From Bacteroidales bacterium (lineage in GTDB: Bacteria; Bacteroidota; Bacteroidia; Bacteroidales; UBA10428): a DNA stretch of 64,000 bases. The position numbers and the translations under genes were made by a program. Below are positions 1 through 64,000 of this stretch, one piece after another. Under the pieces are notes generated by a model. The model saw nothing but the letters and a program-made list of their open reading frames with translations. It ran no database searches and had not been told where the DNA came from. Where the stretch lies: assembly GCA_016935435.1 (NCBI GenBank), contig JAFGQZ010000026.1:1-64000 (forward strand), in the 5' to 3' direction. Every line of letters starts with the position of its first letter. The stretch's first letter is position 1.

Positions 1-117
1 CCATGGATAGAATGGGATGACACCCAGATGGCAGGAAAATTCATGAGTGTGCCTGAACGTTCGGATATACCCGAGGATATCAAGGAACAATTGATCGTTG
101 AATTATATTCAAAATAA
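1..117 (+). CDS. rpsD: 30S ribosomal protein S4, C-terminal fragment
   Basis: The first 38 codons are open and end at TAA. They read as the C-terminal tail of ribosomal protein S4, including 'PWIEWDD' and the closing '[12 protein letters not shown]', which is strongly conserved at the S4 C-terminus. S4 binds 16S rRNA early in 30S assembly. The rest of the gene lies upstream of the window. It sits 18 bp before rpoA, the usual rpsD-rpoA-rplQ order at the end of the bacterial ribosomal protein operon, so the three are probably co-transcribed. Confidence 0.93.
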
Positions 118-135
118 TAATTTATATATTTTATT

Positions 136-1128
136 ATGGCAATTTTAGCGTTTCAGAAACCCGATAAAGTCATAATGCTCGAAGCGGATGATAAATTCGG
201 CAAATTCGAATTTCGTCCGCTGGAACCCGGGTATGGCATTACTGTAGGAAATGCTATCCGTCGTATCCTCCTCAACTCATTGGAAGGGTACGCTATCACA
301 ACAATCAAAATTGAAGGGGTAGAACACGAGTTTAGTTCTGTTACCGGTGTTGTGGAGGATGTGACTGAAATCATTCTGAATCTTAAACAAATACGTTTTA
401 AGCAACTTATTGACGATGTTGACCACGAAAAAATTACGGTTAACATTACTAACCAGGAAGTTTTTAAAGCCGGCGACCTTAACCGCTATCTCAGCGGGTT
501 TGAGGTGTTAAACCCCGACATAGAGGTTTGCCACATGGAATCAAGTGTTGAGCTTCAGATAGAACTCACTATTAACAAGGGCAGGGGATATGTGCCTGCA
601 GAAGAAAACAAACCCCTCGATGCTGAATTTGGTTTAATTCCTATCGATGCTATTTTTACGCCCATTAAAAACGTAAAGTATGCTATCGAAAACTATCGTG
701 TTGAGCAAAAAACTGACTATGAAAAACTTATCATGGAGGTTGAAACCGATGGTTCGATACACCCCAAGGAAGCATTGAAAGAAGCAGCTAAAATTTTAAT
801 TTATCATTTTATGCTCTTCTCCGACGAAAAAATAACTCTTGATGCCGAAGGGGAATCGGCAAACGAAGAGTTCGACGAAGAAGTGCTTCACATGCGCCAG
901 CTGCTTAAAACAAAACTAGTTGACCTCGATCTGTCGGTAAGGGCACTCAATTGTTTAAAAGCTGCCGAAGTTGAAACACTGGGCGATCTGGTGAAATTCA
1001 ATAAAAACGATCTTCTTAAGTTCAGAAATTTCGGTAAAAAATCGTTAACAGAACTTGATGAACTGCTCGATAACATGAACCTGACTTTTGGAATGGATAT
1101 AGCCAAATATAAGTTGGATAAAGAATAA
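136..1128 (+). CDS. rpoA: DNA-directed RNA polymerase subunit alpha
   Basis: The 330-residue product has the normal alpha length. The N-terminal assembly domain (about residues 1-230) contains '[18 protein letters not shown]', the signature of the dimerisation region that nucleates the beta and beta-prime subunits. After an acidic linker ('[12 protein letters not shown]' type) comes the C-terminal domain (about residues 260-320) with the DNA- and activator-contacting helices '[20 protein letters not shown]' and '[14 protein letters not shown]'. The gene lies between rpsD and rplQ in the standard ribosomal operon arrangement. Nothing is missing or unusual. Confidence 0.98.
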
Positions 1129-1162
1129 AAAGTACTGCCATAGGGCAAAATATTGAAATACG

Positions 1163-1753
1163 ATGCGACACAGAAAGAAAATCAATCATTTAGGAAGGCA
1201 AGCCGGGCACAGAAAGGCTATGTTGGCTAATATGGCTAATTCTTTAATATTACATAAAAGGATAACTACAACCACAGCCAAGGCCAAAGCACTTAGGACT
1301 TATGTTGAGCCATTGATGTCGAAGACAAAAAACCTCAGCACGGTTGAAGAAAAAACCCATGCACAACGTGTAGTTTTTAGTTATCTTCAAAACAAACAAG
1401 CTGTTAAAGAACTATTTACCGATATAGCCCCGAAAATCGAAACCAGGCCTGGCGGATATACACGCATACTTAAAACCGGTACGCGTTTAGGAGATAGCGC
1501 CGATATGTGTGTGATAGAGCTGGTCGATTACAATGAAAACCTTCTGGCAGCAAAAGATGAAGCCGCCTCAAAAAGCGGGCGCAGAAGGCGTCGCAGCACT
1601 AAAAAAGGCAGCGAGGCAGAGGTTGTTGCAACTGAAGCAAAAACCAAGGCAGCACCAGCGGCAAAAACCGAAACAGTAGTTGCAGAAAATCCGGCTCCCA
1701 TCGCAGAAGATACTGTAAACGAGACAAACAGCGAAGAAAAAAAGGAAGAGTAA
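1163..1753 (+). CDS. rplQ: 50S ribosomal protein L17 with long C-terminal extension
   Basis: The first ~120 residues are a complete L17 ('[20 protein letters not shown]', '[18 protein letters not shown]', '[17 protein letters not shown]'). L17 sits on the large subunit near the exit tunnel. A further ~75 residues follow, low in complexity and rich in Ala, Lys and Glu, probably disordered. Such tails are typical of Bacteroidota L17 and absent from the ~127-residue E. coli protein, so length alone does not suggest a fusion. The gene is 34 bp after rpoA and is followed by a clear terminator, so it ends the ribosomal operon. Confidence 0.97.
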
Positions 1754-1782
1754 ATCTTGGCTTTAATAAAAAAAATATACTT

Positions 1783-1819
1783 AAGGGATTGATATGATGA
1801 GTATCAGTCCCTTTTTTTG
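1783..1819 (+). terminator. Rho-independent terminator after rplQ
   Basis: A 12-bp stem, AAGGGATTGATA with TATCAGTCCCTT (one T-G wobble) and a 7-nt loop, is followed by a run of T. It lies 30 bp after rplQ and should end the rpsD-rpoA-rplQ transcript before eno. Confidence 0.85.
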
Positions 1820-1848
1820 TTTATAATCTCAATAAATATATAACTTTT
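1816..1848 (+). promoter_or_regulatory. Candidate Bacteroidota-type promoter for eno
   Basis: TTTG (1816-1819), 21 nt, then TAACTTTT (1841-1848). This resembles the phylum's -33 TTTG / -7 TAnnTTTG pattern with a mismatch at the last base of the -7 box. The -33 element overlaps the T-tract of the preceding terminator. It is placed about 15 bp before the eno ATG. Confidence 0.35.
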
Positions 1849-1850
1849 AA

Positions 1851-3143
<1,293 letters not shown>

Positions 3144-3156
3144 TTTATGTTTTAAT

Positions 3157-3196
3157 AAAAAAAAGCTACCCTTTATCGGGGTAGCTTTTTTTTTTG
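3157..3196. terminator. Bidirectional terminator between eno and the converging T9SS cargo gene
   Basis: GCTACCC (3165-3171) pairs with GGGTAGC (3179-3185). An A-tract lies on the left and a T-tract on the right, so the stem extends with A-T pairs and works for transcripts from either side. It sits between the stops of eno (+) and the 1637-aa gene (-). Confidence 0.88.
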
Positions 3197-3218
3197 TGGT
3201 TACTTCATGCAATCGACT

Positions 3219-6200
3219 TTATTCTATCACAAATTTTGTAATGTAGTACAACTGGTTGTTCCTGAACCTTATAAAATACACACCGGCAGGCATAGTGTTA
3301 ACATCAAGCTGGTGTGAGTATATCGCAAACCCCTTATGTTTATCGGAGAATACAAGCTGGTTCCTGATATCGTAAATTTCCACCAATAGTTCACCGCCCA
3401 GTTTAATATTTGCTTCAATATTGAGGATATCATTGGCCGGGTTAGGGTACAATTTCACATCGAGACTTTCGGGGATGGCATTACTTATCGATGACAACCT
3501 ATCGACAAATACAGCCTTGGTTGTGATGCAGTTGGCAGCATTTGTTACTATAACAGAATAGTTTCCCGGCATATTCACAGTAAAATACCGGTTTGTAGAG
3601 TTGTCTTGCCATTGGTAGGATTCGTGAAGGCCGGGGTCTAGCCTGTGGGGCATGGCAACGCGAAGTGTGTCGCCGCCAAAATTTACAACAGGCGCGGCAA
3701 GCACAAAAATACTTTTCTCAAGGTCATCGTTATTGCTGTTAATATCTGCCTGTCCGTCGAGGAATACCCTAAGGTTGTTTGAGCCAACTGTATTGAAGGG
3801 CATAGGCCCCGACAGGGTAACAGTTTGTGTAAAACCGGGCATCCAAAGCGAGTTTATTTCAAACTGCTGGGTAACGGAATCGTTACCATTGATACTAAAG
3901 GCAACATTCAAAATAGCCCCTGTGCGCGGTAGGTTGCCACTATTGATTAATTCAACCGAAACATTGCTCCTGTTTCCTTCGCAAACCTGGTTGGGCACCG
4001 ATACAGAATGTATCCCGTAATCGTTTATGTCGAAGAACAGGTAAACCGTGTCGCTGCCATAACATCCGGTTGTAGTGTCGGTAACAACACAATAATAATT
4101 ACCGGTAATGCTTGCAGTATAGGTTTGTGTGTTTGTTTGCTTATCCTGCCACAGGTAAGAATAGTTTGGCCCTGTGCCGGCATCGAGTATATATTGGAAA
4201 GCACTTATGGTTTTGTCTTCGCCAAGGTTTACTGCCGGGGTTTGCCTGGTTGATGTGCCAGCCCGCAGGCTGTCGTTTCCGGGGCGTAAATCGCCTGTGC
4301 TGGTGGTAACAATGTCAATCACATAATCCTGGTAGTTGCTAAAGTCGAATGTATTTTCCGAAGTACGGGTAGCCTGTCCGCCAGGAAGTATGTTGTTTGT
4401 CGGGCTAAATGTTTCCGAGATATAGGCGCCGCTGTTTATGCTGTATTTCAGGGTAACAATGTCGGCCGGGGTTATAGTGTCAGTACCATTATTTCTGAAC
4501 CGCAACTCAATTGGTTCGGGGCCTGTCCTGTCGCACGAGTTTTGGGGCGAAAGCATGGTTTCGGGCATAATGTCGCGTATTTTAAACCATATATCAACTG
4601 TATCGTTGCCCGGGCACCCGTTTGCATCTAATGCAGCTACCCAGTATGTGCCTGCTTCGTCAATATAAGTTGTTTGGGTGGTATCGCCGGTGTTCCAGCT
4701 ATAGCTTTCGAAGCCAGTTCCAGCATCGAGCACATAATCGAGGGCTTTAACCACAAGGTCGGGGCCCAGGTCAAGGGGGGTATAACCATAAGCATTAACA
4801 ACTGCTGTGTGGGCATCGTTAGCAGTGTTAAAATCGCCCCCGACATACGAGGCCGATACCGTAATGGAATAAGTGCCGTATTCCGAAAAATCAAATGGAT
4901 TCTCGGCAAAGGTATATACCAGCGAATTGCTGAAACGCAGGGGAGCCGTAATATCAACAGTGTCATAAACCGGTTCGCTGCCGTTAACGCTGTAGCTTAC
5001 GGCAACTTTATCGCCTGCAACCAGGCTATCGGTTCCAACATTAGTTACACGCACCTGTATATATTCGGTGCTGTCAAGTTCGCAGGTCGATACGGGGTAA
5101 ACTACCTCTGTGGCGCCAGCATCAAAATAAAGCACAACCACATCAATAGTATCGGTAGTAACACAACCATGTACAGGTTCGGTTACCGTTACCCAATGCA
5201 GTCCGGTAGAAACCACATCGAAAATACTGTCGGTGGTAACATTGTCGTGCCACAGGTAGGTATAGCCCGGCACCCAGTCGGGGTACTGTGGCTTTACCCA
5301 CAAAGTGTCGGGCTGCCTCGAACCCAGGGTATCGGCGAGTATAATTGTAGGGTTGGGCCAGATGTTAAAAGTGTAGCTCAGGGTGTCGTTATTGTTCTGG
5401 TAGAAAAATGGATCATCTTCAATGAGGGTGTATGCTTTAATATTATATAAACCAGGTTGTTCAATATTGAAGTTCATTGTTATGGTATGCAATACAGAGT
5501 CGCCAGGAATAAGGTCTGCACTTAGTAAAAAAGTGTCTATAACAGGTTGATTGTTTTCAAAATCAACACCAATAATAATTGTATCGTTTATGTTTAAATT
5601 ATTATATCCCAGGTTTTTAATATATAAGGAGGTGATTGGCGGGTTTGTCCCAAAACATGCATCGGCAGGCATAACAATTGATGATACGCCTATGTCGGCA
5701 GGTGCTGGAAAAAATTCAAAATCGTCGAAAGCAAAACCTTGCGGAAAGGAGTTAGCTTCATCAGACATAAAAATAAGCCTGAACTTAACTTTTGATCCGG
5801 AGTCGGCACTAACAGGCAATAGTGCCTGCGCTGTTTTCCAAACGTTCTGACCGCTCCAACCATTACTGCCTAAAGCATCTACATAATCGGTTGTCCAGTT
5901 CCAGCCAGCTCCGTATATTGTATCATTTACAATATACCAGTTGACACCATTGTCAGTTGAGTATTCAAGCCTGGCGCCGTCTTTCGCGTCTTCGCAGTCC
6001 GACCAATATTTCATCCGGACAATATTTCGCGAAATATCGGAAAAATCGTAACAGCCACTTACAACATAGCTCGTATCGTTGTTTGAATAGTTACCGGTAG
6101 CAGACAGTACCCAAATATTAGGCGATAAAGGATCTGTAGGGATAGTACCCGACATTATTTTACATTCCCACCTGGAGCCGGTATCTGGCAACCAGATACC

Positions 6201-8132
6201 ACCCTTGTATTCAAAATCTTCAAAATCGGGGGGAGTATCAAAGTCTTGTATTATTAAGGGCTTCGTGTATTTGTCGTTCGATGGGTCTTGATCACCGGCA
6301 AGTCCTGTCCCAACAACAAATTTATTGTAATAATCGCCTTTCGGGAAATTGGCCAGTTGACTAAAAGTAAACAAAACACTATCGCCAATATTAATGCCGC
6401 CGTATAATGTGTCGCGTACCAAAGTTGAATCAGCCCCCCAAAGCCCGTAATATACAGGAATGGCATTTGGTGCAGCACCCACGGCAAAGTTTTTAAACCA
6501 TGCTTTAACAGTGTCGTTGCCGCAACCTATACATTCGTTATGTGGCTCAATAACCCCAACAACCCCAACATCGGTATATAATTTTTCACCAATTATTGCA
6601 AAATTATCAACACTTATGCCTGGCCAGGGTGTCAACATCGATTCTGTTATCCCAAACCTGAGTTGAAAATTTGGCTGACGCCTGCACAGGCTGTCAATAC
6701 TGTTTACAATAAATTCTGTCCAATACGAGTTGTTTGATGCCTGGTCGCTTGTCCATATATTCTGCCAGCTTGCCCCATTATTTGTTGAATACTCAATTAC
6801 AGCATTATCGGGCCCGTTTACCGAAAAAAACGAATGCATATATACGGCAATTTTTATATAATAAGTAAGATCAAATACGGGGGTATAGGCATAGTATGCC
6901 GTACTCTCATTAATATTTGGAAGGTACCCGCCATCGAGATCGGTAGCCAGTATATTTAAGCCATTATACGGGGTTTTGGGGTTCGATTGGATATCAACTT
7001 GGTTGCCTTCGGGCCACCCAACCTCAAAATTACCCTGGAGCAGCCAGCCTGGAGCACCCGTCTCAAAATTATCATAAAATACCGATTCCCTTAAAACATG
7101 GTTTTTTGAAAATGGTGTTACAGTTGCAGGAAAAGTAGTGTCGCTAACCTGGATGCCATTGGCCGGAACAGTGAATGAAACTGTTTTCTGGCCTTTTAAG
7201 GTGTTCTTTACACTTGCTGCTACCCATAAATTATTGTCGCCCAGGAGCAGTTTGTAATTTATACCTGTAAAAACAATATTGCCGCCAACTTTAGTGCCTG
7301 TGGCTATAAGTGTTGAGGTATCAGATATATATGGTGCAAAAGCATCGCCGCGTGTGTAGAACAATTTAAAAGTATTTCCAAGGTGCTCAACCCCGGTACC
7401 TTGTGGTGTAAGTGTCAGCGAATTCAACCTTGCTTCTCCGCTATTGCCCAATACACGCATCTTAATCCTTTCAAAAGGAATGTCGGTAGCATTTGATGGC
7501 ACCATTGTATGGTTAACCGAGCTGTATTCCGTATTCTTAACAAACATAGGAACAGACTCTTCTTCCAATACAGATACACTGTCGATGTAAACCCCATAAC
7601 CATTCCCGATTATGCCTTCAAAAGCAATTTGAAAGGTGTCGCTTAGGTATTGTGAACCAATATTTGCAATATCATAAACTTCTTCTTTCCAATATGAGAT
7701 ATCGTCGGTCCACGATTCAATAACATTCCATTGTGAATTTGGCCCTGCCCGAAAGAGCAAGCGTAAAAAATCGGGCCCCTTTAGTATTTTTGTATATTGG
7801 CAATGCCAAAACCTTAGCATGGGCTTTACAGCGCCATCCAGTTCCAGGGTAGGGGTAACCAGTTTAATTGAATCTAACTCAAGGGCAGGAAAGTAAATAC
7901 CTGCATTAAAATTACCCTGAACAGGAATTTCGGGGTTATACGGATCGCCACCGGATTTCCATTGCCCCCCGTAGGTGTATTTCCAGGTTTTATTGGCTAT
8001 ATATGGATCAACAGTCCAATAATAGGCCGAGTCGGTCCTTTCAAAATTCTCCAACAGGTAAAACAATTCCTGCGAAAGGGCATAGCATAACGATAAAGTA
8101 GAAAGCAGCAGTGTGGTTATAGTTCTTTTCAT
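3219..8132 (-). CDS. Giant secreted multidomain protein with T9SS type A sorting tail
   Basis: This 1637-residue protein starts with a clean signal peptide ('MKRTITTLLLSTLSLCYALSQE') and ends with a type A T9SS sorting domain ('LYPNPANDILNIEA', 'VEIYDIRNQLVF', 'MPAGVYFIRF'), so it should be exported and anchored at or released from the cell surface. The N-terminal half holds three jelly-roll or MAM-like modules (about residues 25-195, 345-535, 645-825), each with a 'YSTNNGASW'-like strand. The C-terminal half alternates CARDB-like domains with Ig-like units bearing 'LDAGTGFESYSWNTGD'-type motifs, at least three times. No catalytic domain was recognised; an adhesive or structural role is likely. 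It is divergent from the 2026-aa gene. Confidence 0.88.
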   Translation of the reverse strand: MKRTITTLLLSTLSLCYALSQELFYLLENFERTDSAYYWTVDPYIANKTWKYTYGGQWKSGGDPYNPEIPVQGNFNAGIYFPALELDSIKLVTPTLELDGAVKPMLRFWHCQYTKILKGPDFLRLLFRAGPNSQWNVIESWTDDISYWKEEVYDIANIGSQYLSDTFQIAFEGIIGNGYGVYIDSVSVLEEESVPMFVKNTEYSSVNHTMVPSNATDIPFERIKMRVLGNSGEARLNSLTLTPQGTGVEHLGNTFKLFYTRGDAFAPYISDTSTLIATGTKVGGNIVFTGINYKLLLGDNNLWVAASVKNTLKGQKTVSFTVPANGIQVSDTTFPATVTPFSKNHVLRESVFYDNFETGAPGWLLQGNFEVGWPEGNQVDIQSNPKTPYNGLNILATDLDGGYLPNINESTAYYAYTPVFDLTYYIKIAVYMHSFFSVNGPDNAVIEYSTNNGASWQNIWTSDQASNNSYWTEFIVNSIDSLCRRQPNFQLRFGITESMLTPWPGISVDNFAIIGEKLYTDVGVVGVIEPHNECIGCGNDTVKAWFKNFAVGAAPNAIPVYYGLWGADSTLVRDTLYGGINIGDSVLFTFSQLANFPKGDYYNKFVVGTGLAGDQDPSNDKYTKPLIIQDFDTPPDFEDFEYKGGIWLPDTGSRWECKIMSGTIPTDPLSPNIWVLSATGNYSNNDTSYVVSGCYDFSDISRNIVRMKYWSDCEDAKDGARLEYSTDNGVNWYIVNDTIYGAGWNWTTDYVDALGSNGWSGQNVWKTAQALLPVSADSGSKVKFRLIFMSDEANSFPQGFAFDDFEFFPAPADIGVSSIVMPADACFGTNPPITSLYIKNLGYNNLNINDTIIIGVDFENNQPVIDTFLLSADLIPGDSVLHTITMNFNIEQPGLYNIKAYTLIEDDPFFYQNNNDTLSYTFNIWPNPTIILADTLGSRQPDTLWVKPQYPDWVPGYTYLWHDNVTTDSIFDVVSTGLHWVTVTEPVHGCVTTDTIDVVVLYFDAGATEVVYPVSTCELDSTEYIQVRVTNVGTDSLVAGDKVAVSYSVNGSEPVYDTVDITAPLRFSNSLVYTFAENPFDFSEYGTYSITVSASYVGGDFNTANDAHTAVVNAYGYTPLDLGPDLVVKALDYVLDAGTGFESYSWNTGDTTQTTYIDEAGTYWVAALDANGCPGNDTVDIWFKIRDIMPETMLSPQNSCDRTGPEPIELRFRNNGTDTITPADIVTLKYSINSGAYISETFSPTNNILPGGQATRTSENTFDFSNYQDYVIDIVTTSTGDLRPGNDSLRAGTSTRQTPAVNLGEDKTISAFQYILDAGTGPNYSYLWQDKQTNTQTYTASITGNYYCVVTDTTTGCYGSDTVYLFFDINDYGIHSVSVPNQVCEGNRSNVSVELINSGNLPRTGAILNVAFSINGNDSVTQQFEINSLWMPGFTQTVTLSGPMPFNTVGSNNLRVFLDGQADINSNNDDLEKSIFVLAAPVVNFGGDTLRVAMPHRLDPGLHESYQWQDNSTNRYFTVNMPGNYSVIVTNAANCITTKAVFVDRLSSISNAIPESLDVKLYPNPANDILNIEANIKLGGELLVEIYDIRNQLVFSDKHKGFAIYSHQLDVNTMPAGVYFIRFRNNQLYYITKFVIE

Positions 8133-8377
8133 TTCTTTATTAAAGCAAATACAATTTCATTTTAAGCTGCAAAAATTAAAACATAAATAAAGAATTTAAA
8201 ACTAAAAGCCGATGAAGTTATTAAATATATACTTTATTGGCTAAGCTTACAGGTGTAACAATACGTTGTTATTTACGCAAAACGTGCAATTAAGGTTTTT
8301 GGAATGTTGGCTATTGATAAAAAAAATAACCAATACATACGAAAATACGTATATTTAGGCACAAAACTCACAAAATT
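8133..8377. promoter_or_regulatory. Divergent intergenic region between two giant T9SS cargo genes
   Basis: These 245 AT-rich bases must carry promoters for both genes. On the minus strand TGTATTTGC (one mismatch from TAnnTTTG) lies just upstream of the left gene. On the plus strand TATATTTA sits ~25 bp before the right gene, beside the partial palindrome ATACGAAAATACGTAT. No complete -33/-7 pair with consensus spacing was found, so the exact start sites are uncertain. Confidence 0.35.
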
Positions 8378-11300
8378 ATGCGACTAATTAAATTTTTTCC
8401 GTTATTATTTTTTTTAAACCTCACAATAATTAACGGGCAAACAGGCACCAAATTTTGGTTTGCTGCACCCGATATATCATGGGATCATGCTGCCGACAGC
8501 CGCCCCCTGTATTTGCATATAACAGCTGTTTATAATACCCATGTAACCATTTCGCGGCCGGCCGACCCTGCATTTACCCCAATAGAATTTGACTTAAATG
8601 CCCAACAAACCAACACTTTACAACTTGAAACCCTTTTAGATATTGATGAGATTGAGGTTTATGCCCGTAATATTGCCGATGGCAATTTTTTACAGAACAA
8701 AGGTTTCTTAATTGAAGCACATCCGGGCGAGATAACTGCTTACTACGAACTTGTTGGCAGTAATAAAACAACCATGGTGCCAAATAACAATAATACCGAT
8801 ATTGTTTCATTAAAATCGAACAATGCCCTGGGAAAGGATTTTTGGGTTTCGACACAGCGTAAATATAAAAACCATGGTTATTCCGACGATTTCAGTGGTT
8901 TTGTGGTTGTTGCCACACAAGATAATACCCAGGTAACAATTAACCCTAATGGCAACAACCTGTTTCAGCATGGCACAACACCATTTGTGGTTACTCTCAA
9001 CAAAGGCCAGGCTTTTGCTGTAAGGGCTGCCGGACAGGCTCCTGCTGCACATATATTTGGTGTTAGGGTAACTTCGAACAAGGATATTGCCATTACTGTT
9101 TACGACGATTCGATGGAAATGACCAATACCGGTGGCAGTTGGGATACTTTTGCCGATCAGTTAATACCTGTCGGCCTTGTTGGCAAAGAGTATATTATTT
9201 TAAAAGGAAATGTTCAGGATTTGCCGGCTGTTACTGTCGATGGTGAAGCCATATTTATCACTGCCACACAAAATAATACCGATATATATATCGATGACAT
9301 ACTACGGGGCAATATTGCAACTGCTGGCGGTTACTTTACATGGAATGTGCCCAGCCTGGCAAATTCAGGAACAGTGGCCATGCACGTAAGGGCAACCAAG
9401 CCGGTGTATGTTAACCATATTACCGGGTATTCTTCCGGAGGTACCCGCGAACTTGGCGGGGCAGTGCTCCCTTCGGTCGATAATTGCACAGGTTCGCATA
9501 GTGTTACCATAAAAAAGACACCTGCATCAGGGTTCGATTTTTTCTTAAACCTAATGGTGCGTAACGACAAGAACCCGGCGAGTGCCAATTATAACCAGGC
9601 AATACACCATTTCACCTATTCCATTAATGGAGGGCCGGTACAGACAATACCTGCATCGCATTTCCGATATATTATGGACAGTGCGTTTGCGGTTTACGAC
9701 CGCACACTAGCCGGGGGTGCGGCGTTTTACAATGCATTGGGCAACAACCAAACCCTACGTGTCGATAACGATATTGCGCGGTTTCATTTGGGCGTAATGC
9801 AGGGTAATGCTGGTGGAGGCTGCAAATATGGTTATTTCTCCGATTATGCTGCAAGTGAATTTGCTGCCGGCATTGGTGGTTATACCATGCCTACTTCCGA
9901 TGTTTACTGCGATTTAACACCAATACGTTTGGTAGCAAATGGGGCAGAACAATATCAGTGGTCAACTCCTTTTGACCCTTTGTTGGTAAACAAATTGGAT
10001 TACGATACAGTGGCAGCACCCTTCTTTTTTCCCGACACTACTGGTATCTTTTATTTCGATGTTTTAATGACAGGTGCCTGCCAGGCAGACACAACGGTAA
10101 GGATAGAACTGATTGTTGCCCAAAGTACAATGGCCAGTTTTTCGTTTTCGGCCGATGAGGGCTGTTCCCCTTTTGCCCCACTGATAACTAACCATTCCGA
10201 TACCATAATTGGTGTTTCACAAATTTGGACAATTGACACAGCTGGTATTGGGGCATACCAGATTAACCAGAATACCATTCCACGAAGTTTTAACCTGTTG
10301 TTGCCCGAGAACCATACCGATTCAATACAAATACACAGGGTAAGCCTTGTTGTAAAAGGTGTTGGGAATTCGTGCCCATCAACCAAATTTAAAGATATTA
10401 AAGTAAAACCCCAGGTGGAGTCGGCTTTCATCCTGTCCGACACAATTGGTTGCCACCCGTTAGGTGTAGATATTGTTAACAATTCGTCGGGACATTTAGA
10501 TAGCAGCAGTTACAACTGGGACTTTGGCGATAATACGCAGTCATTCGAGTTTGAACCCTTAAAATCGTTTACAAATTATTCGCTTGTTGACACAATATAT
10601 AATGTCAGGCTTATTGTTGAGTCTCCTTTTGGTTGTACCGACACCATGCAGCAAAAGGTATATGTTCATCCGCGTGTTAGTGCCAAATTTGCCGCCGACA
10701 CCACCTCTTCCTGTTCGCCTTTGTTGGTTAAAATAGATCCGGGCAATACATACGGGGCCGATACTTTATGGTGGAAAATCGATTATTTCTATGGCGACAG
10801 CACCTATAAAACCACAACAAAAGCCCCGATAAACATAAATCATTATGACACAACCCTGGATGCAGGCCCCGATACCCTTTGGGTACAGCTCGTTGCCGGC
10901 AATCGTATGGGCTGTTACGATACAGCGGTAAGAAAAAGACTTATAACATTTCCGGAAGTAATTGCCGATTTTAACATTAGCGACAATGATGTTTGCGATT
11001 CTACACCGGTAATTTTTAATAACTTATCAACCGGGTATAAAATATTCTACGAATGGGATTTTGGGAACAATACCTTCAGGCAGGATACCATAATTCAATC
11101 GCACACAAGAATTTATTATAACCGTACAGAACAGGATACTACCTATACCATTAAACTTAAAGCACTTTCGGGCTATTTTTGCGAAAGCGAAAAAGATACT
11201 ACAATAACCGTTCACCCATATATAAATGCCGAATTCGGTTTGAATTATGAAACGAACTGCTCTCCGGCCGACGCCATAATTTACAATACCAGCACACGCT

Positions 11301-14300
11301 CGCATGAGAACCATTGGACTATTGGTTACGATGATTTTATCAGCACGGATCCGGTTATAAATTACACATTTGAGAACAGTTCGAACTCTTACGATACTAT
11401 TTACACAATAAAGCTTGTTGCAACCAATAACGAAGGGTGTTCCGATAGTATAACAAGGTCAATATACCTGTACCCCCGGGTGGTTGCTGCTTTTGAAATA
11501 GAGAAGAACTCTGATTGCACCCCGGTTAATGTTGGGTTTACCAATAATTCCACAGGAGGTTTTACTTTAAACTATATCTGGGAATTTGGCGACAACACAT
11601 CCACAACCGACTCCTCGAAATCCTTTATTAAGCAGTATAAAAACGAAACCCCATACGATATACACTATCCAATAAAGCTTACTGCCCGGAACCTGCAGGG
11701 TTGCGACAGCAGCTGGTACGACACCATTACTGTTTTTGCAGGAGTCGATGCCAATTTCAGCCTGAACAATTATGCCGGTTGCCCGCCGCTTACCGTTCAG
11801 GCATCGCCCGATTGTTCGCCGGGGGTTAATTTCTTCGACTGGGATTTTGGCGATGGCAATTCCAGCGCCCAGGCTTCCCCATCGAATACCTTCTTTAACA
11901 ACTCGCTTACAAACGATACTGTTGATGTACGCCTGGTTGCTTATGCTGCAAACGATTCGGCCCACTTAAAATGTGCCGACACTGCCTATAAGCGCGTAAT
12001 TGTTTATCCGCAACTCTATGCTGGCTTTTCTTTTGCCGGCGACAGTGCAGGTTGCCAGCCATTTACGGCAAACGTGGTAAATGCCTCTAATTTACTGGCA
12101 GGCACAGAGTTTCGTTGGTTTGTCGATAACGATTTCCATGCCACAGCCACTATCCCCCCGGCAATAACTGTGCCCAACAATAGCAACACCGATATAACAA
12201 AAACCGTTTACCTCTACGGCAAAACCATTAACGGTTGCCGCGATACGGTTTCCCATACCCTAACTGCCTATTCGCTTGTCGATGCCTATTTTACAGTAAA
12301 CAGAAACACAATTTGTTCAAACGACAGCGTACATATCAACCGGCAGAATTCACAGGGGGGCATTACCGAATATCTTTGGAGTTATAACGGAAGTACCCCG
12401 GCGCCGAGCCCTGCGCCGTTATTTTACCGTAGTTTTGAAAACCTTTCCGGTGGTGTGCCTGTAAGCAATTCCATTCGGTTAACTGTACGGAACAGCCATA
12501 ACTGCCGCGATTCGGTTGAACGCATCATATCGGTATCGCCAAAAGTTTATGCCGGCTTTAATTTCGACAACAATTCTGTGTGCTACCCTTACTACACGCA
12601 AATTTCGAACACCAGCCAATATGCAAATACCTATTACTGGGATTTTGGCGATAACACCAATTCTTCTGAAAACAACCCGGTCCATTTGTTTAACAATTTC
12701 AGCAAAACCAATAACCAGGACTTTCAGGTGAAGCTTATAGCCAAATCGCAATACAACTGTTTCGACAGTATTGTTAAGCCTATAACCATAAAAGCAAAGC
12801 CGGTTGCCGATTTCTATTTCCCGATACAGGCTAAATGCCCGCCATTCAATGTTCAGATGACAAACAACTCGTTTGGCACCAACCTCACGTACAACTGGGA
12901 TTTTGCCGGCGATGGGGCGAGTACCGATAAATCGCCTTCGTTTGTGTTCGGGAACGAAAGCAATACTATTGCCGATAAGCCCATAACCCTTACAGTTATT
13001 TCCGACCAGAACTGCAGCGACACCTTAACTAAATCGGTTAAAGTTTACCCAAATGTACATGTCGATTTCGATATGGACAAAACTGCCGGCTGCAGCCCGC
13101 TGAATGTTGGTTTCTCCGGCGACACCAATGCAAGTGTGGTGCAAATGTACTGGCTTATCGATGGCAGGGCTTTCAGCACCATAAAAGATCCTTCGTACCG
13201 GTTCATAAACGAAAGCCCCGAAAATAAAACCCACAATATACGGTTTATGGCCTATTCGATTTACGAATGTGCCGATACCATGGACAGGCAGGTTACGGTT
13301 TACCCGACGCCTATAGCCGAGTTTATACCAAGCCCGCTACCGGCCGATTATGGGACTGAAAACGACCTGACCCCCATAACTTTTGCAAACGAAACAGTTT
13401 ATCAAAACAACTGGGAGTATGATTGGGCCTACGGCGATGGTTTTTCAAGCAACGAAAAGGCTGCCGCTTTTACTTACGAATATGGCGCCGGAGTATGGGG
13501 CAAGAAAGATAAAGGTTACCGCATACCTGTGCGGCTGGTTGCCTGGAATGCCAATAACACCGAATGCCGCGATACAGTAGAACACGATATTATGATATAC
13601 CCGCCTTTGCCAAGGGTTGATATTTTTGAAGACATTGCTGCCTGCGAACCATTCAGGGTCGATTTTTCTTCATGGTCGAAGTATAATTTCCCCGATTCGG
13701 TGCTGTGGGATTTTGGCGATGGCTATTATTCAGCAGAGATTGAACCCGTACACACTTACGACAAACCGGGTGTTTACACGGTAAAATACACGGTTAAGGG
13801 CGAGGGTGGAACAAACTGGGACTATAAAATTGTTACCGTTCACCATAATCCGGAAGTTGATTTTACATTCAGCGATTCTATTGTGTATGATTCCAGCCAG
13901 ACCAAAGGCTACGACTGGATAAATTTCTTTAACCACTCGCGTTATGCCTCGAACTACTACTGGTATTTCGATGCCATTGACGGAACAGAGGGCGAGCCTA
14001 ACAGTACAGAAAAAGAGCCTTCGTGGTATTATACCATGCCGGGTGAATATTATGTTGCGCTGGTGGGCGAATCGGCCGAGGGTTGCCGGAGCACATTCAT
14101 GCACCCAACGCCAATTAACGTTTTGGGCATGGGTTACCTGAAATTCCCTACGGCATTTTATGTTTCGCCAGATGGCGCTGCCGATGAGTACGATACCGAC
14201 GACCTGACCAATTTCTGGGTATTTTATCCCGACAACGAAGGGGTAGAAGAATACAGCCTGGAGGTTTATAACCGCTGGGGGGTCCTGTTGTTTTCCAGCA

Positions 14301-14458
14301 ACGATGTTAAAAAAGGCTGGAACGGATATCACGAAGGAAAAGCTGTTAAACAGGATGTTTATATCTGGCGGGCACGAGGAAGGTTTACAAACGGACAGCC
14401 CTTTGACATGGGCGGCGATGTTACTGTAATACGCAATAAACGCACAGCTTCGCCGTAA
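8378..14458 (+). CDS. Giant secreted protein: IgGFc-binding-like N-terminus, PKD repeats, T9SS type B tail
   Basis: This 2026-residue protein has a signal peptide ('LLFFLNLTIINGQ') followed by a ~480-residue region beginning 'TGTKFWFAAPDISWD', which resembles the N-terminal domain of IgGFc-binding proteins. From about residue 590 it is a string of roughly a dozen PKD-type repeats, many with the strand motif WDFGD (for example 'YNWDFGDNTQSF', 'YYWDFGDNTNSSE', 'LWDFGDGYYSAE') and a recurring 'GCSPLxVxFxN' start. The last ~85 residues ('LKFPTAFYVSPDG', 'LEVYNRWGVLLF', 'GWNGYHEGKAVKQDVYIWR') are the gliding-associated type B sorting domain (CHU_C). A PorP/SprF gene follows 54 bp later, the usual partner of type B cargo. 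It is probably a surface adhesin or filament. Confidence 0.9.
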   Translation: MRLIKFFPLLFFLNLTIINGQTGTKFWFAAPDISWDHAADSRPLYLHITAVYNTHVTISRPADPAFTPIEFDLNAQQTNTLQLETLLDIDEIEVYARNIADGNFLQNKGFLIEAHPGEITAYYELVGSNKTTMVPNNNNTDIVSLKSNNALGKDFWVSTQRKYKNHGYSDDFSGFVVVATQDNTQVTINPNGNNLFQHGTTPFVVTLNKGQAFAVRAAGQAPAAHIFGVRVTSNKDIAITVYDDSMEMTNTGGSWDTFADQLIPVGLVGKEYIILKGNVQDLPAVTVDGEAIFITATQNNTDIYIDDILRGNIATAGGYFTWNVPSLANSGTVAMHVRATKPVYVNHITGYSSGGTRELGGAVLPSVDNCTGSHSVTIKKTPASGFDFFLNLMVRNDKNPASANYNQAIHHFTYSINGGPVQTIPASHFRYIMDSAFAVYDRTLAGGAAFYNALGNNQTLRVDNDIARFHLGVMQGNAGGGCKYGYFSDYAASEFAAGIGGYTMPTSDVYCDLTPIRLVANGAEQYQWSTPFDPLLVNKLDYDTVAAPFFFPDTTGIFYFDVLMTGACQADTTVRIELIVAQSTMASFSFSADEGCSPFAPLITNHSDTIIGVSQIWTIDTAGIGAYQINQNTIPRSFNLLLPENHTDSIQIHRVSLVVKGVGNSCPSTKFKDIKVKPQVESAFILSDTIGCHPLGVDIVNNSSGHLDSSSYNWDFGDNTQSFEFEPLKSFTNYSLVDTIYNVRLIVESPFGCTDTMQQKVYVHPRVSAKFAADTTSSCSPLLVKIDPGNTYGADTLWWKIDYFYGDSTYKTTTKAPININHYDTTLDAGPDTLWVQLVAGNRMGCYDTAVRKRLITFPEVIADFNISDNDVCDSTPVIFNNLSTGYKIFYEWDFGNNTFRQDTIIQSHTRIYYNRTEQDTTYTIKLKALSGYFCESEKDTTITVHPYINAEFGLNYETNCSPADAIIYNTSTRSHENHWTIGYDDFISTDPVINYTFENSSNSYDTIYTIKLVATNNEGCSDSITRSIYLYPRVVAAFEIEKNSDCTPVNVGFTNNSTGGFTLNYIWEFGDNTSTTDSSKSFIKQYKNETPYDIHYPIKLTARNLQGCDSSWYDTITVFAGVDANFSLNNYAGCPPLTVQASPDCSPGVNFFDWDFGDGNSSAQASPSNTFFNNSLTNDTVDVRLVAYAANDSAHLKCADTAYKRVIVYPQLYAGFSFAGDSAGCQPFTANVVNASNLLAGTEFRWFVDNDFHATATIPPAITVPNNSNTDITKTVYLYGKTINGCRDTVSHTLTAYSLVDAYFTVNRNTICSNDSVHINRQNSQGGITEYLWSYNGSTPAPSPAPLFYRSFENLSGGVPVSNSIRLTVRNSHNCRDSVERIISVSPKVYAGFNFDNNSVCYPYYTQISNTSQYANTYYWDFGDNTNSSENNPVHLFNNFSKTNNQDFQVKLIAKSQYNCFDSIVKPITIKAKPVADFYFPIQAKCPPFNVQMTNNSFGTNLTYNWDFAGDGASTDKSPSFVFGNESNTIADKPITLTVISDQNCSDTLTKSVKVYPNVHVDFDMDKTAGCSPLNVGFSGDTNASVVQMYWLIDGRAFSTIKDPSYRFINESPENKTHNIRFMAYSIYECADTMDRQVTVYPTPIAEFIPSPLPADYGTENDLTPITFANETVYQNNWEYDWAYGDGFSSNEKAAAFTYEYGAGVWGKKDKGYRIPVRLVAWNANNTECRDTVEHDIMIYPPLPRVDIFEDIAACEPFRVDFSSWSKYNFPDSVLWDFGDGYYSAEIEPVHTYDKPGVYTVKYTVKGEGGTNWDYKIVTVHHNPEVDFTFSDSIVYDSSQTKGYDWINFFNHSRYASNYYWYFDAIDGTEGEPNSTEKEPSWYYTMPGEYYVALVGESAEGCRSTFMHPTPINVLGMGYLKFPTAFYVSPDGAADEYDTDDLTNFWVFYPDNEGVEEYSLEVYNRWGVLLFSSNDVKKGWNGYHEGKAVKQDVYIWRARGRFTNGQPFDMGGDVTVIRNKRTASP

Positions 14459-14599
14459 TGGTTTTATATCCTGTGTTTTACGTAAAGGGCGCTTTGTTAA
14501 AAACTTATAAGGTTGCTTAATGGTATTTCTTATATTTTTATCAAAATATTTAAACCCGGCACGTACAGTTTCGTATTACAAACCAAAAAACACCACAAA

Positions 14600-15571
14600 T
14601 TGCTAAAGCAAATTTCATATATCACATTGCTCATTATGTTGTCCGGAAACATAAAGGCAATCGATCCGCAGTTCTCACAATTTTATGCCAATTCGCTTTA
14701 CCTTGGGCCTTCGTTTGCCGGAGCCATTGAAGGGAGCCGCTTATCGGCGCAGCACCGCAACCAGTGGTACGAACTGTCATCGTCTTTTAAGACTTACAGT
14801 TTTTCTTTCGACCACTATTTTAAGTCGTTCAACAGCGGTTTGGGTTGTAATTTTATGCAGGATGTTGCCGGTTCAAGCGAGCTTGGTTTTTTACAGGCTG
14901 GCATACACTATTCCTATAATTTTGAAATATTTAATATCTGGCACGTAAGGCCTGGTTTATCTTTCTCGTATGTCGAAGAAGGAATTTTCGGGAACGTTCT
15001 TTTTATCGATCAATTGCGGACTGATGCCGGCCCTTCATCGGCTTCGGGACAGGCACTTGAAGAAGCCCGAGATATTGACGCTGCTAGTTCGTTAATTATT
15101 TACACTAAAGGTTTTTGGCTGGGCGCAACAGTCGATCACTTATTAAAGCCGGAAATATCGCTGTATTCTACCAAAGATTATACCGAAATAAAAACCTCGG
15201 TTTACGGTGGCATTGATGTTCACCGAAGGGGAAGGTTGCTCAAGCCCAGCGAAGATGTTCTCACCTTTGCATTTTTATACAAACAGCAGGGAACAGTGCG
15301 ACAGCTCGACCTGGGCGCTTATTGGTACAATTACCCTATTAATATTGGTCTTTGGTACCGTGGTTTACCTACGTTCAACTCGCAGCGCGGCGATGCCGCT
15401 ATATTTATGCTTGGGCTGAAATTTACAACCTTTAATATTGGCTATTCTTACGACTTTACAATATCGAATGTTTTGCAGTACACAAGAGGGTCGCACGAAA
15501 TATCGGCAACCTATAAGTTTAACCTTACCAAGAAAAAGAAAAAAGGCGGGCTGCCTTGCCCTGAATTCTAG
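14600..15571 (+). CDS. PorP/SprF family type IX secretion membrane protein
   Basis: The mature protein begins 'IDPQFSQFYANSLYLGPSFAG', the hallmark of PorP/SprF proteins, and continues as an aromatic-rich outer-membrane beta-barrel of ~300 residues. Such proteins attach type B T9SS cargo to the cell surface, which fits the type B cargo gene 142 bp upstream. The ORF track starts at TTG 14513, but that gives 29 extra residues before any signal peptide. I prefer TTG 14600, which gives 'MLKQISYITLLIMLSGNIKA', a compact signal peptide ending AxA-like. Both choices use a non-ATG start; ATG 14636 would truncate the signal. The gene ends with a Lys-rich tail, normal for the family. Confidence 0.88.
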   Translation: MLKQISYITLLIMLSGNIKAIDPQFSQFYANSLYLGPSFAGAIEGSRLSAQHRNQWYELSSSFKTYSFSFDHYFKSFNSGLGCNFMQDVAGSSELGFLQAGIHYSYNFEIFNIWHVRPGLSFSYVEEGIFGNVLFIDQLRTDAGPSSASGQALEEARDIDAASSLIIYTKGFWLGATVDHLLKPEISLYSTKDYTEIKTSVYGGIDVHRRGRLLKPSEDVLTFAFLYKQQGTVRQLDLGAYWYNYPINIGLWYRGLPTFNSQRGDAAIFMLGLKFTTFNIGYSYDFTISNVLQYTRGSHEISATYKFNLTKKKKKGGLPCPEF

Positions 15572-15725
15572 CCTCTCTGATATTATACACTTGTGCAGTT
15601 AATGTAATATTATATTGTCTGGCTAAACAAACAGCTACATAATTATACTGTTTCCTTAATTTATGCTTAATATATAAACTAACGGATTTTGAATGTGCCT
15701 GTGTTTGTAATTATTGGTATTGTGG

Positions 15726-15756
15726 AAAAAAAAACCGGGAAGCTCTCGCTCCCCGG
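15726..15756 (-). terminator. Minus-strand rho-independent terminator
   Basis: On the minus strand CCGGGGAGC-GAGA-GCTTCCCGG is followed by at least nine U. It faces leftward and is ~215 bp beyond the stop of the last gene of the mutY-to-GGGPS run, so it ends either that operon or the candidate small RNA. Confidence 0.8.
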
Positions 15757-15904
15757 CAAACCACAAAACTACTAACTAAACCAACTTGGGCAAAATCTTT
15801 ATATTTTCAATATTATATTGATTGTTCTGTTAATTAAGCTTTCTGAGTAATATTACGACAAGAACTGTTTGTGGTTTTTTCTATTCGACAAACAGTTGAA
15901 ATCG
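15726..15904 (-). ncRNA. Candidate small structured RNA (or structured 3' UTR) downstream of the GGGPS gene
   Basis: The 399 bases 15572-15970 hold no gene. On the minus strand there is a TACTTTTG -7-like element (15917-15910), then a perfect 10-bp hairpin (15897-15888 with 15872-15863, 15-nt loop). The last part is a terminator: a 9-bp GC-rich stem with one A-C mismatch (15756-15735) and a nine-residue U-tract. A second 10-base complement (15877-15868 with 15767-15758, AAACCACAAA/TTTGTGGTTT) competes with the first hairpin, as in switching RNAs. No -33 TTTG lies at the usual distance, so it may instead be the 3' UTR of the leftward operon. I could not match it to a known RNA family. Nothing was seen in 15572-15725. 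Confidence 0.4.
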
Positions 15905-15970
15905 TTTGACAAAAGTATGTTATTTTTCAACAAAGAAAAAAATAAACAAATTTATTTAAGAACACTGCAG

Positions 15971-16693
15971 TTAGTATTTAGCAACAGCTTTGGCAATTTG
16001 CCCCAGCTTACTTAAATTTTGTTCAATAGCAGTTCCAACAACAATCATATCGGCACCGGCATCGAGCAGCAGGCGGGCTTTGTCGTATGTGTTTATGCCT
16101 CCTCCCACCATCAGGGGTATCGATATGTTTTGCTTCACCTCTGCTACAACGTTGGCAGGTATATGTTTCAAGGCACCGCTCCCGGCCTCAAGGTAAATGA
16201 GCTTTTGCCCCATCATTTCCGATGCCATGGCAGTGGCAACAACCAAATCGGTTTTATCTGCCGGTATTGGCCTGGTATTGCTGACATACTCAACCGATGT
16301 AACATTGCCACCGTCAACAAGAATATATCCGGTAGGTATAACTTCAATATTTGAGCGGCGTATGTAAGGGGCTGCCAGTACATGATTGCCGATCAGATAG
16401 TCGGGGTTACGCCCCGAAACCAGCGACAATAAAAGCAGGGCGTCTGCTTTATTGCTCAGTTGCATAATACTTCCTGGGAACAATACTACCGGGATACGGC
16501 AATTGTTTTTTATGACTTCAATAACCGAATCTATTTTTGCACTCACAAGGCTCCCACCCACTAAAACGAGATCAACACCAGTTTCGTTTGCTGAAAAAAC
16601 AGTGGAAATTATTGCCGGTATCGATAATTTTTCGGGATCAATAAGGATTGCGAGCTTTCGCCCCGGGGCAGCTATTTTATCGTAGCACAACAT
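15971..16693 (-). CDS. Geranylgeranylglyceryl phosphate synthase family protein (PcrB-like)
   Basis: The 240-residue TIM-barrel protein contains 'LAILIDPEKL', 'GVDLVLVGGSLVS', 'PVVLFPGSIMQLS', 'LIYLEAGSGA' and the phosphate-binding 'PLMVGGGINTYDKARLLLDAGADMIVVGT', which define the GGGPS/PcrB family. Members join a prenyl diphosphate to sn-glycerol-1-phosphate through an ether bond. Archaea use this for membrane lipids; Bacillus PcrB makes heptaprenylglyceryl phosphate. The Bacteroidota versions are closer to the archaeal type, but the product here cannot be inferred from sequence by eye. It lies 2 bp after the PPTase gene and is last in the leftward operon. Confidence 0.9.
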   Translation of the reverse strand: MLCYDKIAAPGRKLAILIDPEKLSIPAIISTVFSANETGVDLVLVGGSLVSAKIDSVIEVIKNNCRIPVVLFPGSIMQLSNKADALLLLSLVSGRNPDYLIGNHVLAAPYIRRSNIEVIPTGYILVDGGNVTSVEYVSNTRPIPADKTDLVVATAMASEMMGQKLIYLEAGSGALKHIPANVVAEVKQNISIPLMVGGGINTYDKARLLLDAGADMIVVGTAIEQNLSKLGQIAKAVAKY

Positions 16694-16695
16694 GT

Positions 16696-17328
16696 TTATT
16701 TACAACAATATACAACAATATAACCTTTAATGGTGAAGTACCGTAATAAAAACTTGTCGTGCCAGAATTTATTGTCAACCCAGCCCATAATTTCACCGCA
16801 ATCGTCGGGCTCAAATGGTTCAATGGTTAAATTCTTCCTGAAATTAATATCCTGTTTATCGCATAATTTGTACAGTGCTTCCTTGGCACACCAGTGTATA
16901 TACATGTGAAAATTTCGTTTATTTTGGTTTTCAACAATGTATTCATCGGGGTTTAAGAACTTATGGGCAACTTTTTCGACATTCTGGGCCATATACTCAA
17001 GGTCGAGGCCTACTTTTTTTGTGCTGCTCAACAAAACAGCTGTAAGGTTGCGCGAATGCGATATGCTAATATGCTGGTCGGAATTGAACAGAAATGGTTT
17101 TCGCGATTCGTTATATACAATTTGGGTAGGCACACCCCTCACTTCGCGCAGCAGGCGCCTTACACTTAGCCATTCAAGCTGTCTTACGGTACTTTTATAA
17201 TTTTTAAGGTTTTCAATTTCACCATCGAAGAAGTGAATTTTTGAATACATATCTTCGAACGATTCGGTTATTTCCCAAACAGCCAGCTGGCAATCGTCGT
17301 ACACTACCTGGTTATAGATTAGCGGCAT
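16696..17328 (-). CDS. 4'-phosphopantetheinyl transferase superfamily protein
   Basis: This 210-residue protein carries the two signature motifs of Sfp-type transferases: 'KVGLDLEYM' (the G-[IV]-D Mg-binding motif) and 'WCAKEALYK' (W-x-x-KEA-x-x-K). It also has 'ISISHSRNLTAVLLS' upstream of the first motif, as expected. Such enzymes transfer phosphopantetheine from CoA to carrier proteins such as ACP. It is packed between gldD (4 bp) and the GGGPS gene (2 bp), a placement seen in other Bacteroidota. It may be the main ACP activator, but I saw no carrier protein in the window to confirm the partner. Confidence 0.9.
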   Translation of the reverse strand: MPLIYNQVVYDDCQLAVWEITESFEDMYSKIHFFDGEIENLKNYKSTVRQLEWLSVRRLLREVRGVPTQIVYNESRKPFLFNSDQHISISHSRNLTAVLLSSTKKVGLDLEYMAQNVEKVAHKFLNPDEYIVENQNKRNFHMYIHWCAKEALYKLCDKQDINFRKNLTIEPFEPDDCGEIMGWVDNKFWHDKFLLRYFTIKGYIVVYCCK

Positions 17329-17332
17329 AGCT

Positions 17333-17917
17333 TTATAGTTTCCATTTTACCGATTTGACCAAATGAATTACATCGTCACCGAAAAACAGCAGGCAGGGTT
17401 TGAGCGAATCGGCATTAGGCACCGAAGCAAAATATAATGCACCCGATAGAAAGTGATTACTACTGTCGGTAACAAAAAAGTTTATTGATGAAGCTGTATT
17501 GCCGCTTATACCGTAAACAATTCCATAAACATGGTTAAGTGGGTCAATAATGGTGTTTTCTGTAATATCGTCGGCTTTAATAACATGTTTATAAGCTATG
17601 GAATGAATATCTTCGATATATTGTGCAAGGTTGTTGTTTATGGGTTTATAGGTTAGGTGTATTTTTGCCTTATAGGCAGGGAACACAATATTATACCAAC
17701 AGTTGGCAGCAGGGAAACCGACAGCTTTTTCAAGCGTACCATATTGCGGATAGTCAAAAACAAACGGGCAATCAGACTCAAGGGCAGAATATTTTTTCTC
17801 TGGAAATTCGATACGAAAATACCCTCTTGGCTTCGGCGTATAGTCCTGTTTGCACGATACGGCCAAAAACACAAGAGCCAGGGCTGGTATTGCAACACTA
17901 ATTTTCATCGTCGTCAT
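17333..17917 (-). CDS. gldD: Gliding motility lipoprotein GldD
   Basis: The 194-residue product has a lipoprotein signal ('LALVFLAVSCKQD', cysteine at the lipobox) followed by 'PKPRGYFRIEFPEKKY', 'CPFVFDYPQYG' and 'CWYNIVFPAYKAKIHLTYKP', all typical of GldD. GldD is required for gliding in Flavobacterium and occurs in many T9SS-bearing Bacteroidota, gliding or not. The ORF start at 17917 overlaps the gldE stop by 20 bp; an internal ATG at 17908 would leave 11 bp of overlap. Either way the genes are translationally coupled. The location right after gldE is conserved across the phylum. Confidence 0.93.
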   Translation of the reverse strand: MTTMKISVAIPALALVFLAVSCKQDYTPKPRGYFRIEFPEKKYSALESDCPFVFDYPQYGTLEKAVGFPAANCWYNIVFPAYKAKIHLTYKPINNNLAQYIEDIHSIAYKHVIKADDITENTIIDPLNHVYGIVYGISGNTASSINFFVTDSSNHFLSGALYFASVPNADSLKPCLLFFGDDVIHLVKSVKWKL

Positions 17918-19238
17918 CGCGTTTTATGGTTACCAGAATTTGTTTAATCCTTCTTTTATCAACCTCTTTTATTTCAAAAACAAATTGCTTATAGCTCAGT
18001 TTGTCTTTAATCCTGGGAATTTCGCCCCTTAATTCAAGTATTAATCCGGCCAGGGTATCAGCTTCGCCTTTAATTTCGTCGAAAACGTTGTCGTCGGCGG
18101 CAGTTACTTTATAAAAATCGTTAAGAAGGACTTTGCCCTCGAACAAAATATTGTTATTGTCGATTACTTTATAGGGCAAATCGTCTTCATCCGATTCATC
18201 GGAAATTTCGCCAACAATTTCTTCCAGAATGTCTTCAAGGGTAACAATTCCCGATGTGCCCCCATATTCGTCAACAACCACTGCCATGTGTATATGTTTC
18301 AATTGAAATTCTTTGAGCAGGTCGTTAATTTTTTTGCTTTCGGGCACAAAATACGAAGGCCGGATAAGCCCCTGCCACCTGAAATTTGTCTGTTTTTCGA
18401 GATGCGGAAGTAAATCTTTAATATATAAGATACCTTTAACATCGTCGAAAGAATCTTTATACACCGGTATCCGGGAGTAGCCCGATTCGTTTATTATTTT
18501 CAGCAGGTTGTCGAAACTGGTATTTATGTCAACAGCAATAACATCCATACGCGATTGCATAATTTCGCTCACATAAATGTTCCCGAACTTAACTATGCCT
18601 TTTAATATAGTTTTTTCATCGGTAAGCGAAACTTCGGTAAGGTCTATGGCATCCGACAAATCGTCGATAGAAATGTTAAGCTTTTTTTTAGCCAGCTTGC
18701 GGTTAACTATACCGGTTGAACGTATAAGCACAGAGCTTATTGGCCAGAACAGCCTGGTGAAAAACAACATGGCCGGCGATGCAAAAAGCGCTGCCGAACG
18801 GGCAAACCGGTTCGAATAAACTTTCGGGAACACTTCGCTTATAAACAATATAAGGAAAGTAATAACAACAACCTGTACAATAAATCCTAATACGGGGTTT
18901 TGGTCGAAATAAAACAGCTGCGAGGTAATATAAGTAGAAATAATTACAATGCCCACATTTACAAAGTTGTTGGCAATTAGAATTGTTGCAAGCAGCCTTT
19001 CGGGGTGTTTAAGCAAGTATGTAACATTGCGGCTTAAGCGACTTTTTAGGTTTTTTAATACATCAAGATCTGTTGGCGACAGGGAGAAAAAAGCCACTTC
19101 GCTGCCCGACACAAGTGCAGAAATTATAAGCAGGAGCAATATTACTGCCAATCCGACAATTGTTCCGGCATTAAAACCTTCGGGTTGAAAAACAGATAGA
19201 ACAGGCAATATTTGCTGAATAGGTACTGGGTCTTCCAA
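17898..19238 (-). CDS. gldE: Gliding motility-associated transporter-like protein GldE
   Basis: The 446-residue protein has an N-terminal DUF21/CNNM membrane domain with about four transmembrane helices ('IVGLAVILLLLIISALVSGSEVAFFS', 'ILIANNFVNVGIVIISTY', 'VVVITFLILFISEVFPKVY'). Two CBS domains follow ('IPVYKDSFDDVKGILYIKDL', 'MAVVVDEYGGTSGIVTLEDILEEIVGEI'), then a C-terminal CorC/HlyC domain. This is the HlyC/CorC ion-transporter architecture. The gldE name follows from pairing with gldD and the Bacteroidota gene order ssb-gldE-gldD. GldE partly substitutes for GldD in Flavobacterium. It is 25 bp downstream of ssb. Confidence 0.93.
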   Translation of the reverse strand: MEDPVPIQQILPVLSVFQPEGFNAGTIVGLAVILLLLIISALVSGSEVAFFSLSPTDLDVLKNLKSRLSRNVTYLLKHPERLLATILIANNFVNVGIVIISTYITSQLFYFDQNPVLGFIVQVVVITFLILFISEVFPKVYSNRFARSAALFASPAMLFFTRLFWPISSVLIRSTGIVNRKLAKKKLNISIDDLSDAIDLTEVSLTDEKTILKGIVKFGNIYVSEIMQSRMDVIAVDINTSFDNLLKIINESGYSRIPVYKDSFDDVKGILYIKDLLPHLEKQTNFRWQGLIRPSYFVPESKKINDLLKEFQLKHIHMAVVVDEYGGTSGIVTLEDILEEIVGEISDESDEDDLPYKVIDNNNILFEGKVLLNDFYKVTAADDNVFDEIKGEADTLAGLILELRGEIPRIKDKLSYKQFVFEIKEVDKRRIKQILVTIKRDDDDEN

Positions 19239-19263
19239 AACAAATCAGGATTCGTGAATAATT

Positions 19264-19704
19264 TTAGAATGGCAAATCATCTTCAGGTTCCGGCATTGAT
19301 GAAATATCGGCATTAGGGGCAGCTGCATAACTGCCGGCATTGGCAGGGTTTTGGCTTGCTTCCGGGCCGTTTTCGGTACGCTTGCCTAACATTTGCAAAG
19401 CATCGGCAACAATTTCAGTAGTGTACCTTTTATTCCCGTCTTTATCGTCCCACGAGCGTGTCCGTATTTTTCCCTCGATAAAGAGCTGGGCGCCTTTTTT
19501 TACATATTTTTCCACCACTTCGGCCAAACCACGCCAAACAACAATATTATGCCATTCGGTTTGGGTTATGCGTTCCCCGTTTCGGTTAGTGTACGATTCC
19601 GATGTTGCAAGCCTGAAATTTGCTACCGGTGTTCCGGCTTCAAGGTGCCTGATTTCAGGGTCGTTGCCAACATTTCCGATAAGAATTACTTTATTGATTG
19701 CCAT
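19264..19704 (-). CDS. ssb: Single-stranded DNA-binding protein
   Basis: A 146-residue SSB with the OB-fold in residues 1-105 ('NKVILIGNVGNDPEIRH', 'TEWHNIVVWRGLAEVVEKYVKKGAQLFIEGKIRTRSW' region). A Pro/Ala-rich linker leads to the acidic tip 'DDLPF', which docks replication and repair proteins. It protects single-stranded DNA in replication, recombination and repair. It lies between mutY (125 bp upstream) and gldE (25 bp downstream) in the conserved mutY-ssb-gldE-gldD order. Confidence 0.96.
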   Translation of the reverse strand: MAINKVILIGNVGNDPEIRHLEAGTPVANFRLATSESYTNRNGERITQTEWHNIVVWRGLAEVVEKYVKKGAQLFIEGKIRTRSWDDKDGNKRYTTEIVADALQMLGKRTENGPEASQNPANAGSYAAAPNADISSMPEPEDDLPF

Positions 19705-19828
19705 TTCTGTTTATCTTATTTTCGGCTAAAATACAAAACATTTTGCTAATACAAATTTGTTCCTTCAGGGCATGTAATTACTTTGTCCCTAAGATCCTTG
19801 CATTATGGGCAGTACAACAAAAATATTT

Positions 19829-20881
19829 TTATCGGGTCGCTAGCGGGTGTTTCTCGAGGTACCTGGTAATAAGGCGGGGCATTGCATAATTATCGAGTGC
19901 GGAAATTTCAATTTCCAAAACCTTATCGGCAGCAGTTTTATCTATATCGGCACCAGAAATACGCACAAAACGGGCCAGGATAACCTGATGGGTTAATACA
20001 TGCCTGAATTCTTCCGATATGCCGATAGCGGTTTTTTCGGTACATTTTAACCAGCTGAATTTTTTTATTGCCGACAAAATTTGTTCGCCCGTAAGCATGC
20101 GGCTTTCTTCAATCAGGGGGAAATTGTATAGGTTGTGCCAGATATCGCGCGAAATTCTTTTACAGATAAATGTATTGTTTTTGTTGTTTATAACGTAATA
20201 GTAGAAGTAGCGTTTTTTTTGTTTTGGTTTTTTGTTTTTAACCGGATACCTGGCAATAGAACCCGATGCAAAAGACAAACATTTTTCGTTAACCGGGCAA
20301 ATATGGCACAGAGGTTTTTTTGGCAGGCACAACAGGGCGCCGAGTTCCATCATGGCCTGGTTAAAAGTCCCGGGGTTTTTCTTGTCGATAAGCTTCGTTG
20401 CGAGCTGCTGGAACATTTGTTTTCCTTTGGTTGTGTTTACAGGCTCATCAATAGCATATATTCGCGAAAGTACCCTGTAAACATTTCCATCAACAGCAGC
20501 AGCAGGCAGGTTAAAAGAAATTGATGCTACAGCGGCAGCAGTATAATCGCCAACACCTTTAAGTTTTTTTAGGTCCATGACCGTTTCTGGAAATTTGCCA
20601 TCAAATTGTTCAACTACCTGACGGGCAGCAGTTAAAAGGTTTTTTGCCCTTGAATAATAACCCAGGCCCTGCCAGAGCCTCATAAGCTCATCGATGTTTG
20701 CAGAAGCCAGCGAAGAAACATCGGGAAATCTTTCAATAAATTTAAGGTAATAAGCCAAACCCTGCGCAACACGGGTTTGTTGAAGAATAACTTCTGATAT
20801 CCATATTTTATATGCATCGTTAGTGTTTCTCCAAGGAAGCTTACGTTTGTTCCTGTTATACCATTCAATAAGCTGAAGCAT
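19829..20881 (-). CDS. mutY: A/G-specific adenine glycosylase
   Basis: The enzyme removes adenine mispaired with 8-oxoguanine. The HhH domain ('LKKLKGVGDYTAAAVASISF', then the catalytic-Asp segment 'AAVDGNVYRVLSRI'), the catalytic glutamate in 'WISEVILQQTRV' and the iron-sulfur ligands Cys-x6-Cys-x2-Cys-x5-Cys in 'CLPKKPLCHICPVNEKC' are all intact. The C-terminal part is the NUDIX-like 8-oxoG recognition domain. The ORF track starts at 20938, adding 19 hydrophobic residues absent from the family. I chose the ATG at 20881, 'MLQLIEWYNRNKRKLPWR', which matches the usual MutY N-terminus and gives 350 residues. Confidence 0.94.
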   Translation of the reverse strand: MLQLIEWYNRNKRKLPWRNTNDAYKIWISEVILQQTRVAQGLAYYLKFIERFPDVSSLASANIDELMRLWQGLGYYSRAKNLLTAARQVVEQFDGKFPETVMDLKKLKGVGDYTAAAVASISFNLPAAAVDGNVYRVLSRIYAIDEPVNTTKGKQMFQQLATKLIDKKNPGTFNQAMMELGALLCLPKKPLCHICPVNEKCLSFASGSIARYPVKNKKPKQKKRYFYYYVINNKNNTFICKRISRDIWHNLYNFPLIEESRMLTGEQILSAIKKFSWLKCTEKTAIGISEEFRHVLTHQVILARFVRISGADIDKTAADKVLEIEISALDNYAMPRLITRYLEKHPLATR

Positions 20882-20942
20882 AATTATATTAAGGCTTGTA
20901 AAGAATTTACTATAAATAAATAACAAAATATGCGTCAATGTG

Positions 20943-20974
20943 TTTCGAATATCGGGAGAAATGCTTTATATTTG
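20943..20974 (+). promoter_or_regulatory. Candidate promoter for the HU gene
   Basis: TATATTTG (20967-20974) is an exact match to the Bacteroidota -7 TAnnTTTG. TTTC (20943-20946) lies 20 nt upstream, one base from the -33 TTTG. The HU start codon is 54 bp downstream. Confidence 0.5.
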
Positions 20975-21028
20975 CACTTCATATTTCCGAAAATACGTAA
21001 TTAACTGATAATTAAAGCGTTTAAAAAA

Positions 21029-21316
21029 ATGACCAAAGCAGATATTGTAAACGAAATTTCGAAAAACACTGGAATCGAAAAAATAACTGTACAGAAAACA
21101 GTTGAAGCTTTTATGGAAGTTGTTAAGGACTCTCTGACTAAAGAAAAAAATGTGTACCTGAGAGGCTTTGGAAGTTTCATAGTTAAGAAAAGGGCTAAGA
21201 AAACTGCCAGGAATATTTCGAAAAACACAACAATAATAATTCCGGAGCACAGCATTCCGGCTTTCAAACCTGCAAAAACTTTTATTGGCAAGGTAAAAAG
21301 CAACGTAAAGAAATAA
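21029..21316 (+). CDS. HU/IHF family DNA-binding protein
   Basis: A 95-residue histone-like protein. It has the dimerisation helices ('MTKADIVNEISKNTGIEK', 'VQKTVEAFMEVVKDSL'), the turn 'YLRGFGSFIVKKRAKKTARN' and the beta-arm ending 'IPEHSIPAFKPAKTF', where the proline tip would intercalate. It bends and packs DNA as a dimer. It is transcribed rightward, divergent from mutY, and is followed in 28 bp by the tiny COX24-like gene and then rng, a conserved Bacteroidota arrangement. Which HU paralogue it is cannot be told here. Confidence 0.95.
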   Translation: MTKADIVNEISKNTGIEKITVQKTVEAFMEVVKDSLTKEKNVYLRGFGSFIVKKRAKKTARNISKNTTIIIPEHSIPAFKPAKTFIGKVKSNVKK

Positions 21317-21344
21317 CTTCAATATTTAATTAAAAACATACGAT

Positions 21345-21437
21345 ATGCCAAGCGGTAAGAAGAGAAAGAGACATAAGATGGCAACGCATAAGCGTAAGAA
21401 ACGTCTCAGAAAAAACAGACATAAAAAGAAAAAATAG
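21345..21437 (+). CDS. 30-residue Lys/Arg-rich protein, AURKAIP1/COX24-like
   Basis: This short ORF is absent from the supplied track. It reads 'MPSGKKRKRHKMATHKRKK' and continues 'RLRKNRHKKKK', with 22 of 30 residues Lys, Arg or His. The sequence is nearly invariant in Bacteroidota at this position between HU and RNase G genes. It belongs to the COX24/AURKAIP1 C-terminal family, whose eukaryotic member (mS38) is a mitochondrial small-subunit ribosomal protein. By analogy it is probably a ribosome-bound peptide, which is inference. It starts 28 bp after the HU stop, probably on the same transcript. Confidence 0.85.
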   Translation: MPSGKKRKRHKMATHKRKKRLRKNRHKKKK

Positions 21438-21467
21438 ACCATTTTCAATACTTTTTATGTGAAAGAT

Positions 21468-21499
21468 AAACCTAAAGTTAAAATGTTAGCTTTAGGTTT
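21468..21499 (+). terminator. Hairpin between the COX24-like gene and rng
   Basis: AAACCTAAAG and CTTTAGGTTT form a perfect 10-bp stem with a 12-nt loop, 30 bp after the COX24-like stop. The following bases (GTTGTTCTTG) are T-rich but not a full U-tract, so it may be a weak terminator or a processing and stability element rather than a strong stop. Confidence 0.5.
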
Positions 21500-21559
21500 G
21501 TTGTTCTTGTATTATTTAGCCCAAAGCCATTTACATTTTAGTATTATTTACTTTAAATT

Positions 21560-23110
21560 GTGAGCAAAGAACTTGTTATTGATGTAAAAGCCAACGAGAT
21601 TGATATTGCCTTGTTAGAGGATAAGAAATTATCGGAACTCAACAAAGAAAAAAGCAATCCAAAATTCTCGGTTGGCGATATCTATTTAGGCAGGGTTAAA
21701 AAAATTATGCCCGGACTGAACGCAGCATTTATTGATGTTGGTTACGAAAAAGATGCTTTTTTGCACTATCAGGATCTGGGGCCCCAGTTCCGTTCGCTCC
21801 AAAAGTTTCTTAACGAAGCCATTAGCCGGAAGGCCAAACTACCGTCGATGCAAAAGTTCAAACGTGAGCCCGACATCGACAAGAATGGGAAAATAACGCA
21901 GGTGCTTGCATCGGGGCAACTTGTTATGGTGCAAATAGCCAAAGAGCCAATTTCCACCAAGGGCCCCCGTTTAACCTCCGAAATTGCTATTGCCGGGCGC
22001 AATATGGTTTTAATGCCTTTTAGCGATAAAATTTCCATATCGCAAAAAATTGAATCATCCGATGAAAAAAAGCGCCTTCGCACCTTAATAACCAGTATTA
22101 AACCGCAAAATTACGGTGTAATAGTTCGAACGGCTGCCGAGAACAAAATGGTGCGCACTCTCGACGAAGAGTTGCGGAACCTCGAAAAAAAATGGGAAAC
22201 GGCTTTTGATAAACTTAAAAGTGCTACGCCCCCAAGGCTTGTTATTTGTGAGTTGAACCGTACAGCGGTTATTCTGCGCGATATGCTCAATGTTAGTTTT
22301 AACAATATTTATGTTAACGACGAAGCATTGTACAACGAAATTAAGGAATACATTTCAACTATTGCGCCGGAAAAAGAAAAAATTGTAAGCCTATATACCG
22401 GTGCATCGCCTATTTTTGAGAAATTTGGGATACTCAAACAAATAAAAGGCTCGTTCGGGAAAACGGTGTCTTTTAAAAGCGGGGCATACTTAATTATTGA
22501 ACATACCGAGGCGCTCCATGTAATTGATGTGAATAGTGGCAACCGGGCCAAAAGCGTTGACAACCAGGAATCGACAGCCCTGGAGGTTAACCTTGCCGCA
22601 TGTGATGAAATTGCACGCCAGCTTCGCCTTCGCGATATGGGGGGTATTATTGTTGTTGATTTTATCGACATGCAAAACCCCGAAAACAAAAACAAGGTTT
22701 TCGAGCGGATGCGCAATGCAATGGAACCAGATCGTACAAAACATTCCATTCTTCCGTTAAGCAAATTCGGCCTGATGCAAATAACGCGCCAGAGGGTACG
22801 CCCCGAAATGCACATCAATACCCGCGAAACTTGCCCTACTTGTGGGGGCACCGGCGAAATTTCGCCCAGCGTGCTGATTATTGAAAAAATAGAACACTAT
22901 TTATCCGACATTGCTAAAAACGCCAAAGACAAAAAAGTATCACTCAGGGTACATCCCTTTATTGCCGCATACATTAAAAAAGGCTTTTTTACAACTCTTA
23001 GAAGAAAGTGGTGCAGAAAGTATAGCCTGAAAATTAAAATTGCCCCTATTAGTTCATACGATTTTCTGGAATTTCATTTTTTCAACAGCAACGGAGAGGA
23101 GATTATATAA
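21560..23110 (+). CDS. rng: Ribonuclease G (Rne/Rng family)
   Basis: The 516-residue endoribonuclease starts at GTG. The N-terminal S1 domain ('VGDIYLGRVKKIMPGLNAAFIDVGYEKDAFLHY') is followed by the catalytic RNase E/G domain. The two metal-binding aspartates lie in 'HVIDVNSGN' (~320) and 'IIVVDFIDM' (~367). The zinc-link cysteines are in 'CPTCGGTGEI' (~425). RNase G processes 16S rRNA and mRNAs. There is no long scaffold tail as in E. coli RNase E, so it is Rng-like. It is downstream of HU and the COX24-like gene, and ends at a strong terminator. Confidence 0.95.
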   Translation: MSKELVIDVKANEIDIALLEDKKLSELNKEKSNPKFSVGDIYLGRVKKIMPGLNAAFIDVGYEKDAFLHYQDLGPQFRSLQKFLNEAISRKAKLPSMQKFKREPDIDKNGKITQVLASGQLVMVQIAKEPISTKGPRLTSEIAIAGRNMVLMPFSDKISISQKIESSDEKKRLRTLITSIKPQNYGVIVRTAAENKMVRTLDEELRNLEKKWETAFDKLKSATPPRLVICELNRTAVILRDMLNVSFNNIYVNDEALYNEIKEYISTIAPEKEKIVSLYTGASPIFEKFGILKQIKGSFGKTVSFKSGAYLIIEHTEALHVIDVNSGNRAKSVDNQESTALEVNLAACDEIARQLRLRDMGGIIVVDFIDMQNPENKNKVFERMRNAMEPDRTKHSILPLSKFGLMQITRQRVRPEMHINTRETCPTCGGTGEISPSVLIIEKIEHYLSDIAKNAKDKKVSLRVHPFIAAYIKKGFFTTLRRKWCRKYSLKIKIAPISSYDFLEFHFFNSNGEEII

Positions 23111-23128
23111 AAAGAAAATATAAAAGTA

Positions 23129-23155
23129 AGTCCCGGAAAACTCCGGGACTTTTTC
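23129..23155 (+). terminator. Rho-independent terminator after rng
   Basis: AGTCCCGGA and TCCGGGACT form a perfect 9-bp stem with an AAAC tetraloop, followed by TTTT. It lies 18 bp after the rng stop. Confidence 0.92.
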
Positions 23156-23263
23156 ATTTAATATCTATAGCGAAGAAATATAGCACAACGTATTCATGGC
23201 AGCGAGCTAAGTGATATCTTGGAATGCTATGCTATCAGTTTAAAGTTGAGCTTTTTTAAAAGA

Positions 23264-23611
23264 TTAATAACCTTGCAAACCTTCTATCACCCTCAGGTTC
23301 TTTGCTATTTGTTGTGGTGGTTTTTTCTTTAGTTTAATTATCTTTTCGATAATTTCTTTCTTATTTTCTTTCTCTTCTTCAATATCAAAATCATCCTGTA
23401 ATCCAAGCCAGAATTTTGCTGAATTCCCAAAATATGAACTAAACCTAAGGGCTGTATCTGCTGTTATTCTTCTTTTCCCTTTAATTATCTGAGAAATCCG
23501 GGTTTGTGGTATTTCAGTATCTTTTGAAAGTCTATAGGCACTAATTTCTAGTGGAATAAGAAACTCTTCTTGTAGTATCTCTCCAGGATGAATATTTGAT
23601 AGCTTTTCCAT
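23264..23611 (-). CDS. HigA-family antitoxin (XRE-type HTH)
   Basis: The 115-residue protein has the HigA opening 'NIHPGEILQEEFLIPLEISAYRLSK', a helix-turn-helix ('IPQTRISQIIKGKRRITADTALRFSSYFG') and 'AKFWLGLQDDFD'. A Lys/Glu-rich C-terminal helix ends the protein. Antitoxins of this family bind the toxin and repress their own promoter. The gene follows the toxin gene by 19 bp, the usual toxin-first order for higBA. Codon use is visibly more AT-rich than in neighbours, consistent with acquisition. Confidence 0.9.
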   Translation of the reverse strand: MEKLSNIHPGEILQEEFLIPLEISAYRLSKDTEIPQTRISQIIKGKRRITADTALRFSSYFGNSAKFWLGLQDDFDIEEEKENKKEIIEKIIKLKKKPPQQIAKNLRVIEGLQGY

Positions 23612-23630
23612 TTTTGTTTCCTCCTAATTA

Positions 23631-23906
23631 TTAGTGATAATCAACTATATCAACATCATATGCATTATTATTTTCCCATCTAAATACAATTCTCCATTGG
23701 TCGTTAATTCTAATACTGTAAAATTCACTGCCTTGTAATTTCTCTAATTTATTTGAAGGCGGAATTCTTAAATCAAGCAAAGAAACTGAGTTGTTAAGCA
23801 TTCTGAGTTTTCTACGTCCAATTTGTTGAATTTCGATTGGAAGCTTTTTAACTCGTTCTCCTTGCCATATTTTTTCAGTCTCTTTTGAACCAAATGAAAC
23901 AATCAT
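23631..23906 (-). CDS. HigB/RelE-like toxin of a type II toxin-antitoxin pair
   Basis: The 91-residue protein resembles the killer-protein (HigB/RelE-fold) family: 'MIVSFGSKETEKIWQGE' near the start, 'LPIEIQQIGRRKLRML', then 'LRIPPSNKLEKLQG' and the core strands 'FYSIRINDQWRIVFRW', ending 'AYDVDIVDYH'. Relatives cleave mRNA at the ribosome. The basic residues and the terminal 'DYH' that matter in this fold are present, so the toxin looks intact. It is first in a two-gene operon with the HigA-like antitoxin and has a near-perfect promoter. Confidence 0.88.
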   Translation of the reverse strand: MIVSFGSKETEKIWQGERVKKLPIEIQQIGRRKLRMLNNSVSLLDLRIPPSNKLEKLQGSEFYSIRINDQWRIVFRWENNNAYDVDIVDYH

Positions 23907-23914
23907 ATTTTAAG

Positions 23915-23957
23915 AATTACTAACGCCAAAGGTAATTATTTTTATCGATTTACCAAA
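23915..23957 (-). promoter_or_regulatory. higBA promoter with overlapping inverted repeat (putative HigA operator)
   Basis: On the minus strand TTTG (23957-23954), 19 nt, then TACCTTTG (23934-23927): an exact match to the Bacteroidota promoter with consensus spacing. The toxin ATG is about 20 nt beyond. An inverted repeat, AATTAC (23915-23920) and GTAATT (23932-23937) with 11 nt between, straddles the -7 box and would suit HigA autorepression. The operator role is inference. Confidence 0.6.
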
Positions 23958-23988
23958 AATTCGAGACAAACAGGCCAATGCACCACAA

Positions 23989-24150
23989 CTAGTTTTTAAT
24001 ATGTGTTAAAGTAATCGGATATTTTTCGCGAATACTTTTCTGAGTATTCTCATCCAACACATCAAAATGTCTGTTGTAAGTTTTTAAAGCATAAGCATCG
24101 CGCACCTTGGCAAAACAGTATATAAGTTTTTTATTGAAAATAGATTTTTG
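23989..24150 (-). pseudogene. Gene remnant, C-terminal part only
   Basis: On the minus strand 53 codons are open between an upstream TAA and a TAG. They read like real protein ('FAKVRDAYALKTYNRHFDVL', 'STQK'-like 'ENTQKSIREKYPIT') but contain no suitable start codon and no upstream continuation. It therefore looks like the surviving 3' end of a gene. I do not recognise the parent. It sits just upstream of the higBA promoter, in the 346-bp gap before dsbD, and marks this patch as an insertion and decay site. Confidence 0.4.
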
Positions 24151-24252
24151 TTAAATAAAATTAAATATCTACATTACTAGATATGAATAATATCTATTAT
24201 TTGTAAATTAGCGTTTGAAAAAACTATTTAAAAACAATAACAAAACAGCGAT

Positions 24253-26331
24253 ATGGCTAAAATTCATAAGATGCTCACAATATTTCTCCTGGCATGTGTT
24301 CCCGCAGCTTTTTTTGCCCAGGTTCTCGAACCAGTTAAATGGCAAAATTCGATAAAACAAACCGGTGAAAAAGATTTTGAAATTGTTTTTAAGGCCGAAA
24401 TCGACAAAGGCTGGCATTTATACGGACTAAATATACCTGAAGGCGGGCCAGTGCCTACTTCTTTTAATTTTGAGCCCGACGGGGCATTTGAACTCCTTGG
24501 CCCTGCAATACCTACAATAAAACCGCAAAAAGTATTTGACAATACCTTTGGAATGGATTTAGAGCTATTTGACGGAACAGTAGCCTTTAAACAAAAAATT
24601 AAACTGACCGGCAATAAGGCAACCATTAAGGGGTTTATCGAGTTTATGTCGTGCGACGATTCACGCTGCCTTCCGCCGGCATCGAAAAATTTTGAATTTT
24701 CTGCAATGGCGGCATCAAAAGCTGCTCAACCCCTGCCCGCAACCGATAAAACCGGGCCGGAAAAGAATATTAATAATGTAAAGGAGGTAACTATTACAGA
24801 TGTTACTGTTCGGCACGAACCTTTAGCAAGCCAGGAAATTACGGCAGTTAGCGAAGATGTGCAAAAGGAAGAAAAAGGAGGCTCAAAAGCAGAAAAAACA
24901 TTATGGGAAGTGTTTCTGGAGGCCCTTGCAAAAGGCATACTGGCTGTATTTACCCCTTGTGTTTGGCCAATAATCCCTCTAACTGTGGCTTTTTTTATGC
25001 GCGACAATTCTACCGGACGGAGAATTTTTCAGGCTTTGTTTTTTGGGGTGTCGATAGTAGCTGTTTATGCTTCTGTAGGTTTACTTGCCGGATTGGCAGG
25101 AATAGATATCGTAGAGTTGTCGAAGCATTGGCTGGCCAACCTTATCATCTTTTTATTGTTGTTCCTGGTTGCAGCATCGTTTTTCGGAATGTTCGAAATA
25201 GTGTTGCCCGGAAGTATCTCTAATAAGCTCGATAAACAGGTTGATAAGGGAGGGTTGATGGCCCCGTTTTTTCTTGCCCTTGTAACTGCGGTTGTTTCTT
25301 TTTCGTGTGTTGGCCCGTTTGCCGGAATAGCGCTTGGCGCCGCCCTAACTGGTGAAGTTCTTATGCCAACAGTTGCCATGACAGGCTTTGCAATTTCATT
25401 TGCCTTTCCTTTTGTGCTCATTGGCATTTTTCCGGGACTAATAAAAAAAATGCCCAAATCGGGCGGCTGGCTAAATTCTGTTAAGGTGTTCTTTGCTTTT
25501 GTGGTTTTGGCTGCCTCACTCATATTTTTAGGGAACACACAGTGGAAAATATTTAACCGCGATGTTATCCTGTCGCTCGAAATTGTAATTTTCGCACTTT
25601 TAGGTTTTTACCTGCTGGGCAAAATTAAATTCGCCCACGACAGCGATTTGCCTTATATTAAGGTGCCCAGGCTGGTTTTGGCAATTATTTCCTTTGCTGT
25701 GGCCATATATCTGGTGCCCGGGTTGTTTGGAAGCCCCCTGAAAGCTTTCTCGGCATTCTTGCCTGCACCCGAAACTGCCGGGTTTTCTTTGGCCGGGGCC
25801 ACTGGCGAGCCAGGGGTTACAAAAGTTCATGCCAGCAATACATTGTGCGACAGTGCACCAAAGCATGCAGGTTTCCTGCATTTACCCCATAACCTTTCGG
25901 GATATTTCGATTACCACGAAGGATTGGCTTGCGCAAAATCTCAAAACAAGCCGGTATTTATCGATTTTGTTGGGCATACCTGTAAAAATTGCAAAAAAAT
26001 GTATGCCGATGTATGGTCGGATAGCCGGATTCTGGAACTGCTCAGGAACGAATTTATTATAATTGCCCTTTATACCGACGACCGTACCGAACTTCCGGAA
26101 AACGAATGGGTTGTTTCTGAAATCGATGGCAGGGCAAAAAAAACTATAGGGGCAAAAAACCTCGATCTGGAAATCTCGAAGTTTAAAACCAATGCACTTC
26201 CGCTTTATGTTATTATGGATAGCAACGAAAACATACTGACAACAGAAAAATATTATACCTACAATACAAGCAGGGATAAATTTTTAGCATTTTTGCAGGA
26301 AGGAATATCGAATTTTAAGCAGAAAAAGTAA
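24253..26331 (+). CDS. DsbD-like thiol:disulfide interchange protein
   Basis: The 692-residue protein has a signal peptide, an N-terminal DsbD-alpha-like Ig domain (residues ~25-150), about eight transmembrane helices (215-505) and a C-terminal thioredoxin domain (~560-690). The redox cysteines are visible: 'FTPCVWPIIPLT' (C236) and 'SFSCVGPFAG' (~352) in the membrane domain, and C577-x-x-C580 in 'GHTCKNCKKMY'. DsbD carries electrons from cytoplasmic thioredoxin to the periplasm. I did not see the N-terminal domain's catalytic Cys pair in the usual DsbD form; 'SCDDSRC' near residue 135 is the likely equivalent. It stands alone before korA. Confidence 0.9.
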   Translation: MAKIHKMLTIFLLACVPAAFFAQVLEPVKWQNSIKQTGEKDFEIVFKAEIDKGWHLYGLNIPEGGPVPTSFNFEPDGAFELLGPAIPTIKPQKVFDNTFGMDLELFDGTVAFKQKIKLTGNKATIKGFIEFMSCDDSRCLPPASKNFEFSAMAASKAAQPLPATDKTGPEKNINNVKEVTITDVTVRHEPLASQEITAVSEDVQKEEKGGSKAEKTLWEVFLEALAKGILAVFTPCVWPIIPLTVAFFMRDNSTGRRIFQALFFGVSIVAVYASVGLLAGLAGIDIVELSKHWLANLIIFLLLFLVAASFFGMFEIVLPGSISNKLDKQVDKGGLMAPFFLALVTAVVSFSCVGPFAGIALGAALTGEVLMPTVAMTGFAISFAFPFVLIGIFPGLIKKMPKSGGWLNSVKVFFAFVVLAASLIFLGNTQWKIFNRDVILSLEIVIFALLGFYLLGKIKFAHDSDLPYIKVPRLVLAIISFAVAIYLVPGLFGSPLKAFSAFLPAPETAGFSLAGATGEPGVTKVHASNTLCDSAPKHAGFLHLPHNLSGYFDYHEGLACAKSQNKPVFIDFVGHTCKNCKKMYADVWSDSRILELLRNEFIIIALYTDDRTELPENEWVVSEIDGRAKKTIGAKNLDLEISKFKTNALPLYVIMDSNENILTTEKYYTYNTSRDKFLAFLQEGISNFKQKK

Positions 26332-26497
26332 GCATTTTTACAAACTATCTTCTATATTCGTGACTTTTATCATAAAACGATAGGGGGAATAAATGATTTT
26401 TCTCATTTGCACCTAATTTACAGTCGTTTATAATAATGTATTAATTTAACTTTTTCTAAAATTGCGGCTTAATCTGCTATAAAAATTTTCACAGAGA

Positions 26498-28345
26498 ATG
26501 GCAAAAACAAAAAAAATTATTGAACTGGAGAACGTGGTCATAAAATTTGCCGGCGATTCAGGCGATGGTATGCAAATGACCGGCACCCAGTTTTCCGACT
26601 CATCGGCATTGTTTGGCAACGACTTATCTACTTTCCCCGATTACCCATCCGAAATCAGGGCCCCGCACGGCACAATTGCCGGTGTGTCTGGTTTCCAGGT
26701 ACATATCGGAAAAAACAAAGTACAAACCCCAGGCGATTATGCCGACATTCTTATAGCAATGAACCCCGCTGCCTTAAAAGCAAACCAAAAATGGCTAAGG
26801 CCCGGTTCAACCGTAATAATTGATGTTGACAGCTTCGACAATAAAAGCCTGGAACTGGCCGGATATACAAACAATCCTTTGGACGATGGCAGCCTAAACG
26901 ATTATAACCTTGTTAAGTCGCCTATTTCAAGCCTGGCTGCCGAAGCCGTTAAACCTTTTGGGCTCGATAAGCGCACAGCCGATAAAACCCGCAACCAATT
27001 TGTAGTTGGGATACTTTACTGGCTTTTTAACCGTAGCATTGAACCAGCTATATCTTTTATACAGACAAGGTTTAAAAAGAAACCCGAATTAATCGGGCCC
27101 AACCTGGAAGTATTGCATGCCGGCTTCAATTTTGCCGAAAACGTGGAAGCAATGACAACGCAATTTCATGTAAAACCGGCAGATAAAGAAAAAGGTTTGT
27201 TCCGCAACATTACCGGTAACCAGGCAACTGCCTGGGGGCTGCTTGCCGCTGCCGAAAGGTCGGGCTTAAGCTTGTTTTTAGGATCGTACCCTATTACCCC
27301 GGCATCCGAAATATTGCAGGAACTTTCGATGATGAAACATCTTGGATGTATAACTTTTCAGGCCGAAGACGAAATTGCCGGTATTTGCTCGGCAATTGGT
27401 GCATCTTTTGCGGGTCATCTGGGCACAACTTCAACATCGGGGCCGGGCCTTTCCCTTAAGGGCGAAGCCATAGGGCTTGCTGTAATGACCGAGTTGCCCC
27501 TGGTTGTCGTTAATGTTCAGCGTGGTGGCCCCGCAACAGGGTTGCCAACAAAAACAGAGCAGAGCGATTTAATGCAGGCACTTTACGGTCGAAATGGCGA
27601 AAGCCCCGTTGTGGTAATGGCCGCAACAACACCGGCAAATTGCTTTGAATATGCCTATACTGCATGTAAAATAAGCCTGGAGCACATGACACCGGTCATT
27701 CTGCTAACCGATGGGTACCTTGCAAATGGCTCTGAGTTATGGAAAATTCCTGAAGTAAATAAATTACCCGACATTAAACCCCGCCTGGTTAAAGACAACG
27801 ACCAGGCATATAAGCCTTATTTGCGCGATGTTGATACACTTGCACGAAATTGGGCTATTCCTGGCCAGGAAGGCCTTCGCCACCGTGTAGGCGGTTTGGA
27901 AAAAGAACACATAACTGGGGTAGTATCGCACGACCCGGCCAATCATGAACTGATGGTGCGCCAGCGTGCCGAAAAAGTCAACAGGGTAGCAAATTATTTA
28001 CCCGACCAGACTATTTACGGAAAAGAACTTTCCGATTTACTTGTTATTGGTTGGGGCGGAACCTACGGTGCCCTTTTAACCGCGGTAAAAGAACTTCAGG
28101 AAGAAGGTTACAATATTAGCCTTTGCCAATTCAATTATATTCAACCACTACCGAAAAATACTGCCAAAGTTCTGGCAAATCATAAAAAGTTGTTGATTTG
28201 TGAATTGAATTTGGGACAATTTGCAAACTATATGCGCTCTAAATTCCCACACCTCGAATTTTCGCAATACAATAAGGTTCAGGGATTACCATTTTTTGTA
28301 ACTGAATTAAAAGAAAAATTTAAAGCCATACTGGAGGGTAAATAA
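26498..28345 (+). CDS. korA: 2-oxoacid:ferredoxin oxidoreductase, alpha subunit (fused gamma-alpha)
   Basis: The 615-residue subunit starts with a gamma domain ('IKFAGDSGDGMQMTGTQFS', 'HGTIAGVSGFQVHIG'; residues ~10-190). It continues with the alpha pyrimidine-binding domain ('GNQATAWGLLAAAERSG', 'YPITPASEILQELS', 'EDEIAGICSAIGASFAG'). Together with the beta subunit it oxidatively decarboxylates a 2-oxoacid to the acyl-CoA and reduces ferredoxin. 2-oxoglutarate is the likeliest substrate given the fused domain order, but others cannot be excluded. The stop is 1 bp before the korB start, so the two are one operon. Confidence 0.9.
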   Translation: MAKTKKIIELENVVIKFAGDSGDGMQMTGTQFSDSSALFGNDLSTFPDYPSEIRAPHGTIAGVSGFQVHIGKNKVQTPGDYADILIAMNPAALKANQKWLRPGSTVIIDVDSFDNKSLELAGYTNNPLDDGSLNDYNLVKSPISSLAAEAVKPFGLDKRTADKTRNQFVVGILYWLFNRSIEPAISFIQTRFKKKPELIGPNLEVLHAGFNFAENVEAMTTQFHVKPADKEKGLFRNITGNQATAWGLLAAAERSGLSLFLGSYPITPASEILQELSMMKHLGCITFQAEDEIAGICSAIGASFAGHLGTTSTSGPGLSLKGEAIGLAVMTELPLVVVNVQRGGPATGLPTKTEQSDLMQALYGRNGESPVVVMAATTPANCFEYAYTACKISLEHMTPVILLTDGYLANGSELWKIPEVNKLPDIKPRLVKDNDQAYKPYLRDVDTLARNWAIPGQEGLRHRVGGLEKEHITGVVSHDPANHELMVRQRAEKVNRVANYLPDQTIYGKELSDLLVIGWGGTYGALLTAVKELQEEGYNISLCQFNYIQPLPKNTAKVLANHKKLLICELNLGQFANYMRSKFPHLEFSQYNKVQGLPFFVTELKEKFKAILEGK

Positions 28346-28346
28346 A

Positions 28347-29375
28347 ATGATAAACGTAGAAAGCTTAACCCCAATACTTACTGTTGAAGATTTTACAGCC
28401 GAAGGACAAGTGAAATGGTGTCCGGGCTGCGGTGGACATGCTGTTTTGGCTTCTGTGAAAAAAGCCCTTCCTGAGGCCGGGGTTAAAAAAGAAAATGTTG
28501 TGTTTGTTTCCGGAATCGGTTGTTCATCGAGGTTTCCATACTATATCAACACTTATGGGTTCCATAGCCTGCATGGCCGTGCCCCTGCTATCGCTTCGGG
28601 CATAAAAATTGCTAATCCCGAACTTAGTGTTTGGCTTGTTACTGGCGATGGCGATTCGATGGCTATCGGGGGCAACCACTTTATACACATGCTTCGCCGC
28701 AATATCGATGTAAATATTTTACTGTTTAACAATAAGATTTACGGGCTTACCAAAGGGCAATACTCGCCCACAACCCCTTTTGGCAGTGTAACTAAAACCT
28801 CGCCCGATGGAACTGTTGAAGCGCCTTTTCAGCCGGGTGAACTTGCTATGGGCGCCAATGCCAGCTTTTTTGCCAGGGCAGTCGATACCAATCCTAAAAT
28901 GATGACCGAAGTGTTTATTGCTGCAACAAAGCATAAAGGCACTTCGCTGGTTGAGGTGTTCGAAAATTGTGTCATATTCAACAATAAGGTGCACGAAATG
29001 GTTACCGGCAAAGAATTCCGCGACGATAACCAGATTTACCTCGAGCATGGCAAACCTATGATATTTGGCAAAAACTCAGACAAAGGATTGGTGCTTGACG
29101 GGGCTGGTCTTAAGGTTGTAACTATTGGCGAAAACGGAATTGCCAAGGGCGACATACTGGTACATGATGCCAAAACACAAAATATTGCCATTCATTTTAT
29201 GCTTGCAAAAATGAGTTTGCCTGAATTTCCGGTTGCTATGGGGGTTATTCGAAATGCCGACACCCCTGTTTATGAAGATATGCTTTACAACCAGGTTTCG
29301 AAAGCAAAATCGCAGGCAAAGGTTAAGAATGTCGGCGAGTTGCTAAAAAGTGGCAATATTATAAGAATCGATTAG
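28347..29375 (+). CDS. korB: 2-oxoacid:ferredoxin oxidoreductase, beta subunit
   Basis: The 342-residue beta subunit holds the thiamine-diphosphate site. Visible are 'KWCPGCGGHAVL' at the N-terminus, 'FVSGIGCSSRFPYY', 'HGRAPAIASGIKIANP', and the TPP/Mg motif 'VTGDGDSMAIGGNHFIH' with 'LLFNNKIYGLTKGQYSPT'. There is no separate ferredoxin-like delta subunit nearby, as usual for this two-subunit type. It is 1 bp downstream of korA and ends the operon. Gene pairs like this are common in anaerobic Bacteroidota running a partial or reductive TCA cycle. Confidence 0.93.
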   Translation: MINVESLTPILTVEDFTAEGQVKWCPGCGGHAVLASVKKALPEAGVKKENVVFVSGIGCSSRFPYYINTYGFHSLHGRAPAIASGIKIANPELSVWLVTGDGDSMAIGGNHFIHMLRRNIDVNILLFNNKIYGLTKGQYSPTTPFGSVTKTSPDGTVEAPFQPGELAMGANASFFARAVDTNPKMMTEVFIAATKHKGTSLVEVFENCVIFNNKVHEMVTGKEFRDDNQIYLEHGKPMIFGKNSDKGLVLDGAGLKVVTIGENGIAKGDILVHDAKTQNIAIHFMLAKMSLPEFPVAMGVIRNADTPVYEDMLYNQVSKAKSQAKVKNVGELLKSGNIIRID

Positions 29376-29493
29376 CCAGCTTTCCTGGACAAGGCAAATA
29401 CATCCCATAGTGTAAGGGCATAATCATCAATTAAAAAATTGTTTGTTCCGATAATGTTGACTAAATTTAAGAAAGCATACGAATGACTTTCTC

Positions 29494-32400
29494 ATGAGGA
29501 ACCTGTTCAATATTTTGTTCTTGGTTTTATTTCTTTGTGCCTCAGTTGCGGGAACTAATATTTCTGTAGAAACCATTTCGGTGCTGCAGGGGTTGCCAAA
29601 CCCACATGTTACAAAAGTGTTTTTCGACCAGAAAGGCTTGATGTGGGTAGGCACGGTAAATGGACTGTGTGCATACGATGGTTACAATTTTTTAGTCAGG
29701 CAGTCAAGCCATTTGTCAACCCGTGCGCTTACCGACGACCATATATTATATATTAAACAAGATAAAAACGAAAACTACTGGCTGCTTACACATTCAGGGT
29801 TGGAATTACTATACAAAGGCGATTTAAGCAGCAGGCTTATTAAACCTTTGCCCGATTACAGCGAAGTTGTTAATGTAATTACCTCGCCCGAAAGCAACTA
29901 TGTTTTTCTGGTTTACAAAAACAAAATTGAGAAGTATAATATTTACAGCTTCAGGGAAGATACTGGTAAAACCAAACTTGAACACGAAGTAAGTTCGGCG
30001 GTGTTTTCAATGGGCTATATATATCTTGCAGGCAATAATTATTTTGTAAGGTTTAACCTGCAAACCGGAATTATTGAAAAGCTTGCTTACGGGAGCGAAA
30101 AATTGTCAAATTCTGACAGGGTACTGCTGGCAGCCTATAAATCGAAACACCTTATAGTTGCCGTTAAAAATAAACTTTACCTCTACGATATTAATCATCA
30201 GGCCTGTAGGCTTGTCGAAACTTTTCCTGCCGACATTGTTAATATTTCCTCACAGGTTGGCAATAGTATAGCCTTAACAACTAAATTAAGTGTTTATCAT
30301 TTGTCTTTCGTTAATAATTTTGATTCGGTTCAAACTAAACTGGTATTCGACTCTGGCAGCTATATGTTTAATGCAGTAGAGCTTGATGGAAACCAATTGA
30401 TTTGGGTGGGCACAAACATGGGGCTGGTTAAGATTAACCCATTCAGCCTTTACATACACCATAGTCCGCCACAAAAGTTTGGCTTTAACGAAAAGTATTT
30501 AAAAAATCTGGTAACCTGTGCATTTGGCAATGGCTATATTGCCAGGGTGGCACCGGTGGAATATACATATACTAACCTGAAAGACAGATTTTCAGGCTCA
30601 TTTACATTAGGCCATGTTCCAACCAGTTGTGCATGGGCAAACAACAAAATGTATGTTGGCACAAACAAAGGGCTGTTTGTGTTAGCCGCTGACAACAAAA
30701 ACCCAGAAAAGGTCGCTTTTTTTTCCGGCGACACTGTACATTCGCTTAAATTGTTTAACAACCAACTTTGGGTGGCCACAGTAAATGGTTTGTATGTTAA
30801 AACCGACATGGGTTTTCAGAGAATTTGTAAGGTTGAAGCCAAAGGTTTTATTGCCGGAAACAGCGAAGTGGTATTTTACAACAAAGAGGGGTTGGGGGTT
30901 TTAATTGCCGATAGTTGTAAAGTTGACATGGTGCAAAGCGAAGCTTTTAAAATTCACAAGATTAACGATTTGTTCCAGTCCCTCGACGGAAGAATATGGG
31001 TAGCAGCAGAAGATGGGCTGTACTGTTACAGCATGAATACCGACAAGGAGCTGAAAAATATGTTTGTACAGGTTTTTTCAGGCCCGGTTTACTCACTGCT
31101 CGAGGCGAAGAATATTCCGGAAATCTGGTTTTCATCAGATAAAGGAATATGCTCATATAATTATCAGTCGGGCAGGTTATCGGTGTTTGCGTATGAAGAT
31201 GGCATACGGAGCACCTCTTTTATTGTAAGGGGGGCTTTTCACGGGAGTTATGGCGATATTAACTTTATTGCATTAAATGAAATAGTACACTTTTATCCCG
31301 ACTCGATATATCGGCAGGATGCCCCGCCCAAAATTATTCTTTCGTTAATAAAACAGGCTTTCAGCGATTCGGTTGCCGAAAAATTGTTTCCGGTACCCGA
31401 TTCGGTTATAATTAGTCCTTCAACCCGGTTAACAGAGCTGCATTTTACAACTTTAGATTATTTTGCCCCTGAGCATAACCGGTTCGAATATAGCCTTACA
31501 AAGCGAAACCAGGAAGCCGAATGGAAAAACTTACAAAAAAATATTGTATATATAGGGGACATGTCGCCGGGCAGTTACGAACTTAAAGTAAGGGTAAAAA
31601 ACAGTCATGGCGTTGAGAGCGAAGAATATAAAGTTATAATTAGGCTAAATGCCCCGATGTTGCAAACAAAGCTTGCCTACATTGGTTACCTGGTGGTTTT
31701 GGTGTTTTCAATTTTTATGATTATCCGCCTTCGTACACGTAACCTTACCCGTATGAACCGTGAGTATAAGGAGAAAGAGCGTATAGCAAAAAAAATTGAG
31801 CAGCAAAAAGAAGAGTTGTCTGTAAAGAACAAAAACATAACCGACAGTATAAACTATGCCCGCAGGATTCAGCTGGCTATGATGCCTTCAATAAAACATT
31901 TCAAGGCGTATTTCCCCGACTCGTTTATCCTGCACATGCCTAAAGATATAGTTAGCGGCGATTTTTACTGGTCGAACCGTGTGGGGAACAAATTGTTTTT
32001 TTCTGCTATCGACTGCACCGGCCACGGAGTTCCGGGAGCTTTTATGTCGATAATCGGTGTCGAGCTTTTTCGCCGCATAACAGAAGTAGAGAAAATTTAT
32101 GAGCCGGCAGAAATATTAAACAGTTTAAGTAAAAATTTTGAAAGGGTTTTCGGCGATGTCGATGAAATGAAATTGCGCGATGGCATGGATCTCGCATTTT
32201 GTGCCATTAACGAAGAAAACACATTGCTTGAGTTTTCTGGTGCCTTTAACCCGCTTTATATTATCCGTAACAGTTCCATTATTGAAATTAAAGGCGATAG
32301 AAAGTCGGTTGGGATCTATTATGACGACGATGAGGTGCATTCGTTCAGCAATCATATAATTCCACTGATGGACAATGATTTAGTTTACATTTTTACCGAT

Positions 32401-32607
32401 GGGTATGTCGATCAGTTTGGCGGGCCCGAAGGGAAAAAATATAAGTTTCGCCGGTTTAGGCACTTGTTGCTGGCATTGCACCAATTGCCAATGGAAAAAC
32501 AGGAAGAGTTTCTGAGGAAAAGCATTTTGGAATGGAAAGGTGAAATTGACCAGGTCGATGATATACTGGTTATGGGCATACGCATTCACCAGAAAACCAA
32601 ACAATAG
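29494..32607 (+). CDS. Membrane SpoIIE-type serine phosphatase with large periplasmic propeller sensor
   Basis: The 1037-residue protein has a signal peptide ('LFNILFLVLFLCASVAG'), a two-component-regulator-type beta-propeller (residues ~25-620, e.g. 'KGLMWVGTVNGLCAYDGYNF', 'LIWVGTNMGLVKINPF'), a Y_Y_Y Ig-like domain (~640-720, 'SPGSYELKVRVKNSHGVES') and one transmembrane helix (~727-748). After a coiled coil comes a SpoIIE/PP2C phosphatase ('INYARRIQLAMMPS', 'DIVSGDFYW', 'DCTGHGVPGAFMS', 'IFTDGYVDQF'). The metal-binding aspartates are present, so it should be active. By family, it dephosphorylates anti-sigma antagonists or other phosphoserine proteins. It converges on a hybrid kinase-like gene. 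Confidence 0.9.
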   Translation: MRNLFNILFLVLFLCASVAGTNISVETISVLQGLPNPHVTKVFFDQKGLMWVGTVNGLCAYDGYNFLVRQSSHLSTRALTDDHILYIKQDKNENYWLLTHSGLELLYKGDLSSRLIKPLPDYSEVVNVITSPESNYVFLVYKNKIEKYNIYSFREDTGKTKLEHEVSSAVFSMGYIYLAGNNYFVRFNLQTGIIEKLAYGSEKLSNSDRVLLAAYKSKHLIVAVKNKLYLYDINHQACRLVETFPADIVNISSQVGNSIALTTKLSVYHLSFVNNFDSVQTKLVFDSGSYMFNAVELDGNQLIWVGTNMGLVKINPFSLYIHHSPPQKFGFNEKYLKNLVTCAFGNGYIARVAPVEYTYTNLKDRFSGSFTLGHVPTSCAWANNKMYVGTNKGLFVLAADNKNPEKVAFFSGDTVHSLKLFNNQLWVATVNGLYVKTDMGFQRICKVEAKGFIAGNSEVVFYNKEGLGVLIADSCKVDMVQSEAFKIHKINDLFQSLDGRIWVAAEDGLYCYSMNTDKELKNMFVQVFSGPVYSLLEAKNIPEIWFSSDKGICSYNYQSGRLSVFAYEDGIRSTSFIVRGAFHGSYGDINFIALNEIVHFYPDSIYRQDAPPKIILSLIKQAFSDSVAEKLFPVPDSVIISPSTRLTELHFTTLDYFAPEHNRFEYSLTKRNQEAEWKNLQKNIVYIGDMSPGSYELKVRVKNSHGVESEEYKVIIRLNAPMLQTKLAYIGYLVVLVFSIFMIIRLRTRNLTRMNREYKEKERIAKKIEQQKEELSVKNKNITDSINYARRIQLAMMPSIKHFKAYFPDSFILHMPKDIVSGDFYWSNRVGNKLFFSAIDCTGHGVPGAFMSIIGVELFRRITEVEKIYEPAEILNSLSKNFERVFGDVDEMKLRDGMDLAFCAINEENTLLEFSGAFNPLYIIRNSSIIEIKGDRKSVGIYYDDDEVHSFSNHIIPLMDNDLVYIFTDGYVDQFGGPEGKKYKFRRFRHLLLALHQLPMEKQEEFLRKSILEWKGEIDQVDDILVMGIRIHQKTKQ

Positions 32608-32668
32608 AACTTGCTGCTGCCCGGCAATTTCATTCAATTGTTTTTATTAAAAACCACCGCATACAAAT

Positions 32669-34390
32669 TCACACTTCGTTGTATTTTATCAGATACTCCA
32701 TTTTTTTCAGGAGCACTTCAACCTGGAAAGGTTTGCTGATATAATCGTTCATTCCGGCAGCTAAACAGGCTTCTTTATCGCCCGACAGGGCATTTGCTGT
32801 TATGGCAATTATGGGGGTGTGGAGGTTTGTGCTTGCCTCAAGTTCCCTTATCTTCTTTGTAGCCACTATTCCATTCATTACAGGCATTTGTATGTCCATT
32901 AATATCAGGTCGTAGCGGGTAGTGCCGAACTTATCAAGAGCTTCTTTCCCATTGCTTGCAAGATCGATGTTTTTTACTTTGCCTTTTAAGCTCAGCAGTA
33001 CAATTTTTTGATTAATGGAGTTGTCTTCGACAAGTAAAATATTGGCTTCTTTTAAATCGCTAATGGCTTTTTTAGGATAAATTTCCGAAATTGGTATTTC
33101 ACTGAATTGTTGCTGTGCCTTTGGCAATTGTAATGTAAACTTATACAGGCACCCAGGTATATCCAGTTCAAGACTGCCTTTATGTGCCAAAATAATTTTG
33201 CGGGCGATGGAGAAATCGTAAAATTGTTCGAGCAGCTTGTCTGAATCGGGGTTAAACTCATTTAAAATATTGTGCAGGTAATAATCGTTGCCCACTTTTG
33301 TAATTTTAAACTTTGGGCTAAAAAACCTGAAAGAAATTGCCGGCCCTTCGCTTTCGCGCAAAACTTCAATTTCGAGCTCGGGCTTATCCCTTTCGGTTAC
33401 GGTAGTTTTAATAAAATTTTCGATTAGCGAAAGAAAAAGCTGTTTAATCCTAACCGGATCGCCATTAAAGTTATCTTTAACACCCGATGAATATTTTATT
33501 TTAAGCGAGTTGTTGTGTTGACTTTCGAACAGGTGCAGGGTACTTTCGATAGTTGAGTTAAGGTTAAAAGTAACAGAGGTTTTTACATCGTCTTCGATAT
33601 CAACGGCAGACACCTTTACAATGTTGTTTACAACATTTACAAGGTTATTTGTAGAAGCAATAATTGTTTCGAACAAATCGCGCTGCTCGGCATCAAATTT
33701 TGCCTGGTTTACCAGCGTCGATATTAAGGTAATGTTGTTTAGGGGTGTGCGGATTTGGTGCGACAGGTTCGATAAAAATTCATCTTTTTTCTTTAATTCG
33801 CTGTTATGCCCTGCCAGCTCTTTCTCCAGTTTGTTGTTAAAATCGGCTTTTAAGTATTCTAATACATAAAGCACAAACATAATTGAGAGGTAAACTGCAA
33901 TAATAATAAAGCCTGGCACCAGCTCATAAACAGGCATTGCCTGAAGGTATTGGCTTAAAATTATCAGTATAACAATAATGGACAGGAAAAACAAAGAAAA
34001 TTTTGAACCAGTATGCAGGCCTTTAACACTTATAGCCAGTGCAGGATATAAAAACACCCATAAAAAGGCTGAACCATTGTTGCCCCTGGTTGCAAACAAA
34101 TAGCCAAAGATTAAAGTAGCAAGCCACAACAATATATTGCCGGCAGTTGTAGTTTTAAAACCAGAGAAAAGAAACCATACATTTAAATAGAAAAATAAGC
34201 AAAAAGCACTCAGTACCGTAGTGGCAACATAGTTGTCGGATATCAGCCCCAGAACAGCGTGGAATAAACAAAAAACGATTAATATAATGCTGGAGGAACC
34301 AATTATAATGGTTTTATTTAACTGGTCAACAGATAACGATTTGTCTGCTTTTTTTGATAAAAGATCAATTATAAAATGAAACAATTTCAT
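32669..34390 (-). CDS. Hybrid histidine kinase-like protein with degenerate ATPase domain and intact receiver
   Basis: The 573-residue protein has six or so N-terminal transmembrane helices (~28-180), a HisKA dimerisation helix with His211 in 'SNLSHQIRTPLNNI', an HATPase-like region (~275-425) and a C-terminal receiver with Asp499 ('DLILMDIQMPVMNG') and 'IIAITANA' and 'DYISKP'. The HATPase lacks recognisable G1 (DxGxG) and G2 (GxGLGL) boxes: the corresponding stretch reads 'ISFRFFSPKFKITK' and 'FYDFSIARKIILAHKG'. An N-box asparagine survives in 'LIENFIK'. The H-box also has Gln in place of the usual Glu next to the His. Autophosphorylation is therefore doubtful. Confidence 0.88.
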   Translation of the reverse strand: MKLFHFIIDLLSKKADKSLSVDQLNKTIIIGSSSIILIVFCLFHAVLGLISDNYVATTVLSAFCLFFYLNVWFLFSGFKTTTAGNILLWLATLIFGYLFATRGNNGSAFLWVFLYPALAISVKGLHTGSKFSLFFLSIIVILIILSQYLQAMPVYELVPGFIIIAVYLSIMFVLYVLEYLKADFNNKLEKELAGHNSELKKKDEFLSNLSHQIRTPLNNITLISTLVNQAKFDAEQRDLFETIIASTNNLVNVVNNIVKVSAVDIEDDVKTSVTFNLNSTIESTLHLFESQHNNSLKIKYSSGVKDNFNGDPVRIKQLFLSLIENFIKTTVTERDKPELEIEVLRESEGPAISFRFFSPKFKITKVGNDYYLHNILNEFNPDSDKLLEQFYDFSIARKIILAHKGSLELDIPGCLYKFTLQLPKAQQQFSEIPISEIYPKKAISDLKEANILLVEDNSINQKIVLLSLKGKVKNIDLASNGKEALDKFGTTRYDLILMDIQMPVMNGIVATKKIRELEASTNLHTPIIAITANALSGDKEACLAAGMNDYISKPFQVEVLLKKMEYLIKYNEV

Positions 34391-34584
34391 AAGCAGCCTT
34401 TTCTTTTCTTTATTGTAAGATAAATATAATTAAAAAAAATATGAATTTTTATTGTTTGGCATGAAAATAGGGGAATAATAATCTTGCCCATTCAATACGA
34501 ATTTGACTTTTTGGAAATTTTTGATCAACTTTATATAAAGCAATGCAGGCAAAAATTAATTTTTAAGAAAAAAATACCAATAGC

Positions 34585-35274
34585 GTGAAAAATTTTATAC
34601 AGAAACACATATTGTTTGAACTTTTGCTTGTATTTCTGTCGTTTGCCAGTGCCCGGGCGCAAAATACAGCCGATTCGCTGGTTTTATACACCAACGAATT
34701 TAAGTTTTCCGAAGGTTTATTTCCCGATTTCGAAAGTGTTAAAAATAACTCTCCCATACCCAAAGGTCGTATAGTTACGGAATTTGATTATAACGATAAT
34801 TACTTTTTCGAAAACCTTACAGCCCAAAAAAGTATATCGTATTTCGACAACCTGGGGAACAGTATTCGATTGCAAACCCGCAATTTATGGGGATACGGCA
34901 AAAATGGAAGCTTATATATTAATATCGACGATGGGTTTTATCGAATTACACTAATTGGGAGTATATGCCATTTTATTGCCTACCGGACCGAAGTTTACCG
35001 GCGCTCATACTACGAGCCTTATGCCATGTCATATCCGTATTATCCCGGTTCAACCACTACATCTACAGAAATGAAACAATATTTGCTCGATTTCAATACC
35101 GGAAGAATTGTTCTGTATGATATTGCCGGCCTTGAAGTTTTACTAATGCCCGATGCAGAATTGCACGATGAGTTTATGCAGCTTTCATCGCGTAAAAAGA
35201 AACAGTTGAAATTTGTATATATACGCAAATTTAACGAACGAAATCCACTATATTTAGTAAATAATAAACTATAG
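34585..35274 (+). CDS. Secreted protein of unknown function
   Basis: The 229-residue product starts at GTG and has a good signal peptide ('ELLLVFLSFASARAQ'), so it is exported to the periplasm or outer membrane. The mature part is rich in Tyr, Phe and Asn and looks beta-structured ('ISYFDNLGNSIRLQTRNLWG', 'LYINIDDGFYRITLIG'). No family was recognised. The last 30 residues are basic ('SSRKKKQLKFVYIRKFNERN'). It lies 4 bp before another secreted unknown (35279), so the two are likely one operon. Confidence 0.8.
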   Translation: MKNFIQKHILFELLLVFLSFASARAQNTADSLVLYTNEFKFSEGLFPDFESVKNNSPIPKGRIVTEFDYNDNYFFENLTAQKSISYFDNLGNSIRLQTRNLWGYGKNGSLYINIDDGFYRITLIGSICHFIAYRTEVYRRSYYEPYAMSYPYYPGSTTTSTEMKQYLLDFNTGRIVLYDIAGLEVLLMPDAELHDEFMQLSSRKKKQLKFVYIRKFNERNPLYLVNNKL

Positions 35275-35278
35275 TATT

Positions 35279-36130
35279 ATGAAACCAAAATTATTGGCAT
35301 TTTTTTTAGTAGTATGGATGTTCTCTTTGGCTAAAGCCCAGGATTATGTTCCTACCCGGGAAGAGATTAACGCATTTTTCAACACAAAAACAATGGTTGT
35401 TTTGCTCAACAACCCACTGTTGGAATACAACATGATAATAAAAGAAGTAATGGAGCAGGAGTGGACTATAACAGAGTATGAATTTATTACCGAAAAGCAA
35501 TTTGAAGAGCTGCGCAAAGACCCGCAATACTCCTTCCTTTACTTGTCTCTGGTTATGTTCGACAACGACAAAACCGATGCGCAATACCGGTTTTTGCACC
35601 TTTCACTGGGCGGCGACTATTTCAGGCTGAACCAAATGCCCGACATAGCATCGGTTCCATTATCGTATTTTAGTGTTGAAGAAGACAATTACAACTATAA
35701 GCTGGCTTTGCTGGTGCGTTTTATGCAACAACATGCACTGCTTATTAAAGATCGTCCTGAAATTGTGTCGGCCAACGTTTTTAAATACTACAACAATAAC
35801 ATGAAGGACATAAAATCAAAAACCCTTTATGTTCTGGAAGAAGAGTTAAGCAAAGACGTCAATTCTGCTGCCAGGATACGCAGTGTGTACCCATATAAAT
35901 TTAAAATTGCAACAAAAGAAGAAATTACCGAAGCCATAAAAAACCGCGATGAAAATATTGTTTTCCTTCATAAAGTTGGCCCGGAAGGCACAAAACTCGA
36001 TGCCCGCTGCTATAAGGTTATTGTAGGGGCCGGAGATGCAAATTTTTATTATTTCGATTATCACCGTATCAGCGATAAAAAACCCGACGGGCTGTTGGAA
36101 GACGATTTTAAGAAAATGGCAAAAAAATAA
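35279..36130 (+). CDS. Secreted protein of unknown function
   Basis: The 283-residue product has a signal peptide ('LLAFFLVVWMFSLAKAQDY'). The mature protein begins 'VPTREEINAFFNTKTMVVLL' and later holds 'SFLYLSLVMFDNDKTDAQYRFL' and 'RIRSVYPYKFKIATKEEITEAI', a mixed alpha/beta pattern. The 'REEINAFFNTKTMVVLLNNP' opening and the repeated 'LYLSL' / 'FLHLSLGG' strands suggest a two-lobed fold, but I do not recognise the family. It is 4 bp after the other secreted unknown and 112 bp before the TPR gene. Confidence 0.8.
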   Translation: MKPKLLAFFLVVWMFSLAKAQDYVPTREEINAFFNTKTMVVLLNNPLLEYNMIIKEVMEQEWTITEYEFITEKQFEELRKDPQYSFLYLSLVMFDNDKTDAQYRFLHLSLGGDYFRLNQMPDIASVPLSYFSVEEDNYNYKLALLVRFMQQHALLIKDRPEIVSANVFKYYNNNMKDIKSKTLYVLEEELSKDVNSAARIRSVYPYKFKIATKEEITEAIKNRDENIVFLHKVGPEGTKLDARCYKVIVGAGDANFYYFDYHRISDKKPDGLLEDDFKKMAKK

Positions 36131-36242
36131 ATACAACTGAGGCAGAGAAAATACGTTTTGCACTATTTCGAAAGCCTCTGTTATGAAAAACTTTTTTATA
36201 TGGTAAGAGCAATTTTTTATATATTGCTTCAAATTCAATAAA

Positions 36243-36968
36243 ATGTACCGTTTGGTTGTTCTTTATATTGCAGTTGCCTGCGGCTTTGTTCTTTACGGGC
36301 AAGACGATGCGGTAAGGGCACAATTGGCCCAGGCCGACAGGTTTACCAGTGAGTCGAACTACTCCGAAGCCCTCAAACATATAGAGGCAGCACTGGAAAT
36401 TAACAGTTTGTCGTTAGAAGCCCTTGAGAAAAAAGTAAATGTAATGCTCCTCTCTGAAAGGGTGAAAGATATTTCAGACGAAATTGAGCAACTGATAAAG
36501 GTAAATGTACAGCAACCCGAGTATTATTATTTAAGGGCCTTAATACATATTAACAGGCAGAAACCACAAAAAGCCATTGACGATCTTAACAATGCAGTTT
36601 ATTACCAGATGCCCGAAAAATACCTCGACAAAGTTTATCTAAACCGAGGTATGGCCCTATATTTAAAGGGCGATTTTATTAAAGCTGAAAACGATTTTCA
36701 GGCTGCACTGGAAATTAACCCGCGCAACTCTACCGTGTATCACAGCTGGGGCATGCTTAAGTACGAAGAGCGCAATTACGACGATGCCCTGAAGTATTTC
36801 CTGAAAGCTATTCAGTACGACGACAATAACCCCATTACTTTTTACAACCTGGCAATGAGTTATTTAAGGATTGACGACATGGCCAATGCCTGTTATTATT
36901 TCAACAAATCGTGTTCGCTTGGTAACCGAAATGCCTGTAAAGTTTATTATTTGCAGTGTACCCAATAA
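36243..36968 (+). CDS. Exported tetratricopeptide-repeat protein
   Basis: The 241-residue protein has a short signal peptide ('LVVLYIAVACGFVLYGQ') and about five TPR units, such as 'ALKHIEAALEINSLSLEALEKK', 'KAIDDLNNAVYYQMPEKYLDK', 'KAENDFQAALEINPRNSTVYHSWGMLKYEERNYDDALKYF'. TPRs form protein-binding solenoids. The C-terminus 'NACYYFNKSCSLGNRNACKVY' resembles the Sel1-like end seen in many Bacteroidota exported TPR proteins. The partner is unknown. It lies 43 bp before the glycosyltransferase gene. Confidence 0.85.
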   Translation: MYRLVVLYIAVACGFVLYGQDDAVRAQLAQADRFTSESNYSEALKHIEAALEINSLSLEALEKKVNVMLLSERVKDISDEIEQLIKVNVQQPEYYYLRALIHINRQKPQKAIDDLNNAVYYQMPEKYLDKVYLNRGMALYLKGDFIKAENDFQAALEINPRNSTVYHSWGMLKYEERNYDDALKYFLKAIQYDDNNPITFYNLAMSYLRIDDMANACYYFNKSCSLGNRNACKVYYLQCTQ

Positions 36969-37011
36969 TTTGCCCCTTCTCTGAGTAAAGAACCAGAAAA
37001 CAGGAATTGCC

Positions 37012-38976
37012 ATGGACTTGTCAATAGTTATTGTAAATTATAACGTTAAACATTTTTTGGAACAATGCCTGCATTCCGTTGAAAAAGCAATTGGTAACTT
37101 AAACGTAGAAGTTTTTGTTGTCGATAACGATTCGGTTGATGGCTCTTGCCAAATGGTATATCAGAAATTTCCCTGGGTAAAAGTTATACAAAACAAAGAA
37201 AACCTTGGTTTTGCAAAAGCCAATAACCAGGCAATAAGAAAGTCGGAAGGGAAATATGTGCTGTTGTTAAACCCCGACACCTTCGTTAAAGAAGATACCC
37301 TTGTTAGTTGTTTCAATTTTTGCGAAAATAACCCCGATGCTGGCGGCCTTGGCGTAAAAATGATCGATGGCAAAGGGAATTTTTTGCCTGAATCGAAACG
37401 CTCCCTGCCAACTCCGGCAATAGCTTTTTATAAAATATTCGGCCTTTCTGCAATTTTTCCCGGGTCGAGGGTTTTTGGCAAGTACCATTTGGGCTACCTC
37501 GATAAAGACAAAATACATAAAGTAGAAATACTTGCCGGGGCATTTATGTGGTTGCGAAAGGAAACCCTTGATAAAACAGGGCTGCTCGATGAAGACTTTT
37601 TTATGTATGGCGAAGACATTGATTTATCGTACAGGATTATTAAAGCAGGTTACAACAATTATTATTACCCCGAAACTACAATTATCCATTATAAAGGCGA
37701 AAGCACAAAGAAAGGGAGCATAAACTATGTAATGGTTTTTTATAAAGCCATGATAATCTTTGCAAACAAACACTTCACGGCAAAAAAGGCATCGCTCTAC
37801 AGTCTGTTAATAAACATAGCAATTTATTTCAGGGCTTCAATAGGAATCGTAAGACGGATGGTGTCGTCGATATTTGCACCGGTTCTTGATTTTTTGCTTG
37901 TTTTTGCGGGTTTTTATTTTTTTACCCCCATTTGGGAAAATTTTCGTTTTTCTGTTGAAGGTTATTACCCGGTTGAATTTCACTTCGTAATAGTACCCGT
38001 TTATATTTTAGTATGGCAGTTTTTCGTATTTCTGTTGGGGGGCTATGAAAACCGCATCAGGCCTTTTGCGCTTGTAAGGGCAGTGATTTCCGGAACCCTG
38101 GTTTTGTTAATTGTATATGCGCTCCTGCCCGAATCGCTCAGGTTTTCGAGGGTTTTACTCTTGCTGGGCAGCGCATGGGCGCTTGTAGTAATGTTCTTTG
38201 TAAGGTTAACTGCCAATGCCTTGTTTCGCGATAAGTTAAAACTCCTGTTTGGGCCGGGCAGAAAACGAATTGCGATTGTTGGCTCTGAACAGGAAACAAA
38301 CCGGGTAAAAACCATATTAACAGGTTCTGAGGTTAATTTTGAATTTGCAGGCCGGGTTTCGCACAACAACGATGTTCAGGCAGACGACACTCTTGGGCGC
38401 TTATACCAGGTTGAAGAAATTATAAAAATCAACAAAATCGACGAGCTGGTTTTTTGTTCAACCGATATTCCGGCCGGCGAAATTATTGAAACCATGCTTT
38501 CGGTAAAAAATGTTTCAATCGATTTTAAGATTGCGCCACCCGAAAGTGTTTCGGTAATTGGCAGCAATTCAATTAATACTGCCGGCGATTTGTATGTTGT
38601 AGATATTAATTCGCTCAACAAGGGGGTGAACAAAAGAAAGAAAAGAATGTTTGATATTTTGTCGGGAGTGATTCTTCTATTGCTTTACCCGCTGTTGGTG
38701 ATTTTTATGAATAACAGAGTTGGGTTGCTTAAAAACTGCCTCATGGTAGTTGCCGGGCGGAAAACCTGGGTGGGCTTAGCTTTCGACAGGCATTATAACA
38801 TTGGGGGGCATGGCTTTAAAACCGGGATTTTAGCGCCCTCTGCCCGTTTCGGGAACAAAAAATTGTCCCCGGCCCTGGAAGAAAGGATGAATATTATGTA
38901 TGCCAAAGATTATAGAGTTTTAAACGATTTTATAATTGTTTTACGAAACCTGAGTATGCTCGGAAAGCAGAAGTAA
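37012..38976 (+). CDS. GT2 glycosyltransferase fused to a catalytically gutted polyprenyl glycosylphosphotransferase-like domain
   Basis: Residues ~1-240 are a rhamnosyltransferase-like GT-A domain: 'DLSIVIVNYNVKHFLEQCL', the 'NPDTF' acidic motif, 'GAFMWLRKETLDKTGLLDEDFFMYGEDIDLSYR'. Residues ~285-400 hold about four transmembrane helices, followed by a Rossmann domain ('RKRIAIVGSEQETNRV') and a fifth helix ('KRMFDILSGVILLLLYPLL'), the layout of WbaP/WcaJ-type sugar-1-phosphate transferases. The catalytic stretch (KFRTM and the Asp-Glu pair) is missing: the sequence passes from the fifth helix to a segment like the usual 'NVLKGDMSLVG' (here 'NCLMVVAGRKTWVG') and ends 'YAKDYRVLNDFIIVLRN'. GT activity is plausible; transferase activity is not. 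Confidence 0.82.
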   Translation: MDLSIVIVNYNVKHFLEQCLHSVEKAIGNLNVEVFVVDNDSVDGSCQMVYQKFPWVKVIQNKENLGFAKANNQAIRKSEGKYVLLLNPDTFVKEDTLVSCFNFCENNPDAGGLGVKMIDGKGNFLPESKRSLPTPAIAFYKIFGLSAIFPGSRVFGKYHLGYLDKDKIHKVEILAGAFMWLRKETLDKTGLLDEDFFMYGEDIDLSYRIIKAGYNNYYYPETTIIHYKGESTKKGSINYVMVFYKAMIIFANKHFTAKKASLYSLLINIAIYFRASIGIVRRMVSSIFAPVLDFLLVFAGFYFFTPIWENFRFSVEGYYPVEFHFVIVPVYILVWQFFVFLLGGYENRIRPFALVRAVISGTLVLLIVYALLPESLRFSRVLLLLGSAWALVVMFFVRLTANALFRDKLKLLFGPGRKRIAIVGSEQETNRVKTILTGSEVNFEFAGRVSHNNDVQADDTLGRLYQVEEIIKINKIDELVFCSTDIPAGEIIETMLSVKNVSIDFKIAPPESVSVIGSNSINTAGDLYVVDINSLNKGVNKRKKRMFDILSGVILLLLYPLLVIFMNNRVGLLKNCLMVVAGRKTWVGLAFDRHYNIGGHGFKTGILAPSARFGNKKLSPALEERMNIMYAKDYRVLNDFIIVLRNLSMLGKQK

Positions 38977-38987
38977 ATCTGGTGTAA

Positions 38988-40280
38988 ATGGCGAATGTCG
39001 AAGTTGTTCTTCCCAAAATGGGGGAAGGTGTTATTGAAGCTGTTCTTACAAGGTGGCTTGCAGAAGTAAACCAAATAGTAGGGTACGACAGTGCTATTGC
39101 TGAAATAGCTACCGATAAGGTAGATTCGGAAATATACTCGCCAGCAGAAGGCGTACTTTTGAAAAAGTTTTTCTCTGCCGGCGAAACTGTAAAAGTTGGC
39201 AATGTTATTGCAATTATTGAAACAGCTAATAATACAGGCACTGACGGCGATAAAAATATGCCTGTTGCCGAAAATTTCTCACCATCCATACCTAAACCGG
39301 AAGCAAACCCGCAACCCATTGTGCAGCCCGAATTAATTGCTGGCACAGAACAAAACAACAATGGTCCGGCGCTGTTTATCCGGCATTACGCAAAGCAACG
39401 GGGAATTTCGGGAGAAGAACTTCAGGGCATATCGCCTCTCAAAACAGGTTCCGGAGTTACCAAAGACGATGTTTTAAACTACTTCATGCAGAAAAGCATT
39501 GCTTTGGCAACCGGCAGTACTCCGTTAGTGCCCGGGCAGCACAAAATACAGGAAACACCCGAAACAGAAACCAGCGATGGCGAAGAAGTTATTGAACTCA
39601 GCCATACCCGAAAGCTCATAGCCGGCCACATGAAAAAATCAGTATCGGAAGCTCCACACGTTACATCCTTTATTGATGTTGATATTACAGCCCTGGCAAA
39701 ATGGCGCGAAAACATAAAAGGAACTTTTGAAAGCGAAACAGGCACCAAACTTACTTACACCCCCATAGTTGCCGAAATAGTTGTTAAAGCGTTGTTAGAG
39801 TTTCCATTCGTCAATGTTTCCTTGGTTGGCGAAAGGCTGATACTAAAAAAATATATAAACCTAGGCATTGCCACTGCTTTGCCCGATGGCAATTTGGTTG
39901 TTCCGGTTATTAAAAATGCCCAAAACCTTAACCTTACTGGCCTGGCATTAAAACTAAACGATTTGGTTTTCAGGGCTAGGGATAAAAAACTTCTGCCGGG
40001 AGAAACCCTCGGGGGGACTTTTACCATAACAAACCTGGGGCAATTTGGCACAATTACCGGTACACCAATAATCAACCAGCCCGAATCGGCTATACTGGCA
40101 ATCGGGGCAATTAAAAAAAGGCCCTGGGTAGTTGAAATTTCCGGAGAACATACTATAGGGATACGCGATGTGGCAACTTTGGCGCTAAGCTATGATCACC
40201 GAATAATCGATGGCGCCCTGGGCGGGGCATTTTTAGGCCGCATTGCCCAATTGATGGAAAACTTTGTGCCTACTTACTGA
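38988..40280 (+). CDS. 2-oxoacid dehydrogenase E2 (dihydrolipoyllysine acyltransferase)
   Basis: The 430-residue protein has one lipoyl domain (residues 1-80, lipoylated Lys44 in 'EIATDKVDSEIY'), a Pro/Asn-rich linker, a peripheral-subunit-binding domain (~125-165, 'FIRHYAKQRGISGEELQGIS') and the catalytic core (~200-430). The active-site His404 and Asp408 are in 'LSYDHRIIDGALGG'. E2 carries the acyl group from E1 to CoA and forms the core of the complex. Pyruvate or branched-chain substrates are both possible. No E1 or E3 gene is adjacent; it starts 11 bp after the glycosyltransferase. Confidence 0.93.
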   Translation: MANVEVVLPKMGEGVIEAVLTRWLAEVNQIVGYDSAIAEIATDKVDSEIYSPAEGVLLKKFFSAGETVKVGNVIAIIETANNTGTDGDKNMPVAENFSPSIPKPEANPQPIVQPELIAGTEQNNNGPALFIRHYAKQRGISGEELQGISPLKTGSGVTKDDVLNYFMQKSIALATGSTPLVPGQHKIQETPETETSDGEEVIELSHTRKLIAGHMKKSVSEAPHVTSFIDVDITALAKWRENIKGTFESETGTKLTYTPIVAEIVVKALLEFPFVNVSLVGERLILKKYINLGIATALPDGNLVVPVIKNAQNLNLTGLALKLNDLVFRARDKKLLPGETLGGTFTITNLGQFGTITGTPIINQPESAILAIGAIKKRPWVVEISGEHTIGIRDVATLALSYDHRIIDGALGGAFLGRIAQLMENFVPTY

Positions 40281-40328
40281 TTCTTTTTTTTGCATCCTGT
40301 TGACTGATAGTTCAACAACAAACCCCCT

Positions 40329-40359
40329 TTTTCAGGCCAATGAAAGTTTTCTATTTTTG
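40329..40359 (+). promoter_or_regulatory. Candidate promoter for the TPR-PD40 array
   Basis: TATTTTTG (40352-40359) exactly matches TAnnTTTG. A TTTT lies 19 nt upstream (40329-40332) as an imperfect -33. It is ~75 bp before the first gene of the array. Confidence 0.4.
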
Positions 40360-40434
40360 TAAAACTGTTGATACAATAATAGTACAGTTGTTTTTTATTT
40401 ATATTTTTGTTTAAAACCAACCATTATTTATGGG

Positions 40435-43400
40435 ATGAACACATCTTTACTTCGCACCGCAAACCTTATTTTTGTTGTTCTGTTTGTTTCTCAACTTTTT
40501 TGCCAGGAAATTATAAACCCTAAAGAAACCTTTGTTGAGGCAGAATCGTACTTCCTCTTCGAAGAATATAAAGACGCACTTCCCTTATACCAGAAACTTC
40601 TGCGGCTTGATCCGGGAAACCACAACCTGCTTTATAAAGTAGGTATCTGTTATCTCAACGATCCTTACCAAAAGGAAAAATCCATCAGGTACCTGCTTGA
40701 TGCCTCAAAAAGTATTGGCAAAACATACAAGTCGAATAATTTTAAGGAAAGAAACGCCCCTGTTGAGGTTAATTATTATCTCGGCCAGGCTTACCGTATT
40801 AATAAACAATTCGACAAAGCACTTGAACATTATGCACTTTTCAAAAACGATCTCGACCCTGTTGTTTTTGATGTAGAAGTTGTTAACGATGAAATTGCTT
40901 CGTGCCAGGTGGCAAAAAAAATGATAACATCGCCCGTATATACTTCAAAAAACAACTTTGGGGCTGAGATTAACTCACGTTTCGCCGATTTTAATGCTGT
41001 TCTGTCTGGCGATGGAAATACCCTGGTTTTTACCCGGGAACTTCAATTTTACGATGGAGTTTTTATTTCGGTTAAAGACAACAACGGCAAATGGGCTCCT
41101 CCCTACAATCTAACCTCCGATTTTGGCCTCGACGGCAATTCATATTCCACCGGTATTTCATTTAATGGCGATGAAATTTTTGTTTACCGTAGCGACAATT
41201 TCGATGGCAATATCTATTCAAGCAAATTTGAAAATGGCAGGTGGCAGCCGCTAAAAAAACTTAATGGCAATATAAACACCAAATTCTGGGAATCGCATGC
41301 ATCGCCTTCGCCCGATGGACAATATCTTTTCTTTACATCGAACCGCAAAGGTGGATATGGCGGCCTTGATATATATAAATCGCCACGGCTTTCAAATGGA
41401 GAGTGGGGGCCGGCAATTAACCTTGGGCCAATTATTAACTCACGGTACAACGACGATACCCCGTTTCTGTCGCCCGACAACAGTAAATTGTTTTTCAGCT
41501 CCCTCGGCCACAACGGCATGGGAGGTTACGATTTGTTTGTATCGGAAATGATTAGCCCCTCATCATGGTCGAGGCCTGTTAATATGGGTTTCCCGCTTAA
41601 TACACCCGACGACGATTTGTTTTTTTGTCCGGTGGCTGGCGATAAAGCTACTGGAATATACACAGCTTACGATGAAAATACCTCCTACGGGCTGATGGAT
41701 ATTTATTATTTTAAAGTATTTAACTCAGTACTTCCAAGGCCTTTTACCATTGCAGGCAAAATTACCGTTCCTTCTGAGAAATTGCTGGAAGACGGACAAA
41801 TTAAAGTAACCATTATCGACTCGAAACAGGGCAAAATTATAGAGCAGGTTTCTGTCGATAAATCCGGCAACTTTATATTAAAAGCCAATCAGGGCGAATA
41901 TCAGTTACTTGTCGATGGCGAAGGCATAAAACCTGTAACATTGCCCTTGAAACTGATACTTACCCAGGAAAACTCAATAATTGACCTGCCATTAATAACC
42001 ACGCAGGTTGCAGAGGTTGGCGGCGATATTATGATTACTTCTGCCCCTGTTCAGCCAAGGCTCGAAATAGAAGGAAAGAAATATATCGAAACCGATCAGG
42101 CTGTTGTTCCCATAAATATTACTGCAAAAGCTGGCAACACCCTGGAAATTCAGAATTACATAAATGGCAAACCTGCACCAAAGGTTGAAATTATCCTGCC
42201 AGACGATAAATACACCTATATGTTTGAGCCCGGGCCCGGCGATAACCACCTGGTGTTTACATTGAGGGACAAAAACGGAATGATAAACCAGCAGGAGCTT
42301 ACAGTTTATTATAAACCATATCCCGAAATTCCGCCTCTTACCGAAGAAGTTAGTTCTTCCCCTACCCAATTGTCTGATATTGCAGGCTTTGCCGAAGGAA
42401 AACTTAAAGACTACCTTAATTCACTGGAGGCACTTGAGTACAACTCCCTGGCCGATTTATACGAAATGCTGGCCGCCAACGCTTTAAACAACGGCTATAC
42501 ACAGGAACAGGCCGAAAAGCTAATTGCCTTGTTACTGGCGCAAAGAAGCAAAGTTGAGTTTATGTCCGATGTACACTCAAATCAAAACCTTAAGTATTAT
42601 TTCGATAACGACTCCCTGATAAAACCAATTAATATACCGCTGTTAATTGTTCAATCGGTTAAACTGGGGCATTTGCCCGAGAGCATGGTTATTGAACAGC
42701 ACCTTACCGATATTGTTCCTTTTACTGGTTCGCCCGACGGCTTATTTGAGTATATCTTATCGTTTGTCGATGACAAACCCTTCTTAACAAAGCCCGAAGA
42801 CTTATCGAATATTTATTATAGCCTTTCACAAGTATTGGAGCCTCAGCAGCTAACGAGTGCTATCGATATATCGGCAACAAGCGAAAACCCCGATCAGTTG
42901 TATTACAATTTATTGGTTAGCGCCGATGGAAATTACAGGAAAATGTTGTCGGGGCTAAATTTCGAAAAGCTGAATATTCAAAACTCAGTTGACATAATCG
43001 GCCATATTTTTGCCGAAGCACCAAAACATGGGCTCAATATACCTGAAGTAATAAGATTTATTGAAAATGCGCGTAGTTCCGAAAGGCAAAATCTCATAAA
43101 TTTCAAAGAAATGCTTGCCGAAGCTGCCAGTGGAGGGCTAAAAGCACATTTGCAGGATTTTGATATAAATGCAGTTTCAGGAAACAATGCTTATGCCGGA
43201 ATTATTGAAGCCCTGCTGCGCGATTCCAGGAGCAAAGGGTATAATAAAAGCGAAGTTTACGACCTGCTGGTGGAGCTAATAGGAATAAAAAATATCGACG
43301 ATTTTATTGCCTGTATGCGCAAATACACTTCAGGCGATCTCGATTCGTTATTGGCCGGAATCGATAAGAACCGCTTTTCAAAACCAATAGAACTGATACA

Positions 43401-43647
43401 ATACCTGCTTTCCGAAGTGCCATATTACGATTTTTCCGACTCCGACATTAACAACCTTTTGTTGCGCATGCTTCTTGAGAATGGACTTACAGGACATGAA
43501 GTCGGAAAATCGGCAGGTTATTCCCGCGAATTAATTAAAAAGCGCCGTATGGTAACAACAGTGGTATTTGCCAATGTTTTGCTAATACTCATTTTCATAC
43601 TGTTATGGCGAAGGAAAAAGAAAAAAGAGAAAGCCCAAAATGATTAA
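40435..43647 (+). CDS. TPR-PD40 protein with novel helical repeats and C-terminal membrane anchor
   Basis: This is the longest of the six paralogues (1070 aa). After a signal peptide come a TPR domain (~28-165, 'YKDALPLYQKLLRLDPGNHN', 'APVEVNYYLGQAYRINKQFD'), PD40 beta-propeller blades (~185-420, 'FFTSNRKGGYGGLDIY', 'GHNGMGGYDLFVSEM') and a carboxypeptidase-regulatory-like domain (~430-525). From ~650 to 1030 there are at least four copies of a ~65-residue helical repeat that I do not recognise. A transmembrane helix (1041-1058) and a basic tail ('RRKKKKEKAQND') follow. The shared front half is PorE-like (a T9SS envelope component), but this one lacks the OmpA domain and is anchored by a helix instead. 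It overlaps the next gene by 8 bp. Confidence 0.85.
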   Translation: MNTSLLRTANLIFVVLFVSQLFCQEIINPKETFVEAESYFLFEEYKDALPLYQKLLRLDPGNHNLLYKVGICYLNDPYQKEKSIRYLLDASKSIGKTYKSNNFKERNAPVEVNYYLGQAYRINKQFDKALEHYALFKNDLDPVVFDVEVVNDEIASCQVAKKMITSPVYTSKNNFGAEINSRFADFNAVLSGDGNTLVFTRELQFYDGVFISVKDNNGKWAPPYNLTSDFGLDGNSYSTGISFNGDEIFVYRSDNFDGNIYSSKFENGRWQPLKKLNGNINTKFWESHASPSPDGQYLFFTSNRKGGYGGLDIYKSPRLSNGEWGPAINLGPIINSRYNDDTPFLSPDNSKLFFSSLGHNGMGGYDLFVSEMISPSSWSRPVNMGFPLNTPDDDLFFCPVAGDKATGIYTAYDENTSYGLMDIYYFKVFNSVLPRPFTIAGKITVPSEKLLEDGQIKVTIIDSKQGKIIEQVSVDKSGNFILKANQGEYQLLVDGEGIKPVTLPLKLILTQENSIIDLPLITTQVAEVGGDIMITSAPVQPRLEIEGKKYIETDQAVVPINITAKAGNTLEIQNYINGKPAPKVEIILPDDKYTYMFEPGPGDNHLVFTLRDKNGMINQQELTVYYKPYPEIPPLTEEVSSSPTQLSDIAGFAEGKLKDYLNSLEALEYNSLADLYEMLAANALNNGYTQEQAEKLIALLLAQRSKVEFMSDVHSNQNLKYYFDNDSLIKPINIPLLIVQSVKLGHLPESMVIEQHLTDIVPFTGSPDGLFEYILSFVDDKPFLTKPEDLSNIYYSLSQVLEPQQLTSAIDISATSENPDQLYYNLLVSADGNYRKMLSGLNFEKLNIQNSVDIIGHIFAEAPKHGLNIPEVIRFIENARSSERQNLINFKEMLAEAASGGLKAHLQDFDINAVSGNNAYAGIIEALLRDSRSKGYNKSEVYDLLVELIGIKNIDDFIACMRKYTSGDLDSLLAGIDKNRFSKPIELIQYLLSEVPYYDFSDSDINNLLLRMLLENGLTGHEVGKSAGYSRELIKKRRMVTTVVFANVLLILIFILLWRRKKKKEKAQND
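42381..43530 (+). repeat. Protein-level ~65-residue helical repeat inside the 1070-aa TPR-PD40 protein
   Basis: Units align as helix + 'G[YL]' turn + 'EV..LL' helix, then a 'G-x-L-x-x-x-L-x-x-[IF]-D' closing motif. Two clear copies are 'SVDIIGHIFAEAPKHGLNIP... ASGGLKAHLQDFDINAV' and 'AYAGIIEALLRDSRSKGYNK... SGDLDSLLAGIDKNRF'. The closing motif also appears as 'EGKLKDYLNSLEAL', 'GNYRKMLSGLNFEKL' and, more loosely, 'NLKYYFDNDSLIKP'. Alignment was made by eye. Confidence 0.65.
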
Positions 43648-45679
43648 GTTACCCTGTAAAGTATTATTATTTAATGCACTATGGCTGGTTTCCGCAATAA
43701 ATTTGTCCGGACAGTTTTATATCGAGAATAAGGCAATTTACGACGAAGCCATCTCTTTTATCGATGGCGAAGAATATGAAGAAGCCTTGCCCTTGTTGCT
43801 TATGTTGGAGAAAAAAGGTATTAAAAATGCCAATGTACAATTCAATATAGGGCTTTGCTATATTAATATCGACGGACAAAAACTCCGTTCGAAGCCTTAT
43901 CTGGCAGAGGCAGCCAAAAGCTTGACGGCCAATTATAACCAACAATATGCTGACTCGGCCGCCCCTTACGAAACCCTTATACTGTTAGGCACTGCGTACA
44001 GGCTTGAAAATAATTTTGATAGTGCAATTTTTTCTTATCAAAGGGTTGGCCAGTTATCGGGCGACTCATTGCTACAACAGAAGGCCGAATATTATATAAA
44101 ACAATGCAAAACAGCCGAACTCTTATTGAAGTACCCTGCTGATGCCAAATTAACAGCCATCGAAGATTTTGTTGATGTTTCGGTTTATAATCCGGTAATA
44201 GTTGCCGGTGGTCAGGATAAACTAATTTACATGCAAAAACTTAAGTTTTACGATGCCATAACTCGTTCCGATATTGACAATAATGCTTTAAGGGGTTCAG
44301 AGAACATTACTCCTGAATTGGGCTCCGATGGCGACATGATATTGGTAAGCGCTTCTGTCGATGGCAATACACTGCTATTTAGTTCATACGATGCCGGCAA
44401 TGGCTACGAGTTATATTACGCCACTAAAGATGAAAAAGGGAAATGGCAAAAAATAAAAAAATTCGATAAGCCCATAAACAGTGCTTTTAACGAATCAAGT
44501 GCCTGTTTAAGCTACAACAACCGTACAATTTATTTTAGCAGCAACCGGCCCGGAGGCTTTGGCGGGTCTGATATCTACACATCTAACCTGCTTTCAGATG
44601 GAAGCTGGTCGGAGCCTGTTAACCTTGGACGAATGATAAATACCCCTCAAAACGAAATATCGCCTTATTTATCGGCGAATGGGGAAATGCTGTTTTTCTG
44701 TTCCGAAGGGCACATGAACATGGGAGGGTACGACATATTCGTTTGCCATAAGGATAAAGATAACTGGGGTACGCCGGTAAATCCCGGAAGCCCTGTTTCC
44801 ACTACCGACAATGATGTGTTTGTTTGTCCAATGGCCGACAGTCTGGTGCTTCTTACACACAGGCTTGTGCCCGGCCGCGATAGCCGTATAAGAATGTATA
44901 AAATTAACTATAGCGATGATATTTATGGCTACAGGCTTGCACTTTCCGGCACCCTCGATTTTAACGACACAATACCCCCTAAGCCTGTTTTATATTATGT
45001 TTGCGATAATTCTGAAAATAATGCCCAACAGGTGCTCAAAACCGATAACGAAGGCAATTTTTCGCTCTTGCTTTCGCCGGGCGACTATACAATGAACTTT
45101 ATTTACAACGAACAAGTACAGGCCACACAACAGGTTAGTGTTAAACCCCTGGCAGGCATTCATGAACTAAATATCGGTACACCGCTATGGAAAAACACAA
45201 AGGGGAGCATTGAGCAACCTGATTTAACTAAAACCGATAAAAAGCCTGTTGAAAAATCGGTACTTCTAATTTCAATCCGCGATGTGCTGTTTTCCTTCGA
45301 CAGTTATGCCATTAACGATAGCTATAAGCCAATGCTCGACAGTGTGGCCCACATAATAAAAAACTTCAACGAAATTAAAATAGAAGTTACCGGACATGCC
45401 GATTCTATTGGCAACTCACAATACAATCTGATACTTTCTGAGAAAAGGGCCCGGGCAGTAGCCAAATATTTGTTTTCGGCTGGGGCGCCGGCCGATGCCG
45501 TTAGTGCCGGGGGAAAAGGCGAAACACAGCCTGTGGCCATTAATACCAACAGCGATGGCTCCGATAACACCCTGGGGCGTAAATTTAACAGGCGTGTTAC
45601 GCTTGAGCTAAAGTTTTCAGATCAGCCTATTAATGTTGTAAAATCCGATAGCATACCATTAAACCTCAAAGTTGAATAA
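43640..45679 (+). CDS. TPR-PD40-OmpA family protein (PorE-like)
   Basis: The 679-residue protein has a signal peptide ('LFNALWLVSAINLSGQ'), TPR domain (~28-165), PD40 blades (~175-410: 'FSSNRPGGFGGSDIYTSNLL', 'EGHMNMGGYDIFVCHKDK'), a regulatory-like beta-sandwich (~428-505) and a C-terminal OmpA domain (~545-660). The OmpA domain has 'IKIEVTGHADSIGNSQYN', 'LSEKRARAVAKYL' and 'NRRVTLEL', with the Asp and Arg that grip diaminopimelate. It should tie the outer membrane side to peptidoglycan. This is the domain set of PorE of T9SS. It overlaps the preceding gene by 8 bp, so they are coupled. Confidence 0.88.
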   Translation: MIKLPCKVLLFNALWLVSAINLSGQFYIENKAIYDEAISFIDGEEYEEALPLLLMLEKKGIKNANVQFNIGLCYINIDGQKLRSKPYLAEAAKSLTANYNQQYADSAAPYETLILLGTAYRLENNFDSAIFSYQRVGQLSGDSLLQQKAEYYIKQCKTAELLLKYPADAKLTAIEDFVDVSVYNPVIVAGGQDKLIYMQKLKFYDAITRSDIDNNALRGSENITPELGSDGDMILVSASVDGNTLLFSSYDAGNGYELYYATKDEKGKWQKIKKFDKPINSAFNESSACLSYNNRTIYFSSNRPGGFGGSDIYTSNLLSDGSWSEPVNLGRMINTPQNEISPYLSANGEMLFFCSEGHMNMGGYDIFVCHKDKDNWGTPVNPGSPVSTTDNDVFVCPMADSLVLLTHRLVPGRDSRIRMYKINYSDDIYGYRLALSGTLDFNDTIPPKPVLYYVCDNSENNAQQVLKTDNEGNFSLLLSPGDYTMNFIYNEQVQATQQVSVKPLAGIHELNIGTPLWKNTKGSIEQPDLTKTDKKPVEKSVLLISIRDVLFSFDSYAINDSYKPMLDSVAHIIKNFNEIKIEVTGHADSIGNSQYNLILSEKRARAVAKYLFSAGAPADAVSAGGKGETQPVAINTNSDGSDNTLGRKFNRRVTLELKFSDQPINVVKSDSIPLNLKVE

Positions 45680-45749
45680 ATAAAATTTCATTGGTTTTAT
45701 TATAGCAGTTAACGATCGGCGGCATGAAAAGTGTCGGATTGCAGGGCTG

Positions 45750-46464
45750 TCAACCTATCAATCGATAAGAACCTTGCAGCAGCCTATGTGATTGGGTAAA
45801 CCACCGGAATCCCAATATTTTATCAGGTAAACTATCAACCCGCCATAATTCTTTAGCTTTATCAATTCCTTTAGCATTAAAGTTTTCCTTAATCTCATTA
45901 TTTTTAAAGTAATATATCCATTGATCTATGGAATCTTTAGCTACATCATTAAAGTTATTTACCTTTATCACATAATATTCAGGAAAAATTTGAAAAGGTT
46001 TAATCTTGCCGCCAAGTAGTTCAGTTTGTTTTGATGATAGTTTTAATTTATGCGAGGTATGTAATCCAACAAAATCTGTCTTACCATGATATATATAATC
46101 CTCGCCTTGTCCTAAATCAAAATAGACAATGTTTATTGAATAGACCTTTTTCATGTTCTTATAAGGCTCTCCAACCGAAATGTATTCTGTTATCACTTTT
46201 GAAGTTCCATAGGCCATCCGGTGGAAATAATCATATTCATTCTCATTCTGAATCTCAATGATGACTAGTTCATTTTTTGAGTTTTTAACCAGAATATCTA
46301 CACGGTTAAAAATATCTGAATCTATCATTTTCAAGTATTGATTGTATTGAAATTTCGTCTTTTAAAAGCTCTGACAGAAATCCTTCCAAAACTGAAAAAT
46401 AAGCTTTGTTTCGCAGTAATCTCTTGATTGCCCAATCAAAACGTATTAAGCTCCTATTATTCAT
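45750..46464 (-). pseudogene. Frameshifted Rpn-family PD-(D/E)XK nuclease (transposase-related)
   Basis: The 194-aa ORF (45750-46334) carries the middle of an Rpn/PD-(D/E)XK protein: 'NRVDILVKNSKNELVIIEIQNENEYDYFHRM', 'INIVYFDLGQGEDY', 'LFPEYY'-like 'IFPEYYVIKVNNFNDVAKDSIDQWIYY'. The expected N-terminus ('MNNRSLIRFDWAIKRLLRNK', then 'VLEGFLSELLKDE') lies just upstream in another frame, from ATG 46464. Removing one T from the TTTTT run after 'DRFRY' joins the frames. The C-terminus after 'KAKELWRV' also diverges from the family. It is probably dead. It lies in reverse between two array genes. Confidence 0.75.
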
Positions 46465-46618
46465 AATACAAACTGTTTTGGATAAATTTAATCATTTATT
46501 TGGAACCCGGTAAAATGCCATCAGGAGGCTTTCTTTGCCTTTTTGCCAACAGTCTGTAACATTACAGGAGAAATAAATGAATGTGCCCGGATAAATATTC
46601 TACGTCCTATTTTACCAA

Positions 46619-46653
46619 TTTGGCTTATTATATTGCTATTTATTTTATCTTTG
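46619..46653 (+). promoter_or_regulatory. Candidate promoter for the second half of the array
   Basis: TATCTTTG (46646-46653) matches TAnnTTTG; TTTG (46619-46622) is upstream with 23 nt between, slightly longer than the usual 19-21. The next ATG is 24 bp downstream. It would restart transcription after the inserted Rpn pseudogene. Nothing else was seen in the rest of 46465-46676. Confidence 0.45.
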
Positions 46654-46676
46654 TTTAAAGCACTAAACCCATTGAA

Positions 46677-48458
46677 ATGAAGAGATTTCTAATTCTAGGC
46701 ATTTTCTTTTCTTTTTTTTCGGCGATAGGATATAACCAGAAGGCTGAAATATCATTGAAAGAATATTTTGCCGATGCGGAATTTTTCTTTGCCAGTGAAG
46801 AATATTCCGATGCACTCCAGGAGTACTTAGAAGTATATAAGCGTGGATATGAAGGAAACGCCAATATCAATTATAAAATTGGTATTTGCTATCTGAATAT
46901 ACCTGCACAAAAAGAAAAATCGATAGAATACCTGGTTGCGGCATCAGAAAAAGTTTCGTCGAAATACAGGGGCTCAACACTTAGCGAAACCACTGCCCCT
47001 ATAGATGCCTTTCTCTTTCTTGGGAATGCATATAGGGTTAACAATAAACTGGGAAAAGCTATCGAATCGTACAATCATTATTTATCGATACTGCCGGAAT
47101 TGGCTGTAGAAGAAAAAGGCTATGCCCTAAAACAAATTGAAGCCTGCAATATTGCGCAGGAGTTTTTTAACGACTCGGCAAAAGTAACTTTTAAAAACCT
47201 CGGACAAATAATAAATACCAGCAGCTCTAACCACAATTGCGTTGTTTCGGCCGATGGTTCTACAATGGTATTTATGACAAAACTACCATTTTACGATGCT
47301 GTTTTTATGTCGAAGAAACGCGGGTCGAACTGGTCAAGGCCTGTTAATATTACACCTCAGATAATGTCAGACGGCGATCAGTTTGTTACCGGAATATCGC
47401 ACAGTGGCTCTTGTATTTTACTGGCCAGGCAAGATGCTTTCGACAGCGATATTTATATAAGCTATTACGAAAATGGCGAATGGACAAAATCGAAACCCCT
47501 GGGAAAACCATTTAGCAGCCGTTATTTCGAGTCGCATGCTTCTTTTGGCAAAGATGAAAATACTATTTTTTTCACAAGCAACCGTCCCGGGGGGATTGGT
47601 GGCATGGATATATACTACTCTGTAAGGAAACCAGATGGAGCCTGGGGCGAACCAGTAAATATCGGGGCTGACATAAATACACCCCTGAACGAAGACACTC
47701 CTTTTTTGTCGGATCAGGGAAACCGGTTGTATTTTAGTTCGCAGGGGCACATGAACATGGGAGGATACGATTTTTTTGCAGCCCACCTTACCGATTCTGG
47801 CTGGACAAACCCCGAAAATTTGCGCTATCCTTTATCTACTACCGACGATGATTTATTTCATTTTCCATGGAAAGAAGGAGAAGCGGCCTATGTACAAAAA
47901 ATCTTCGACGATGGACTGGGCAGCTGGGATATTTACATGGTTGAACCTGCAATAGAAGCACCTGTTGCCGAACCTGTTGCTGAAGTTATTAAAGAAGCGG
48001 TTCAGGAAACTCAGGATAAAAAAGCAGAAACCATTGAATTTGAATCAAAGCCGGTATTGTTTGGATTCGATGCATATACCCTTACAGCCGAAGCTAAAGC
48101 AGAAATCAACCGCTACATTGCCCTTTTGAAGAAACATCCTGCACTAAGCATTACCGTGAAGGGTTATACCGATGCACTGGGGCCTGAACACTATAACATG
48201 CTCTTGTCTGAAAGAAGGGCAGCAACAGTAGTAAAATATATGACAGAACAAGGCCTTGCTCCCGAAAAGCTGAAAATTATGGGTATGGGCGAATCGAATT
48301 TTATTGCTGCCAACACAAAGCCAGACGGCTCCGATAACCCCGAAGGGCGAAAACTTAACCGCAGGGTTGAACTTGAAATCTCAGGCATCGATCCTTCAAA
48401 AATCATCATCCGAAGAATAGATATAGTTCCCCGGGAATTTAAAATTCCCGAAAAATAA
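46677..48458 (+). CDS. TPR-PD40-OmpA family protein (PorE-like paralogue)
   Basis: The 593-residue protein has a signal peptide ('FLILGIFFSFFSAIGYNQ'), TPR domain (~25-150, 'SDALQEYLEVYKRGYEGNAN'), PD40 blades (~175-410, 'FFTSNRPGGIGGMDIYYS', 'GHMNMGGYDFFAAHL'), a Glu/Val/Pro-rich linker and an OmpA domain (~459-580: 'LSITVKGYTDALGPEHYN', 'LSERRAATVVKYM', 'NRRVELEI'). There is no regulatory-like beta-sandwich between PD40 and OmpA, unlike the 679-aa paralogue; the linker does that job. It begins the second part of the array after the Rpn pseudogene and ends at a strong terminator. Confidence 0.88.
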   Translation: MKRFLILGIFFSFFSAIGYNQKAEISLKEYFADAEFFFASEEYSDALQEYLEVYKRGYEGNANINYKIGICYLNIPAQKEKSIEYLVAASEKVSSKYRGSTLSETTAPIDAFLFLGNAYRVNNKLGKAIESYNHYLSILPELAVEEKGYALKQIEACNIAQEFFNDSAKVTFKNLGQIINTSSSNHNCVVSADGSTMVFMTKLPFYDAVFMSKKRGSNWSRPVNITPQIMSDGDQFVTGISHSGSCILLARQDAFDSDIYISYYENGEWTKSKPLGKPFSSRYFESHASFGKDENTIFFTSNRPGGIGGMDIYYSVRKPDGAWGEPVNIGADINTPLNEDTPFLSDQGNRLYFSSQGHMNMGGYDFFAAHLTDSGWTNPENLRYPLSTTDDDLFHFPWKEGEAAYVQKIFDDGLGSWDIYMVEPAIEAPVAEPVAEVIKEAVQETQDKKAETIEFESKPVLFGFDAYTLTAEAKAEINRYIALLKKHPALSITVKGYTDALGPEHYNMLLSERRAATVVKYMTEQGLAPEKLKIMGMGESNFIAANTKPDGSDNPEGRKLNRRVELEISGIDPSKIIIRRIDIVPREFKIPEK

Positions 48459-48478
48459 AATTTCAGGAAATATTTTGG

Positions 48479-48528
48479 AGAGGCTGCAATAAATAATTGT
48501 TAACTAAATTTATTGCAGCCTCTTTTTC
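48479..48528 (+). terminator. Strong rho-independent terminator inside the array
   Basis: AGAGGCTGCAATAAAT and ATTTATTGCAGCCTCT form a perfect 16-bp stem with a 13-nt loop, followed by a T-run. It is ~20 bp after the OmpA-type paralogue, so the next gene needs its own promoter. Confidence 0.93.
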
Positions 48529-48606
48529 TTTTCTGTAAATTAGGCAACTATACGGAATACGATATGGTGTTTTTCATTAAATTTAAATGATTATAAACCT
48601 CGACGA

Positions 48607-49896
48607 ATGAAAAACTTTCTTGTGACATTTTGCACAATATTAACATGCTTTTCGCTAAAGGCACAACCCGATTATACCCCGGAAGAACTCTTTTCGGAAG
48701 GGCAATATTTCTACCAGAGGGACGATTTTAAGGAAGCCCTTTTTTTTTACAAGTCGTTGCTGGACAAATTCCCCGACAATGCCCATTTTAATTTCAAGGT
48801 CGGCGAATGTTACCTTAACATTGCCGGGCAGGAGCACCTGGCCGTGCCATACCTCGAAAAAGCAGTTCAGAAGGTAGTCCCCAAAAAACAATTTCGGGAG
48901 CGCAATTTCAATGAAGCCAATGCCCCTTTGCATGCAATGTATTACCTTGGAAACGCTTATCGGGCTGCAGGAAGGCTTACCGAGGCGCTTGAACAATATA
49001 AAGGTTTTCTCGACTCCCCTTATTTCTTTGGCAACTACAACTTCGAAGTAGTTGAAACTGAAATCAACTCGTGCGAACGTGCTGTTATTATTCAGGATTC
49101 GCCCATAAAATACACAAAAACAAAGCTAAACGACAATATCAACACAGAATTGTCGGAGTTTAGCCCGGTAATGTCTGCCGATGGGCAAACACTTGTTTTT
49201 GTAAGGGAATTAAAGTTTTATAATGCAGTGTTTATGTCGAAAAAAACCAGTAACGGGTGGGGCGGGGCAGTAAATATCACACAGGAAATTATTTCCGATG
49301 GCAATTTCTACCCAACAGGGCTAAACAGTAGCGGAACAGTTATGCTCCTGGTAAAACAGGAAAATGACAATTCTGATATTTATATATCGTATTATAAAGA
49401 CTCAAGGTGGGGGCCGGCCGAAAAAATTGCCGGAAAAATTAACACCCTGGCAATGGAAACTTTTGCCTCTTTTGGGGCTGGTGACAAAACAATTTATTTT
49501 ACCAGCAACCGTACCGGCAGCAAAGGCAAGGGCGACATTTACCAGAGTGCCATGAACCCCGACAGCACCTGGGGAAAAGCTAAAAACCTTGGAAAAACTA
49601 TTAATACAAAACTGGATGAAGAAACCCCGGTTGTATGCAATAATGGCAAAACGCTGTTTTTTAGTTCAAAAGGCCACGACAATATGGGAGGGTACGATAT
49701 ATTTTATACACATTACAATAACAAAAAGTGGTCGGTGCCCCGAAACCTCGGATACCCGATTAATACCACTCGGGACAATTTATTCTATATATCAGGTCCT
49801 GGTTGTTTGACAGCCATAATGTCGATGGTCGATACAGAAACAGGCATTTCAGATATTTATGAAATAACCATCGGAGAACCCCTGGTTATTCCCTAA
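48607..49896 (+). CDS. TPR-PD40 protein without a C-terminal anchor
   Basis: The 429-residue protein has a signal peptide ('LVTFCTILTCFSLKAQ'), TPR domain (~22-150, 'KEALFFYKSLLDKFPDNAHFNFKVG', 'APLHAMYYLGNAYRAAGRL') and PD40 blades (~175-425, 'FTSNRTGSKGKGDIYQSAM', 'GHDNMGGYDIFYTHY'). It stops right after the propeller; no OmpA, SPOR or membrane domain follows and the next gene has its own signal peptide, so it is not a split gene. It may be a soluble periplasmic or outer-membrane-associated member that works with anchored paralogues. The next gene starts 14 bp later. Confidence 0.85.
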   Translation: MKNFLVTFCTILTCFSLKAQPDYTPEELFSEGQYFYQRDDFKEALFFYKSLLDKFPDNAHFNFKVGECYLNIAGQEHLAVPYLEKAVQKVVPKKQFRERNFNEANAPLHAMYYLGNAYRAAGRLTEALEQYKGFLDSPYFFGNYNFEVVETEINSCERAVIIQDSPIKYTKTKLNDNINTELSEFSPVMSADGQTLVFVRELKFYNAVFMSKKTSNGWGGAVNITQEIISDGNFYPTGLNSSGTVMLLVKQENDNSDIYISYYKDSRWGPAEKIAGKINTLAMETFASFGAGDKTIYFTSNRTGSKGKGDIYQSAMNPDSTWGKAKNLGKTINTKLDEETPVVCNNGKTLFFSSKGHDNMGGYDIFYTHYNNKKWSVPRNLGYPINTTRDNLFYISGPGCLTAIMSMVDTETGISDIYEITIGEPLVIP

Positions 49897-49910
49897 GCCG
49901 ATGTAAAGCT

Positions 49911-51746
49911 ATGGGTAAAATCGATTATATACATGTAATATTGTTTTTACTGCTAGGCTTAATATCAAAATTTGCAAACGCACAGTTATCTGCGGCCGAT
50001 AAGGACAATTATTCAGAGGGCGATTATTATTTTTCTGTTGGCGATTTTAACAAGGCTGTAAAGTATTTCGATGGGCTTGCTGTTAAATATCCCGACAACT
50101 CAAAATTTAATTACCGGGCGGCAACTTGTTATATGGCCATAAAAGGCAGCGAAAAAAAAGCCTTGCCATTTCTACGAAATGCTGTAAAAGAAATCGACAC
50201 AAAATATTCCGAAACAAAGATTAAAGGAACCGGAGCCCCGGTTGAAGCATGGTTATACCTTGGCGATGCCCTGCATGCCGAAAACATTTTCCTTGAAGCA
50301 TCGCAAGCCTATCACAATTATAAGCAACATTTATCGCCAGGTTCCACCGAAATGAAGAGGGCCACAACACGTATCAGGGGACTCGGGCTGGCCTACGAAG
50401 AATCGCTTCGCCCATCGGGATACGAACTCACCAATATTGGCGATGTGATTAATACCATCAATTCCGATTATAGCCCTGTATTTAGTGGCGACATGCGAAC
50501 AATGGCCTACACATCGTTTCTCGATCCAAAAGATAAAGTATTTTTCTCGGAAATGGTTAATGGTGTCTGGTCGAAACCAACTGATATTACGGCACAGACA
50601 GGTTCCGGGGGCGATTGCTTCACTGCTGCCCTATCTTTTGATGGCAACGAGCTATACTTAATAAATTACGATCCGTTCGATTCCGATATTTTTGTTTCAA
50701 AAAAATCTAAAGGGAAATGGACAAAAATGGAAGCTGTCGATAAGAAAAGAATAAACTCAAAATATATCGAAAACGGGGTTTCGGTTTCAGCCGACGGCAA
50801 TACCATGTTTTTTAGCAGCAACAGGCCCGGCGGTTATGGCGGTTTCGATATTTATATATCACAAAAACAGGGCGAAACATGGTTAAAGCCTGTTAACCTC
50901 GGCAAAACCATTAACACTCCTGACAACGAAGAAAACCCTGTACTGTCGCCAGACGGGAACAAACTTTTTTTTGCCTCGAACGGGCACAGTACCATCGGGG
51001 GCATGGACATATTCTGGTCGGTAAAAGACAGTAACGGAGAATGGCAAGACCCCATTAATATGGGCGCGGCCGTTAATACACCTGGCGACGACATTTCGTT
51101 TTGGTTCTACGACGAAACCCAGCCCGGGTTTGTTTCGCGTGCTGATAAAAACAGTTTTGGAAAAACCGACATTTATAAGGTTGTATATACTGCCCCCCCT
51201 CAGCCAGTATTCGAAGATGTTTATACTGCCCTGCCCGGCACATCGGGTATTTTTGCTACAGGCGACACTGTTGTTGACCTTTTAAACGACACATTACTTG
51301 TTGCATTTCATAGCCCTTCCGAGAAAATATTGGGTGAAGGCAAAGGCAACGAAACCAAAATAAATATTAGCGAAACCGAAATCGTGCAGGGCGAGGAAAA
51401 TAAAGTTGTTCAAATTACAGAAACAGAAAAAGATTTAACAGAACAACCAAAGCCCAATGTTATAAATATAAAAACCGGCAGCCAGGGAAAACCCGGTGAA
51501 TTATCCGTTAAAGACGGGCAATATACCATACAAATAATGGCTTTGTTGCGCCCACGCGAAGCTGCCATATTTGAAAGAATCGATAAAAGCAAAATGAGAG
51601 TTACACAGGGGAATGATGGCTTTTACCGTTATACATACGGGATGTATAGTTCACAGGCAATGGCTGTTTCCGACCTTAGAAAACTTATACGGCTGGGCTT
51701 TAAAGATGCTTTTATTAGAAATATTGATGAAATAGATAATTATTAA
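49911..51746 (+). CDS. TPR-PD40 protein with C-terminal SPOR domain (first copy)
   Basis: The 611-residue protein has a signal peptide ('VILFLLLGLISKFANAQ'), TPR domain (~25-150), PD40 blades (~175-430, 'FFSSNRPGGYGGFDIYISQK', 'GHSTIGGMDIFWSVKD'), a Thr/Glu-rich linker and a C-terminal SPOR domain (~533-610: 'DGQYTIQIMALLRPREA', 'YRYTYGMYSSQAMAVSDLRK', 'KDAFIRNIDEIDNY'). SPOR domains bind denuded peptidoglycan at septa and elsewhere, so the anchor differs from the OmpA paralogues. It closely matches the 600-aa gene further on and shares the phrases 'GYEL' and 'IRNIDEIDN'. Its stop overlaps the GNAT start (TAATG). Confidence 0.87.
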   Translation: MGKIDYIHVILFLLLGLISKFANAQLSAADKDNYSEGDYYFSVGDFNKAVKYFDGLAVKYPDNSKFNYRAATCYMAIKGSEKKALPFLRNAVKEIDTKYSETKIKGTGAPVEAWLYLGDALHAENIFLEASQAYHNYKQHLSPGSTEMKRATTRIRGLGLAYEESLRPSGYELTNIGDVINTINSDYSPVFSGDMRTMAYTSFLDPKDKVFFSEMVNGVWSKPTDITAQTGSGGDCFTAALSFDGNELYLINYDPFDSDIFVSKKSKGKWTKMEAVDKKRINSKYIENGVSVSADGNTMFFSSNRPGGYGGFDIYISQKQGETWLKPVNLGKTINTPDNEENPVLSPDGNKLFFASNGHSTIGGMDIFWSVKDSNGEWQDPINMGAAVNTPGDDISFWFYDETQPGFVSRADKNSFGKTDIYKVVYTAPPQPVFEDVYTALPGTSGIFATGDTVVDLLNDTLLVAFHSPSEKILGEGKGNETKINISETEIVQGEENKVVQITETEKDLTEQPKPNVINIKTGSQGKPGELSVKDGQYTIQIMALLRPREAAIFERIDKSKMRVTQGNDGFYRYTYGMYSSQAMAVSDLRKLIRLGFKDAFIRNIDEIDNY

Positions 51747-52282
51747 TGGAACAAAGCACTACAATAGTTTTAAGGGCGCTCGAACCTGAAGATATCGATT
51801 GTTTATATAAATGGGAAAACGACAATAGTATATGGCAGGTGAGCAATACCATTGTGCCTTTTTCCCGTTATTTGCTTACAAAGTATATCGAAAGCGCCCA
51901 CCTCGACATATACCAGACAAGACAACTTCGCTTGATGGCCGATTTTTTTAAAGACGGCTTAAAAGTAAAAACCGTTGGGGCAGTGGATATATTTGATTTC
52001 GAACCATTCCATCAACGCGCCGGCATAGGCATACTTATCGGGGAGAAAGAAGAGAGGGGCAAAGGATACGCTAGTGCTGCCCTGGCTGAAATAATCCACT
52101 ATGCATTCAATGTTTTGTTATTGAAACAACTATATTGCAATGTTGAAACAACAAACACAACAAGTATCAACTTGTTTAAAAAGCATGGTTTTATTGAAGT
52201 GGGGGTAAAAAAAATGTGGCTGCGTACCAGTGAGGGTTATAAAGATGAGGCATTGCTCCAGCTTTTAAATGAAAATATATAA
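51746..52282 (+). CDS. GNAT family N-acetyltransferase
   Basis: The 178-residue protein is RimJ/RimL-like: 'IVLRALEPEDIDCLYKWEND' near the start, then the acetyl-CoA-binding 'IGEKEERGKGYASAALAEII' (the R/Q-x-x-G-x-G/A type loop) and 'CNVETTNTTSINLFKKHGFIEVG'. Enzymes of this kind acetylate protein N-termini or small amines; SpeG-like spermidine acetylation is also possible. The start overlaps the stop of the SPOR paralogue by 1 nt, so translation is coupled. It sits between two near-identical SPOR-type paralogues. Substrate unknown. Confidence 0.88.
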   Translation: MEQSTTIVLRALEPEDIDCLYKWENDNSIWQVSNTIVPFSRYLLTKYIESAHLDIYQTRQLRLMADFFKDGLKVKTVGAVDIFDFEPFHQRAGIGILIGEKEERGKGYASAALAEIIHYAFNVLLLKQLYCNVETTNTTSINLFKKHGFIEVGVKKMWLRTSEGYKDEALLQLLNENI

Positions 52283-52351
52283 ATATTGACGGGGCAGTGC
52301 ATTAAGTGTTAATAAAGCTAAATTCAGCAATATAATAACAAGAGTTTTACA

Positions 52352-54154
52352 TTGAACAATATTCTCAGTTATATAAAACATCCTTTCAGGTGGACTTTTT
52401 GCCATAAGTACTGTTTTTTGCTGCTGTTTTTCTTTACTGTAAACTATGTATATCCTCAATTTACGGCCGAAGAAATAAAACTGTATATCGAAGGCGACAA
52501 TTATTTCTCGAAAGATGAATTCAGAAAAGCTTCTGACTTTTTCACCATGCTGCTCGATAAATACCCCGATAACCCCAAGTTTAACTATAGGGCCGGGCAA
52601 TGTTTCTTAAATATAAAAACCCAGGAAGAGAAAGCTGTGGCACACTTTATTAAATCGGTAGTTGAAATCGATTTAAGTTATAACGAAAGTTCAATAAGGG
52701 GACTTGGGGCACCTCCCGAAGCATGGCTGCAACTTGGCATTGCATACCATGTTACAGGCAATTATATCGATGCGTCGTTTGCTTACCATAAATACCTTAC
52801 TTACCTCGAAAGGGGCAGTTGGGAATATATCGAAACAGTAAAACGCATTAAAGGTTTGGGTGCTTCTTACGATGCATTGTTCAGGCCAACCGGTTATGAA
52901 CTGGTAACCATGCCCGAATACTTTAACACCAGGTATTCCGATTATAACCCTGTTGTAAGCGGCGATAAAAAAACCTTTGCCTTTACTGCCCACCACAATG
53001 GCAACGATTATATTTTTATATCGTACTTGGCCGATGGCGAATGGGCAAAGCCTGTTGATATTACTGAGCAGGTTGGTTCCAGGAAGAATTTTTTCACTTC
53101 AGCCCTTTCATTCGATGGAACCGAGTTGTACCTGGTAGATTACGATCCGTTTAATTCCGACATTTTTGTGTCGAGGTATGAAAATGGCAACTGGACTGAA
53201 ATGGCGCGCCTCGATAAAACTATTAATACCATGTCGATTGAAACAGGGGTATGCCTGTCGGCAGGCGGCGACACATTGTATTTTTGCAGCAACAGGGCTG
53301 GGGGGTATGGCGGGGTCGATATATATTATTCTGCTAAACTTAACAATAAATGGGGAAAGCCCGTTAACCTGGGCAATGTTATTAATTCTTCTGGCGATGA
53401 AGGGGCGCCTAAAATATCGGCCAATGGAAATACACTTTTCTTTTGCTCGAACGGCCACGAAGGTATTGGTGGTTTCGATATTTTTTATTCTGAAAAAGAC
53501 AGCAACGGGGCATGGGGAAAGCCAATAGGATTTCCGGTACCGGTGAATTCTGCCGACGACGATATGTCGTTCTTTTTTTTCGACGATATAAAATCGGGCT
53601 ATATTTCAAAACTTCAGGAAGGTACGAACAACCGCGATATATTTGTGATAAGGTTTATTCAGGAAACTGAAAATGATAGCCCGGTGGCCATTCGGGCAGA
53701 GAACTTTAACCAAGCTTTGGAAAACAACGAAGAAAGGCCTGAAATTACATATTCTGTTGAAACACCCGATAGTATAGAAAAACAGCTTATTAAGGGCGAT
53801 GAGCATGCAGATACCCAATTCGAGGTTGTTTCCGATACCCTATTCGTTTCAAATGATGAAACAATACTATCAGGGGATGTTTTTTCTGGCAGCGACAAGC
53901 AGGTTCCAGGTGGAGAATACACCATACAGGTTATTGCCTTTCGTAACCCCCACAATGCCGAGGTGTTTTCGCGCCTGAACAAAAACTATTTTTTTGTTTC
54001 ACCGGGAGGCGATGGTATATGGCGTTACAGTTTCGGGCGCTATTCAACAGCAGGCGATGCCTCTGCCGATCTTGAGGCATTAAGGAAAATGGGGTTTTCC
54101 GATGCCTTTGTACGAAATATTGACGAAATCGACAATTTTAACGCCCAACAATAA
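52352..54154 (+). CDS. TPR-PD40 protein with C-terminal SPOR domain (second copy)
   Basis: The 600-residue protein starts at TTG; no ATG gives a better N-terminus. After the signal segment ('YCFLLLFFFTVNYVYPQ') come the TPR domain (~38-165), PD40 blades (~190-440, 'FCSNRAGGYGGVDIYYSAKL', 'GHEGIGGFDIFYSEKD'), an acidic linker and a SPOR domain (~519-598: 'GGEYTIQVIAFRNPHNA', 'WRYSFGRYSTAGDASADLEAL', 'SDAFVRNIDEIDNF'). Matching blocks with the 611-aa gene suggest a tandem duplication around the GNAT gene. It is 69 bp downstream of the GNAT gene. Confidence 0.86.
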   Translation: MNNILSYIKHPFRWTFCHKYCFLLLFFFTVNYVYPQFTAEEIKLYIEGDNYFSKDEFRKASDFFTMLLDKYPDNPKFNYRAGQCFLNIKTQEEKAVAHFIKSVVEIDLSYNESSIRGLGAPPEAWLQLGIAYHVTGNYIDASFAYHKYLTYLERGSWEYIETVKRIKGLGASYDALFRPTGYELVTMPEYFNTRYSDYNPVVSGDKKTFAFTAHHNGNDYIFISYLADGEWAKPVDITEQVGSRKNFFTSALSFDGTELYLVDYDPFNSDIFVSRYENGNWTEMARLDKTINTMSIETGVCLSAGGDTLYFCSNRAGGYGGVDIYYSAKLNNKWGKPVNLGNVINSSGDEGAPKISANGNTLFFCSNGHEGIGGFDIFYSEKDSNGAWGKPIGFPVPVNSADDDMSFFFFDDIKSGYISKLQEGTNNRDIFVIRFIQETENDSPVAIRAENFNQALENNEERPEITYSVETPDSIEKQLIKGDEHADTQFEVVSDTLFVSNDETILSGDVFSGSDKQVPGGEYTIQVIAFRNPHNAEVFSRLNKNYFFVSPGGDGIWRYSFGRYSTAGDASADLEALRKMGFSDAFVRNIDEIDNFNAQQ

Positions 54155-54329
54155 CCATCCGAAATAGGCTGTTTTATTTAGCAAGCTTTGTGCTTTCAGG
54201 CACATAAACAATATCTGGGCCTAAACAAAAAAAATGTACAAGCTTGTATTGTTGCGATAATTTCGTATCTTAAAATAGAGAAAAGGGTCTCCATTAAAAC
54301 TGGTTCTAAGATTAAACAATACAATTACT

Positions 54330-55946
54330 ATGTGCCGCATATTTGTATATATATTATTGTTATTGTTTGCAGTACCGCTTTTACATTCGCAGGAAAATAC
54401 ACCTTTTTACCTAAAAAATACCGATTGGCTTCAACAAAAAGATGCTAAAAAGTGGGAAAAACTTGTTGGACAAATCCCCGATGCCGACAAACTTATACAG
54501 CAAAGCAACGAATGTTACCTTCAAGTTGCTGCGATTGAAACGGAAAGCAGCGATAAAACAAAACAAAAGCAGGTAACAAAGCTTGAAAAACAGTCGGCAG
54601 AATATTATAAACAAGCATTAATAAAGTACAAAGACATTTACCAGGGCTTGTATGCTGTTCTGAGCGACAATATCGATGAAGCGGCAAAAACACACCCAGC
54701 ATACACCGATATGCTCCATTTCAATAGCCAGGCAGAAGAATTATATGCCGTAGCCAATGATCTTTCGGACGAAGGGCAACGCGGACAATTTTCGCAGGCC
54801 AACGAATTTCTTTTGGCGGCCGTAGAAAAAGGGGTTTCGGTTTTCAATGTCCCGCAATCGGCTTATGTAAACAATATAGGGGGTACAACCAACGAACCTG
54901 CTGTTTCTGATGATATTGTTATTAATCCGGAGTTTTACAGGAAGTACAAAGAGTATGTCGAGAAATATGATACTCCCGACCCATTTGTAATTGGCCAACT
55001 TTTGCAAACCGGAAGCAGCTATGCCGGTTTTGAGGAGTACAAAGAAATGTGGAACAAATTTATAGCTTACGAAGAGGGAAAAGAGGCAGTTCAAGTGCAG
55101 ATAGAACAGGCCATAAAACTTGACAGCACTGGTGAAAGTAGCCCGATTTTGCCTGTTGGCCCCCAACTAGGGCCAGAAACAACCGTGCAAACAGAACCCG
55201 CCATTCACAAAGATGAAGTTTCGAAAAGCATAATAATACCTGAGTCGGGTTTAACAGAAAACCTTGAAATTGCTTCAACACCTGAGGAAACAACCCAAAA
55301 GACAGAAATAAAAACACAAAAAAAGCCAATTACCGAAGGGTTGTTTGTCCCAGATATTTCTTTTGCCAACGATTTACCCGAATACAGGGTGCAGCTTGCG
55401 GCCAGCCGCAGCCCATTGAACATGCAACAGGTTATGGCTATTTACAAAGGCCCTTTAAGTGTTGTTGAATCGAATGAAGGTGATTTGTACAAATACCAGA
55501 TACGTTCCTTTACACTATACACCGACGCACAGAGAATATGCAGCCAATCGGGCGTTGAAAATGCCTACCTGGTATCGTACAGCGGCGGGCTTATGGTTGA
55601 CCTGGCCGAAGCCATAAAGCAAACACAGGCAGTTGCCATGCAGGTAAAAAAACTTGGTAAAGAAAAAGTGCTGCACGAAATAGAATTTTCCGTTCAGGTG
55701 GCTGCCTCAAGGGTTAGGTTAACCGCATTGCAGCTTAGCGAAATTTATTCTGCCCGGTGGCCGCTTACAGTTGTTTTCGAAGGGGGCTGGTACAAATACC
55801 AGATTTTGGCCGGCAAAAGCATGCAACAGGCATTGGACGTCCTTGAAAACTGCGGTGTGGAAAAAGCTTTTCTGACTGCCTCTAAAAACGGGAGAAAACT
55901 ATTATTATATAAAGCATTACATGAATATAAATCATACGCACTATGA
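54330..55946 (+). CDS. Exported protein with two SPOR domains
   Basis: The 538-residue protein has a signal peptide ('IFVYILLLLFAVPLLHSQ') and a long N-terminal helical region (~25-200) of TPR-like character ('LEKQSAEYYKQALIKYKDIYQG'). Two SPOR-type domains follow: ~350-420 ('YRVQLAASRSPLNMQQV', 'YKYQIRSFTLYTDAQRICSQ') and ~450-525 ('FSVQVAASRVRLTALQL', 'YKYQILAGKSMQQALDVL'). The paired domains suggest peptidoglycan cross-bridging or tighter binding. It lies immediately before the Wza-like gene with a 4-bp ATGA overlap, so the two are translationally coupled; I infer a link to the export machine. It has no PD40 domain. Confidence 0.84.
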   Translation: MCRIFVYILLLLFAVPLLHSQENTPFYLKNTDWLQQKDAKKWEKLVGQIPDADKLIQQSNECYLQVAAIETESSDKTKQKQVTKLEKQSAEYYKQALIKYKDIYQGLYAVLSDNIDEAAKTHPAYTDMLHFNSQAEELYAVANDLSDEGQRGQFSQANEFLLAAVEKGVSVFNVPQSAYVNNIGGTTNEPAVSDDIVINPEFYRKYKEYVEKYDTPDPFVIGQLLQTGSSYAGFEEYKEMWNKFIAYEEGKEAVQVQIEQAIKLDSTGESSPILPVGPQLGPETTVQTEPAIHKDEVSKSIIIPESGLTENLEIASTPEETTQKTEIKTQKKPITEGLFVPDISFANDLPEYRVQLAASRSPLNMQQVMAIYKGPLSVVESNEGDLYKYQIRSFTLYTDAQRICSQSGVENAYLVSYSGGLMVDLAEAIKQTQAVAMQVKKLGKEKVLHEIEFSVQVAASRVRLTALQLSEIYSARWPLTVVFEGGWYKYQILAGKSMQQALDVLENCGVEKAFLTASKNGRKLLLYKALHEYKSYAL

Positions 55947-56728
55947 AAATGTTATTGCACAAAACCAAATCCTGGGCAAGTTGGCTTTTAATAGTTACAT
56001 TTTTTCTGTGGTCGTGTGTTTCACAGAAAAACGTGAAACTCATTCAGGAAAAAGTAAACAAAGAAATGACAACCCAGTTTCAGAACGCAAAAGCCACCAC
56101 TTACAGGCTACAAACTGGCGATCATGTTTATGTAAGGGTAAATAGTATCGATCCGAAGACAAGTAAATTTTTCCAGACCGATTTCCCCTACCTTATGAAC
56201 TCCACCTACCAGTATTTAAATACTTATGCTGTTGATGAGTTTGGGTACATATCGTTTTCGTTTATTGAGAAAATGTATGTTGTGGGCTCTACAGTGCAGG
56301 AAGTAAGGCAGAAAATACAGGACAAACTCGATGAATACTTCAAGGATGCCACAGTGTTTGTGAAGCTGGTAAATTTTCAGGTTGGGGTGCTTGGCGAGGT
56401 AAACAAGCCCGGGAACTTTACTATAGAGCAGGATCAGATTAATGTTTTTCAGGCTATTGGCCTTGCCGGCGGGTTAACCTCATTTGGCAACCTTAAACAG
56501 GTAAAACTTGTTCGCCAGACACAGACAGGTTCGGTGGTGCATTTGCTCGATATTACCGATAACCGCATTATGGAGTCGCCGTATTATTTTTTAATGCCCA
56601 ACGATGTGTTGTATATCGAGCCCCGCAATACAAAATCGCTCGCTTACGAGCAGTTTCCCTATCAAACTTTAATGTATTTTTTCTCAACAGCTATTTTAGC
56701 TGCCGGTATTTTTTATAATCAAAAATAA
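55943..56728 (+). CDS. Polysaccharide export lipoprotein (Wza-like)
   Basis: The 261-residue lipoprotein has the lipobox 'FFLWSCVSQKN'. It contains the polysaccharide export domain (~55-145, 'TYRLQTGDHVYVRVNSIDP', 'VDEFGYISFSFIEK') and one SLBB domain (~150-225, 'VGVLGEVNKPGNFTIEQDQINVFQAIGLAGGLTSFGNLKQV'). It ends in a hydrophobic helix ('LMYFFSTAILAAGIFYNQ'). Wza-type proteins form the outer-membrane channel for capsule or exopolysaccharide. It is coupled to the double-SPOR gene upstream and followed 10 bp later by the Wzc-like kinase. Confidence 0.92.
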   Translation: MKMLLHKTKSWASWLLIVTFFLWSCVSQKNVKLIQEKVNKEMTTQFQNAKATTYRLQTGDHVYVRVNSIDPKTSKFFQTDFPYLMNSTYQYLNTYAVDEFGYISFSFIEKMYVVGSTVQEVRQKIQDKLDEYFKDATVFVKLVNFQVGVLGEVNKPGNFTIEQDQINVFQAIGLAGGLTSFGNLKQVKLVRQTQTGSVVHLLDITDNRIMESPYYFLMPNDVLYIEPRNTKSLAYEQFPYQTLMYFFSTAILAAGIFYNQK

Positions 56729-56738
56729 AACCTTTTGA

Positions 56739-59132
56739 ATGGATGCGCCAAATTATTTGCTGGAGGAAGAAGAGGGGATTGATTTGAGAAAATGGTTTTA
56801 CAGGATAGTGGATAATTGGGTTTTGTTTGTGATGTGCCTTGTTTTATCGGTTCTGTTTGCTGTTGTTTACAATATTATGGCAGTTAAGGAATACGAATTG
56901 GCAACAAGGGTGCTCATAAAGGAAAATACCAATCCACTTGACAAGGCCAACCTGGTAAATGTATCGTTATATTCCGATCCATACAGGCTCGAAAATGAAA
57001 TTGGGATTATAAATTCCACTTCAGTAATAAAACAAACTCTTCTCGATTTGGATTTTTTTGTTGAATATTACCGAAAACGAATACCGGGAACGGAAGAAAT
57101 ATATTCAAATTCGCCTTTTGTTGTAAACTTCGATAGTATTCACCCCCAGCCGGTAAATGTTGAGTTTGTACTGGAGTACCTCGCAGATAGCATTATAATG
57201 GTGTCTGCCAAAGGCGAACAGGCAACCTTGTATAATTTCAAAAAAAACCAATTCGAAGGGGTTATTGGTTCCTTTACTGTTTCAGATACCATTAAATTAG
57301 GGGATACCCTGAAAAATATGTACATGAAGTTTACTGTGGAATCTAATTTAACAGTGAACGACGATAACTACAGAAACAGGGCCTACTCTTTTTATTTCCG
57401 GTCGCTGCCTTTTTTGGTGCAAAAATTCCGATCAATTAATGTAGAAATACCTAAGTCGTCGTCGATAATGAAAGTATCGATGAAACACACCGATGCAGTT
57501 AAAGCTGCCCGATATTTAAACTCGCTAATGCAGAACTACCTCAGCAAAGGCATAGAACGAGAAAACCTTATTGCACAGCGCACAATTGATTTTATCGACT
57601 CACAATTGCTTACCCTTGTCGATTCGCTTCAATATTCCGAGAAAAAACTCGAAGATTTCCGTTCGGAACATAAACTGGTTGATATCGATTACCAGGCACA
57701 GCAGGCTTACACCCGACAGAACGAACTCGACAGGCAAAAATCGGAGCTTACAGTACAGAAGAAATACCTCGAATACCTCGAAAAAAGCCTGAAGGCAAAC
57801 TCTTTGAATGTTAATGAATTAATAGCCCCATCGACCCTGGGCATAAGCGATGCCGTGTTAAACAACCTCATACTGGAACTGGTGGGGCTTTATAACGAGC
57901 GCACAGAACTAACGCTAAACACCCGAAAAAATAACCCTTACATTACATCAATCGACACACGCATAGAATCGTTAAAAGCGAAACTGTCAGAAACAGTTTC
58001 AAATATATACGATGCCACAAATATATCCTTAAATGAACTCGACGTGCAGGTTTCCGATGTTTCTGCCCGCTTGTCGAAACTGCCCAAAAGCCAGAGGGAG
58101 TTGTTAAACTTCCAGCGTAAATTCCAGCTAAACGACGAACTATATACTTATTTGCTCACCAGGCGCTCAGAAATGCAAATTAAAAAAGCCTCGAACCTTC
58201 CATCGAACGAAATACTTGAGTTTGCCGATGCTGGCGAGGCTTTGCTGGTTCACCCCAACAAAAAAATGAACCTTTTAATTGCCCTGCTTTTTGGGGCGAT
58301 ATTTCCGTTTGCTATAATATATCTTCGCATATCGCTTAATTTTAAAGTTCAGTCGCCCGACGATATAAAACTTATTACGAAATCGCCCATAGTAGGCACT
58401 ATTTTTGAAAACGACAACCTCGAACTTCCGGTGGTTGTGAGTGCGCCTAATTCAATAGTAGCTGAGTCTTTCAGGATTCTCAGGGCAAATATGCAGTTTG
58501 TAACCGGGGCACAAAAAACACCTGTGTTTGTGGTGTCCTCTGCTATGAAGGGAGAGGGCAAAAGCTACACTGCCATAAATTTTGCCGCAGTTTATGCTTC
58601 GTACAATAAAAAGGTTTGTCTTGTCGATTTGGATTTGAGAAGGCCCCGCCTGGCTGAGTACCTTGCACTGGAAACTAACACCGGCATGAGCAACTACCTT
58701 ATTGGCCAGGCTGTTGTTGATGATATAATTACACCGGTTTGCAACAAGTTGTTCGATTTTATTGCATCGGGGCCAATTCCGCCAAACCCATCGGAACTTG
58801 CGGCGTCGGAAAGGCTCGAAGAGCTCGTTGCGGAATTAAAAAAACGCTACGATGTTATTGTGCTCGATTCGCCGCCAATAGGAATGGTTTCCGATGCAAT
58901 GTTTATCAGTAAAATTGCCGGTTATATGTTGCTCGTGGTAAGGCACAATGTTACCCACAAGCAACTCCTAAGCTATTTGTTCGAAGACATGGAGCGGAAC
59001 CAGGTAAAAAAGATAAGCATTGTTTACAATGATGTTCCGGCCAGCAAGAAGGGATATTACCGCTATGGCTCCCGCTATGGGTATTATTACAATAAAGAAC
59101 AAAAAAGCTTCCTAGGGAGGCTTATGGGCTAA
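56739..59132 (+). CDS. Polysaccharide co-polymerase with tyrosine autokinase (Wzc-like)
   Basis: The 797-residue inner-membrane protein has a Wzz chain-length domain between transmembrane helices at ~30-50 and ~508-530, with a long coiled coil (~280-490), and a cytoplasmic BY-kinase. The kinase shows Walker A ('AMKGEGKSYTAINFAA', ~600), A-prime ('CLVDLDLRRPRLAEYL', ~627) and Walker B ('VIVLDSPPIGMV', ~705). A Tyr cluster ('YYRYGSRYGYYYNKEQ') at the end is the autophosphorylation tail. It sets chain length and drives export with Wza. No glycosyltransferases or flippase follow, so the biosynthetic genes are elsewhere. Confidence 0.93.
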   Translation: MDAPNYLLEEEEGIDLRKWFYRIVDNWVLFVMCLVLSVLFAVVYNIMAVKEYELATRVLIKENTNPLDKANLVNVSLYSDPYRLENEIGIINSTSVIKQTLLDLDFFVEYYRKRIPGTEEIYSNSPFVVNFDSIHPQPVNVEFVLEYLADSIIMVSAKGEQATLYNFKKNQFEGVIGSFTVSDTIKLGDTLKNMYMKFTVESNLTVNDDNYRNRAYSFYFRSLPFLVQKFRSINVEIPKSSSIMKVSMKHTDAVKAARYLNSLMQNYLSKGIERENLIAQRTIDFIDSQLLTLVDSLQYSEKKLEDFRSEHKLVDIDYQAQQAYTRQNELDRQKSELTVQKKYLEYLEKSLKANSLNVNELIAPSTLGISDAVLNNLILELVGLYNERTELTLNTRKNNPYITSIDTRIESLKAKLSETVSNIYDATNISLNELDVQVSDVSARLSKLPKSQRELLNFQRKFQLNDELYTYLLTRRSEMQIKKASNLPSNEILEFADAGEALLVHPNKKMNLLIALLFGAIFPFAIIYLRISLNFKVQSPDDIKLITKSPIVGTIFENDNLELPVVVSAPNSIVAESFRILRANMQFVTGAQKTPVFVVSSAMKGEGKSYTAINFAAVYASYNKKVCLVDLDLRRPRLAEYLALETNTGMSNYLIGQAVVDDIITPVCNKLFDFIASGPIPPNPSELAASERLEELVAELKKRYDVIVLDSPPIGMVSDAMFISKIAGYMLLVVRHNVTHKQLLSYLFEDMERNQVKKISIVYNDVPASKKGYYRYGSRYGYYYNKEQKSFLGRLMG

Positions 59133-59235
59133 AGTTTCTTTCCAAACTGGCAGAAAGTTTAATTATAAACTAAAAGGGCACAAGCAGATTCCAGCTCCGC
59201 TTTAGGGGGTATTAACTGTTGTTCTCAGGTTCCTG

Positions 59236-60627
59236 TTAATAAAGGTTTATTGTTTCTGAACTGCCCGAGTTTATTTCAACGGTTTTGTTTATAGTGTAGA
59301 GTGTTTGACGGGCATTCTGGGCCCTGAAAACAATACGGTATTTCCCCGGCTGTAATACAATGGTTTCGTTTTTTAGCGAATTATTAATATTGCAAACCCA
59401 TTCTTCGTGGGTGGCAGATTTTCGCACATAAATACTTCCATATCCTGCCCCCGACTTTATCAGGTTAAGAATGCCCGGACGGGGAACGGTTACTGTTGTG
59501 GTTGTTGTCTGGTTAATTTCAATATTCTCCAGGTTAATTCTGGGCAGCACAGGAATTTCAATGTCGTATTTGCCGACAATGTAACTTTCTTCATTGTTAA
59601 TTTCCTGCATATTAAGGGTTTCCATTTTACCGTTTTGGCGTACAATAAACTGTATTCCCCTGTAATGTACACCGCCATCGACCTTTACCAACAATTTACC
59701 TTGAGGACAGTCGGCAGCAATTACGGTATGTCTTCCCGGGTGGATTTTTATGCTATCGACATAAACAGGTGGTATGGTATTTACTTTTAAATTATATACT
59801 ATTAAGTGATCGAGTATCAGGGTGTCGGGGTTACCTCGAAAATTCATAGTGTGGACATAATTATGTACGATGCGCCCCGAGAAATGATCGCTGAATGTCA
59901 TGTTGACATTAGTTTCTGTAGGTACCCCGTCTTTGTCGAGCAGGTTAACCTGTGCGGTGGTAGAATTTAGTGCATGCGAAATAACTACTTCCATAACTTC
60001 GGCAAATCTTTCTTCATCGGCAGCATTATAATAATGGCCAACGCATTCGAAAGTTTCTTTGAAACCCTCATCGATGCCTATTCCTATTACAAAGGGTTTA
60101 AGCACAATACCCTTTTTTTGCAGCTCGAATGATACCTGGCAGGGGTCGCCATCGCAGGCTTCAATGCCATCGGTAATTAAAATTATTATATTGCGGCAAT
60201 CGATACATTCATCCGGGAAGTCGTTCCCCGAAAGCTCAAGAGAATGGGCAATAGGGGTTGTCCCTTTGGGGTAAAGGTAACGTAACTCCTGTCGGATTTT
60301 CGAAGCGTTGCCTTTCGAAAATGGGACGACTAATTTTGTGTCGTTGCAATCTTGTGGTGGCACAGGGCTTTGGTGACCATAAACCCTCAGGGCCATTTGT
60401 ACATTTTCGAGGTGCTGCAGGCTGTCGATCATCGATATTAGTACCCTTCGGGCAATATTTATTTTCTGGTCGCTCTCCCACATGCCCAACATGCTCTGCG
60501 AAGCATCAAAAACAAATAAAATACGGGTGTCGGGCGGGATATATTTTTTGGGAACCGACATTTGCGCCATGGAGAACACTGAAAAACAAAGCAAAGTTGT
60601 TAATGAGGCAAGCCTTAGTATGTACAT
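59236..60627 (-). CDS. Secreted von Willebrand factor A domain protein
   Basis: The 463-residue protein has a signal peptide ('LASLTTLLCFSVFSMAQ') and a VWA domain (~35-215). The MIDAS motif is intact ('LFVFDASQSMLG', with 'TPIAHSL' and 'IILITDGIEACDGDP'). The C-terminal ~240 residues are beta-rich and include repeated 'HPGRHTVIAADCPQGKLLVKVD'-type strands, possibly Ig or carbohydrate-binding-like. VWA proteins of this type bind ligands through a metal ion. It converges on the Wzc-like kinase. Function unknown beyond probable binding or signalling at the envelope. Confidence 0.85.
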   Translation of the reverse strand: MYILRLASLTTLLCFSVFSMAQMSVPKKYIPPDTRILFVFDASQSMLGMWESDQKINIARRVLISMIDSLQHLENVQMALRVYGHQSPVPPQDCNDTKLVVPFSKGNASKIRQELRYLYPKGTTPIAHSLELSGNDFPDECIDCRNIIILITDGIEACDGDPCQVSFELQKKGIVLKPFVIGIGIDEGFKETFECVGHYYNAADEERFAEVMEVVISHALNSTTAQVNLLDKDGVPTETNVNMTFSDHFSGRIVHNYVHTMNFRGNPDTLILDHLIVYNLKVNTIPPVYVDSIKIHPGRHTVIAADCPQGKLLVKVDGGVHYRGIQFIVRQNGKMETLNMQEINNEESYIVGKYDIEIPVLPRINLENIEINQTTTTTVTVPRPGILNLIKSGAGYGSIYVRKSATHEEWVCNINNSLKNETIVLQPGKYRIVFRAQNARQTLYTINKTVEINSGSSETINLY

Positions 60628-60681
60628 ACCGATTTTTTTAAATTAACGAAATTGCAAGGTATTTATTCCCTTAAATTAAAA

Positions 60682-60726
60682 CAAAAAAAAACGGTGCAGG
60701 TTACAATACCAGTACCGTTTTTTAAA
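60682..60726 (-). terminator. Terminator after transketolase
   Basis: AAACGGT (60689-60695) pairs with ACCGTTT (60714-60720) across an 18-nt loop, with inner AGGT/ACC pairing possible. On the minus strand a T-run of about nine follows. It lies just beyond the transketolase stop (60746), before the VWA gene. Confidence 0.7.
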
Positions 60727-60745
60727 CAACCAAATTTACGTGGCT

Positions 60746-62782
60746 TTATATGCCAAGCATCTTTTTAACTTTTTTGTAAACATTTTCACCAGTGAAGCCG
60801 AATTTCTCATCGAGAACCTTAAAAGGTGCTGAATGCCCGAACTCATACATGCCATGTATTGTGCCATTTGGGCCGGCAATTCTTGAAAGGGTAGAGGGCA
60901 AACCGGCGGTGAGGCCGAAAACGGGTATTCCCGCTGGCAATACTTTTTTTCGGTAATCGGTGTCTTGTTCAAAAAACAATCCGATCGAAGGGAAAGCCGA
61001 AACCTGTATTTTAAGTCCATTGTTTTCTTCAAGGAGTTTGGCACCATCGAGCAGGGTTGATATTTCCGATCCGTTTCCAGCAAGAACAACATCAGGTTTT
61101 CCGTTGGACTGTTTAACAACATAACCTCCTTTTGCAGCCTGCAAGGCATCGACAAACCTTGAATTTCCTACAGCCGGTATATCGGCAATGTTTTGCCTCG
61201 ACAAAATTAAAGCCGTAGGGGTTAAGTGGTTTTCAAGAGCCATTTTCCACGAAACCAAAGTTTCTGCGCTGTCGGAAGGGCGCAAAACTAACAAGCTGTT
61301 TCGTCCGGCATGGTTTTTCAGTTCCTCCAATAACCTTATTTGGGCTTCCTGCTCAATGGGCTGGTGTGTTGGCCCGTCTTCGCCCACCCTGAACGCATCG
61401 TGGGTCCATATAAAGATAACAGGCAGTTGCATAAGTGCAGTAAGGCGTATGGCTGGCTTCATATAATCTGAAAAAACAAAGAAGGTGCCACATGCAGGCC
61501 TTACGCCGCCATGTAATGCAATTCCGTTGCATATTGCTGCCATGGTTAATTCAGAAACCCCGGCTTGAAGAAATGCCCCGCTAAAGTCGTTTTTTGCAAG
61601 GGGTTTGGTTTTCTTTAAGAATCCATCGGTTTTATCGCTGTTGGCCAAATCGGCAGAAGCTACCAATAAGTTCTCGATATTATCGGCCAGGTACGAAAAA
61701 ACACTGCCCGATGCAGCTCGTGTAGCTTGGTTTGGCTTTACTTTTATCGATTCAAAATTTAATCCGGAGTAGTCGAAACCAAAGAACTTATCGAATTTTT
61801 CCGATGCTGTTTTATTTGCTACTGCCCATTTTGCCTGTTCATTTTGCCTTTTTTTTGCCAGCATCGATTTTTGGGCCTTTACGGTTTCAAAGAATTCTTT
61901 AACGTCTTGAAAGATTTCGAATGGGTTGTCGGGGTCTCCGCCGAGGTTTTCAATAGTTTTCTTAAAATCGGCGCCAGCTTCGCCAAGGGGCATGCCATGG
62001 GTTGAAACCTTTCGTTCGAAACTGCTGCCGTTTGAGTCAAGGGCTCCTTTTCCCATAATGGTTTTTCCAATAATAAGCGAAGGCTTGTTGGTTTCGGCAA
62101 CTGCATTTTTTAGTGCCTCGCGGATTTGTGCAATATTATTTCCCTCGATGGTTTGTACATGCCAGTTCCACGATTCGTATTTTTTTGCGGTATCTTCCGA
62201 CGAAGTGGCACTGGTTTCGTGCGACAGTTGTATGTCGTTTGAGTCGTAAAACATAATAAGGTTGCCCAGCCCGAGGTGCCCGGCAATGCGGCCAGCCCCC
62301 TGTGAAATTTCTTCCTGCACCCCGCCATCAGATATAAAGGCATAGGTCTTATGCGATAGCCATTCACCAAAACGGGCTGCTAAAAACCTTTCGGCAATGG
62401 CAGAGCCAACCGCCATGGCATGGCCCTGGCCAAGGGGGCCGGAGGTGTTCTCCACGCCTCTTGTAAAATCTTTTTCGGGGTGACCGGGTGTAGGGCTTCC
62501 CCATTGACGGAAGTCTTTAATTTCGTCGAGAGAATAATTGCCGGTGAGGGTAAGCATAGCATAAAGCATGGGCGACATGTGGCCCGGATCGAGAAAAAAA
62601 CGGTCGCGGTTGCGCCATTCCATATTTTCCGGATCCCAGTTTAAAAATTCGCTGTACAAAACAGCAATAAAATCGGCACCGCCCATAGCGCCGCCCGGGT
62701 GGCCCGACTTGGCCTTTTCTACCATTGATGCAGCTAAAACCCTGACATTATCTGCCGCCCGTAGCAATATTTTATCGTTCAT
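60746..62782 (-). CDS. tkt: Transketolase
   Basis: The 678-residue enzyme is full length. It moves two-carbon units between sugar phosphates in the pentose phosphate pathway using thiamine diphosphate. Visible are 'KSGHPGGAMGGADFIAVLY' at the N-terminus, 'GPLGQGHAMAVGSAIAERF', the Mg/TPP region 'FISDGGVQEEISQGAGRIAGHLGLGNL' (Ser-Asp-Gly-Gly where many have Gly-Asp-Gly), 'MAAICNGIALHGG' and 'HDAFRVGEDGPTHQPIEQ' with the conserved catalytic residues. It is divergent from the YchF gene and ends at a terminator. Confidence 0.96.
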   Translation of the reverse strand: MNDKILLRAADNVRVLAASMVEKAKSGHPGGAMGGADFIAVLYSEFLNWDPENMEWRNRDRFFLDPGHMSPMLYAMLTLTGNYSLDEIKDFRQWGSPTPGHPEKDFTRGVENTSGPLGQGHAMAVGSAIAERFLAARFGEWLSHKTYAFISDGGVQEEISQGAGRIAGHLGLGNLIMFYDSNDIQLSHETSATSSEDTAKKYESWNWHVQTIEGNNIAQIREALKNAVAETNKPSLIIGKTIMGKGALDSNGSSFERKVSTHGMPLGEAGADFKKTIENLGGDPDNPFEIFQDVKEFFETVKAQKSMLAKKRQNEQAKWAVANKTASEKFDKFFGFDYSGLNFESIKVKPNQATRAASGSVFSYLADNIENLLVASADLANSDKTDGFLKKTKPLAKNDFSGAFLQAGVSELTMAAICNGIALHGGVRPACGTFFVFSDYMKPAIRLTALMQLPVIFIWTHDAFRVGEDGPTHQPIEQEAQIRLLEELKNHAGRNSLLVLRPSDSAETLVSWKMALENHLTPTALILSRQNIADIPAVGNSRFVDALQAAKGGYVVKQSNGKPDVVLAGNGSEISTLLDGAKLLEENNGLKIQVSAFPSIGLFFEQDTDYRKKVLPAGIPVFGLTAGLPSTLSRIAGPNGTIHGMYEFGHSAPFKVLDEKFGFTGENVYKKVKKMLGI

Positions 62783-62816
62783 TGTAAATGTTTAAAAATT
62801 GATTCCTTAAAGGGTG

Positions 62817-62824
62817 CAAAGATA
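62817..62824 (-). promoter_or_regulatory. Candidate -7 element for transketolase
   Basis: On the minus strand TATCTTTG exactly matches TAnnTTTG, 34 bp before the tkt ATG. No TTTG at 19-21 nt was found upstream, so only the -7 box is supported. Confidence 0.4.
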
Positions 62825-62841
62825 GAAAGTATGCTTTACAA

Positions 62842-62873
62842 TTTTATTAGTATCAATATAAAATGTAATTTTG
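62842..62873 (+). promoter_or_regulatory. Candidate promoter for the YchF gene
   Basis: TAATTTTG (62866-62873) exactly matches TAnnTTTG; TTTT (62842-62845) lies 20 nt upstream as an imperfect -33. It faces away from the tkt element in the same 168-bp gap. Confidence 0.45.
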
Positions 62874-62950
62874 CCCTTCGTTGAAAAATTTATTTATAAA
62901 CATACCTGTGGGGTAAAAGCAAATATTAATAAAGAAAACCAGTAATAAAA

Positions 62951-64000
62951 ATGGCATTACAGTGTGGAATTATAGGGATTACCAATGTTGGAAAGACTAC
63001 TTTGTTCAATTGTATATCGAATACCAAGGGTGAAACAACAAGTTTTGCCTTTAGCTCTAACAAATCGAATATTGGCCTGGTGCTTGTGCCCGATCAGCGT
63101 TTAAAAAAGCTCGAAGAATTGCAGCCAACAGAAAAGTTGGTACCGGCAACTGTTGATATTGTTGATATTCCGGGGCTTACTAAAGGGGCCAACCAGGGAG
63201 AAGGGGTAGGAAATAAGTTTTTGGCCGATATCCGAAATACCGATGCGCTAATTCATGTTTTACGCTGTTTCGACGACGACAGCCTTCCGCATATCGATGG
63301 CTCTGTAGATCCGGTGCGCGATATTGAAACTATCGATTTCGAGCTCCAAATTAAAGATTTAGAGTCGGTGGAGAAAAAAATACTTCGCCTGGAGAAATTA
63401 ATAAAAACCGGCGATAAAGAAGCCAAATTTGGCCTGGAGGTTTTGGCCAAAGTTAAAGCCCATATCGAAAATATGGGCAACGTGCGCGACATGGAACTCG
63501 AAGAAAAGGAGCGTAAACACCTCGACGATATGTTCCTGCTTACCGTAAAGCCAGTTATGTACGTTTGCAACGTTGATGATGCTTCGGCCATAAGTGGCAA
63601 TACATACGTTGAAAAAGTGAGGGCCGCCCTTCACGGGAAAAATACCGAGATATTGGTAATTGCCGGAAAAATGGAGGCCGAAATTGCTGAACTCGACGAC
63701 GAGGCCGACCGGCTGGCATTTTTATCCGATGCAGGTTTAACAGAGCCCGGGGTTAATAAGCTTGTACGTTCGGCTTATCAGCTGCTTAACCTACAGTCGT
63801 TTTTTACTGTTGGCCCAAAAGAAATAAGGGCCTGGACAATTCATAAAGGAATGACTGCCCCACAGGCAGCCGGGGTTATCCACAGCGATCTCGAACGAGG
63901 CTTTATCCGTGCCGAGGTTATGAAGTATCACGATTTTATTACCCACAAATCGGAACATGCCTGTAAAGAAAAAGGAAAACTCTATGTCGAAGGCAAAAGT
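62951..64000 (+). CDS. ychF: YchF/Obg-family redox-regulated ATPase, 3' end cut by window
   Basis: From ATG 62951 the frame stays open to the window end (350 residues; the family is ~365). It is not in the ORF track. The P-loop reads 'GIITNVGKTTLF'-like ('CGIIGITNVGKTT'), then 'VDIVDIPGLTKGANQGEGVGNKFLADIR', 'LIHVLRCFDDD', a TGS domain ('FFTVGPKEIRAWTIHKGMTAPQAAGVIHSDLERGFIRAEVM'). These fix the family. The usual 'GLPNVGKST' and following 'PFCTIEPN'-type switch are replaced by 'GITNVGKTT' and 'SFAFSSNKSNIG', a divergent form. YchF binds ATP and the ribosome and affects stress responses. Confidence 0.92.
   Translation, partial: MALQCGIIGITNVGKTTLFNCISNTKGETTSFAFSSNKSNIGLVLVPDQRLKKLEELQPTEKLVPATVDIVDIPGLTKGANQGEGVGNKFLADIRNTDALIHVLRCFDDDSLPHIDGSVDPVRDIETIDFELQIKDLESVEKKILRLEKLIKTGDKEAKFGLEVLAKVKAHIENMGNVRDMELEEKERKHLDDMFLLTVKPVMYVCNVDDASAISGNTYVEKVRAALHGKNTEILVIAGKMEAEIAELDDEADRLAFLSDAGLTEPGVNKLVRSAYQLLNLQSFFTVGPKEIRAWTIHKGMTAPQAAGVIHSDLERGFIRAEVMKYHDFITHKSEHACKEKGKLYVEGKS

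Follow-up and report, generated by a model that had tools for sequence, protein, structure and literature searches.

A helical-repeat family in an apparent inner-membrane variant of the PorE-like proteins of Bacteroidales

Layout of the protein and its relation to PorE and CHU_0125

PorE is a periplasmic scaffold, the OmpA domain of which binds peptidoglycan (PMC5053529, PMC7192894), and without CHU_0125 the outer membrane loses its integrity (PMC5891637). The stretch of DNA analysed here, hereafter called the window, comprises 64,000 nucleotides of a Bacteroidales bacterium of lineage UBA10428 (GCA_016935435.1, contig JAFGQZ010000026.1, positions 1-64,000 of the forward strand) and contains an open reading frame (40435-43647 (+)) for a protein with the order of TPR, PD40 propeller and carboxypeptidase-regulatory-like domain (CRD) of the PorE/CHU_0125 family. 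The TPR-PD40-CRD front is shared with PorE (PG1058, a type IX secretion system (T9SS) component of Porphyromonas gingivalis; profile NF052230) over residues 30-494, with a score of 131.7 bits, which is far below the cut-off of 600, and the front half is shared with CHU_0125 of Cytophaga hutchinsonii (NF053607) with 142.3 bits, below the cut-off of 620. Beyond the front the proteins differ: the OmpA domain of PorE is replaced by an Ig-like region, the repeats and a membrane helix, with no lipoprotein signal, and whereas CHU_0125 is a Pal-like OmpA lipoprotein, the predicted location of the repeat protein is the inner membrane. Pfam gave no OmpA match in the repeat protein; two of its neighbours have OmpA domains.

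The open reading frame corresponds to 1070 amino acids, with the repeat region at residues about 650-1026, as given in a preliminary description made from the sequence. The regions follow in the order TPR, PD40, CRD-like, probable Ig-like, approximately 375 residues without a family match, a hydrophobic helix and RRKKKK. The N-terminal signal peptide (40435-40506 (+), MNTSLLRTANLIFVVLFVSQLFC/QE) is apparently an ordinary one, no lipobox being found by inspection and no conserved Cys at the cleavage site in the 19 orthologues aligned. It is followed by the TPR region (40507-40929 (+); Pfam TPR_2, 31.8 bits, cut-off 27) and the PD40 beta-propeller (40930-41724 (+); Pfam PD40, 66.2 bits in three stretches), which is the most conserved segment of the orthologues. 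The CRD, as in PorE (41725-42009 (+)), is covered by the PorE-family profile, which reaches residue 494, and NOMO_5th matched it below its cut-off. The pattern of the sequence suggests a probable Ig-like beta domain at 42052-42318 (+), conserved in the 19-orthologue alignment, for which no family match was obtained.

The genome carries the T9SS motor protein GldM, with a full match on contig C69, and T9SS cargo. A second, weaker GldM match (L144, contig C64; profile positions 316-523) had 31.3 bits, below the cut-off. In the window, a 1637 amino acid protein at 3219-8132 (-) has a C-terminal T9SS type A sorting domain (TIGR04183, 40.1 bits), and the segment 8378-15571 codes for a 2026 amino acid protein with IgGFc_binding and PKD domains and a CHU_C T9SS signal, followed by a PorP/SprF gene (14513-15571), likely a pair of T9SS cargo and anchor.

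A helical repeat with a variable number of units

The window protein contains a helical repeat of 66-68 residues. At least four units with a period of about 65 had been aligned by eye, and unit HMMs located four clear units: unit 1 (42394-42585 (+), residues 654-717), unit 4 (42925-43128 (+), residues 831-898), unit 5 (43129-43329 (+), residues 899-965, motif GGLKAHLQDFD) and unit 6 (43330-43503 (+), residues 966-1023, motif GDLDSLLAGID). The motif GxLxxxLxx[IF]D, originally taken to close each unit, is actually at the unit start, in helix 1. Unit 6, the last, ends after helix 3 and continues without helix 4 into the linker ahead of the membrane helix.

A unit HMM trained without the window sequences detected the four units at E 2e-9 to 3e-14 (units 1, 4, 5 and 6 at 2e-9, 2e-9, 3e-10 and 3e-14, respectively). 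Trained without the whole family of the window, on 36 units from other families only, it detected the same four at E 6e-5 to 3e-8 (6e-5, 2e-7, 6e-8 and 3e-8) and in a shared 66-68-residue register. The best E values in shuffled tails (n = 700) were 2.7e-3 and 6.5e-3 for the two HMMs, respectively. The unit HMM and the register hold in 36 orthologues, and the proteins of sister genera have six units by the unit HMM, spaced at about 66-68 residues. In the unit profile used for the genome and PDB searches, the register of two window rows out of three was off by about 18 residues; profiles rebuilt without any window row, and then without the whole family, gave the same units, so the conclusions are independent of the misregistered rows.

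Two further units, eroded in the window genus and visible only via orthologues, lie between residues 718 and 830: unit 2 (42586-42768 (+)), with no HMM match of its own in the window protein, and unit 3 (42769-42924 (+)), which is also shortened there and is whole in other genera of the family. The 19-orthologue alignment was divided into six candidate units for profile-profile comparison. Thirteen of the 15 unit pairs were linked at 75-98 % probability, including unit 2 with units 1, 4 and 5 at 91-96 % and unit 3 with the same units at 76-82 %, and the other two pairs had 17.5 and 34 %; null comparisons reached at most 25 % with column-shuffled and 24 % with reversed profiles. Ungapped self-comparison of the single sequence gave a best score of 43, compared with 39 and 46 for the 95 and 99 % nulls. 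Since this is short of clear significance, the evidence for the repeat comes from the family.

The unit consensus is G-N-L-K-x-x-L-x-x-L-D/N ... I/F-x-T/S-x-x-E/D-L-I-x-Y-L-L ... G-Y-T/S-x-x-D/E-V/L-x-x-L-L ... F-x-x-x-L, with strong conservation of L4, L8, L28 (90 %), Y/F37 (90 %), D/E41 (80 %), F58 and L62. The positions conserved between units are mostly those of the hydrophobic core, helix-capping Ser/Thr and Asp/Glu, and one Gly. Structure models were made with 8 sequences as input each. For the relative L107, AlphaFold gave an array with four helices per unit (pLDDT 88, pTM 0.84), in agreement with the helical nature of the repeat originally claimed, and the model of the window protein was good for units 1 and 4-6, poor at residues 705-815 and of low confidence in units 2-3.

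Relatives have from 1 to about 12 whole units, with the TPR-propeller front before the array and the membrane helix with basic tail after it both constant. At E < 0.01, one unit was found in L116, L118 and L075, two in L076, four in L069 and L071, five in L068, L070 and L072, six in the sister genera and ten in L066. The arrays of L066 and L073 (both proteins of about 1490 amino acids) are approximately 790 residues long, with space for about twelve units, and have gaps of whole-unit length at units whose divergence keeps them from scoring. Within single proteins of family f15 the units are 48-57 % identical, a sign of more recent duplication.

Between species, units 5-6, which are proximal to the membrane, are the most conserved, with 41 % identity compared with 20-22 % in units 2-3, and the genomes of the window's family retain the six-unit layout despite the low identity in units 2-3. 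The array had been proposed to be a rod or a docking surface. The change in copy number by whole units, together with the free sequence and kept layout of units 2-3, fits a spacer and favours the rod, and the stronger conservation of units 5-6 suggests a docking site near the membrane. A strict ruler fits poorly, because the array length varies tenfold and the width of the periplasm should not.

Distribution, lineage and gene neighbourhood

The repeat was found in 22 of the 23 genomes of the window's family, including all 12 of good quality, and the unit-profile search gave a single repeat-bearing protein in the window genome. In the order sample it was present in 19-20 of 247 genomes (about 8 %), from ten families. 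The samples of the class (395 genomes) and the phylum (297 genomes) each had one bearer, the window's own genome, and no other. A search for related loci from the window sequence alone found none; the seven named loci from the closer sequence set are from Bacteroidales or Bacteroidota MAGs. In a FastTree tree of the TPR-propeller part, 15 of 15 repeat bearers were in one clade (support 0.988) and a clade of 21 (support 0.92) contained all 19 bearers; the 19 were not recovered as strictly monophyletic. The PorE-like paralogues that bear the repeat fall together as a single lineage.

The gene neighbourhood is constant: the usual upstream neighbours of the repeat gene are a glycosyltransferase gene and a 2-oxoacid dehydrogenase E2 gene, and across the family and the order it is accompanied by PD40 paralogues with OmpA, SPOR or neither. 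Five such paralogues follow in the window, all on the (+) strand. The first (43640-45679; PD40 59.4 bits, OmpA 73.3 bits) overlaps the repeat gene by 8 bases, and the second (46677-48458) also has OmpA (Pfam, 78.5 bits). The third (48607-49896) has TPR and PD40 only (Pfam), the fourth (49911-51746) has PD40 and a weak SPOR match of 17.3 bits, compared with a cut-off of 21, and the fifth (52352-54154) has PD40 and SPOR (37.9 bits). The repeats had been described as lying where the paralogues have OmpA or SPOR; two paralogues have OmpA there, two have SPOR (one over the Pfam cut-off and one slightly under it), and one has neither.

Between two of the paralogues there is a gene for a PD-(D/E)XK family transposase (45753-46334 (-); PF12784, 55.9 bits, profile positions 51-181 only), and nothing like it was prominent at the same place in the ORF lists of relatives. 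After the SPOR-bearing PD40 paralogue, 54330-55943 codes for a 538 amino acid protein, the SPOR match of which is marginal (21.6 bits, cut-off 21). The regions beside the glycosyltransferase in 12 repeat-less genomes, two of them stretches under 6 kb, were searched for orthologues having the front and the helix and no repeats; the PD40 cluster was absent from all, except for a single PD40 protein in one.

Membrane anchor, proposed role and known helical families

The transmembrane helix (43549-43608 (+), MVTTVVFANVLLILIFILLW) was located from the 19-orthologue alignment and coincides with a hydropathy peak in relatives. It is followed by the basic tail RRKKKKEKAQND (43609-43644 (+)), which is predicted to be cytoplasmic and is Arg/Lys-rich in almost all orthologues; the hydrophobic helix and basic tail are present in the complete bearers examined in the family and the order. 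According to the positive-inside rule, a stop-transfer helix followed by Arg/Lys has inner-membrane topology. The preliminary description had left inner- or outer-membrane anchoring open; a membrane anchor agrees with the present analysis, and the inner membrane is favoured. An ordinary signal peptide together with a hydrophobic C-terminal helix and a basic tail implies an inner-membrane protein with a periplasmic body, and the sequence therefore points to a repeat protein in the inner membrane with its repeats in the periplasm. Asn1047 (43573-43575), inside the membrane helix, is invariant in all 19 family members, which is unusual for a plain anchor; no equivalent was seen in the tails of more distant families.

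There is about an even chance that the array is a periplasmic inner-membrane stalk and docking rod of a set of PorE-like scaffold proteins, with the repeat protein as the sole membrane anchor. The signal peptide would be cleaved and the front half exported, and the C-terminal helix would fix the protein in the inner membrane with the basic tail in the cytoplasm. The array would stand in the periplasm as a stalk, holding the TPR/propeller head toward the peptidoglycan or the outer membrane. By analogy with the OmpA domain of PorE, the sister proteins with OmpA or SPOR may bind the cell wall. The repeat protein would then tie the set to the inner membrane as its single membrane anchor, and the set would form a scaffold from the inner membrane to the cell wall. 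A putative partner may dock at the two units next to the membrane, which are the best conserved, and the middle units may be a spacer.

An exosortase-like protein of this genome (L157:6735-7826, on contig C7; PF09721, 30.2-30.4 bits, cut-off 25.7; 30.2 bits for this protein) makes a different fate of the C-terminus conceivable. The helix and basic tail, features which sorting signals also have, would then be a cleaved exosortase-type signal and the mature protein would be released or attached elsewhere. GG_III-CTERM and PEF-CTERM matched weakly but far below their cut-offs. Such a signal needs a conserved motif just before the helix, yet no PEP-CTERM-like motif was found there, and of all segments measured this linker has the lowest conservation (mean entropy 2.63 bits compared with 1.48 bits in the helix); cleavage is considered very unlikely. 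A rather less remote alternative, though still doubtful, is that the array acts chiefly in multivalent binding. All units would then recognise one type of ligand, for example an exported protein, a glycan strand or a secretion component in transit, and a longer array would offer more sites. The whole-unit gains and losses, the lineage-specific duplications of family f15 and the T9SS motor protein and cargo in the genome are in keeping with it, but the conserved unit positions are mostly in the core, helix caps and one Gly, no conserved polar surface patch is prominent, and the middle units drift freely between species.

The units could also belong to a known but highly diverged helical family, HEAT, TPR, annexin or death-like domains of the EAD8 type, which we consider improbable. 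In its favour are sub-cut-off matches to EAD8 (3 of 19 members, best E 2.8e-4), DED (E 0.023 in one of 98 units), PYRIN (one unit) and CheR_N (three units), but these vary from unit to unit, and neither EAD8 nor DED, as effector-associated or death-like families, exceeded its cut-off. None of the natural sequences of the region scored over the cut-off of a Pfam, NCBIfam or PHROGs family, and hmmscan of whole regions and 98 single units gave no HEAT, ARM or TPR match above cut-off. SelB-wing_2 scored 27.8 against a cut-off of 22.3 with a synthetic double consensus only, over a partial unit; since a consensus inflates scores and the family was not leading among natural units, this match was set aside. 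Among PDB sequences, no profile search had a match with an E value under 0.049. Foldseek with two models gave no PDB match at E ≤ 0.001 (highest probability among the matches listed 0.08, in a search run without a solenoid control) and none at this E among viral models. As in HEAT/ARM/TPR alpha-solenoids, the units are tandem and all-helical and are predicted to stack into an array, but they have four helices in 66-68 residues, whereas HEAT and TPR units have two, and there is no match in sequence or fold. Annexin repeats are likewise tandem, all-helical and about 70 residues long; annexin entries were matched by Foldseek at chance level only (E 2.8 and above), and the annexin calcium motif is not seen in the units. 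No description of the repeat was found in the literature searched. The original view that the repeat is unlike recognised families stands with respect to curated cut-offs, credible PDB sequences and PDB folds at E ≤ 0.001, and the family appears to be new and undescribed in the libraries searched.

The preferred reading, of a stalk in the inner membrane, may be extended tentatively, at odds well short of even, to a new four-helix solenoid class without a solved relative, which in one Bacteroidales lineage would act as an inner-membrane stalk of adjustable length for a PorE-like trans-envelope scaffold set. Stalk length would be an evolvable trait, because it changes by gain or loss of whole units. 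The repeat, apparently a new family carried by an inner-membrane variant of the PorE-like proteins, extends the known helical repeats by an unlisted family for which there are a confident model and a reusable profile, and points to an inner-membrane member of a group of which the studied proteins, PorE and CHU_0125, are outer-membrane-associated lipoproteins. Because unit number differs so widely among relatives, removal of units would be a direct test of the spacer and docking ideas.
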